Positions 1-37,411 of a DNA stretch of 37,411 bases are shown here, piece by piece (positions within the stretch are counted from its first letter, which is position 1; the number at the start of each line of letters is the position of its first letter). The position numbers were made by a program, and so were the translations under genes. The notes under the pieces are model-generated. The model saw nothing but the letters and a program-made list of their open reading frames with translations, had not been told where the DNA came from and searched no databases. Origin of the DNA: a virus; the IMG/VR virus record IMGVR_UViG_3300022752_000189, positions 1 through 37,411 of that record; one strand, 5' to 3'.

Positions 1-1175
1 GCACGACGAACAAGAGCAGCTTCTAGTGTGTTTAAATTGTTTTGATGTGTTAAAACTTCTTCTATGGTCTCATAGAATGTGCTAGGTCTGCCATTGATGT
101 CACCGATCTCATCTAATTCTGCGACTACTTTTGTTAATTTTTCATCAACACTTTCATAATAACGAGCTGCTTCGGCCAAATTGTTTTCGGCTTCTTGTTT
201 CATATCACGGTGAATGTCAAGATTTAGTCCTTGATCACATTCCGGACATTTATGATTGGCCAGTTGTTCAAGATTTTTCAAAAACTTTTTATGATTTTTT
301 TCTGCTTGACTTACTGCTGTTAATAAAGTAGCATGTTCTTTGTTAAGACTTGTAATACGAGCACTTAGTTCAAGATAACTTTTTAGTTTATTATGTTGAT
401 CTAGTTCTTTTTCGATATCAACGTCCTTGAGTTCTAGTATACTACGAGCAATTTTTTCTATGTCTTCACTTTGCTGTCTACGCCAAGCTGACTGCTTAGT
501 CTCTAGGCCATTTATACTTTGATGTATTTTGTCATTGCTCTTTTTAGCAGCTTCTATGTCTGCGGTAGCCTGTTGTATTTGATCTTTGGTCTGTCTAATT
601 TGTTCTTTGAGACTGTCTGCTTTCTCGCTTAGGATAGTAATTCCTAGTAGTTGTTCAATGATTTCTCGTTGTTCGTTAGCTCTCAAGCTTAAAAAAGGCT
701 GTGTATAAGTGTTTAGTGCCACAATATGTTGAAACATTGTGTGGCTCATACCTAACAACTCGTCTATGTCATGTTGTGTTTCACGCACATCGCCTTGTGC
801 GTCGTCTGTTTCTTCTGTGGTTTTTTCAGTGCCGTTGACATAAAACTTCATCACACTGGGTTTACGCCCTCGTTCAATACGATAACTGTTATTATTACTT
901 TCAAAAGTCAACGTGACCAACATGTTTTTGTTGTTGATCTTATTGATCAAGTTATCTTTCTTGATACTGGTAAGGGCTTGGCCGTAGAGCGCATAACTTA
1001 GAGCATTGACGATTGTGGTTTTCCCGGTACCATTACGGCTTCCTGAATCATCACCTCCTTGATCTAAATTTTCGCCTAATACTAAAGTTAATTGCTCTCG
1101 GCCGAAGTTGACGCCTTGGGTTTGATTACCCACGCTCATAAAATTCTTTACAGTAAGTTCTTTTAATCTAATCAT
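1..1175 (-). CDS. 46: gp46-like recombination endonuclease large subunit (Rad50/SbcC ATPase), partial
   Basis: The ATG at 1175-1173 opens a frame that stays open to the window edge, giving 391 codons with the C-terminus missing. The protein starts MIRLKELTVKNFMSVGN, typical of Rad50/SbcC/gp46 ATPases. It has a phage-type P-loop (RNGTGKTT, residues 47-54) preceded by an acidic/Gly insert. A long Gln/Glu/Lys-rich region that looks coiled-coil follows, with a zinc-hook CPEC at residues 310-313. The family forms a complex with the gp47 nuclease that processes double-strand ends for recombination and, in T4, recombination-dependent replication. Its start overlaps the gp47 stop by 4 nt (ATGA), so translational coupling is likely. 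The second ATPase half (Walker B, signature motif) lies outside the window. The assignment is strong from motif order and neighbours. Confidence 0.93.
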   Translation of the reverse strand, partial: MIRLKELTVKNFMSVGNQTQGVNFGREQLTLVLGENLDQGGDDSGSRNGTGKTTIVNALSYALYGQALTSIKKDNLINKINNKNMLVTLTFESNNNSYRIERGRKPSVMKFYVNGTEKTTEETDDAQGDVRETQHDIDELLGMSHTMFQHIVALNTYTQPFLSLRANEQREIIEQLLGITILSEKADSLKEQIRQTKDQIQQATADIEAAKKSNDKIHQSINGLETKQSAWRRQQSEDIEKIARSILELKDVDIEKELDQHNKLKSYLELSARITSLNKEHATLLTAVSQAEKNHKKFLKNLEQLANHKCPECDQGLNLDIHRDMKQEAENNLAEAARYYESVDEKLTKVVAELDEIGDINGRPSTFYETIEEVLTHQNNLNTLEAALVRR

Positions 1176-2185
1176 AAGTTGTTATAGATTTCTAATAATC
1201 GTTTTGGATCGTAGCCTTTGCTGTCGATATTAACGATTTGATTGACTACGATCTCGTCTACACTTTCGAATTGTCTTATATCTATGTCAGGAGCACTGTC
1301 TAATTCTTTCTTTTCCGGAACTAGTGCCAGTTCTCTGATAGGATAGTTAGTCATAAAGTTTTCTCTTACAAAGTTTGCCTCTTCATAACTGATATCAATA
1401 TCAATACCTATGCGTAGATGTTGTTTGGGTTTGATAATTTTATCTGGATCTTCTAACAGTTGACTTAGTTTCAATGTACGAAATGTGGGCTGATTAGGCC
1501 ATGTTATATGATATGGATCCTTGCCCCACTCCATTATGGTCATTCCACGCTCATCGTCCCATGTGTCAGCATAGTTGTGAGGAAAGGCATTGCCAATATA
1601 CATCATGTTTTTCTTTTGCTGGCGTTTATGAAAGTGACCGCTGAACCCAAGTTCGTATTGATAAAAGTGTTCCAGTTGTATTTCACCGTGATCGGGCATG
1701 GCAACCATGGCGTTCATCATGAACTGTGGTAGTTCAAAGTGTCCAAATATGTATTGTCCACCTTTTTTTGCTATACTACGCCATTCATCCCCGACTAACC
1801 ACGGACACATTGTGACATTATCCATAGTCAAGGGTTTATGAACAATGGTAATTCCGGGAATATATTTGCCAAATTCTACGCTATGGATGTCTCGTTTGTC
1901 TTTGTAATATAAATCATGATTGCCAGGGAAAAAGTAAAAGGCATCAAATGCCCTACCTAGCTTTTCCAAGGCTCTAAGACTGTAGTCCATGGTAGTAATA
2001 TTAAGGCTATTACGATTGTGGTGCCAGTCTCCAAGAAACATGCCTGTATCACAACCGTTTTCTTTGGCTGTTGCTATAAACCAATCAACAAAATCTTCAC
2101 AATCTTGATTATGAGTGTGACTGTTCGACTTTAATCCGAAATGTATATCTGTGAATAGTGCTACTTTTTTGAATAGATTACTCAT
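1172..2185 (-). CDS. 47: gp47-like recombination endonuclease subunit (Mre11/SbcD metallophosphatase)
   Basis: This 337-residue protein carries the Mre11-type calcineurin-like phosphoesterase motifs in order: D13-x-H15 (TDIHFG), G52-D53 (LGDWHHNR), G88-N89-H90-D91 (PGNHD), H149 (FGHFE) and G183-H184-x-H186 (GHFHKR). These are the residues expected to bind two metal ions for nuclease activity. Length is close to T4 gp47 (about 340). It should act with gp46 as the nuclease/ATPase complex on DNA ends. The start is supported by a strong GGAGG ribosome site (complement of 2190-2194) and by a sigma70-type promoter directly upstream. The stop overlaps the gp46 start. All catalytic motifs are intact and nothing looks truncated. 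Confidence 0.95.
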   Translation of the reverse strand: MSNLFKKVALFTDIHFGLKSNSHTHNQDCEDFVDWFIATAKENGCDTGMFLGDWHHNRNSLNITTMDYSLRALEKLGRAFDAFYFFPGNHDLYYKDKRDIHSVEFGKYIPGITIVHKPLTMDNVTMCPWLVGDEWRSIAKKGGQYIFGHFELPQFMMNAMVAMPDHGEIQLEHFYQYELGFSGHFHKRQQKKNMMYIGNAFPHNYADTWDDERGMTIMEWGKDPYHITWPNQPTFRTLKLSQLLEDPDKIIKPKQHLRIGIDIDISYEEANFVRENFMTNYPIRELALVPEKKELDSAPDIDIRQFESVDEIVVNQIVNIDSKGYDPKRLLEIYNNL

Positions 2186-2202
2186 CTAGCCTCCGTTGAC
2201 TT

Positions 2203-2231
2203 ATTATAACATCTATAAATTACAGAGTCAA
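2203..2231 (-). promoter_or_regulatory. sigma70-type promoter upstream of gp47-gp46
   Basis: Read on the minus strand, TTGACT (complement of 2226-2231) is followed after exactly 17 nt by a perfect TATAAT (complement of 2203-2208). A TG precedes the hexamer in the extended -10 position (2211-2210). The -35 element overlaps the gp55 stop codon. Transcription would start near 2196, leaving a leader of about 11 nt that contains the GGAGG site. No experimental support is available. Confidence 0.7.
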
Positions 2232-3052
2232 TCCTCATTATATTCGTATCTTTTCAAAGCAGCAGCATGTTCACCTTCGCTGGTCCTACTGTAGCTTGGG
2301 TTCATGCCATTGATTTCTAATAAATCATCACGAATAATTTGATTACGTTTTTCTATATTGATAATTCTTACAAAGCTATTGGTCACTGCCGCAGTAAAAT
2401 AGGCAAATGGATTATTGGATTTTGATTCATCAAACTGTAGACCGATTTGTGTAAGTTGTAGAATGGCCTGACCTTTCATTTCATCGTTATAGGTATAGCC
2501 ACGAACATTGCCACGAGTAGCATAGCGTTCACATAGTTTAATATACATACGAGCCAAGGTATTAGTGATTTGTCCGTGTTCACGATTAAATTTTCCTCGT
2601 TCTACACTGCCCTTCCAATGGCTTTTCCCTACACAGGTTAGAATATCTTCTTCGTTAAATTTCCAATGTTGGAATGGAGGGAAGTTAACCTTATCTCTTC
2701 CGTCAGCTACAGTTTTTGGATTCTTTTTTCTAGAATTGTTTAATGGTATATGATCATAGGTCATGATACGAAATACTAGATCTTGTTTAAGAATTTTTTT
2801 ATAATCGATTTCGCAGTCCATTAGTTTGATTTTTTCGCCATTTTCTTTACGTTTTTCGTATTCTTGAATGCCCATTCTCTTGGCGCGATTTCGTTTGGCT
2901 TCGGCTATAGTACGTATGTTTATTTTGTCTAAGGTCGGTAGTATTATATCATATTGATGATATTCTGGTTTGCTGAAAGAACAATATGTATTTTTGCTTT
3001 TGTGTATTTCGTCCAGTAAATCTTTATTGTTTAGGTAATTAATTTTGGTCAT
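2228..3052 (-). CDS. 55: gp55-like sigma factor for late transcription
   Basis: The 274-residue protein begins with INYLNNKDLLDEI, matching the N-terminal NYVNNKELL motif remembered from T4 gp55. Its C-terminal half (about 160-257) has the conserved core of the phage late sigma: RGYTYNDEMKGQAI, FDESKSNNPFAYFTAAV and NSFVRIINIEKRNQ, which correspond to sigma region 2. gp55 binds host RNA polymerase and directs it to TATAAATA-type late promoters, normally with gp33 and the gp45 clamp (neither gene is in the window). T4 gp55 is 185 residues, and the extra length lies as about 135 residues between the N-terminal motif and the core. An AGGA ribosome site precedes the ATG. It is the first gene of the minus-strand group. 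Confidence 0.9.
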   Translation of the reverse strand: MTKINYLNNKDLLDEIHKSKNTYCSFSKPEYHQYDIILPTLDKINIRTIAEAKRNRAKRMGIQEYEKRKENGEKIKLMDCEIDYKKILKQDLVFRIMTYDHIPLNNSRKKNPKTVADGRDKVNFPPFQHWKFNEEDILTCVGKSHWKGSVERGKFNREHGQITNTLARMYIKLCERYATRGNVRGYTYNDEMKGQAILQLTQIGLQFDESKSNNPFAYFTAAVTNSFVRIINIEKRNQIIRDDLLEINGMNPSYSRTSEGEHAAALKRYEYNED

Positions 3053-3069
3053 ATAAATCCTTATATTAT

Positions 3070-3098
3070 AGTATAAAACACGCAGTTTATATTGTCAA
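3070..3098 (-). promoter_or_regulatory. sigma70-type promoter upstream of gp55
   Basis: On the minus strand a perfect TTGACA (complement of 3093-3098) lies 17 nt from TATACT (complement of 3070-3075). Transcription would begin near 3063, only about 11 nt before the gp55 ATG, with the AGGA site (complement of 3058-3061) near the transcript's 5' end. The distance from the -10 element to the start codon (17 nt between) equals that at the gp47 promoter. Confidence 0.75.
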
Positions 3099-3105
3099 CT
3101 AAATA
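3098..3105 (+). promoter_or_regulatory. possible T4-type late promoter before the first baseplate gene
   Basis: ACTAAATA matches the T4 late consensus TATAAATA at 6 of 8 positions, keeping the TAAATA core (3100-3105). The core starts 27 nt before the ATG at 3127, the same distance as the perfect octamer before gp6. It abuts the -35 element of the opposing gp55 promoter. A weaker alternative, TATAAATC at 3052-3059, lies further upstream. Confidence 0.4.
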
Positions 3106-3126
3106 TTACAGTTGAGGAGTTCAAAA

Positions 3127-4104
3127 ATGGCAGATTTAGGTAATATAGCGAGTACAGCACTTGGTGTTGCTAAGACAGTCGCCAACGTAGCTGGGGCACT
3201 TAATAATTTATCTAATCCAGCAAGTTTGGTCAGTGCGATAAGAGGAATAAGTTTGCCATCAGGCGGCAATGTCACAGGAATTCGTACTAGTGCAGGAGCG
3301 CAGTTTGTAACCACTGCGGAAAATGATTGGCGTGTTAGACTAAGCATACCTACTACCACAGTTTTTACATCAAGTCCTATACTAAAACCGTTAATCAATG
3401 CAGGAGGTCTTGTATTTCCTTATACGCCTACTATAACAATTAGTCATACTGCCGCCTATAGTGAAGAACCTATAACTCATCAAAACTATAGTTTTATTTA
3501 CTATCAAAATAGCAAAGCAGATACCATACAAATTAACGGTGCTTTTCATGTAGAAGATGCTGTTCAAGCTCAATATTGGATAGCGGCCGTGCACTATTTG
3601 AGAGGTGTAACCAAGATGTTTTCAGGTTCTGATGAAGGCGCTCTAGCAGGAAATCCTCCTCCTATTGTCTATCTAAATGGTTACGGAGATTATGTTTTTA
3701 AAAATATTCCTGTAGTAGTTAGAAGTTTTTCAATAGACCTACCCAGCGATGTAAACTATATCAGTACTAGTATGAGCAGTTTACCATCATCCGCACAAAC
3801 TTTAGAAAATGCCACCAATTTGTCTACACAATTTCCTTTTACAGGTAATATTAATGCTAGTCTTATCAGTCAATTGGTTAATAGTGGTGAAGGACTCGTT
3901 GCTAATTTAATTAACACTACAAGCACAGGTGTTGGAAGTAACAGTAACATTACTGCTAGTATGCAGGGTCCTACTCACGTACCAGTAAAAAGTACACTAA
4001 GTGTTCAGTGCCAGCCTATATACAGTCGTGAAAATATAAGAAAGTTTAATTTAAAAGATTTTGTTCATGGTAATCTTTTGAATAATATACCAGGATTTAT
4101 CTAA
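3127..4104 (+). CDS. tail tube/baseplate initiator-like structural protein (gp48/gp54-type candidate)
   Basis: The ATG at 3127 is preferred over the TTG at 3112 because GAGGAG (3114-3119) sits 7 nt upstream of it; this gives 325 residues. The N-terminus (1-50) is Ala/Leu/Asn-rich and low in charge. The core has features seen in tube-fold baseplate proteins of marine T4-like phages: VFPYTPTITISHTA, then a beta-rich stretch with NSKADTIQINGAFHV, NPPPIVYLNGYGDYVF and VVRSFSIDLPSDVNYI. First in the baseplate block and directly abutting the gp53-like gene (no spacer), it is best placed as the tube cap or tube initiator (T4 gp48 or gp54 role). That role is inferred from position and general character; which of the two T4 proteins it matches cannot be decided by eye. 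Confidence 0.6.
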   Translation: MADLGNIASTALGVAKTVANVAGALNNLSNPASLVSAIRGISLPSGGNVTGIRTSAGAQFVTTAENDWRVRLSIPTTTVFTSSPILKPLINAGGLVFPYTPTITISHTAAYSEEPITHQNYSFIYYQNSKADTIQINGAFHVEDAVQAQYWIAAVHYLRGVTKMFSGSDEGALAGNPPPIVYLNGYGDYVFKNIPVVVRSFSIDLPSDVNYISTSMSSLPSSAQTLENATNLSTQFPFTGNINASLISQLVNSGEGLVANLINTTSTGVGSNSNITASMQGPTHVPVKSTLSVQCQPIYSRENIRKFNLKDFVHGNLLNNIPGFI

Positions 4105-4407
4105 ATGACTAACAAGTATTCAGTGTATAGCCCTTGGAGGAATACAGAAATTTCAAATAATATTTTAGGTTTTTTAAATATAAGACCTGTACCTGCTGAG
4201 CCAGATGATTTTTTGTACACTATAGAGCCGCAATATACTTATAGACCAGATTTATTGGCCTATGATCTGTATAAGAACTCTAAATTATGGTGGGTGTTGA
4301 CACAAAGAAATCTTGATGTAATTCAAGATCCTGTTTTTGATTTTGTAGCCGGAAAAAAAATTTATATTCCTAAAGGTGACAGTCTTTTTCGAGTATTAGG
4401 ATTATAA
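4105..4407 (+). CDS. 53: gp53-like baseplate wedge protein, short form
   Basis: A 100-residue protein whose ATG follows immediately after the previous stop. The diagnostic part is RPDLLAYDLYKNSKLWWVL (about residues 48-66), followed by QRNLDVIQDPVFDFVAGKKIYIP. This matches the pattern 'LA..lYGNp.LWWvl...N......d...G..I.iP' seen in gp53 and LysM-like baseplate proteins. T4 gp53 is about 196 residues, so this is a reduced form. In T4, gp53 joins wedges to the hub late in baseplate assembly. Position next to the hub and gp5 genes agrees with this role. The family call is fairly secure and the exact function is inferred. Confidence 0.65.
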   Translation: MTNKYSVYSPWRNTEISNNILGFLNIRPVPAEPDDFLYTIEPQYTYRPDLLAYDLYKNSKLWWVLTQRNLDVIQDPVFDFVAGKKIYIPKGDSLFRVLGL

Positions 4408-4408
4408 A

Positions 4409-6583
4409 ATGGCTATACCTAAAGAACTAACCAATGGTGCTACTACACTGGCTAATCAAGCTGGTAATGTTTTGACAAGTAGTAGCTCATTAAATAATCT
4501 TGTTGGTAATGTATCTTCTAATGTCTCTAATCTAGCTAGCAGTGGCTTGACTAATCTAGGGAAAAATTTACAACTTACAATTCCTGGATTCAGCATTTTA
4601 AATGCTGCGGGAAGTATCGCTGCTGGAAATATCAATCTAGGAACAAATTTATTCAAAGATCGATCTGCTGAAATCACAATTGATGAAAACCCGCCTTTTA
4701 AAAATGTGCTCAATGATTTTGCCAGTTTTAATTATCATTTTACACTAAGTGTGTTGTCTGATGATCTAATTAATAATCCAGGTTCTTATAGAACAGGAAA
4801 TTTGGGTAAAATAATTTTAAGATCAAGTGGTGGTGCTCCTGAGTCAGATTTAATTGAAACTGCCTATGGAAAATATGATTTTTATCTTGAAAATCTAAGA
4901 TTAAGCACTGTAGTAGGTCTTAATCAAGCTACTGGAAACAGTAATGCTATAAGTTTTAGTTTTACTGTAGTAGAGCCTTACAGCATGGGATTGTTTTTTC
5001 AAGCTCTTCAAACTGCTGCTTTACAAAACAATAACGGCAACTATCTAGATGTGCCTTTATTGTTAACTATTAAATTTAATGGGCATATAGATCCTGATAA
5101 TCTTGCTGTTCCTTTGCCTAATACCACAAGATATCTGCCTATGAAACTGCGACATTTGGCAATGAAAGTTAGTGCCAAAGGATCTAGTTATGACGTAGAA
5201 GCTTATCCATGGAATGAACAGGCTTTTAGTGATACTTTTCATTTGATAAGAACTGATATTACTCTACAGCCAGATGATGATGTGACAAAGACTGTTGAAA
5301 GTCTATTAAAAACCAGTGCTAAAAGTCTTAAAAACATTGTTAATAAAAATTTTAAAAAGCAATCTACAGATAATACAACAGAATTTTTTGATGAAATTGA
5401 CATAGAATTTCCGCCCGATACAAATTCTATCGGACAGTCTGGCCTAGGACTAAATCTTTTTAACAAAGGAGAAACTCCTTTCGGCAAAGATAATTTTGTC
5501 TACGATGATAATGCTGGAATTTATAAGAGAGGAAAGATAGCAATAAATCCAAATACAGCAGACTATAAATTCGCACAAGGTAGTACTATTCAAGATGTTA
5601 TTAATCAAGTTATTTTAATAAGCGATTATGGACGTCAGGCTCTAGACGAAGCTAAACGAACTCCACAAGGGCAGGTAGTATGGTGGCGAATAGAAACACA
5701 GCTATATATGAAAACAGACGGGGAAGATCTTAAAACAGGACAAAAGCCAAAAAAAATTGTGTATAGAGTGGTGCCTTATCTTGTTCATGCCAGTGTTTTT
5801 ATGCCTCCTAACGATAAACCACCTGGTTTAGATAATATGAAAAAAGAATCCTTAAAAGAATACAATTATATCTATACAGGAAAAAATATTGATGTTCTAG
5901 ATTTTCAGATAGAATTTCAAGCAGGGTTTTACAAGGCTCTAAATGCTGATAGTGGTAAAAATTCAGAAACTCATCAAGGTGTATCACAGGCCACAGGAAG
6001 CTCAGCAGAAGATCAAGGATCAGTTACCCCAGAAAACGTGGATGGTAGTCCACCCACTCAAGGAGGTAGTCCTGTAACAGTAAGATATGTAAAAACTCAA
6101 TCTTCTACTGCTAAGAACGGAGGAACAGGTGTCGACGATGCAGCTACTATAGCAGCTAGACAATTTCATGATCTTGCTACTACAGGGGCAGATATGATAA
6201 ATCTTAATTTAACTATACTAGGTGATCCTTACTATATTGTAGATAGTGGATTAGGAAATTATACAGCAAGTCCTACTAATTATCAAAATCTTAATGCTGA
6301 CGGCGCAATGGATTATCAAAATGGTGAAGTCTATATTACTGTGAATTTTAGAACACCTATTGATATTAATATCGCTAAAGGTTTTTATGATTTTGGAGAT
6401 ACTAGACCTATATCACAATTTAGCGGTCTTTACAAAGTCATGCAGGTTGATAGCACATTTAATAGAGGCAAATTTGTTCAGCAACTGAGTCTAGTACGTA
6501 TGGTCGGTCAAGAAAACACACAGGCCAAGGAAGGAACCTTTCCTATACCTAAGCAGCCTCAGCCTGAAGTTAATTGGCCCTAA
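4409..6583 (+). CDS. baseplate hub protein candidate (gp27/gpD-like)
   Basis: A 724-residue protein starting 1 nt after the gp53-like stop. The first 75 residues are Asn/Ser/Leu-rich and low in charge. A beta-rich region follows (FNYHFTLSVLSDDLINNPGSYR; later KYDFYLENLRLSTVVGL, residues about 100-260), then a second region around 385-510 with VVWWRIETQLYMKTDG, YRVVPYLVHASVFMPP and YIYTGKNIDVLDFQIEF. That last set looks like the barrel domains of hub proteins (T4 gp27, P2 gpD). An Ser/Gly/Gln-rich linker (about 515-570) precedes the C-terminal domain. Its place directly before the gp5 spike supports a hub role, since gp27 and gp5 form a complex in T4. Length is nearly double T4 gp27 (391). Identity is inferred from context and fold character, not from a decisive motif. 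Confidence 0.55.
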   Translation: MAIPKELTNGATTLANQAGNVLTSSSSLNNLVGNVSSNVSNLASSGLTNLGKNLQLTIPGFSILNAAGSIAAGNINLGTNLFKDRSAEITIDENPPFKNVLNDFASFNYHFTLSVLSDDLINNPGSYRTGNLGKIILRSSGGAPESDLIETAYGKYDFYLENLRLSTVVGLNQATGNSNAISFSFTVVEPYSMGLFFQALQTAALQNNNGNYLDVPLLLTIKFNGHIDPDNLAVPLPNTTRYLPMKLRHLAMKVSAKGSSYDVEAYPWNEQAFSDTFHLIRTDITLQPDDDVTKTVESLLKTSAKSLKNIVNKNFKKQSTDNTTEFFDEIDIEFPPDTNSIGQSGLGLNLFNKGETPFGKDNFVYDDNAGIYKRGKIAINPNTADYKFAQGSTIQDVINQVILISDYGRQALDEAKRTPQGQVVWWRIETQLYMKTDGEDLKTGQKPKKIVYRVVPYLVHASVFMPPNDKPPGLDNMKKESLKEYNYIYTGKNIDVLDFQIEFQAGFYKALNADSGKNSETHQGVSQATGSSAEDQGSVTPENVDGSPPTQGGSPVTVRYVKTQSSTAKNGGTGVDDAATIAARQFHDLATTGADMINLNLTILGDPYYIVDSGLGNYTASPTNYQNLNADGAMDYQNGEVYITVNFRTPIDINIAKGFYDFGDTRPISQFSGLYKVMQVDSTFNRGKFVQQLSLVRMVGQENTQAKEGTFPIPKQPQPEVNWP

Positions 6584-6599
6584 TTTACGGAGCAAATAA

Positions 6600-9500
6600 A
6601 TGGCAGTAGAAAATAGATCGGCAGCAAATTCCAGTCCAGTTGACGCAGGCCCTTTTTTGGCCAAAGTTGTTAGTGTAGCTGATCAGACCTATATGGGAAA
6701 TCTAGAAGTTCAATTATTACATGAAGTAGGAAATGATGAAGCTACAGAAGGACAGTTGCGTACAGTAAAATATCTAAGTCCGTTTTATGGAGTTAGTAAT
6801 GTAGAATATGTCACTGAAACTAGTGATGATTATAATTCTACACAAAAGGCCTACGGCATGTGGATGATACCTCCTGATATAGGAACCTTAGTAATTTGTA
6901 TTTTTATTGGCGGAGACGTAAGAAAAGGTTATTGGTTAGGCTGTGTACAAGATGAAAATATGAATTTTGCTCTGCCAGGATATGCTTCTAGTCAGTATGT
7001 GGTAGATAGCACTAGATTAACAGATAAAGAAAAAACAAGAGTCCCTGTTGCTGAATATAATAAAAAAATTAATTCAAGCAGTGAAGATCCTAGTAAAATT
7101 CTTAAACCTGAACATCCGATGGCTTTTGTGTTAGAAAGACAGGGGTTGTTAAAAGATGACACAAGGGGAATAACTTCCAGCAGCAGTCGTCGCGAAGTTC
7201 CTAGCATGGTTTTTGGAATATCGACGCCAGGACCTATTGATAGGGTAGGACCTACAGGCAAATTTGGAAAAAAAGAACATCAAGTTACTAAAGGATTTGT
7301 AAGTAGATTAGGTGGCAGTAGTTTCGTTATGGATGATGGCGATGATAAGTTTTTAAGAAAAACTTTGCCATCAGAAGGTCCTCCGGAATATTATAATTTA
7401 GAAAACGGTGAAGGACCTGGAGTAGCTGATATACCACATAACGAATTAGTCAGATTAAGGACTAGGACTGGTCATCAGATATTACTGCATAATAGTGAAG
7501 ATCTAATTTATATTGGTAACAGTAGAGGTACAGCATGGATTGAGTTAACCAGTGACGGAAAAATTGATATATTTGCTAACGACAGTATTAACATAAGAAC
7601 TAAACAGGATTTTAATTTTTATTGTGATAGAGATTTTAATTTAGAAGTAGGAAGAAATTGTAATATTAAAGTACAAGGAGAAATGCATACTGAAACTATA
7701 TTAGATCATGTGCTTATTGTTAATAAAGATCAAAAGATATTGGTAAAAAATAGGAAAGATGAAACTATTATAGAAGAGTACAGAGAAACTGTAATGGGTG
7801 ATGTAAAAGTATTTTATAATCAAAATTTTATACACAATATAGATAAAAGATTTGATCTTAGGGTAGCTACAGCAGCCAGTGTTACAGTAGGAAAAGGATC
7901 AAGCGGGCCAGGATTCGCTCCGAGACCAGAAACTGCTCAAACTCCTTATGGTCCTATCAGTAATGACACAGAAATTTCATCTCCTGTCAGAGAAGTAAAT
8001 GGTGATGAAGTTGATAGAGTTGATATTAAAATCTATAAAGATACAAGAATTGAAGTGAATGGTAAGAATTTAGATCAGACAATAGGGGGTAATGTAAGGA
8101 CAAAGATTATAGGTACAGTTGATATTAGCACTGATAACACATGGCGTCATACTTCTTCAAAAGATATTGATATCAATTCAGGTGGGCATATTTTTAACAC
8201 CAGTGCGGGAACAAATGAAACTAAAGCAGGAGGAAACATTATTGAAACTGCTCCACAGATTCACATGAACGGTCCAAGTGCAGGAACAGCTCCTGTTGCC
8301 TTAATAGCTGTCAAACCTGTTGAGGCAAGAATTACAGCAAAAGCTACAGTGCCTTTATCATTAGTGACTCATGAATTACCTGATTTATCTGGACAAGATA
8401 AATGGAAGTCATTGACTAAATTAACAACAATTTTAACACGCATACCAACTTATGAACCATATCCACATCACGAAAATTTAGATCCTTTTTTCTACAAATT
8501 TGACAACTTAGATAGAGATAGAGATGCAAGATATCGAACTTCTTCTTTCAATGTTCCTAGAAATTATATTTTAGGTCCAGGGTTTGCGTTTAGGAAATAT
8601 TCTACTGAAACTGATACTTTTGAAAAACTTTCAGCAGCAGAAGATAATGAAAAAATTAATGATCCTGCTACAGGAAGTCCTCCTAAAGCTAATAATCTAG
8701 CCAACAAGCGTGCAAGTGACATAGCTAAAAGACAAGAAACTGTAACTGGTAAAATTTCATCTGCTGCTACAACAAGGCGAGTTATTAATACTGCGGGGAC
8801 AGCTACTATATTAGGTATAGTAAGTGCTGTAGTAGGCACGACAGGTGGCACGACAGGTGGCACGACAGGTGGCACGACAGGTGGCACGACAGGTGGCACG
8901 ACAGGTGGCACAACAGGTGGCACAACAGGTGGCACAACAGGTGGCACGACAGGTGGTGATACTACGGCTAAAGGAATACCCTTTAAAAGAGCAGATGGAA
9001 CAACTATATATTTTCCTACAAATTGGGATAGTTATAATGATCAAGCTCGAGTCGACTGGTTTAACACCAATAAGATAACAGAAGCAGATTTTTTAGGTAT
9101 CGGATTAACTGTTGATGTTATAAATTATTGGAAATCAAAAGGTTGGAAATCTGGAGGAGTAGGCACAACAGGTGGCACAACAGGTGGCACAACAGGTGGC
9201 ACAACAGGTGGCACAACAGGTGGCACAACAGGTGGCACAACAGGTGGCACAACAGGTGGCACAACAGGTGGCACAACAGGTGGCACAACAGGTGGCACAA
9301 CAGGTGGCACAAGAGGAACAGTTGTACCAACTATAAACGCAACTTATAAAAACCCAATAGAAGTCAATGAAAGGTTCGAAATAGATTTTAAGCTTAGTCA
9401 AGATTTAAAGCTCCAACTTCGTCAAGTAAGTGGACCAGGAACAACAAATAAAATCTATGATTGGGGATTAAAGACAACACAGTTTGTTGGCATTGATTTT

Positions 9501-10517
9501 CGTTTTGAAAACACAGGAACATATGTATATGTAGTTGAAGCTGTAGATTATCCTGGGGTACAAAAATTTTTAAATTTTACAGTTGTTCCAGTAGGAGCAT
9601 TATCTTTGCCAAGTAATATGAATTTTAGAATAGCATTTGATCCATCACAAATTTATCCTTATGATTCTATTACAGTTAATATAGCACGAAATGACGGGTT
9701 AACTTTTGATACTAACAAAATATTTTTACGCATGAATCAGACAGAATTTAACGGAGTAATGAGACCAGCATATGATGATATAGATCATGGTAAAACTAAA
9801 AATGCGGCTGCGTATGATGGTGCTGGTCCTGGTCCGGGCAATACGGAAGGTGCTTTATCATTTCGTTTAGATGGTACAGGCATTGTTACAAGTTTTCAAT
9901 GTACGATTGGATTTACAGATTTAACTTGGTTAATAAATAGCGATCAATCAAATTTTAACATGACTAGATTTCAAGTGCAGGCCATTACTGATGGTAAGAA
10001 ATCCGTAGAAACTAATTTTCTGACTGTGAGAAAAAGACCTGTAACAACAGTTACTAATCCAGGACCAACTAATAATACAACTGTTGTATTAGATACTAAT
10101 GTAACAGAAGCCGAATATAATAGATTGGTCAAGATTATAAAGGAACAATTTCTTTATTACACAGGGAGAACTACATTTACAGATAGTGATTTAGCCTTTT
10201 GGGTTAACTTTATTAATAGCACTCCTGGGGAAGCATTGTTATCTGAGTACAAAAGATATCTTTTGAATTTTGTCTATAAGTATGATACATTGTCCCTAGA
10301 GGACCGATTATACGCTCGTGCATATCTAACTCATTGGATAGATAAAGGTCTTACCGAATTTACAGCTACATTAGATTTGAGGAGTTCATTACCAAGGATT
10401 TTTGCTAGTCAGGCAGTTAACGGTCAATTCCCTGAACCATTTAACGAAAAAGTATTGCTGGCGTTCCCTGATTTAAGAAATGTTAATTCAGCTTCTAGTA
10501 CTGACATCCAAGGATAG
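6600..10517 (+). CDS. 5: gp5-type baseplate central spike, no lysozyme domain, repeat-rich C-terminus
   Basis: A 1305-residue protein with GGAG (6589-6592) before the ATG. Residues about 14-145 form the gp5/VgrG OB-fold (YGMWMIPPDIGTLVICIF, GDVRKGYWLGCVQDEN, LPGYAS). Residues about 235-560 are the spike beta-helix (GGSSFVMDDGDD, RTRTGHQILLHNSEDLIYIG, GTAWIELTSDGKIDIFANDS, then short valine/isoleucine repeats). No T4-like lysozyme domain lies between them. Beyond the helix are a linker, ten GTTG units (746-785), a small domain with ARVDWFNTNKITEADFLGIG (786-854), twelve GTTG units (855-902), Ig-like beta regions (about 905-1150) and a helical C-terminal domain (about 1170-1250) resembling DUF4214. 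T4 gp5 is 575 residues. The N-terminal half is secure; roles of the C-terminal modules are unknown. Confidence 0.9.
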   Translation: MAVENRSAANSSPVDAGPFLAKVVSVADQTYMGNLEVQLLHEVGNDEATEGQLRTVKYLSPFYGVSNVEYVTETSDDYNSTQKAYGMWMIPPDIGTLVICIFIGGDVRKGYWLGCVQDENMNFALPGYASSQYVVDSTRLTDKEKTRVPVAEYNKKINSSSEDPSKILKPEHPMAFVLERQGLLKDDTRGITSSSSRREVPSMVFGISTPGPIDRVGPTGKFGKKEHQVTKGFVSRLGGSSFVMDDGDDKFLRKTLPSEGPPEYYNLENGEGPGVADIPHNELVRLRTRTGHQILLHNSEDLIYIGNSRGTAWIELTSDGKIDIFANDSINIRTKQDFNFYCDRDFNLEVGRNCNIKVQGEMHTETILDHVLIVNKDQKILVKNRKDETIIEEYRETVMGDVKVFYNQNFIHNIDKRFDLRVATAASVTVGKGSSGPGFAPRPETAQTPYGPISNDTEISSPVREVNGDEVDRVDIKIYKDTRIEVNGKNLDQTIGGNVRTKIIGTVDISTDNTWRHTSSKDIDINSGGHIFNTSAGTNETKAGGNIIETAPQIHMNGPSAGTAPVALIAVKPVEARITAKATVPLSLVTHELPDLSGQDKWKSLTKLTTILTRIPTYEPYPHHENLDPFFYKFDNLDRDRDARYRTSSFNVPRNYILGPGFAFRKYSTETDTFEKLSAAEDNEKINDPATGSPPKANNLANKRASDIAKRQETVTGKISSAATTRRVINTAGTATILGIVSAVVGTTGGTTGGTTGGTTGGTTGGTTGGTTGGTTGGTTGGTTGGDTTAKGIPFKRADGTTIYFPTNWDSYNDQARVDWFNTNKITEADFLGIGLTVDVINYWKSKGWKSGGVGTTGGTTGGTTGGTTGGTTGGTTGGTTGGTTGGTTGGTTGGTTGGTTGGTRGTVVPTINATYKNPIEVNERFEIDFKLSQDLKLQLRQVSGPGTTNKIYDWGLKTTQFVGIDFRFENTGTYVYVVEAVDYPGVQKFLNFTVVPVGALSLPSNMNFRIAFDPSQIYPYDSITVNIARNDGLTFDTNKIFLRMNQTEFNGVMRPAYDDIDHGKTKNAAAYDGAGPGPGNTEGALSFRLDGTGIVTSFQCTIGFTDLTWLINSDQSNFNMTRFQVQAITDGKKSVETNFLTVRKRPVTTVTNPGPTNNTTVVLDTNVTEAEYNRLVKIIKEQFLYYTGRTTFTDSDLAFWVNFINSTPGEALLSEYKRYLLNFVYKYDTLSLEDRLYARAYLTHWIDKGLTEFTATLDLRSSLPRIFASQAVNGQFPEPFNEKVLLAFPDLRNVNSASSTDIQG
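8835..8954 (+). repeat. 12-bp tandem repeat array 1 (10 units) inside the spike gene
   Basis: Ten direct, gapless copies of GGCACRACAGGT encode Gly-Thr-Thr-Gly. Units 1-6 and 10 read GGCACGACAGGT; units 7-9 read GGCACAACAGGT. The 12-bp period keeps the reading frame whatever the copy number, so the array can lengthen or shorten without breaking the gene. Confidence 0.97.
9162..9305 (+). repeat. 12-bp tandem repeat array 2 (12 units) inside the spike gene
   Basis: Twelve identical copies of GGCACAACAGGT are followed by one degenerate unit (GGCACAAGAGGA, 9306-9317). It encodes the same Gly-Thr-Thr-Gly linker as array 1, from which it is separated by a 69-codon unique segment. Perfect identity at the DNA level points to recent expansion or homogenisation. 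Confidence 0.97.
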
Positions 10518-10550
10518 ACTGACTAGTAATTGAATTAGTGGAGAAATATT

Positions 10551-10991
10551 ATGACATCAAGCGCAAGACTTTATGATAAAACAGTTTTACAATCTAATAA
10601 TAAAACCTTTGTTCCTGGTAGTAAAACATATAAGGGCTTTAGCACAGTATCTAATACAGGATCAACTTTTGGTCTTTATGATATAAGTCTTATTAAACAG
10701 GATTTATTAAATCATTTTAACATTAGATTCGGTGAAAGATTGGAGCAACCGGAGTTTGGAACTATAATTTGGGACTTACTTTGGGAACCGTTGACCAATG
10801 AACTAAAAGCTCTAATAGCAGAAAATGTAAAAACTATAATAAATTATGATCCTAGAATTAGTACAGATCAAATCATAGTGAGTACCTATGAAAGTGGTAT
10901 ACAGATAGAGTGTATTTTGACTTTTTTTCCTTATAATATTCAAGAAGCTCTACAACTTAGGTTCGATCAAGCTAACGGACTATTAGCTTAA
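10551..10991 (+). CDS. 25: gp25-like baseplate wedge protein
   Basis: A 146-residue protein with GGAG (10540-10543) upstream of ATG. The second half carries the GPW/gp25 pattern: DLLNHFNIRFGERLEQPEFG, then WDLLWEPLTNELKALI and ENVKTIINYDPRI, ending in a beta-hairpin-like segment. In T4 and other contractile systems gp25 sits in the inner baseplate and bridges the wedge (gp6) to the first sheath ring. The EP pair in WEPLT lies where the family's conserved EPR core is expected, with Arg replaced by Leu in this reading. T4 gp25 is 132 residues. Placement between gp5 and gp6 supports the call. Confidence 0.9.
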   Translation: MTSSARLYDKTVLQSNNKTFVPGSKTYKGFSTVSNTGSTFGLYDISLIKQDLLNHFNIRFGERLEQPEFGTIIWDLLWEPLTNELKALIAENVKTIINYDPRISTDQIIVSTYESGIQIECILTFFPYNIQEALQLRFDQANGLLA

Positions 10992-11017
10992 CTATAATAT
11001 GCCCATTTTATAGGCCG

Positions 11018-11025
11018 TATAAATA
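11018..11025 (+). promoter_or_regulatory. T4-type late promoter before gp6
   Basis: Perfect match to the T4 late promoter octamer TATAAATA, in the 55-nt gap between gp25 and gp6. Transcription would begin near 11031, just before the AAGGA ribosome site (11035-11039) and 16 nt before the ATG. It would drive gp6 and the 14.4-kb gene. Recognition by the gp55 encoded here is inferred. Confidence 0.75.
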
Positions 11026-11046
11026 TCAAATACCAAGGAAATTTTA

Positions 11047-14000
11047 ATGTCAGCAACGGATAGACAAAATCGACTGTTAGTAGCGGAAGATTGGCGTAGA
11101 ATATATCAAAGTTTTCGCAATGCAGATTTTCAAAGCTATGACTTTGAAACCATCCGTCGTATAATGGTAAATTATATTAGAGAAAACTATCCCGAAGACT
11201 TTAATGATTACATAGAAAGTAGCGAATACCTCGCTCTAATAGATTTAATAGCATTTTTAGCACAAAGTATAGCTTTTCGTGTAGATTTAAACAGTAGAGA
11301 TAATTTTTTAGAATTAGCAGAGCGTAGAGAAAGTGTGTTACGTCTAGCTAGACTTTTAAGTTATAATCCTAAGAGAAATAATTGTGCTAGTGGTCTATTA
11401 AAATTTACCAGTGTTCAAACTACACAGAGAGTATTAGATTCTAATGGTAGAAATCTTATAAATCAAACTATTAACTGGAATGATGTCTCAAATCCTAATT
11501 GGTATGACCAGTTTATTAAAGTAATTAATGCTGCTTTGCCAGCTTCTAGACAGTTTGGTAATCCAGAAGATTCAGATACAATATATGGTATTCCTTGTGA
11601 ACAGTATAGATTTCAAGCTACTAATTTAGATGTGCCTGTGTATTCTTTTCAAAAAAGTGTGGATGGCAGAGTTTTAGGATTTGAGCTGGTCAGCACTGTT
11701 TTCAAGTCTAAACAGGAAATTTATGAAGAACCACCTGCTGTTGGTAATAGACTTAGTTTTATATATAGAAATGATGGTAGAGGTAGTGGTTCAGTAAACA
11801 CTGGTTTTTTTCTATTATTTAAAGAAGGAATATTAAATCAGGGAATTTTTAATCTTACTCAGCCAGGTAATAACGAAACAGTAGACATAGATAATCCTAA
11901 TATTAATAATACAGACATTTGGTTGTATAGATTAGACCAAGCAGGACTTGAATCAGAATATTGGGCACAAGTATCAAGTTTAGAAGGCAATAATATTATC
12001 TATAATAGCTTACAAAAATCTATTAGAAATTTTTATAGCGTGATTACTAAAGCAGGTGATAGAGTTACTTTACAATTTAGTGATGGAACATTTGGAAATT
12101 TACCTTTAGGTAAGTTTAGAGTCTATTATAGAACCAGTATAGGAAATACATATTCTATCAATCCTAGAGATATACGTAATGTATCCATAGAAATTCCATA
12201 TCTAAGCAATCTTAATCAAGCTGAAGTGCTTACAATAACTCTGAGTTTACAAACCGCTGTGGCTAATAGTACACCTACTGAAACCAATGAAAGTATTAAG
12301 GCCAATGCTCCTGCTACCTATTATACACAAAATAGAATGATAACCGGAGAAGATTATAATATTAGTCCATTGGGTGTTAACCCACAGGTTTTGAAAGTAA
12401 AATCTGTTAATAGATCTAGCAGTGGTATTAGTCGTTATTTTGATCTAGTCGATCCTACAGGCAAATATAGTAAAACTAATCTTTTTGCTGACGATGGTGT
12501 ATTATATAAAGAAGAATTTACAGATAGTTTTAAATTTAAATATGATACTCGTACTGATATAGAGTCGACTATATTAAATGATGTCTACAATTTTTTAAGC
12601 AAAGTATCATTACGTGACTATTATTATAGCAAATATACAAGTATAGTTACAACAAGTCTAAGTGCTGCTTGGTATTCTACAACTACAGACACAAATCAGT
12701 CTACAGGATATATTGGTGATACAACAGATTTTACTCCATATCAATTAGGGGTTTATTCATCTACTCTATTGAGATTTGTTACAGACGGATCAATATTAAA
12801 ATTCATAGCTCCAACTGGTAAGTACTTTGATAAGACAAATAATAATAAACTAGTCACTAGTACTAGCCCTAGACTGGGTTATGCTGACAGTTTATATACT
12901 AAAGTAATTAAGGTAACAGGTAATGGTACTTCGACATTGATAGATGGAACTGGATCTGTGCTATTAAACGACATAATTCCAGAGTCTGCTATTTTAGCTG
13001 AAATAATTCCCGCTTTTAAAACTACATTAGATTCGAATACTTTAACTACAATGGTAGATTTAATTTTTTCAAATAAACAATTTGGTCTAAGATATGATGT
13101 AGAAGATCGAAACTGGAAAATTATTTTTGAGATTAATCTTAATAATGTAAATTCTTTTAGTCTAGGTAAAACTGGTGATAATAGCGGACAACAATTAGAT
13201 TCTAGTTGGATAATCTTGTTTACTACAGATACAGAATATTATACAGTAAAATTTAGATTATTAAGGTATATTTTTGAAAGTGATAAGCAGGTTAGATTCT
13301 TTTTTGATAGCAGCGATAAAATTTATGATACTAGAACTAATACTGTGGAAAAAGATAAAATTAAGGTACTTAGTTACAATACTCAGCCAGACAATCTTTA
13401 TGCTTTTACATTTGACAGAGAATGGGAAATTACTGAAGAATTTAAAGGTATAGATGGTTATATTGACACTAAAAAGATACAAGTTACTTTTAGCGACACT
13501 GATGATGACGGTGTAGTCGATAATCCAAAGATTTTTGATGATTTAGTAGCTCCATCAGTTAACACTGTAGATAAGATAGTAGTTTTAGAATTATATACTG
13601 TGGAAGAAGGTCAAGAGGATTATAGATATATCAGTAATTCTAATGGTTCAGTGTTAATATATAATAATGAAAATGAAATTAATAATTTAAATGTTTTTAA
13701 CGACGGACAATATTTTTATTTTGTAGATTCAGATGTTGTTAAGAAATACTACGCTCAAACAAGCAAGTTAGAAGTAACCTTAGACTATAAGTGTTATATA
13801 GGGAGAGATCAATTAAAGTTTCAATATATTCATAATGCAGATTATGAATCAAGAATTGATCCAGGAATTTCTAATATCATGGATGTCTATGTGTTAACTT
13901 CAACCTACGACAAGTATTTTAGAGAATATATCAATGGATCAAGAGATCAAATGCCATTACCTCCTAGCAGTGATTTTTTGTATAATTTATTATCTTCTGA

Positions 14001-14487
14001 TCTAAACAAAATAAAAAGTATTAGCGATGAAATTATCTATCATAGTGCCAAATATAAAATTCTTTTTGGATCTAAATCTACTATAGATGTACAGGCCAGT
14101 TTTAAGGTAGTTAAAAATCCAGAAATTGTAATCAGTGATAATGATATTAAAAGTAAGATAATCAGTGCTATAAATGAATTTTTTAACATAGACAATTGGG
14201 AGTTTGGAGATAATTTTTATTTTACAGAATTATCTACTTATGTTATGAATCGCCTAGCTCCTAACATCGTTAATTTTATCGTGGTGCCAAAAAAAGCAGA
14301 TTTATATTTTGGAAGTCTATTTGAAATTAGAGCCGAAAAGGATCAAATTTTTATTAACGGAGCAACTATAGATGATATTGAAATAATAAGTGCGCTCACC
14401 GCCAGTAAGATAAAGGCATCTGGCGACATAGCCAGTCCAAACTCAGTCATTAGCAAACAATTAATAGCTAGCTCAGGATCTAATTAA
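11047..14487 (+). CDS. 6: gp6-like baseplate wedge protein, enlarged
   Basis: A 1146-residue protein. The N-terminus has the gp6 signature: FETIRRIMVNYIRENYPEDF, SEYLALIDLIAFLAQSIAFR, DLNSRDNFLELAERRESVL and RLLSYNPKRN. Central gp6-type segments include FSDGTFGNLPLGKFRVYYR and NRMITGEDYNISPLG. The C-terminal part (about 1020-1130) has the wedge dimerisation-like region, NPEIVISDNDIKSKII through FTELSTYVMNRLAPNIVNF. T4 gp6 is 660 residues; the extra length lies mostly in the middle (about 500-1000), in beta-rich sequence without a recognisable domain. gp6 forms the inner ring that ties the wedges together. The stop overlaps the next start (TAATG at 14485-14489), implying coupled translation. 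Confidence 0.93.
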   Translation: MSATDRQNRLLVAEDWRRIYQSFRNADFQSYDFETIRRIMVNYIRENYPEDFNDYIESSEYLALIDLIAFLAQSIAFRVDLNSRDNFLELAERRESVLRLARLLSYNPKRNNCASGLLKFTSVQTTQRVLDSNGRNLINQTINWNDVSNPNWYDQFIKVINAALPASRQFGNPEDSDTIYGIPCEQYRFQATNLDVPVYSFQKSVDGRVLGFELVSTVFKSKQEIYEEPPAVGNRLSFIYRNDGRGSGSVNTGFFLLFKEGILNQGIFNLTQPGNNETVDIDNPNINNTDIWLYRLDQAGLESEYWAQVSSLEGNNIIYNSLQKSIRNFYSVITKAGDRVTLQFSDGTFGNLPLGKFRVYYRTSIGNTYSINPRDIRNVSIEIPYLSNLNQAEVLTITLSLQTAVANSTPTETNESIKANAPATYYTQNRMITGEDYNISPLGVNPQVLKVKSVNRSSSGISRYFDLVDPTGKYSKTNLFADDGVLYKEEFTDSFKFKYDTRTDIESTILNDVYNFLSKVSLRDYYYSKYTSIVTTSLSAAWYSTTTDTNQSTGYIGDTTDFTPYQLGVYSSTLLRFVTDGSILKFIAPTGKYFDKTNNNKLVTSTSPRLGYADSLYTKVIKVTGNGTSTLIDGTGSVLLNDIIPESAILAEIIPAFKTTLDSNTLTTMVDLIFSNKQFGLRYDVEDRNWKIIFEINLNNVNSFSLGKTGDNSGQQLDSSWIILFTTDTEYYTVKFRLLRYIFESDKQVRFFFDSSDKIYDTRTNTVEKDKIKVLSYNTQPDNLYAFTFDREWEITEEFKGIDGYIDTKKIQVTFSDTDDDGVVDNPKIFDDLVAPSVNTVDKIVVLELYTVEEGQEDYRYISNSNGSVLIYNNENEINNLNVFNDGQYFYFVDSDVVKKYYAQTSKLEVTLDYKCYIGRDQLKFQYIHNADYESRIDPGISNIMDVYVLTSTYDKYFREYINGSRDQMPLPPSSDFLYNLLSSDLNKIKSISDEIIYHSAKYKILFGSKSTIDVQASFKVVKNPEIVISDNDIKSKIISAINEFFNIDNWEFGDNFYFTELSTYVMNRLAPNIVNFIVVPKKADLYFGSLFEIRAEKDQIFINGATIDDIEIISALTASKIKASGDIASPNSVISKQLIASSGSN

Positions 14488-17400
14488 TGTCAACTGATAA
14501 TCAATCAGAATATCCTTTACCAACAGGAAAAAGCACAAGCAGAAAGTCTGTCGATTTGCTGCCTAAATATTATAGAACTAATGCCAATAAGAAGTTTCTA
14601 GCAGCTACTCTTGATCAATTAATATCACCAGGAACTGTTAAAAAGTTAAATGGTTATATTGGAAGACAGTATGCTAAGTCTACCGCAGCTGATGATATAT
14701 TTTTAGCTGCTGCTGACTCTGTGAGACAAAATTATCAGTTTGAACCGTCATTAGTTATTCAAGATAGATTTAATAATTTAAAATTTCACAAAGACTACAT
14801 CGATCATATTAATCACATTGCTGTATTTGGTGGAATAGTAAATAATCATGAACGTCTAAACCAACAAGAATTTTATAGTTGGAATCCGCATATAGACTGG
14901 GATAAGTTTGTTAATTTTCAACAATATTATTGGTTACCTTATGGACCAGATGATGTTGAAATAGCTGGACAACAACCTGATATTGTCACTGCTAGTATAA
15001 CTGAATTAAAATTAGAAAAATCCAAGAAGTCTTTAACCATTGCCACAGGACTGTCATTTACAAATACATCGATTAAAATTAAGTACAATGATGAAAATTA
15101 CATGTCTGGTATATTAAGTTCTTATGATACAGTTACAGGACAGCTTATTGTAGACATAGACACTGTATTAGGTGATGGAACCTACAATTCATGGACAGTG
15201 ATTTCTAAAGGTGTAATAAGCACCTATTCTGTACAGCTTGAAGATCAAGGTGATAATTTGGCCTTTGTTATAAGCCCAGATGGATTAACAAGAGATCCTA
15301 CTCTGATCTTATATAGAGGACTTACTTATGTTTTTAACATTAATATAGACAATCACAATTTTACTATTAAAACACAAAGAATTTTAGGTAATTTAGAAAG
15401 ATATAATCAAGGTGTAACGAATAATTCAATTTCTGATGGACAGATTATTTTTGAAGTTCCATTAGATGCTCCTGATATTTTATATTATGTCAGTGAATTA
15501 GATGTGAACATAGGTGGTATACTTAGTATTCAAAATCTAGACGAGAGCACGATTTTTTATGTAGAAAAAGATATTTTAGGCAAGAAAAATTATACTATGT
15601 CAAACGGATATAGTTTAAGCAACGGTATGAAAATATCTTTTAGAGGAAAAACTGTACCTGAATTTTATCAAGATGGATTTTATTATGTTGAAGGTGTTGG
15701 TACTGCGATAAAATTAATTTCAGAACAAGATTTAGAAATCATTGGTAATTTTACAGTAGAAGAAACTTTAGCATTTGATCAAGATCCATTCGATCAAGTT
15801 CCTTTTAGTACATCATCTTCGAGACCAAAAAAGCAAGATTACATAGTGATAAATCGAGGAAGTGTAGATAGAAATCCTTGGACTAGATCGAATAGATGGT
15901 TTCATCAAGATATAGTCATTAAAACCGCAGAAATAAAAGGACAGGTGCCTAGTTTAGATCAATTAGCTAGAGCTATAAGACCTATTATAGAATTTGAATC
16001 TGATATACGGTTGTATAATTTTGGTTATAAGAATAAGAAAAATGTTGATCTTATTGATACATTTACTAAAGATGTGTTTAGTACTATAGAAGGTAGTCTA
16101 GGATATAACATTGACGGAGTTGAGCTTGCAGATGGCATGCGTGTTTTATTCACCGCAGACTCTGACAGATTAGTCAAAGATAAAATTTTTAATGTTAATT
16201 TTGTAGAAGTCACTGTGCCTAGCAGAAAGATTAATTTTAATGCTGCTACAGGTATTAACATAACAAACGACACTGTAACTTTTGATACACCTCATAGTTT
16301 GAGTACAGGAAACAGAGTTATATATTTGAACAATAATAATACTTCAGTAAATGGACTAATACATAGAAAAATTTATTATGTTCAAGTTGTAGATGAATAT
16401 ACTGTAAAATTTTATACTAATCAATTGTTATCAAATCTAGTAGATATATTTGCCATAGGAACAAACATTCATAGTGTTGAAGTTTTTACAGGATTACGTA
16501 GACAAATCAATTTAACAGAAGCCGAAGACAGTGAACCTCAATTAAATGAAACTGTTTTAGTAAAAAGTGGACAGGCACAATCTATCAGTGTTTTGATTGA
16601 CAATCAAACAGTAAACCTAGTAGGTAATCAAGGATTAATGTATTGGTATGATGGACAAGGTTGGAAATTAGGACCAGTTAAGTACTTCAGTAATCAATCT
16701 CCATTGTTCGATTTATATGATGAGAATAAAATAAGTTTCGGAAATAGTGCTGTCTATGATGGATCTACTTTCCAGGGCAATAAGATTTTTTCCTATAAAC
16801 AAGGAACTGGAACAGCAGATTCAGCACTAGATTTTCCACTTAGTTATAGGAATATTAACAATATTGGAGATATTGTTTTTACATTTGATTTGCTAAATGA
16901 TAGTTTTAAATACAAAGTTGACAGAGATATTTTTTCTAAAACAACAGATGTTGGTTTCCTACATGTATACAAGAATACAAATCTTATAGAATATAAAAAT
17001 GGCTGGATTAGAAATAATCTTATTAATGTTCAACCTATTGTAAGAATATTTAAAAATCATAATTTTGATGGAGTTACTACTGGATTTCCTATTGATTGTT
17101 TTAGTCGCGGTGCAGATCTAAGTGACCTACAGGTTAAAGTTTACGTCAATGGAAAAAGATTACCTGTAAGTAGTATCGCTGATATCAAAGATGAGCCTGA
17201 CTACAAATATGTATATTTTAAAACACCAGTTACTAGTAATGATGTTATTACTCTTAAGCTCTATACTAAACAACCTAAAAGTACAAATGGATTTTATGAA
17301 TTTCCTATAAGTTTACAAAATAATCCTTTGAATAATAATGTAAAAGAATTTACATTAGGTCAGGTTGTTGATCATTTATCCTCAATTGTTGATAATTTAG

Positions 17401-20400
17401 ATGATAGGTTTTTAGGTAGTTTTCCAGGATATAACAATTTACGAGATCTTGGCAATGTTTCTAATCTAGGATTGAGATTTATACAACATAGCAGTCCTTT
17501 AAATTTCAGTCTTTATCATTTTGGATCGCAATATAATAACTTGTTCAAGGCTATTGAAAAGGCTAGGAATGATTATATACAGTTTAAAAATTCTTTTATT
17601 ACACTTGCTGGAAATATAGGAATTGATACTGAAGTAAAACAGCTTACTGATCTTGTGTTAGCAGAATTACTGAAAGACAAGTCAAAGACTCAGCCTTATT
17701 ATCTAAGTGACATGTTTGCCTATGCTGCATATAACCGTTTAGAGTATGTAGTGTTAGATTCAAGAGTAAGAATTTATCCTTTAACTAATTTGTTTAATCT
17801 AGATCAATTGTCCAATCGAGCAGTATCGATTTATCTAAATGGACAGCAATTATTACATGGAAAAGACTATACTTTTAGTACAGATTTATACTTTACTTTG
17901 TCGGACACTTTGATCATAGCTGATGACGACATTTTAGAAATCTATGAATATGAAAGCACAGACGGAAGTTTTTGTCCCCCTACTCCTACCAAATTAGGAA
18001 TTTATCCATTATTCGAACCTAAGATATACACAGACAATACCTATAAAGATCCTGTCTTAGTAATTCAAGGACACGATGGTAGTATAACTGTGGCCTTTAA
18101 TGATTACAGAGATGATTTAATTTTAGAATTAGAAAAGAGAATTTTCAATAATATAAAAGTAAATTATAATAAGGATATATTTAATATTCATGATTTTATT
18201 CCTTCATATGATAGAAAGCAAACTTATAATATAACGGAATTTAATAAAGTTTTATCTCAATTTTTCTTTCAATGGACAGTGAATATTAATGAAGATTATA
18301 CTAAGGCTATTGAAGGGTTGTATGATGCTGGTAATAGTTTTACCTATAATTACCGAAATAATTTTTACCCAGATGGTACACCAAATCCTGCCTATTGGAG
18401 AGGAATATATCAATATTCTTTAGATACTGATCGTCCTCATACACATCCATGGGAGTGCTTGGGATTTACTATCGAACCACGTTGGTGGAGAGATATCTAC
18501 GGAGAAGCTCCTTATACCAGTGATAATTTTATATTATGGGATGATATTAGACAGGGTATAATTAGAGAGCCAGGTAAAGTAGTTAAGTATCTACCTCAAT
18601 ATGCTAAATCTATTTTAACAAATAGATCAATAGTTGATAATCAAGGTAATTTACTTAGTCCATCATCAAGCAACCAAGCATTAGGTAATCTAGAAAGTAA
18701 CGATACAGGGTATTACCAGTTTGGAGATCATGGTCCTGTAGAAACAGCATGGCGCAGATCTAGTTCTTATGCTTTTGCTCTTATTCAAACGATATTATTA
18801 TTAAGTCCTAGTAGAATATTAGGAACTTGTTTTGATAGAAGCAGGATAATAAGAAATTTAGATAATCAACTAGTTTATAAAAACACAAATCTAAGAATTA
18901 GGCTACAAGATATCGAGCTTCCTTCTACTAGTTTAAGTTCAAAGCGTGTTCAAGCTGCGGGATTGGTAAATTATATAATTGATTATATTACCAGTGATAC
19001 TACAAATTTTTATGATCAATACCAACTTGATTTATCCTTATTAACTAATAAAATTAGTAGTAAATTAGGAGGATTTACTAGCAAATCCAAATTTAAAATT
19101 TTACTAGATAGTAAAAATCCTGTCAGTACAAGTGGAATATTTGTACCTGAAGAAAATTACAATTTATATCTTAATACAAGCAGTCCTTTACGACAATTAG
19201 TCTACAGTGGTGTTGTTATTACCAAATATCCTGATGGATTTGAAATTAGAGGTTATAATAGAGATGCTCCGTATTTTAATTATTACATATCTAATTTTAC
19301 AGGAAAATTTGTTACAATAGGAGGTATTAGTGAAAATTTTGTAACATGGGCAGATTCGCAATTATATTCTGTAGGATCAATTGTGAAATATAATAATGCT
19401 TATTACAGAACAACTATAGCTCATACTTCGACCTTTGATTTTAATGAATTATATTTTGTTGGATTGGCTAAATTGCCAGTAATTGGTGGTGTTACAATAG
19501 AACTAAAAACTCGATTTGTTAAATCAGAACTTCTTCAATTAACTTATGGTACAAGATTGCCTGATACTCAGACAGTTGTAGATTTTCTTTTAGGATATGC
19601 AGAATATCTTAAAGATGAAGGTTTCATATTTGAAGAATTTAACCCGAACTTAAAGTCCATCGACAATTGGGAAAGCAGTGCTAAAGAGTTTGTTTTTTGG
19701 ACTACTCAAAATTGGTCACCCGGATCAGCAATAAGTCTTAGCCCATGCGCTAAATTACTTAGTTTTAAGAAAAATCAAACTGTTATAGAAAATATAACAG
19801 ATAACTTTTATGGATATAAAATATTTAGAGTAGACGGGGAAAAGCTAGATCGTAATTTTACAAATACATTTAGGGAAGATAACGAATTTGGTCTAGAAGT
19901 AAATGGCACAAATCATGGTATATATGGTGCTATTTTTCATCTTGTTCAAAAAGAACATATTTTATTGCTAGATAATAAAACTTTGTTTAATGACGTAATA
20001 TATGATTTAGAACCAGGTTATAGGCAGGAAAAAGTAAAAATTGTAGGCTACATATCCACAAATTGGAACGGTGGTTTCCAGATTCCAGGTTTTATTTTTG
20101 ATACAGCAGATATACAAGAATGGTCTCCTTGGGTAGATTATAGACTAGGTGATGTAGTTTTTAACAAAGAATTTTATTATACTGCGTCAAAAACAATTTT
20201 AGGATCAGAAAAATTTAATAGTGATGACTGGGTGTTACTAAGTGAAAAACCAGTCAGCCGTTTGTTACCTAATTGGGATTACAGAGCAGAACAATTTACA
20301 GATTTTTATGATTTAGACAGTGATAATTTTGACACAGAACAGCAAAAGTTAGCACAACATTTGATTGGTTATCAAAAACGTCAGTATCTAGAGAATATTA

Positions 20401-23400
20401 TACAAGACGAAGTTAGTCAATATAAATTTTATCAGGGTATGATAATTGAAAAAGGCACTGAAAATGTATTGAGTAAATTATTTGATGTACTTAGTTCCGA
20501 TAATCAAGAAAGCTTGTCCTTCAATGAAGAATGGGCTGTAAGAGTAGGTACTTATGGTGGCACCAGTTTATACGAAGAAGTAGAATTTAAATTAGATGAA
20601 TCAGAATTTAAATTAGTTCCACAACCTTTTGAAATTGTAGAGACAATAGATCAAACAGAGTATAATGCGGTTATAAAACAAAGATTAGCAGATGTTTATA
20701 TTAAACCTTCAGTGGCTAGTGAAGATTTATTTCCTATATCAAATGTAAATAATTTTCTTCGTACACCAGGGTATGTTAGATTCGATGAAGTTAAGTATGT
20801 TGTAGACACATTAGATGCTGTGCTTGGGTTGAATATAAATGATTTTCAAGTAGGTGATTATGTTTGGTGTGCTTTTCAAAATCGAGATTGGAACATATAT
20901 AGACTTACACCTGTTTCATTTAATATCATAGATGTTGAATACGATGAAGTAGTTCAGGTATTCTATCTACAATGTGATAGAATACCTACAATAGCTAATA
21001 ATATAATAGGAATAGCTAATACTACACAAATTGATGGTTTTTACAGCATAATAGCGATAAACAATAATAAAATTTTAATTAATTCAGGCACTACTGATTT
21101 TGTCGATTTCAATGATAGTTCTTCTATTCTTGTCTATCAGTTAACGTCAGTTAGAACTAATCACGTAGATGATGCTAATGATGTTATACCAACACTGTTA
21201 AAAACTAATGAGTTACTCTATGCTGATAACGACGGATATTCAAGAAAGACAGTTTATCAGCATAGTAAAGTTTATAGTCAAAGAACATTTAACAAATATG
21301 ATTTGCCTATAGCTCAAAGTAATTTTGGTAAAAGTATTACATTATCTAAAAATGGACTAACATGTGCTGTAGCTGATAGATATCAAGTCACAATTTTTAC
21401 ACGGTCATCTACAGGTTCTGCTTGGATTCAGCAGGATGTTATAGCTAATCCAATAACTTCAACTTTTTTAAGTGCAGGTATTGCTGCCGGTGATACTTTT
21501 ATACCTGCAGACAACACAGTATTTTTTCCTAATTCTGGACTGTTGATCATCGATGATGAGCAAATAATCTATACATCTAAAACAAATTTTGGATTCCAAG
21601 GAATTATAAGAGGAATAAATGGAACTACACCATCTAGTCATTCCTATAAAAGTAAAATTTTCGAATATTATTCTTATCTAAGCGGATTTGGAAATCAAAT
21701 GGAATTCAGCCCTGATAGTGAATGGTTGGCAATCAGTGCTCCTAATGCTAGTAATTTACAGACGGGATTTAAAGGTTTATATGATGGAGGATCAGGAGCT
21801 AATCCTTATGTAGAGGGAGATATTGTAAAATTAGTACATAAGGTAGGAACAAAACACATATATCTTAATACACACTGGAAAGCAAAGAGAAATATAATAT
21901 TTGGAGGTGATTGGAGTACGATCGACAATTTCAGTCAGGATTGGGAACCAGCCGATCTTATTGAAATAGATAGCTCAAAGCCAGCAAATAATTATTCCAA
22001 TCAAGGATATGTAAATCTTTATCAACGCAGCAATCAAGCAGGTAGTTATATTTTAAGGCATAGCTTCGTAAGCCCTAACCCTTGTCCACCCGGACTCTCC
22101 TTGTTAGAAGCTGGTAATAGACCAGAATATCAAGAGCAATTTGGATCAAAATTATCCATGGCACAGAATGGTGACGAATACGTATTAGCGGTATCTAGTG
22201 CAGGATACAATAATAATCAGGGACGAGTTTATCTTTTTAGATACGGAGTGACAAGAGACGACAGTACTGTGGCTTGGAGGATGGATTATACTAAAGATTA
22301 TAAAGGTAATTTTAATTCTAGTCTTCAATATACAGTAGGGGATCTAGTTGTCTATCAAGATGAGCTTTATGAATGTGTATCTGAACCAGAATTTCAAGGG
22401 CCTGTCCCTAGTTTGTCTAGTGCCTGGTCTATTACTTCAAGATCAAACATTCTAGGTTATTTTCCGCAAGAGGCAGTGGATGTCACTTTAGATAATCATC
22501 TAGTTGTTCCTCCATTAAACGATGAAAATATTGAAATGGTTATTTCAGGTGACCTATTTGGATTTGATGTAGACCTTAATTTAGACGGTACTAAAATGAT
22601 TATCAGTGCTCCTGCTGCCGATCAGGTTCTTTTTGAGAATTATAAAGGACCATTTCGACCTGCTCTTAAATACAGGTTGGATGATGTAGTGTTTTTTCAA
22701 GGCGCTTACTATCAATACAATAGACCAGAAAGTATGTATCCTATCGGAGGCCTAGATTTAGATCACTGGGATTTATTAACTGATAAAAGGCTACTTAATT
22801 CAGGAAAAGTGTTTGTATATAATTTTGATTCTACTAAAGGTTATGTATTAGATCAGACATTAGTAAGTACAAATATAGATGATTCTACTCAAGATAGGTT
22901 TGGAGAATCTATTAGTATAACTGAGTCAGGTAATAGAATAGCTGTTTCTTCGACCTTATCTGACATTAAGAAAATAGATTCGGGTCGTGTTTTGGTATTT
23001 AAGGAATCAAATGATTCCTATCAATTACAACAAAAAATATACAGTAATATTCCTGAAGCTTTTGAGTTATTTGGTTCCCGCTTACATTTCATGAATAATG
23101 ATGAAACCTTGGTGATATTTTCAGCCAAAGGTGATGTTAAAAGAATTACAACATTTGACACAGACCAAATTTCACTAGATCAAAACAGAACAAGATTTAT
23201 AGATCTGCAGATTGATTCGGGAAGAGTAGATGTCTATGATAGGTTATATGAAAATTATATATTTGCTGAAAGCTTGGATACTAGTCAAGATAATGAGCAG
23301 ACAGATAGGTATGGATGCAGTCTAGCAGTGTCTAACAATAACATCTGTGTAGGAGCAATGTATGAAGATGGTAGCTCTGTAAACGCAGTATATCGAGCAG

Positions 23401-26400
23401 GCAAAGTTTATAGTTACAGTAAAGTGCCTAATACTAGATCTTGGGCTGTAAAACATAAAGAAGATCCAAGAGCTAATCCATATAAAATTAAAAAAGCTTA
23501 CTTTTATAATAATTTTGAAAATACATTAATAGCATATATAGATGTCATTGATCCGGTTCAAGGTAAAATACCAGGACCAGCGGATCAAGAAATAAGGTAT
23601 AAGACTTATTATGATCCTGCTGTGTATACGAATAGCGGGTCTGCTGCCAATCCTGTAAGAGATGTAGCTCAATTTTGGGATAAGGCATATGTAGGACAGT
23701 TATGGTGGGATCTTAGTCGTGCTAAATTTATTGAGTATCAAGTAGGAACAACAAGTTTTCAAAACACTAATTTTAATAAACTATTTCCTACTGGCAGTAT
23801 AGATATCTATGAATGGGTAGAGAGTAAGTATCTCCCCAGTGAATGGGATAATTTAGTTAATACAGATCGTGGTATTGCTGAAGGTATAAGCGGCATATCA
23901 AAAAATGGGGATAATTCTTATGTTGTCAAACAAAAATTTGATAACGTTTCAAAAACTTTTATTAGTTTTTACTATTTTTGGGTTAAAAATCCTACAGTAG
24001 TACCTAATGTAGAAGGCAGAATTTTATCTGCTCAAGATGTTAGTAATTTAATTGCTGATCCTTTAGCTGAAGGATATAGTTGTTTAGGTATTACCAGCTC
24101 AAATTCAATTTCTTTTATAAATTGTGAAAGATTTATTTCAGGTAAAAATACTAATCTTAACGTAGAATTTTGGACTTCAGACGATTATTATACAGACATT
24201 AACAGTCATAGTCAATGGAAAATTATAAGTGAACATCCTAATACAGTGATTCCAAAATATATAGAAGAAAAATGGATTGACAGCCTAATAGGAAAAGATA
24301 GTAAAGAACGTGTAGTTCCTGATTTAAGACTGCCTTATAAAAAGAAATATGGAGTAAATAATCGTCCTAGACAAAGCATGTTCATAAATCGTGTAGAAGC
24401 TTTAAAACAATTTATAGAACGTGTGAATTCTGTAATTTCAACAAGATTGATTACTGATGACTACGATTTGTCTAATCTATCTTTAGCTGAAAACATTCCT
24501 AGTGCTGTGAGCGGTGTTTATGATATTACAAAAGATATAACAGAAGAATTACAATATATCGGCACAGCACTAATACGTCAAGCTATTTTAACACCACAAA
24601 TAACAGATGGTAGAATAACAGGAGTAAACATAATAGATACAGGCTATGGTTATGTAAATGCTCCATTTATCATAGTAAAAGGAATAGGTAAAAATGCTTT
24701 AATTAAATCTAAATTAAACAATGTTGGAAGTGTCATTGGTGCGGACATTATAGATCAGGGCTATGGCTATAGAAGTGATACTAATTTTATTATAAGACCT
24801 TATGCTGCTTTAGTTTACAATGATACAAATGCTTTTAATACTTGGAGTGTTTATAACTATAATGCCAATAGCAAGACATGGGATAAAGTAAGAAGTCAAT
24901 CATTTGATGTAACTAAGTTTTGGAGTTACCAGGATTGGTATAAAGAAGGGTACAATCAGTTTACAAAAATAGATTATGTTATTGGGACTACATATAACCT
25001 AGCACGGATAAATCCATCTATTGGACAAATAGTTAAGGTAAATTCAGTAGGAACAGGCGGCTGGTTATTATTGAAAAGATACAATTCAGTAATTAGTTTA
25101 GACTATACTCAGAATTACGAAGTAATAGGTAGACAAAATGGAACTATTAAATTTAGTAATTTACTTTATGATTTTAATATTACAACCATAGGATTTGACA
25201 GTGGTTTATTTGATAGTATAGTTTATGATAATATGCCAGTAAAAGAGTTACGCATTATTATAGATACTATTAAGAACAAGCTATTTATAGATGATTTATA
25301 TGTTGAATATCTAAAATTGTTTTTATCTTCTTTAAGATACGTTTTAGATGAGCAAATATTTGTGGATTGGATAATGAAATCTAGTTTTGTAAAAGTTACC
25401 CACAAAGCTGGAGATCTAAAACAAAAAGTAACTTATCGCAATGATAGTCTAGAAAATTATGAAGATTATGTCAAAGAAGTAAAACCATATAGAACTAAAA
25501 TAAGAGAATATATAAGCAGTTATCAAAAATTAGATAAAGCTTCGTCGTCTGTGACTGATTTTGATTTACCTCCAATAATTGATTCACAGTTTAATATTCA
25601 AAACATTACTACATCAATTAGTTCAAATGGATTAATTTTATCTAATTATGAAGATGTAAATCAATATCCTTGGAAACATTGGTATGATAATCTAGGATTT
25701 TACATACAATCTATAGAAATTTTAGATCAAGGATCGGGTTATATAAATCCTCCTGTGGTCAAAATTATAGGAGGATTTGGTAAAGGCGCTCAAGCCAAGG
25801 CGTACCTCAATCAAGGAAAAATAAACAGAATTCAAGTTGTAAGTGCTGGGTCTGGATTTCTAAAAGCACCTATAATTGAATTAGATGGCGGCCTGGGAAT
25901 AAATGGTGTTCAAGCTAAAGCAGTTGCTATAATTGAAAGCCAAGGAGTGAGATCCAACAAAATAGCTATTAAATTTGATAGGATAGCTAGAGATTATTAC
26001 GTTAGTGATCTTGTTGTTACTGAAACATTTACAGGCACAGGAAGTAGACAACAGTGGGCGATTAAGTTTGCACCTTTAACCAAAATTAACACACATTCTG
26101 TGCTCATTGATAATATCGATGTATTGAAAGAAAATTACAGTCTAAGATTAGTCAAATCGCAGTCTAAGGGATTTACAAGTTATTCTGGATTGTTAGTTTT
26201 AGAAACCGCTCCAGGAATCGGGTCTGTTGTAGAAGTAATGTATACAAAAAGTTTTAATCATCTAAGTGCTACTGATAGAATTAATTTTTATTATAATCCT
26301 AATCAAGGAGAAACAGGAAAAGATCTAGCACAACTAATGACAGGTATAGATTATGGGGGTGTAAATATTACAGGAGTTGGGTTCAATATAACTGGAGGGT

Positions 26401-28898
26401 GGGATAGTCAACCATATTTCACTGACGGTTTTGATGCGTTTGATCCTGACTTTGATGATTATATAGTAACTGTCAGTGATAGTACCTATCAGTTTACCTT
26501 GCCTTGGACTCCAGCCGATGGTGAGATAATTAACGTTTACGTGAATGGGTCTAGAATAGATGATCCTTATTATAATGTCTATGATGGATCTACTACACAA
26601 CCTAATGGCAGAAAAGTGGCACCTGCTGGAAGAATAATGAACAGTATAATAGGTGATGGATCTACTAATTCTATAATACTGCCTACTTTAGAGTCAATTC
26701 CTCCTTTAGATATTCAAGATGGAGATACAATTATATTCCGTAGATCTACTAGTGATGGAAGTTATACACCTTTAGAAGGGGAATATGATACAGAACTTAA
26801 AGGCGGTACATTAGCCTACAATACAGCTACAGGTCTTAGTCCTGATGATATAAATGTAGATGGTGATAACTTTGTAACACCCATTAGTAGTAATGCTCCA
26901 GAAGAAATAGTTCCTGGACAGATTGTAGATTCAGTGGCTATCAAAGTTTATCAATTACCTAGTTCTGGAGCCAGCAAAATTATGTTTAAAAATCATATTT
27001 GTGATGGATCTACAACTGAATTTTACCTAGGTCAAATTCCACAAAATGAATATGCGATTATAGTCAAACTTGATAATATAATATTAGAAAAAGATGTAGA
27101 CTATACATTTGATTGGACTACAAGAGCTGTAACTTTGACAGTAGCACCTGCTAATAAAAAGATTCTAAATACAATTAGTTTCAGCTATGCAGGAGCACAA
27201 ATTCTAGATACAAATTATTTTATTAGTGATGGTAGTACAGTTGAATATATTACGTCTGCTCCTTGGAGAGACGAGGATCTTGGTCATATAGTTTTAGTAA
27301 ATGGTCTTTCTACAATTTATGAGATATTTAAAACAGACCAGACCTATGTTAAGGCAGGACAAGTAGGAATACGATTTGGTCAGGCTCCTGAAATTAATAG
27401 TGTAATATTATATTTTATAAGTGCTGATAATAATTCTACAGCATCTATTATGAAGTTAGAAGAATTACCTGCTGATGGAAGTACTTTAAGTTTTACCTTG
27501 ACAAACACTGCCGGTATAAAGGAACCTATTGAAGATAATGTTCTTGTTCTAGTAGATGGAGGCATCTTGAACCCTTCAAATACAGAATATATCAGAATGA
27601 AGGATAATGAGTTAACCTACAATCTTAAAAAGTATAAGAGCGTACCATTTGAACCTAATCCAGTAGATATAGATGTATATAAAGACGGTGTATTGTTGAC
27701 CTATGGTACTGAATATAGTTTTGATTTGTCTGTAGTTAGTATAACAATTAATCCAAGCATTTATACAGAGTCTAGTGTATTAACTATTTACAATAATAAA
27801 GATGCAGATTACAATATCACTAATAACACTATAATATTTTCTGTTGCTCCTCCTGATAATAGTAGAGTAGAAGTGATAACATTCTATAATCATAATATTT
27901 TAGAGATTGTAAGAACAAAAGAGTCTATAGCAGCTAGTGGAGCCTTGCAACCTGATACTCCTGATTACTTTAGATTTAGAAGCCTACAAGGAGGCAAGAT
28001 TGAACTATTTAGACAAATTAAGTCTGACGATTATGTATGGATAATTAAAAATAATCAATTACTATCTCATAGCGTGGACTATTACTTAAGTTGGGATCAT
28101 AAGACAGTAGTTTTAAAAGATATTTTAACAGAATATGATGTCCTTGATATTATAGTCTATGGTAGTAGTACAATTAATAATGGTTATGGATATATGCAGT
28201 TTAAAGACATGCTTAATAGAGTTCATTACAAACGGTTGAACAAAAATAAATCAACAAGATTGGGTCAAGATTTAACACAGCAATCTAGTACAATCGTTGT
28301 TGTTGACGGATCTAAGTTAAGTAGTCCAAATGCTAGTCAGAATCTTCCGGGAATTATTGAAATCAATGGTGAAAGAATCGAATATTATACTAAAAATGGT
28401 AATATTCTGGGGCAGATCCGTAGAGGAACTTTAGGTACTGGCGTGCCGATTGTTCATACTAAAGATACTTTAGTGCAAGATATTGGAATTACAGAAACTA
28501 TTCCTTATAATGACACACAATTTGTAGAGAATTTTATCAGTGATGGGTCTAGTAAAATCTGTAATTTAACTAATTTTATAGCATCGAGTAAAGATGAAAT
28601 TAATGTATTTGTAGGCGGTTATAGAATGAAAAAGAACCCATATACAAGATTTTTAGAGTCCAACGGGTATCCTTATAGTCCAGAAGGAGATAGTAATTTC
28701 GATAAAGAGTTCGATCTTATCAATGATGAAACACTAGAATTATTAAATTTACCTCAGGAAAACACTAAAATAGCTGTGGTTAAAACTGTAGGTAGAGTTT
28801 GGACGGATATTAATAAGAACTTAGACGAATCTAGCGGTGCTGTAGCACGATTTATAACGTCTGTAGAGACTAATTATCCTGAATATCCACTAGAATAA
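14487..28898 (+). CDS. giant multidomain baseplate wedge-position structural protein (4803 aa)
   Basis: One uninterrupted frame of 4803 codons, about 39 percent of the window, coupled to gp6 by TAATG. The N-terminus (LLPKYYRTNANKKFLAATLD, GYIGRQYAKSTAADDIFLAA) looks like a baseplate attachment region; the position is that of T4 gp7. In order: beta regions to about 900; two VYVNG/IYLNG sandwich repeats; an aromatic-rich core at about 1290-1450 (HTHPWECLGFTIEPRWWRDI); chitin-binding-like modules near 1621 and 1879; an FG-GAP propeller (2280-2980) with more such modules inserted; an aromatic-rich stretch (about 2985-3310); GYGY/GSGY repeats (about 3375-3430, 3741-3810); and DGST/DGSS beta-sandwich repeats (about 4000-4750). 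T4 gp7 is about 1030 residues. Structural role is near certain; equivalence to gp7, or to a fusion covering gp7-gp10, is inferred from synteny. Confidence 0.8.
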   Translation: MSTDNQSEYPLPTGKSTSRKSVDLLPKYYRTNANKKFLAATLDQLISPGTVKKLNGYIGRQYAKSTAADDIFLAAADSVRQNYQFEPSLVIQDRFNNLKFHKDYIDHINHIAVFGGIVNNHERLNQQEFYSWNPHIDWDKFVNFQQYYWLPYGPDDVEIAGQQPDIVTASITELKLEKSKKSLTIATGLSFTNTSIKIKYNDENYMSGILSSYDTVTGQLIVDIDTVLGDGTYNSWTVISKGVISTYSVQLEDQGDNLAFVISPDGLTRDPTLILYRGLTYVFNINIDNHNFTIKTQRILGNLERYNQGVTNNSISDGQIIFEVPLDAPDILYYVSELDVNIGGILSIQNLDESTIFYVEKDILGKKNYTMSNGYSLSNGMKISFRGKTVPEFYQDGFYYVEGVGTAIKLISEQDLEIIGNFTVEETLAFDQDPFDQVPFSTSSSRPKKQDYIVINRGSVDRNPWTRSNRWFHQDIVIKTAEIKGQVPSLDQLARAIRPIIEFESDIRLYNFGYKNKKNVDLIDTFTKDVFSTIEGSLGYNIDGVELADGMRVLFTADSDRLVKDKIFNVNFVEVTVPSRKINFNAATGINITNDTVTFDTPHSLSTGNRVIYLNNNNTSVNGLIHRKIYYVQVVDEYTVKFYTNQLLSNLVDIFAIGTNIHSVEVFTGLRRQINLTEAEDSEPQLNETVLVKSGQAQSISVLIDNQTVNLVGNQGLMYWYDGQGWKLGPVKYFSNQSPLFDLYDENKISFGNSAVYDGSTFQGNKIFSYKQGTGTADSALDFPLSYRNINNIGDIVFTFDLLNDSFKYKVDRDIFSKTTDVGFLHVYKNTNLIEYKNGWIRNNLINVQPIVRIFKNHNFDGVTTGFPIDCFSRGADLSDLQVKVYVNGKRLPVSSIADIKDEPDYKYVYFKTPVTSNDVITLKLYTKQPKSTNGFYEFPISLQNNPLNNNVKEFTLGQVVDHLSSIVDNLDDRFLGSFPGYNNLRDLGNVSNLGLRFIQHSSPLNFSLYHFGSQYNNLFKAIEKARNDYIQFKNSFITLAGNIGIDTEVKQLTDLVLAELLKDKSKTQPYYLSDMFAYAAYNRLEYVVLDSRVRIYPLTNLFNLDQLSNRAVSIYLNGQQLLHGKDYTFSTDLYFTLSDTLIIADDDILEIYEYESTDGSFCPPTPTKLGIYPLFEPKIYTDNTYKDPVLVIQGHDGSITVAFNDYRDDLILELEKRIFNNIKVNYNKDIFNIHDFIPSYDRKQTYNITEFNKVLSQFFFQWTVNINEDYTKAIEGLYDAGNSFTYNYRNNFYPDGTPNPAYWRGIYQYSLDTDRPHTHPWECLGFTIEPRWWRDIYGEAPYTSDNFILWDDIRQGIIREPGKVVKYLPQYAKSILTNRSIVDNQGNLLSPSSSNQALGNLESNDTGYYQFGDHGPVETAWRRSSSYAFALIQTILLLSPSRILGTCFDRSRIIRNLDNQLVYKNTNLRIRLQDIELPSTSLSSKRVQAAGLVNYIIDYITSDTTNFYDQYQLDLSLLTNKISSKLGGFTSKSKFKILLDSKNPVSTSGIFVPEENYNLYLNTSSPLRQLVYSGVVITKYPDGFEIRGYNRDAPYFNYYISNFTGKFVTIGGISENFVTWADSQLYSVGSIVKYNNAYYRTTIAHTSTFDFNELYFVGLAKLPVIGGVTIELKTRFVKSELLQLTYGTRLPDTQTVVDFLLGYAEYLKDEGFIFEEFNPNLKSIDNWESSAKEFVFWTTQNWSPGSAISLSPCAKLLSFKKNQTVIENITDNFYGYKIFRVDGEKLDRNFTNTFREDNEFGLEVNGTNHGIYGAIFHLVQKEHILLLDNKTLFNDVIYDLEPGYRQEKVKIVGYISTNWNGGFQIPGFIFDTADIQEWSPWVDYRLGDVVFNKEFYYTASKTILGSEKFNSDDWVLLSEKPVSRLLPNWDYRAEQFTDFYDLDSDNFDTEQQKLAQHLIGYQKRQYLENIIQDEVSQYKFYQGMIIEKGTENVLSKLFDVLSSDNQESLSFNEEWAVRVGTYGGTSLYEEVEFKLDESEFKLVPQPFEIVETIDQTEYNAVIKQRLADVYIKPSVASEDLFPISNVNNFLRTPGYVRFDEVKYVVDTLDAVLGLNINDFQVGDYVWCAFQNRDWNIYRLTPVSFNIIDVEYDEVVQVFYLQCDRIPTIANNIIGIANTTQIDGFYSIIAINNNKILINSGTTDFVDFNDSSSILVYQLTSVRTNHVDDANDVIPTLLKTNELLYADNDGYSRKTVYQHSKVYSQRTFNKYDLPIAQSNFGKSITLSKNGLTCAVADRYQVTIFTRSSTGSAWIQQDVIANPITSTFLSAGIAAGDTFIPADNTVFFPNSGLLIIDDEQIIYTSKTNFGFQGIIRGINGTTPSSHSYKSKIFEYYSYLSGFGNQMEFSPDSEWLAISAPNASNLQTGFKGLYDGGSGANPYVEGDIVKLVHKVGTKHIYLNTHWKAKRNIIFGGDWSTIDNFSQDWEPADLIEIDSSKPANNYSNQGYVNLYQRSNQAGSYILRHSFVSPNPCPPGLSLLEAGNRPEYQEQFGSKLSMAQNGDEYVLAVSSAGYNNNQGRVYLFRYGVTRDDSTVAWRMDYTKDYKGNFNSSLQYTVGDLVVYQDELYECVSEPEFQGPVPSLSSAWSITSRSNILGYFPQEAVDVTLDNHLVVPPLNDENIEMVISGDLFGFDVDLNLDGTKMIISAPAADQVLFENYKGPFRPALKYRLDDVVFFQGAYYQYNRPESMYPIGGLDLDHWDLLTDKRLLNSGKVFVYNFDSTKGYVLDQTLVSTNIDDSTQDRFGESISITESGNRIAVSSTLSDIKKIDSGRVLVFKESNDSYQLQQKIYSNIPEAFELFGSRLHFMNNDETLVIFSAKGDVKRITTFDTDQISLDQNRTRFIDLQIDSGRVDVYDRLYENYIFAESLDTSQDNEQTDRYGCSLAVSNNNICVGAMYEDGSSVNAVYRAGKVYSYSKVPNTRSWAVKHKEDPRANPYKIKKAYFYNNFENTLIAYIDVIDPVQGKIPGPADQEIRYKTYYDPAVYTNSGSAANPVRDVAQFWDKAYVGQLWWDLSRAKFIEYQVGTTSFQNTNFNKLFPTGSIDIYEWVESKYLPSEWDNLVNTDRGIAEGISGISKNGDNSYVVKQKFDNVSKTFISFYYFWVKNPTVVPNVEGRILSAQDVSNLIADPLAEGYSCLGITSSNSISFINCERFISGKNTNLNVEFWTSDDYYTDINSHSQWKIISEHPNTVIPKYIEEKWIDSLIGKDSKERVVPDLRLPYKKKYGVNNRPRQSMFINRVEALKQFIERVNSVISTRLITDDYDLSNLSLAENIPSAVSGVYDITKDITEELQYIGTALIRQAILTPQITDGRITGVNIIDTGYGYVNAPFIIVKGIGKNALIKSKLNNVGSVIGADIIDQGYGYRSDTNFIIRPYAALVYNDTNAFNTWSVYNYNANSKTWDKVRSQSFDVTKFWSYQDWYKEGYNQFTKIDYVIGTTYNLARINPSIGQIVKVNSVGTGGWLLLKRYNSVISLDYTQNYEVIGRQNGTIKFSNLLYDFNITTIGFDSGLFDSIVYDNMPVKELRIIIDTIKNKLFIDDLYVEYLKLFLSSLRYVLDEQIFVDWIMKSSFVKVTHKAGDLKQKVTYRNDSLENYEDYVKEVKPYRTKIREYISSYQKLDKASSSVTDFDLPPIIDSQFNIQNITTSISSNGLILSNYEDVNQYPWKHWYDNLGFYIQSIEILDQGSGYINPPVVKIIGGFGKGAQAKAYLNQGKINRIQVVSAGSGFLKAPIIELDGGLGINGVQAKAVAIIESQGVRSNKIAIKFDRIARDYYVSDLVVTETFTGTGSRQQWAIKFAPLTKINTHSVLIDNIDVLKENYSLRLVKSQSKGFTSYSGLLVLETAPGIGSVVEVMYTKSFNHLSATDRINFYYNPNQGETGKDLAQLMTGIDYGGVNITGVGFNITGGWDSQPYFTDGFDAFDPDFDDYIVTVSDSTYQFTLPWTPADGEIINVYVNGSRIDDPYYNVYDGSTTQPNGRKVAPAGRIMNSIIGDGSTNSIILPTLESIPPLDIQDGDTIIFRRSTSDGSYTPLEGEYDTELKGGTLAYNTATGLSPDDINVDGDNFVTPISSNAPEEIVPGQIVDSVAIKVYQLPSSGASKIMFKNHICDGSTTEFYLGQIPQNEYAIIVKLDNIILEKDVDYTFDWTTRAVTLTVAPANKKILNTISFSYAGAQILDTNYFISDGSTVEYITSAPWRDEDLGHIVLVNGLSTIYEIFKTDQTYVKAGQVGIRFGQAPEINSVILYFISADNNSTASIMKLEELPADGSTLSFTLTNTAGIKEPIEDNVLVLVDGGILNPSNTEYIRMKDNELTYNLKKYKSVPFEPNPVDIDVYKDGVLLTYGTEYSFDLSVVSITINPSIYTESSVLTIYNNKDADYNITNNTIIFSVAPPDNSRVEVITFYNHNILEIVRTKESIAASGALQPDTPDYFRFRSLQGGKIELFRQIKSDDYVWIIKNNQLLSHSVDYYLSWDHKTVVLKDILTEYDVLDIIVYGSSTINNGYGYMQFKDMLNRVHYKRLNKNKSTRLGQDLTQQSSTIVVVDGSKLSSPNASQNLPGIIEINGERIEYYTKNGNILGQIRRGTLGTGVPIVHTKDTLVQDIGITETIPYNDTQFVENFISDGSSKICNLTNFIASSKDEINVFVGGYRMKKNPYTRFLESNGYPYSPEGDSNFDKEFDLINDETLELLNLPQENTKIAVVKTVGRVWTDINKNLDESSGAVARFITSVETNYPEYPLE
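19347..19466 (+). other. chitin-binding-like module 1 in the giant protein
   Basis: Residues 1621-1660 read W...Y-S-VGSIVKYNNAYY, the pattern 'W....Y..GdvV.y.g..Y' of CBM5/12-type carbohydrate-binding modules. A first Trp and paired Tyr are present, but no clear closing Trp is seen. The family match is by eye. Confidence 0.4.
20121..20240 (+). other. chitin-binding-like module 2 in the giant protein
   Basis: Residues 1879-1918 read WSPWVDYRLGDVVFNKEFYY, with a closing DDWVLL. This is one of the best matches in the protein to the 'W..Y..GDVV.....Y.........W' pattern of CBM5/12-type modules. Confidence 0.5.
21768..21947 (+). other. chitin-binding-like module 3, inserted in propeller blade 2
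   Basis: Residues 2428-2487 start FKGLYDGG, continue NPYVEGDIVKLV and close with DWSTIDNFSQDWE. The module interrupts blade 2 between its second strand (WLAISAP) and its third (GYVNLYQR). Confidence 0.45.
22296..22442 (+). other. chitin-binding-like module 4, after propeller blade 3
   Basis: Residues 2604-2652 read DYKGNFNSSLQYTVGDLVVY, then QDELYECVSE and a closing SSAWSITS. It follows the third strand of blade 3 (GRVYLFRYG) and shares the YKG.F...L.Y opening with module 5. Confidence 0.55.
22638..22787 (+). other. chitin-binding-like module 5, inserted in propeller blade 4
   Basis: Residues 2718-2767 read NYKGPFRPALKYRLDDVVFF, then QGAYYQYN and a closing LDHWDLLTDK. It sits between MIISAPAAD and GKVFVYNF, the second and third strands of blade 4. 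Its opening closely parallels module 4. Confidence 0.55.
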
Positions 28899-28901
28899 AT
28901 A
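28894..28901 (+). promoter_or_regulatory. likely late promoter before the 203-aa virion protein
   Basis: AATAAATA differs from TATAAATA only at the first base. It overlaps the stop of the giant gene (TAA, 28896-28898). The TAAATA core starts 26 nt before the next ATG, with a weak AAGAG site at 28911-28915. Confidence 0.45.
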
Positions 28902-28921
28902 TAACTATAAAAGAGAAAATT

Positions 28922-29533
28922 ATGCAAGGTAAAGATTTATCAGGAATTCATATAGAAGGACATATAAAAATTCATGATCCTGCGTCGGGAGAAATTTATA
29001 TCAATAAGCGAAACGCTATTCATTATGAAAATATGAGTATAAGTCTTGCTGAAAGTCTTGCTAATTCAGGGCAAGGTTTTGTCTACGAGCTAGTATTTGG
29101 GAATGGAGGAACCACTGTTGATCCCACCGGAATCATTACATATTTGACCCCTAACACTAATGGCACTAATGCTAGTTTATATAATGAAACATACAGTAAG
29201 GTTGTAGATGATAGATCTGTTGTAAATTTGGATCCTACAAGAAATAAAATAGAAACTAGACATGTAACAGGAACTAATTATACAGATATTTTTGTAACCT
29301 GTTTGTTAGATTATGGTGAGCCTTCAGATCAGCAAGCTTTTGATAATACTACGAATAACAGTGGTACTTATGTATTTGATGAATTAGGGCTTAGGGGTTA
29401 TAACAGTTCAGGGTCAGGGAGACTATTAACACATGTCATTTTTCATCCTGTTCAAAAAAGCTTAAACAGGTTAATACAAGTAGATTATACTGTTAGAATC
29501 CAAAGCCTTACAGGATTAAGTGAGGTTCAGTAA
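28922..29533 (+). CDS. virion structural protein of unknown role (203 aa)
   Basis: A 203-residue protein between the giant baseplate gene and the fibre genes. It opens with DLSGIHIEGHIKIHDPASGE, has a Gly/Asn/Thr-rich middle (LVFGNGGTTVDP; SLYNETYSKVVDD; GTNYTDIFVTCLLDYGEPS) and ends with LLTHVIFHPVQKSLNR and IQVDYTVRIQSL. It has no signal peptide or membrane segment and looks mostly beta. The stop overlaps the next fibre start (TAATG at 29531-29535), tying its expression to the fibres. It sits where T4 has gp8-gp11, so it may be a peripheral baseplate or fibre-connecting protein. That is inference from position; no family name can be given from sequence alone. Confidence 0.6.
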   Translation: MQGKDLSGIHIEGHIKIHDPASGEIYINKRNAIHYENMSISLAESLANSGQGFVYELVFGNGGTTVDPTGIITYLTPNTNGTNASLYNETYSKVVDDRSVVNLDPTRNKIETRHVTGTNYTDIFVTCLLDYGEPSDQQAFDNTTNNSGTYVFDELGLRGYNSSGSGRLLTHVIFHPVQKSLNRLIQVDYTVRIQSLTGLSEVQ

Positions 29534-31635
29534 TGCCATATCAAATTAATTTTACAGATGTTACAAATTATGGAAGTATTACTGTAGAGGATCAAACTGT
29601 AAATCAGGAAACTAGTTTACAGTTTGTAGGAAAAAACTATACAGGGTACGCAAAAATTTTCGGAGAGAATTTTCTTCATCTATTAGAAAATTTTGCCAAA
29701 TCTACTGCACCAAGTAACCCTGTTATCGGACAAATTTGGTATGATACTAATACTATAGCCAATCCTCCTCAGCCGCAACTTAAAGTCTATGATGGTACCA
29801 GTTGGGTGCCTGCGGGCAACGTTAAAAAGAATCTCAGTCAACCTATTGATAGTGTTATTGGTGATTTATGGGTAGATACAACTAATCAGCAATTATATTT
29901 GTGGTCAGGGTCTACATGGATTTTAGTTGGACCTCAATTCAGTGAAGGTACTCAGAGTGGTCCGTTAGTAGAACAAATCACCGATGTAAACAATATTACA
30001 AGAGTAGTTTTGAAAATTATTGTTGGCGGTGAAACAATTATAGTCGTTAGTAAGGACGCATTTGTTCCTAAAGTTACAATAGAAGGATTTGAGAGTATTA
30101 AGCAAGGTTTTAATATTTCTTCAAAAGATTTTGATCTAGACGGAGCTGTTTTAAACAAATATTGGGGTACATCTGAAAAGGCAGATGCCTTAGTTGTAGG
30201 CAGTAACACAGTTAGCGCCAGTAATTTTTTACGAGGCGATACAGCTAGCACTTCAAATTTCGGTTTAAGTATTAGAAATAATGCTGGACTTACACTTGGA
30301 TCAGATCTAAATTCTAGTTTATCTATAACAACAAATGGTAATACCCTAATAGCGAATAGGACCGAAGGTGCTGACATTGTATTTAGAGTAAATGAATCTG
30401 GTATTAATCAAGACGCATTAATTATATCAGGAACTACAATTGGTATCAATAAAAATCCTACAGAAGCGTTAGATGTAGATGGAAAAATCAAAGTCAGTGA
30501 TGCGATCATTGTGACAGCAGTTACTGATGCTACTGATTTATTAACAGGAAGCATTAAAACAGCAGGTGGTATAAGTGTAACAAAGAGTCTTGTTGTTGGA
30601 ACAAATGCTGATATTTCTGGCACGCTTAATGCTGCTAACATTGTTCCTAAATTAGATAGTGCTTATGATATTGGCACTAGTACAAAATCGTATAATAGAA
30701 TTTATGCTGACATTGTGGGTAACAATGATAATACCACTCAATTTTTAGGTACATTTGTAGGTAGTTTTTCAGGTTCTGTTTCTGGATCTGCTTCTAAACT
30801 TACTAGCCCAACATTATTCAGTATTACAGGAGACGTTAATTCTGTAGCTCCTATCAGTTTTACAGGACAACAACCTGGTGGTGTAGCTATTTTTAATACT
30901 ACAGTTAGCACTGATTTTATTTCAACTAAGACCAATGTGATTGATACTATAGGAACTGATGAAATTTTAATTAATAGAGTTGGTGTAGGTCTACGTAAGA
31001 CAGCTAGATCTAGTTTTCTTTCTGATTTGCCTTTTGTTCCGGTAGGAGCACTGTTTCCATTCGCAGGATCTACGGCACCAAATGGATATCTACTATGTGA
31101 CGGTAGTGAAGTTTTAATTGCTGACTATCCAGAATTATATGCATTGATAGGATACACTTATAAATCTACTGGACTATTAATTGGATTAGCTACATTTGCT
31201 TTACCTGATCTTAGAGGACGTTTTCCTCTAGGAGCAGATAATATGAATGCAGGTAATATTGTTCCTTTGGCGCCCACCGGAGCAGTTACAGGAACTACAA
31301 TAACTGCCAATGCTGATAGGGTAACTGATGTTTCTGCTGATAGTCTTGGTTTAGCTAATGGTATTGAAGAAAAAACTCTTACTGTTAGTAATTTACCAGA
31401 ACACTCTCATGATTTACAAGGAGATGCTGGAACTCAATTTTACGCTTTGAGAAATAGTACAACACCTGTAGTTGATACAGACATAATAAGCAGTGTGGGT
31501 CCTGATTTAACTTCTATAGCACAACTATTACCTTCTAGCGGCGGAGTTAATAGTGCTACACTAGGTACGCCAATATCTATCATGAATCCTTATCTTACAG
31601 TCAACTATATTATTTTTTCTGGCAGGTTTAGCTAA
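29533..31635 (+). CDS. tail fibre protein with C-terminal phage Collar domain (gp12-like)
   Basis: A 700-residue fibre. Residues 1-220 are the N-terminal module shared with the next two genes (VGKNYTGYAKIFGENFLHLL, then PVIGQIWYDT, LKVYDGTSW, IGDLWVDTTNQQLYLW). The middle holds fibre-shaft repeats, including GKIKVSDAIIVT, TGSIKTAGGISVTKSLVVG and SAYDIGTSTKSYNRIYAD. At about residues 502-570 is the Phage Tail Collar domain: PVGALFPFAGSTAPNGYLLC, DGSEVLIADYPELYALIG, LPDLRGRFPLGAD. A histidine-containing LPEHSHDL and C-terminal NPYLTVNYIIFSGRF follow, as in short tail fibres. T4 gp12 uses this fold with metal-binding histidines to bind the cell surface. A receptor-binding or short-fibre role is likely. 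The stop overlaps the next start. Confidence 0.85.
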   Translation: MPYQINFTDVTNYGSITVEDQTVNQETSLQFVGKNYTGYAKIFGENFLHLLENFAKSTAPSNPVIGQIWYDTNTIANPPQPQLKVYDGTSWVPAGNVKKNLSQPIDSVIGDLWVDTTNQQLYLWSGSTWILVGPQFSEGTQSGPLVEQITDVNNITRVVLKIIVGGETIIVVSKDAFVPKVTIEGFESIKQGFNISSKDFDLDGAVLNKYWGTSEKADALVVGSNTVSASNFLRGDTASTSNFGLSIRNNAGLTLGSDLNSSLSITTNGNTLIANRTEGADIVFRVNESGINQDALIISGTTIGINKNPTEALDVDGKIKVSDAIIVTAVTDATDLLTGSIKTAGGISVTKSLVVGTNADISGTLNAANIVPKLDSAYDIGTSTKSYNRIYADIVGNNDNTTQFLGTFVGSFSGSVSGSASKLTSPTLFSITGDVNSVAPISFTGQQPGGVAIFNTTVSTDFISTKTNVIDTIGTDEILINRVGVGLRKTARSSFLSDLPFVPVGALFPFAGSTAPNGYLLCDGSEVLIADYPELYALIGYTYKSTGLLIGLATFALPDLRGRFPLGADNMNAGNIVPLAPTGAVTGTTITANADRVTDVSADSLGLANGIEEKTLTVSNLPEHSHDLQGDAGTQFYALRNSTTPVVDTDIISSVGPDLTSIAQLLPSSGGVNSATLGTPISIMNPYLTVNYIIFSGRFS

Positions 31636-33491
31636 TGACATATAAAATTAACAAAACAGATGGTTCGTTATTAACTGAAATAGTTGATAGTACTATTGAT
31701 CAAACTGCTTCTGATTTAACATTAATAGGCAAAAATGTAACTGGGTTTGGCGAATATATTAATGAAAATTTCATAAAGTTATTGGAAAATTTTGCCAATA
31801 CTTCAGAGCCTAATTCACCTATTATAGGGCAACTTTGGTTTGATACCAGTCAAAATAGGCTGAAAGTTTATGATGGTAGTTCTTGGAAACAGGGTTCTGG
31901 TCCTATAGTTTCAGGAACAGCACCTTTACAGACTGTTCAGGGAGACTTTTGGATAGATAGTTTAGAAAATTTACTGTATTTTGATACAGCTTTAGGTAGA
32001 TTTCCAGCTAGTAAGATCTATAAAGAAAGTCAGGGTCGTTCTGGGTTTGCTGTAGAAACTGTAGCAGATAGTGCTACTACTACAAAAGTTATAGTATTGC
32101 TGTATGCTGCTGGATCTTTGTTAGGAATTTTCAGTAGATATCCTAATTCATTTACTCCACTACAAGCTATAGAAGGATATACAGGAGCTATATATCCAGG
32201 ATTCAATGCTGCTAATATCACAGGCATAAAATTTCATGTTACTGCTACTAAAGCTGATGCTCTAGTTGATGCCTTGGGTAATATTAAAACAGCCAGCGCA
32301 TTTATGGCAGCAGATGGAAATACTACAACTACCGGGCGTCTTACTATACAAAATTCACAGCCGTTAATATTGGGTCCAAATCAAAATTATGAGATCAACG
32401 CAGATACTACTTCGTTTACTGTCGTCAGTAATAATTCCGGACAAAATTATCAAATTAGAGTAAAAAATCCATCGGGAACTAAAGATGCAATCACGGTTAA
32501 GGCTTCTACTGAGAGAGTAGGTATATTTCAACCAAGCCCTAGTTATGAATTAGATGTAACAGGCAGCGCAAGAGTAACCGGAAATCTTATAGTTGAAGGT
32601 ACAACAACTAGCATAGAGACAGTGAATTTGCTTATAGAAGATAAAAATGTAGTTTTAGGAAATGTAACTAGCCCTACTAATATTACAGCAGAAGGTGGCG
32701 GAATAACACTTAAGGGAACTACAGATAAGACTTTGGCATGGACTGGAAGTTATAGTGGTGCTTGGAGTAGTAGTGAGCATTTTAATTTAAGCAGCGGCAA
32801 GGTATATAAGATCAATGGAACTACAGTTATTACAGAAACTAGTTTGGGTTCCAGTATAGTAAGTGCCCCAGGAATTACTACATTTGGTCCTCAAACAGCA
32901 TTGACAGTAGATAACTTATACCTTGATGCTAATAGATTAAGTAGTCTTAATGCTAACGGAGACATTGAATTAGAACCAAACGGGTTAGGTAATATCGTTG
33001 CTATAGGCAGTCCACGCATTACGGGTTTGGCTGATCCTACGAATGCACAGGATGCTGCTACAAAAAATTATATAGATACTAATATTAGATCGAGATTTAT
33101 AGCTTTTAGTATGGACACAACTAATTTAAGTAACAGCCAAATAGCAGCATATATTGAAGGAATAGCACCTGCTAGCAATTTTGAATCTGGGACCTACTGT
33201 AGAGTTCATTGTACAGAACAAATTGTTAATTATCCAACAATAAATTTTACAAGTACGATAGGATCTCCTCCTCAAAACAATACTACAGGCAATTTTGTTA
33301 AGCATTATGTAGCAGTAGACAAGGCGGGTGGGTCAGAAAACCAGCCAGTTTTAGAAGATTTTGATCTTAATACAATTAATTTAGGAGCCGCAACAATAAC
33401 AGTAAAAAGAACAGGTAAGTTGTTTCAAAAGAATGGAGGAACAGGAGCTTGGACTTATGTTTCTATTTTTAGCGGACCGACTATTACTTAA
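31635..33491 (+). CDS. tail fibre protein, paralogue 2
   Basis: A 618-residue fibre coupled to the previous gene by TAATG (31633-31637). The N-terminal 230 residues match its neighbours (LIGKNVTGFGEYINENFIKL, PIIGQLWFDTSQNRLKVYDG, VQGDFWIDS). The shaft contains LLIEDKNVVLGNVTSPTNIT, GGITLKGTTDKTLAWTG and the fibre motif RITGLADPTNAQDAATKNYI at about residues 460-480, typical of marine T4-like fibres. The C-terminal 130 residues (from about SRFIAFSMDTTNLS) form a different, beta-looking domain with CRVHCTEQIVNYPTINF and VKHYVAVDKAGG and no Collar signature. It is likely a baseplate-attached fibre or fibre adaptor. The receptor is unknown. Confidence 0.75.
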   Translation: MTYKINKTDGSLLTEIVDSTIDQTASDLTLIGKNVTGFGEYINENFIKLLENFANTSEPNSPIIGQLWFDTSQNRLKVYDGSSWKQGSGPIVSGTAPLQTVQGDFWIDSLENLLYFDTALGRFPASKIYKESQGRSGFAVETVADSATTTKVIVLLYAAGSLLGIFSRYPNSFTPLQAIEGYTGAIYPGFNAANITGIKFHVTATKADALVDALGNIKTASAFMAADGNTTTTGRLTIQNSQPLILGPNQNYEINADTTSFTVVSNNSGQNYQIRVKNPSGTKDAITVKASTERVGIFQPSPSYELDVTGSARVTGNLIVEGTTTSIETVNLLIEDKNVVLGNVTSPTNITAEGGGITLKGTTDKTLAWTGSYSGAWSSSEHFNLSSGKVYKINGTTVITETSLGSSIVSAPGITTFGPQTALTVDNLYLDANRLSSLNANGDIELEPNGLGNIVAIGSPRITGLADPTNAQDAATKNYIDTNIRSRFIAFSMDTTNLSNSQIAAYIEGIAPASNFESGTYCRVHCTEQIVNYPTINFTSTIGSPPQNNTTGNFVKHYVAVDKAGGSENQPVLEDFDLNTINLGAATITVKRTGKLFQKNGGTGAWTYVSIFSGPTIT

Positions 33492-33497
33492 TGTTCA

Positions 33498-33505
33498 AAT
33501 AAATA
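33498..33505 (+). promoter_or_regulatory. likely late promoter before fibre paralogue 3
   Basis: AATAAATA, one mismatch to TATAAATA, lies in the 36-nt gap between fibre genes. The TAAATA core starts 28 nt before the ATG. The ribosome site AAGGGG (33515-33520) would lie near the transcript start. A second match, TATAAATG at 33523-33530, overlaps the ATG and cannot serve this gene. Confidence 0.45.
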
Positions 33506-33527
33506 TATAAAGTTAAGGGGTATATAA

Positions 33528-35645
33528 ATGCCATATAGCATTGATAGATATAATGGAACAACGCTTACTATAGTTGAAGATGGAACTATAGATACCACAT
33601 TGGACATTAAATTAATAGGAAAGAATTATGCAGGTTATGGTGAAGTTCAGAATGAAAATTTACTTCATCTTTTAGAAAATTTTGCTAGTTCGAGTTCTCC
33701 ACCACGTCCTATTAGCGGACAGTTATGGTTCGATAGTGGTGTAAATCGTCTAAAATACTATACAGGAACGAAATGGAAAGTAACAGGAGGAGCTGAGGCT
33801 CTTTCAAGCCAGCCTACCGGGTTAAGTGCTGGCGACTTTTGGTATGATACTACAAACGATCAATTAAATGTTTACAATGGCACCGAATTTATTTTAATTG
33901 GACCAGAAGCTGCTCCAGGATTAGGAATTACACAATTTAAATCAAGAACTGTTTTAGATAACAGTAGTCTTACTCATGCTATCATTGAATGTATTGTTGA
34001 TGATGAAACTGTATACATAATTAGTTCTGATGAATTTGATTTAAATTCTAGCCAAAATCCTATTACAGGGTTTGGCAGAATTAAAAAAGGACTTACTTTA
34101 ACCAATACTTCAGAAACTAATACTTCAGATGTAAAATACGGTGTAACTCAAAGTGCTCACAGATTTTGGGGAACCTCTAGTAATACATTACAATTTACTG
34201 GAAAAGATGTTTCTGAATTTGCATTATTAACTGACTTAGGAAATTTTGATGATACTGGATTCTTACTTGGCAATAGTAATGATCTAGCAGTTTATATCGA
34301 TGTAGATGGTACAACACCGGTATTAAAGAATACACAAAGTAGTACAATAAAATTTCAAACAACTTCAGGAACTGTAAGAACACCATTAACTTTAGTTGCT
34401 TCTGATATTCTTCCTGGTACCGACAATGTTAGTAATATTGGATCTTCACTTTTAAAATATGCTACGGTTTATGCTACAACATTTAATGGAACAGCTACAC
34501 AATCAAATACATTATTATGGAATAGTCAATTTAGATCTGCATCAGCGACAGCAACAGCGAATACTATAGCGGTAAGAGATGCTAACGCAGATATCACGGC
34601 GAATCAATTTATAGGAAATGCTTCTACAGCCACAAATGCTACTAACGCCACTAACGCTACCAAAGCGAACAGCCTTTATCAACAGCAAGATGCTATTTGG
34701 ATAGCTGCTAGTAAAACTAATTTGGCAAACACTGTGGCAGCAAGAGATTCTGCCGGTGACATTTATGCCAGTGTTTTTCAAGGAACAGCTACCTATGCCA
34801 TGCAGCTTGATGTAAATGGTACACAAAGATCTGCTACTACAGCGGCAACAGCCAATACTATAGCTGCTAGAGATGCGGCAGGAGCAATTACAGCTCAAGC
34901 TTTTTACGGAAATGCTACCAGTGCTACCACTGCTACAAATGCGACTACTGCGACTAATGCTAATAACATTGAAGTAGACTTAGATACTGCTACAGCAACA
35001 GGATATGTAACTTTTGTAACAGGAACCGATGGAAATGTCAAACCAAAAGTCAGTACAAATTTAACTTATAATGCTCAGACAAACACTTTAAATTGTAATG
35101 TGACTGGTTCGGGAAATGCGGGATCTGCTAACACAGTAGCTATTACTAATGATACTGCTTCTACAGTTGCCTATGTTGCTTTTACCTTAGCAACTAGTGG
35201 AAGTCAAGGCATGCGAGTTAATAATAATATGACATATAATGCTGCCACTAATGTTTTAACCACTACAGCAACAGCAGCAAGATATGCTGACTTGGCGGAA
35301 AAATACTTACCAGATGCTGAGTACGAAGTCGGTACAGTGGTAATAGTTGGTGGCCAAGCAGAAATTACTGCTTCTGGCTATGGTCAAAAACCAATAGGTG
35401 TCATTAGTGGAAGTCCTGCCTTTTTAATGAATGAATCATTAGAAGGAGGAATTGCTGTTGCTCTTAAAGGAAGAGTACCTGTTAAGGTAGTTGGAAAAGT
35501 CACAAAAGGTGATAAATTAATTGCTGGCGATCAAGGTTGTGCTCAAGCTATTGTAAGTTTAGGCACAGGAGCAGAAGTTTTTGCTATAGCTTTGGAATCT
35601 AGCAGTGAAGAAGAGATAAAACTAATAGAAGCAGTAATTCTATAA
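33528..35645 (+). CDS. tail fibre protein, paralogue 3, with repeat shaft and DLAEKY C-terminal domain
   Basis: A 705-residue fibre with the shared N-terminal module (LIGKNYAGYGEVQNENLLHL, PISGQLWFDSGVNRLKYY, GDFWYDTTNDQLNVYNG). The shaft has three related repeats at about residues 344, 401 and 442 (NTIAVRDANADITANQF, NTVAARDSAGDIYASVFQG, NTIAARDAAGAITAQAFYG), each followed by a Thr/Ala/Asn-rich run. The C-terminal domain from about 583 starts ARYADLAEKYLPDAEYEVGT and includes GQKPIGVISGSPAFLMN and VALKGRVPVKVVGKVTKGDK, a domain remembered as common at the ends of marine phage fibres. Its function is not established here; a tip or chaperone-like role is possible. AAGGGG supports the start. 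Confidence 0.78.
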   Translation: MPYSIDRYNGTTLTIVEDGTIDTTLDIKLIGKNYAGYGEVQNENLLHLLENFASSSSPPRPISGQLWFDSGVNRLKYYTGTKWKVTGGAEALSSQPTGLSAGDFWYDTTNDQLNVYNGTEFILIGPEAAPGLGITQFKSRTVLDNSSLTHAIIECIVDDETVYIISSDEFDLNSSQNPITGFGRIKKGLTLTNTSETNTSDVKYGVTQSAHRFWGTSSNTLQFTGKDVSEFALLTDLGNFDDTGFLLGNSNDLAVYIDVDGTTPVLKNTQSSTIKFQTTSGTVRTPLTLVASDILPGTDNVSNIGSSLLKYATVYATTFNGTATQSNTLLWNSQFRSASATATANTIAVRDANADITANQFIGNASTATNATNATNATKANSLYQQQDAIWIAASKTNLANTVAARDSAGDIYASVFQGTATYAMQLDVNGTQRSATTAATANTIAARDAAGAITAQAFYGNATSATTATNATTATNANNIEVDLDTATATGYVTFVTGTDGNVKPKVSTNLTYNAQTNTLNCNVTGSGNAGSANTVAITNDTASTVAYVAFTLATSGSQGMRVNNNMTYNAATNVLTTTATAARYADLAEKYLPDAEYEVGTVVIVGGQAEITASGYGQKPIGVISGSPAFLMNESLEGGIAVALKGRVPVKVVGKVTKGDKLIAGDQGCAQAIVSLGTGAEVFAIALESSSEEEIKLIEAVIL

Positions 35646-35648
35646 ATA
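35641..35648 (+). promoter_or_regulatory. T4-type late promoter before the 299-aa structural protein
   Basis: Perfect TATAAATA whose bases include the stop codon of fibre paralogue 3 (TAA 35643-35645). The TAAATA core starts 22 nt before the next ATG. Transcription would begin at about 35654, inside the AAAGGG ribosome site (35653-35658), giving a leader of about 11 nt. Confidence 0.7.
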
Positions 35649-35664
35649 ACCGAAAGGGTTTAAA

Positions 35665-36564
35665 ATGCCAATTGGTCAAAATAATCTAATACAAGCACCA
35701 GATTACAACGCAATACAAACTGTGGTAGCAACAATTTTAGGTCCAGGGTCAGGTGATAAAGGTTATGGTCAAACACCAGCAAGCTCACAAGTTGCTACCA
35801 ACGATGTTATTAGAGCTAGTCACTTAATTAATCTAAAAGCAGATATTGAGTCGATAGCCATACATCAAACAAATGCTGTCTATAGTCCTGCCTTAACTAC
35901 TATAGCATTAGGTGGAACAATTACAGCTAGTCATTGGACAGCATATTCTGCTGCGGCAACCGCTTTAGATGCTTCGAGATTTACAGCAGCAGCAGCTCAG
36001 ATGGCACTAGCTGATGGAGTTGCTCCTACAGTATCATCAGGTTGGACTACTTCTAGACAACATATTGTACAGGTAACCTGGGCAAGTGCTACTGCTGCTA
36101 GGTATTATTTTAATGCTGGTGGGGAAATTAGGGTGAATCCTTCTATGTCAGGCTACAGCCAAGGTAAAGGAACGTCATGGAACAATTTACTTAATAGTTT
36201 TAGACCGATGAGGTTTGGTTATACTACAACGACTGCTAGTGCTGGAACTACATCCACAATAGGTTGGTATGATCTAACTAGTTCATATCAAACTATATTT
36301 TCAATTACAGGCGGTGCTACCTATTCTCAAAATGATGTCCAAGTAGAAGCTTTGTGTAATGTAGCTAACAATAGTGGTGCTACAGCATCTACTTTGACAT
36401 TACGTATTACCTATAGGGATGATCAGTCAGAAAATGTTGATGAAGGAGTAGATGGTACATTAACTAGCAGAATTCAAACCTATTCTCCGCAGGCAGCTAC
36501 TCCACCGACCGGAGCCACAGTGACACTTGCCGCTCCTACTGTTACAACAACTTCAGGACCATAA
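35665..36564 (+). CDS. virion surface/fibre-type structural protein (299 aa)
   Basis: A 299-residue protein preceded by a late promoter and AAAGGG. Residues 1-60 are IQAPDYNAIQTVVATILGPG and DVIRASHLINLKADIES. A helical, Ala-rich stretch follows (ASHWTAYSAAATALDASRF, about 90-110). The beta-rich second half contains RYYFNAGGEIRVNPSMSGYS, TSWNNLLNSF and VEALCNVANNSGATASTLTL, ending in a Pro/Thr-rich tail. The GGEIR...TSWNNLL pattern is remembered from tail-surface proteins of marine myophages, but the sequence does not identify its location on the virion. No catalytic motif is visible. Its position at the end of the fibre block suggests a tail or baseplate decoration role. Confidence 0.6.
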   Translation: MPIGQNNLIQAPDYNAIQTVVATILGPGSGDKGYGQTPASSQVATNDVIRASHLINLKADIESIAIHQTNAVYSPALTTIALGGTITASHWTAYSAAATALDASRFTAAAAQMALADGVAPTVSSGWTTSRQHIVQVTWASATAARYYFNAGGEIRVNPSMSGYSQGKGTSWNNLLNSFRPMRFGYTTTTASAGTTSTIGWYDLTSSYQTIFSITGGATYSQNDVQVEALCNVANNSGATASTLTLRITYRDDQSENVDEGVDGTLTSRIQTYSPQAATPPTGATVTLAAPTVTTTSGP

Positions 36565-36617
36565 ATTTCCTTTAAAGAATCTTTGATAGATAACTAACTT
36601 ATACTGTCGGAGGTTCT

Positions 36618-36968
36618 ATGGACGAACGCTTAGAAAAAGCTCTCGAGTTTGCCAATTTTATGGTAACTCTAAATAATCAAAAACGCTCTCTTAAAGAAAA
36701 ATATCGTAATGACTGTGTTTTTTATCAAAGCGGTGGAACATTTACCATTACCAAAGAGCTAATTACTTTTATAAAAACCTTAGTTGATTTGGATAATATA
36801 AATGATATAGTAGTCATTGATGATAATGAACTGCCAATTCGTATTAGTGATTTGAAACAATTTTTAGAAGATATTGTTAATCAATATTTTATAGCTTCTA
36901 ATAATTATTTCAATGACTATCAAATGCTTAAAAAGAATAGATCAGTAGAGGCATTGGTTAATGGCTAA
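36618..36968 (+). CDS. small hypothetical protein (116 aa)
   Basis: A 116-residue protein with a strong GGAGG (36609-36613) five bases... upstream spacing of 4 nt to the ATG. It is charged and probably mostly helical: the N-terminal helix is LEKALEFANFMVTLNNQKRS, and ITKELITFIKTLVDL and ISDLKQFLEDIVNQYF follow. No signal peptide, membrane segment or catalytic motif is seen. It overlaps the next gene by 8 nt in a different frame, so the two are probably translated together. Function unknown; the gap before it (36565-36617) shows no clear late promoter or terminator. Confidence 0.65.
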   Translation: MDERLEKALEFANFMVTLNNQKRSLKEKYRNDCVFYQSGGTFTITKELITFIKTLVDLDNINDIVVIDDNELPIRISDLKQFLEDIVNQYFIASNNYFNDYQMLKKNRSVEALVNG

Positions 36969-37411
36969 AGGTATATTAATGTATGCTCTAAACAATGAGC
37001 AAATTGATTATACTGAAATAGCAGTGTATGCCGCCAAGCAAGTGAAAAAACATCTAAATGTACCTATAGCCCTTGTCACAGATAGTTTCGATTGGCTGAT
37101 AAAGCAATTTCCTGATTATAGAAAATATTTTGATATACTTATAAAAGTAGTTCATCAATCTGATATAGGAAATTTTAATCCAAATTATCAATATCCTGTA
37201 GGCAGTCTAGTTTATTATGAACATTCTATTTGGAAAAAAATAGCAGAAGGTCTGGATTATATACAACCTTTACGAGGTGAAACCACCTCGGATAGCTATC
37301 AATTTAATACAGATGATTTTGAACATATCTATCAAGGAATTGATATTGACAAATGGTATCCAAATTTGCCTTATCTAGTAGGGCAACATGTATGGCATGA
37401 AAGTAATCTGT
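36961..37411 (+). CDS. partial protein with glycosyltransferase-like N-terminus and two chitin-binding-like modules
   Basis: The ATG at 36961 opens a frame that runs to the window edge (150 codons, no stop). Residues 1-65 read MAKGILMYALNNEQIDYTEI, then KHLNVPIALVTDSFDWL and FPDYRKYFDILIKVVHQSD. This alternating strand/helix pattern is like the start of a nucleotide-sugar glycosyltransferase-type fold remembered from T4-like marine phages. From about residue 72 the sequence changes to YQYPVGSLVYYEHSIWKKI, and from 132 to WYPNLPYLVGQHVWHESNL. Both resemble the 'Y..G.lVy....W' chitin-binding-like modules of the giant protein. No catalytic motif can be checked in the part seen. It overlaps the upstream gene by 8 nt. 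Function is uncertain and the 3' end is missing. Confidence 0.6.
   Translation, partial: MAKGILMYALNNEQIDYTEIAVYAAKQVKKHLNVPIALVTDSFDWLIKQFPDYRKYFDILIKVVHQSDIGNFNPNYQYPVGSLVYYEHSIWKKIAEGLDYIQPLRGETTSDSYQFNTDDFEHIYQGIDIDKWYPNLPYLVGQHVWHESNL

Follow-up and report, generated by a model that had tools for sequence, protein, structure and literature searches.

A predicted integrin-type FG-GAP propeller with insertions on one face in a giant baseplate-region protein of uncultured jumbo phages

The virus record analysed here (37,411 bases, hereafter referred to as the window) encodes a giant virion structural protein of 4803 residues, adjacent to genes of the tail baseplate. Sequence profiles and a predicted structure confirm that seven FG/YG sites of this protein form an integrin-alpha-type FG-GAP propeller, located in a slot whose contents vary among related phages. 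I consider it an even bet that this propeller acts as a scaffold, with one of its faces presenting variable modules for surface contact, most likely toward the cell surface. The features on which this is based are collected in Table 1.

Table 1. Genes, conserved blocks, predicted blades and inserts in the window; residue numbers are those of the giant protein.
Feature	Residues	Position	Strand	Basis or remark
gp5-like baseplate hub gene		6600..10517	+	PHROG 13211; Gly-Thr-Thr-Gly linkers
gp25-like baseplate wedge gene		10551..10991	+	PHROG 261
gp6-like baseplate wedge gene		11047..14487	+	PHROG 10646, 1.2e-296; directly upstream of giant ORF
Giant virion structural protein ORF	4803 in total	14487..28898	+	PHROG 10938 family
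Conserved block A	1161-2046	17967..20624	+	Upstream border of insertion slot
CBM5/12-like module in block A	about 1614-1665	19326..19481	+	Pfam and fold match
Second CBM5/12-like module in block A	about 1874-1921	20106..20249	+	Fold match
Seven-bladed FG-GAP propeller (predicted)	2261-2989	21267..23453	+	AlphaFold model, fold match, profile match
Blade 1	2280-2320	21324..21446	+	Model and conservation in relatives
Blade 1-2 insert, 4-1 loop	2321-2400	21447..21686	+	Resembles part of PHROG 2885 baseplate wedge
Blade 2, 2-3 loop interrupted	2401-2529	21687..22073	+	Model and conservation
Blade 2 insert, 2-3 loop	2420-2506	21744..22004	+	CBM5/12-like core motif
Blade 3	2552-2602	22140..22292	+	Model and conservation
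Blade 3-4 insert, 4-1 loop	2603-2690	22293..22556	+	CBM5/12-like
Blade 4, 2-3 loop interrupted	2691-2794	22557..22868	+	Weak Pfam match, model, conservation
Blade 4 insert, 2-3 loop	2710-2772	22614..22802	+	CBM5/12-like core motif
Blade 5	2805-2852	22899..23042	+	FG-GAP_2 above cut-off
Blade 6, long conserved 2-3 loop	2862-2930	23070..23276	+	Pfam scan, model, conservation
Blade 7	2942-2992	23310..23462	+	FG-GAP_2 7.1e-7, above cut-off
Conserved block C	3003-3316	23493..24434	+	Downstream border of slot

Seven FG-GAP repeats and their predicted fold

The seven FG/YG sites listed in the initial annotation (residues 2280, 2401, 2552, 2691, 2805, 2862 and 2942) are all present in the giant open reading frame, and residues 2280-2980 map to positions 21324-23424, as had been given there. 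Three further FG/YG dipeptides are found in the same stretch (residues 2368, 2472 and 2586, for a total of 10), and the dipeptide by itself is therefore not diagnostic. A loose FG-GAP pattern, composed post hoc once the blades had been seen, matches only the seven named sites across the 4803 residues, and has 0 matches in 12 homologues that do not possess the propeller. In 2000 shuffles of the slot sequence, this pattern was matched 0.03 times on average, and at most twice. Among 60 environmental relatives, a strict FG or YG is present at the seven blade sites in 30-59 sequences, against 0-5 for the three other sites, taken as decoys.

The Pfam family FG-GAP_2 (PF14312) matches the whole protein (9.6e-11, 42.1 bits, for a cut-off of 23) as well as the slot (1.3e-13, 51.3 bits), and it was matched in 26 of the 32 slot sequences. 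When the blades were scanned individually, blades 5 and 7 scored above the cut-off, blade 4 gave a weak match (0.0055) and blade 6 a weak match to another propeller family, while blades 1-3 showed no propeller match. The expectation of an FG-GAP signal is thus borne out by the whole protein and the family profile, but not by most single segments, which fall below the Pfam cut-off; taken alone, these scans would leave most of the seven segments without an FG-GAP signal, but they are outweighed by the profile and the fold. A profile of the 32 slot sequences matches integrin alpha-4 (4.1e-7) and alpha-6 (3.5e-6), using sequence alone. The family profile was required for this, as a phmmer search of the PDB with the single propeller sequence gave no match. 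The Ca2+-binding motif DxDxDG is essentially absent, with one match in the window (residue 2696) and scattered matches in relatives, and the loops between strands 1 and 2 are 1-4 residues long.

An AlphaFold model of residues 2050-3019, built from a 32-sequence alignment, has a pLDDT of 70.9 and a pTM of 0.73, with values of mostly about 80-95 for the blades and mostly about 30-50 for the inserts. VIA-align lists 50 matches for this model, and every one of them is an integrin alpha chain, with Z scores of 21.0-22.9 over 354-385 residues (rmsd 3.3-4.5). The match spans positions 212-940 of the model, corresponding to residues 2261-2989, and a Foldseek search agrees with it (1.4e-10). The integrin-alpha-type, seven-bladed fold suggested initially is therefore upheld by structure prediction (Z 22.9 for the best match), and because the integrin match covers all blades, I infer that the ring is closed in the predicted model. 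Among viral models, the neighbours of the propeller are uncultured phage proteins, FG-GAP proteins of giant viruses, and a "hemagglutinin" of Atu_ph07.

A variable slot in a baseplate-region protein

The giant protein matches the PHROG 10938 profile with 1035.9 bits, and its start codon overlaps the stop codon of the gp6-like gene, at position 14487. The same-strand genes upstream are gp53-, gp5-, gp25- and gp6-like, and the gp6-like gene followed by the giant ORF corresponds to the T4 gene 6-7 order. By synteny, the protein sits where tail-baseplate proteins lie in large T4-related water phages. Downstream, a 203-residue protein is followed by three fibre-like proteins, and an N-terminal region is common to the genes of these three. 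An Rfam search of the window returned no match.

Published mass spectrometry data exist for homologues. In virions of phage CBB, 21 peptides were reported for CBB_236, the homologue adjoining the gp6-like CBB_237 (PMC5259590), and in phAPEC6, 17 peptides were reported for gp245 (382 kDa), adjoining the wedge protein gp244 (PMC7247149); gp245 is probably a homologue of the giant protein, judging from its size and position. Mass spectrometry was also performed on Atu_ph07, and the homologue is not named in the accessible portion of that report. From the gp6-adjacent position and the mass spectrometry of homologues, it follows that the giant protein is a virion protein of the baseplate region.

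The protein had been described at first as a baseplate wedge-position protein. Synteny and mass spectrometry agree with this, but a sequence comparison with T4 gp7 revealed no relationship: in hhalign, run on shallow alignments, the probability is at most 0.3 out of 100. A model of block A has no large-scale fold match, with gp7 absent among the matches listed, and its clear fold matches are mainly CBM5/12 modules, the best one coming from phage Milano, in its baseplate/receptor complex. The term "wedge-position" is therefore to be understood as positional. The first of the two block A modules is matched by Pfam CBM5/12 at residues 1620-1651 (35.2 bits, for a cut-off of 26.2), and by chitin-binding domains at the fold level (Z about 7). 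The second is similar to a module of the Milano complex (Z 8.1, 45 residues, rmsd 1.3), and had no match in a Pfam scan. In solved phage baseplates, CBM5/12-like modules may serve in docking instead of glycan binding.

Relatives of the giant ORF are found in 57 phage records, all of them from jumbo phages, with about 23-32% identity. In a comparison of 12 relatives, conservation ends at about residue 2050 of the window protein, and returns at about residue 3000. The length of the slot between these borders is about 224 residues in the RaK2 group, 336 in PAC2 (PA5oct type), about 412 in SCTP-2, where the sequence looks LamG-like, and about 1520 in Atu_ph07 and Phosso. As relatives possess unlike contents between conserved borders, the propeller occupies a variable slot.

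A pattern derived from block A identified at least 594 relatives in IMG/VR, and the best 80 of these were retrieved and form the sample used here; a peptide-pattern search for the propeller itself in IMG/VR gave no match. In a tree of block A, the propeller is present in 71 of the 71 rows long enough to judge, which belong to a single clade (support 100), while the 14 rows outside of it (PA5oct, Atu_ph07 and RaK2 types) do not have it. The order of these outgroups is unsure, because of long branches. Six rows of the clade were left uncalled, as their ORFs are truncated by the locus end, either where the slot starts or a little way into it. In 12 longer relatives, all FG-GAP matches are within one large frame, that of the giant protein; two of these relatives gave no match above threshold. 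Among 12 named jumbo phages, FG-GAP matches are present in Atu_ph07 and Phosso only, elsewhere in the genome. A tblastn search of 50,697 phage records with the window propeller returned no match, and the related slot of locus L085 gave two weak matches only. Some relatives are located on MAG contigs; these were set aside as evidence for the host, since they are probably binned phage contigs.

Insertions on one face and their possible role

In the integrin topology, the 2-3 and 4-1 loops are on one face of the propeller, which is the ligand-binding face. Loops of more than 25 residues account for 169 of the 780 loops of the 2-3 and 4-1 types, against 8 of the 840 loops of the 1-2 and 3-4 types, where the counts rely on predicted strands and on alignments that are approximate within inserts. 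The conserved blade-6 loop represents 56 of the 169, and the remainder are variable. Given integrin topology, the long inserts would therefore fall almost only on one face. The principal insertion sites are the 2-3 loop of blade 2 and the connection between blades 3 and 4, with inserts of up to 786 and 763 residues, respectively, among relatives. In the window, a CBM5/12-like core motif is present in three propeller inserts, with only one other occurrence in the protein; for the insert spanning residues 2603-2690, the Pfam CBM_5_12 match (4.8e-4, 20.5 bits) is below the cut-off of 26.2. In total, 37 large inserts were scanned: CBM_5_12 was matched by 9 of them, and families of fibre or head-decoration proteins by a few.

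With one face crowded by variable inserted modules, the propeller looks like a platform integral to the protein, with which the phage could grip the host surface or dock fibres. The swappable slot, the one-face inserts and the CBM5/12-like modules favour the putative adhesion or docking role that had been suggested from the repeats. As a scaffold for surface contact, the propeller would occupy the variable slot between the two conserved blocks of a baseplate-region component of the virion, in a T4-related jumbo phage. Its blades, together with the face made of the 1-2 and 3-4 loops, would stay constant and anchor it in the particle. Exchangeable modules, with three CBM5/12-like ones in the window, would be borne on the other face, that of the 2-3 and 4-1 loops. 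These modules, oriented outward as I infer, may bind to the surface of the cell at the time of adsorption or afterwards, with glycans as the most likely partners. More broadly, I tentatively propose, at somewhat short of even confidence, that a widespread, uncultured jumbo-phage clade uses one propeller face for cassette exchange: surface-binding modules would be swapped at constant positions in the loops, thereby diversifying host contact apart from the tail fibres.

The same face could instead belong to a docking hub, where tail fibres or adjoining wedge proteins would attach to the variable inserts. A precedent is found in the SU10 nozzle: a loop of its blade 1 forms a fibre dock, and domains are inserted where blade 2 is followed by blade 3 (PMC9509320). 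The block A CBM5/12-like modules, which match baseplate/fibre complexes of Milano, 7-7-1 and KP1, and the three fibre-like genes with a common N-terminal region 3' of the giant gene are also consistent with docking. However, the largest inserts range from a few to nearly 800 residues, a greater variation than a fixed docking surface would lead one to expect, unless the docked fibres vary too, and I consider a docking hub rather unlikely.

Propellers are rigid scaffolds in general, and the domain may simply be rigid bulk, widening or stabilising the baseplate, with inserts that have no binding role and, as they project into unoccupied space, do no harm. Outgroup phages manage without a propeller, and the slot accepts unrelated contents, as would be expected for such a filler, but the inserts are recurrent CBM5/12-like and fibre-like modules, not random loops, and the same two loop sites are reused, making a purely structural role improbable. 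Finally, the absence of any propeller, with FG/YG dipeptides arising by chance in a long protein, would agree with the single-blade Pfam scans having missed blades 1-3, but was rejected as almost certainly wrong, given the fold match, the conservation of the seven sites relative to decoys, the rarity of the pattern in shuffles and the integrin alpha-4 profile match.

If the proposal of a scaffold with exchangeable surface-binding modules is true, a core virion protein of abundant uncultured jumbo phages would itself provide part of the host contact. The recognisable scaffold and its fixed cassette sites would also allow candidate surface-binding modules to be read from metagenomes, and the match between insert types and host identity could be examined.

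Comparison with known propellers

Propellers are already known in phage tails, namely in phiKZ gp131C, the phi11 RBP, the SU10 nozzle and the CBB Kelch proteins. Of these, phiKZ gp131 is a separate protein, from a different jumbo-phage lineage, and it is absent among the 50 fold matches listed for the propeller model. As in the window protein, it has seven blades and is found in the baseplate of a jumbo myophage; in the accessible portion of the source, the gp131 propeller (PDB 4GBF) is placed at the baseplate periphery and speculated to be a receptor-binding domain, and is not termed FG-GAP (PMC4901313). The same portion describes the platform propeller of the phi11 RBP, also in a baseplate, whose cavity might accommodate the sugar GlcNAc; it reports that phiKZ gp131C and the phi11 RBP are proposed to contact hosts, and includes PRD1 P2 as another phage propeller (PMC4901313). 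The phi11 RBP differs in having five blades, and in being the trimeric receptor-binding protein of a Staphylococcus aureus siphophage. The SU10/T7 nozzle resembles the propeller described here in its seven blades, in the domains inserted between blades and in its fibre dock (PMC9509320), but it belongs to short-tailed phages, lines the tail channel and is not termed FG-GAP.

The PHROG 10938 proteins of RaK2, CBB, PA5oct and Atu_ph07 are of the same family as the giant ORF and share its gp6-adjacent position, but their slot does not contain an FG-GAP propeller. The related phage CBB does possess propellers, in CBB_550, CBB_552 and CBB_554, and CBB_552 was found in particles; however, these are separate proteins, and are of the Kelch type, not FG-GAP. 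In the open-access literature, I found no work joining FG-GAP, phage and baseplate, and no description of an integrin-type propeller diversified on one face in a gp6-adjacent giant protein, which is weak evidence for novelty, with subscription papers and preprints being outside the scope of this search.

The similarity to integrin alpha (for example alpha-4, alpha-5 and alpha-IIb) encompasses all seven FG-GAP blades (Z 21-22.9, over about 375 residues). In integrins, the 2-3/4-1 side is where ligands are contacted and where the I domain is inserted, and the insertions of the phage propeller are on this side too. Unlike integrin alpha, the phage propeller does not possess the canonical Ca2+ loops, its 1-2 loops being restricted to 1-4 residues; its inserts are CBM5/12-like, and interrupt blades 2 and 4 as well as the connections from blade 1 to 2 and from blade 3 to 4; and it is part of a virion protein. 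The comparison is restricted to the propeller; beta-subunit pairing, thigh and calf domains and a membrane anchor would not be expected of a phage protein. If this prediction is true, the integrin-type FG-GAP propeller extends to the baseplate region of phages.

Internal likeness and repeats within the window

The insert between propeller blades 1 and 2 of the giant virion protein (residues 2321-2400) matches PHROG 2885, annotated as baseplate wedge. By eye, it also resembles residues ~4612-4688 of the same protein, through an E-x-I-x-Y ... RG..GT ... H pattern; self-BLAST gave no pairing of these two segments. Upstream, the Gly-Thr-Thr-Gly linkers of the gp5-like hub protein are encoded by both 12-bp tandem arrays. 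Downstream, the three consecutive fibre-like proteins differ in their C-termini, and two of them share ~110 residues of the common N-terminal region at 48%. In the truncated last ORF (36961-37410), I spotted by eye the CBM5/12-like phrases YPVGSLVYYEHSIW.

Features of the window and of two jumbo phages
Feature	Position	Strand	Remarks
12-bp tandem array	8835-8956		10 copies; gp5-like hub gene
12-bp tandem array	9162-9316		13 copies; gp5-like hub gene
Look-alike segments, giant protein	21447-21686 and about 28320-28550		likeness by eye
Fibre-like proteins, three in a row	29533-35645		common N-terminal region
Phosso FG-GAP_2 ORFs	~48.4-56.5, ~60.3-68.9 and ~92.4-94.0 kb	minus, minus and plus, in that order	PV764938.1
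Atu_ph07 409-aa ORF	243.0-243.8 kb	minus	FG-GAP_2 matches; NC_042013.1

Propeller-type and FG-GAP genes elsewhere

One Neomarinimicrobiota MAG has near-identical copies of the propeller-type gene (L116 and L117) on a pair of long contigs, of 335 and 153 kb; these contigs are probably jumbo phages binned into it. In Sinorhizobium phage Phosso, 55 FG-GAP_2 matches are spread over four ORFs, two of them very large (3182 and 3702 amino acids) and two more of 429 and 398 amino acids, none being the giant gp6-adjacent protein. The FG-GAP_2 ORF of Atu_ph07 is perhaps the 'hemagglutinin' A0A2L0UZX4, a Foldseek match.
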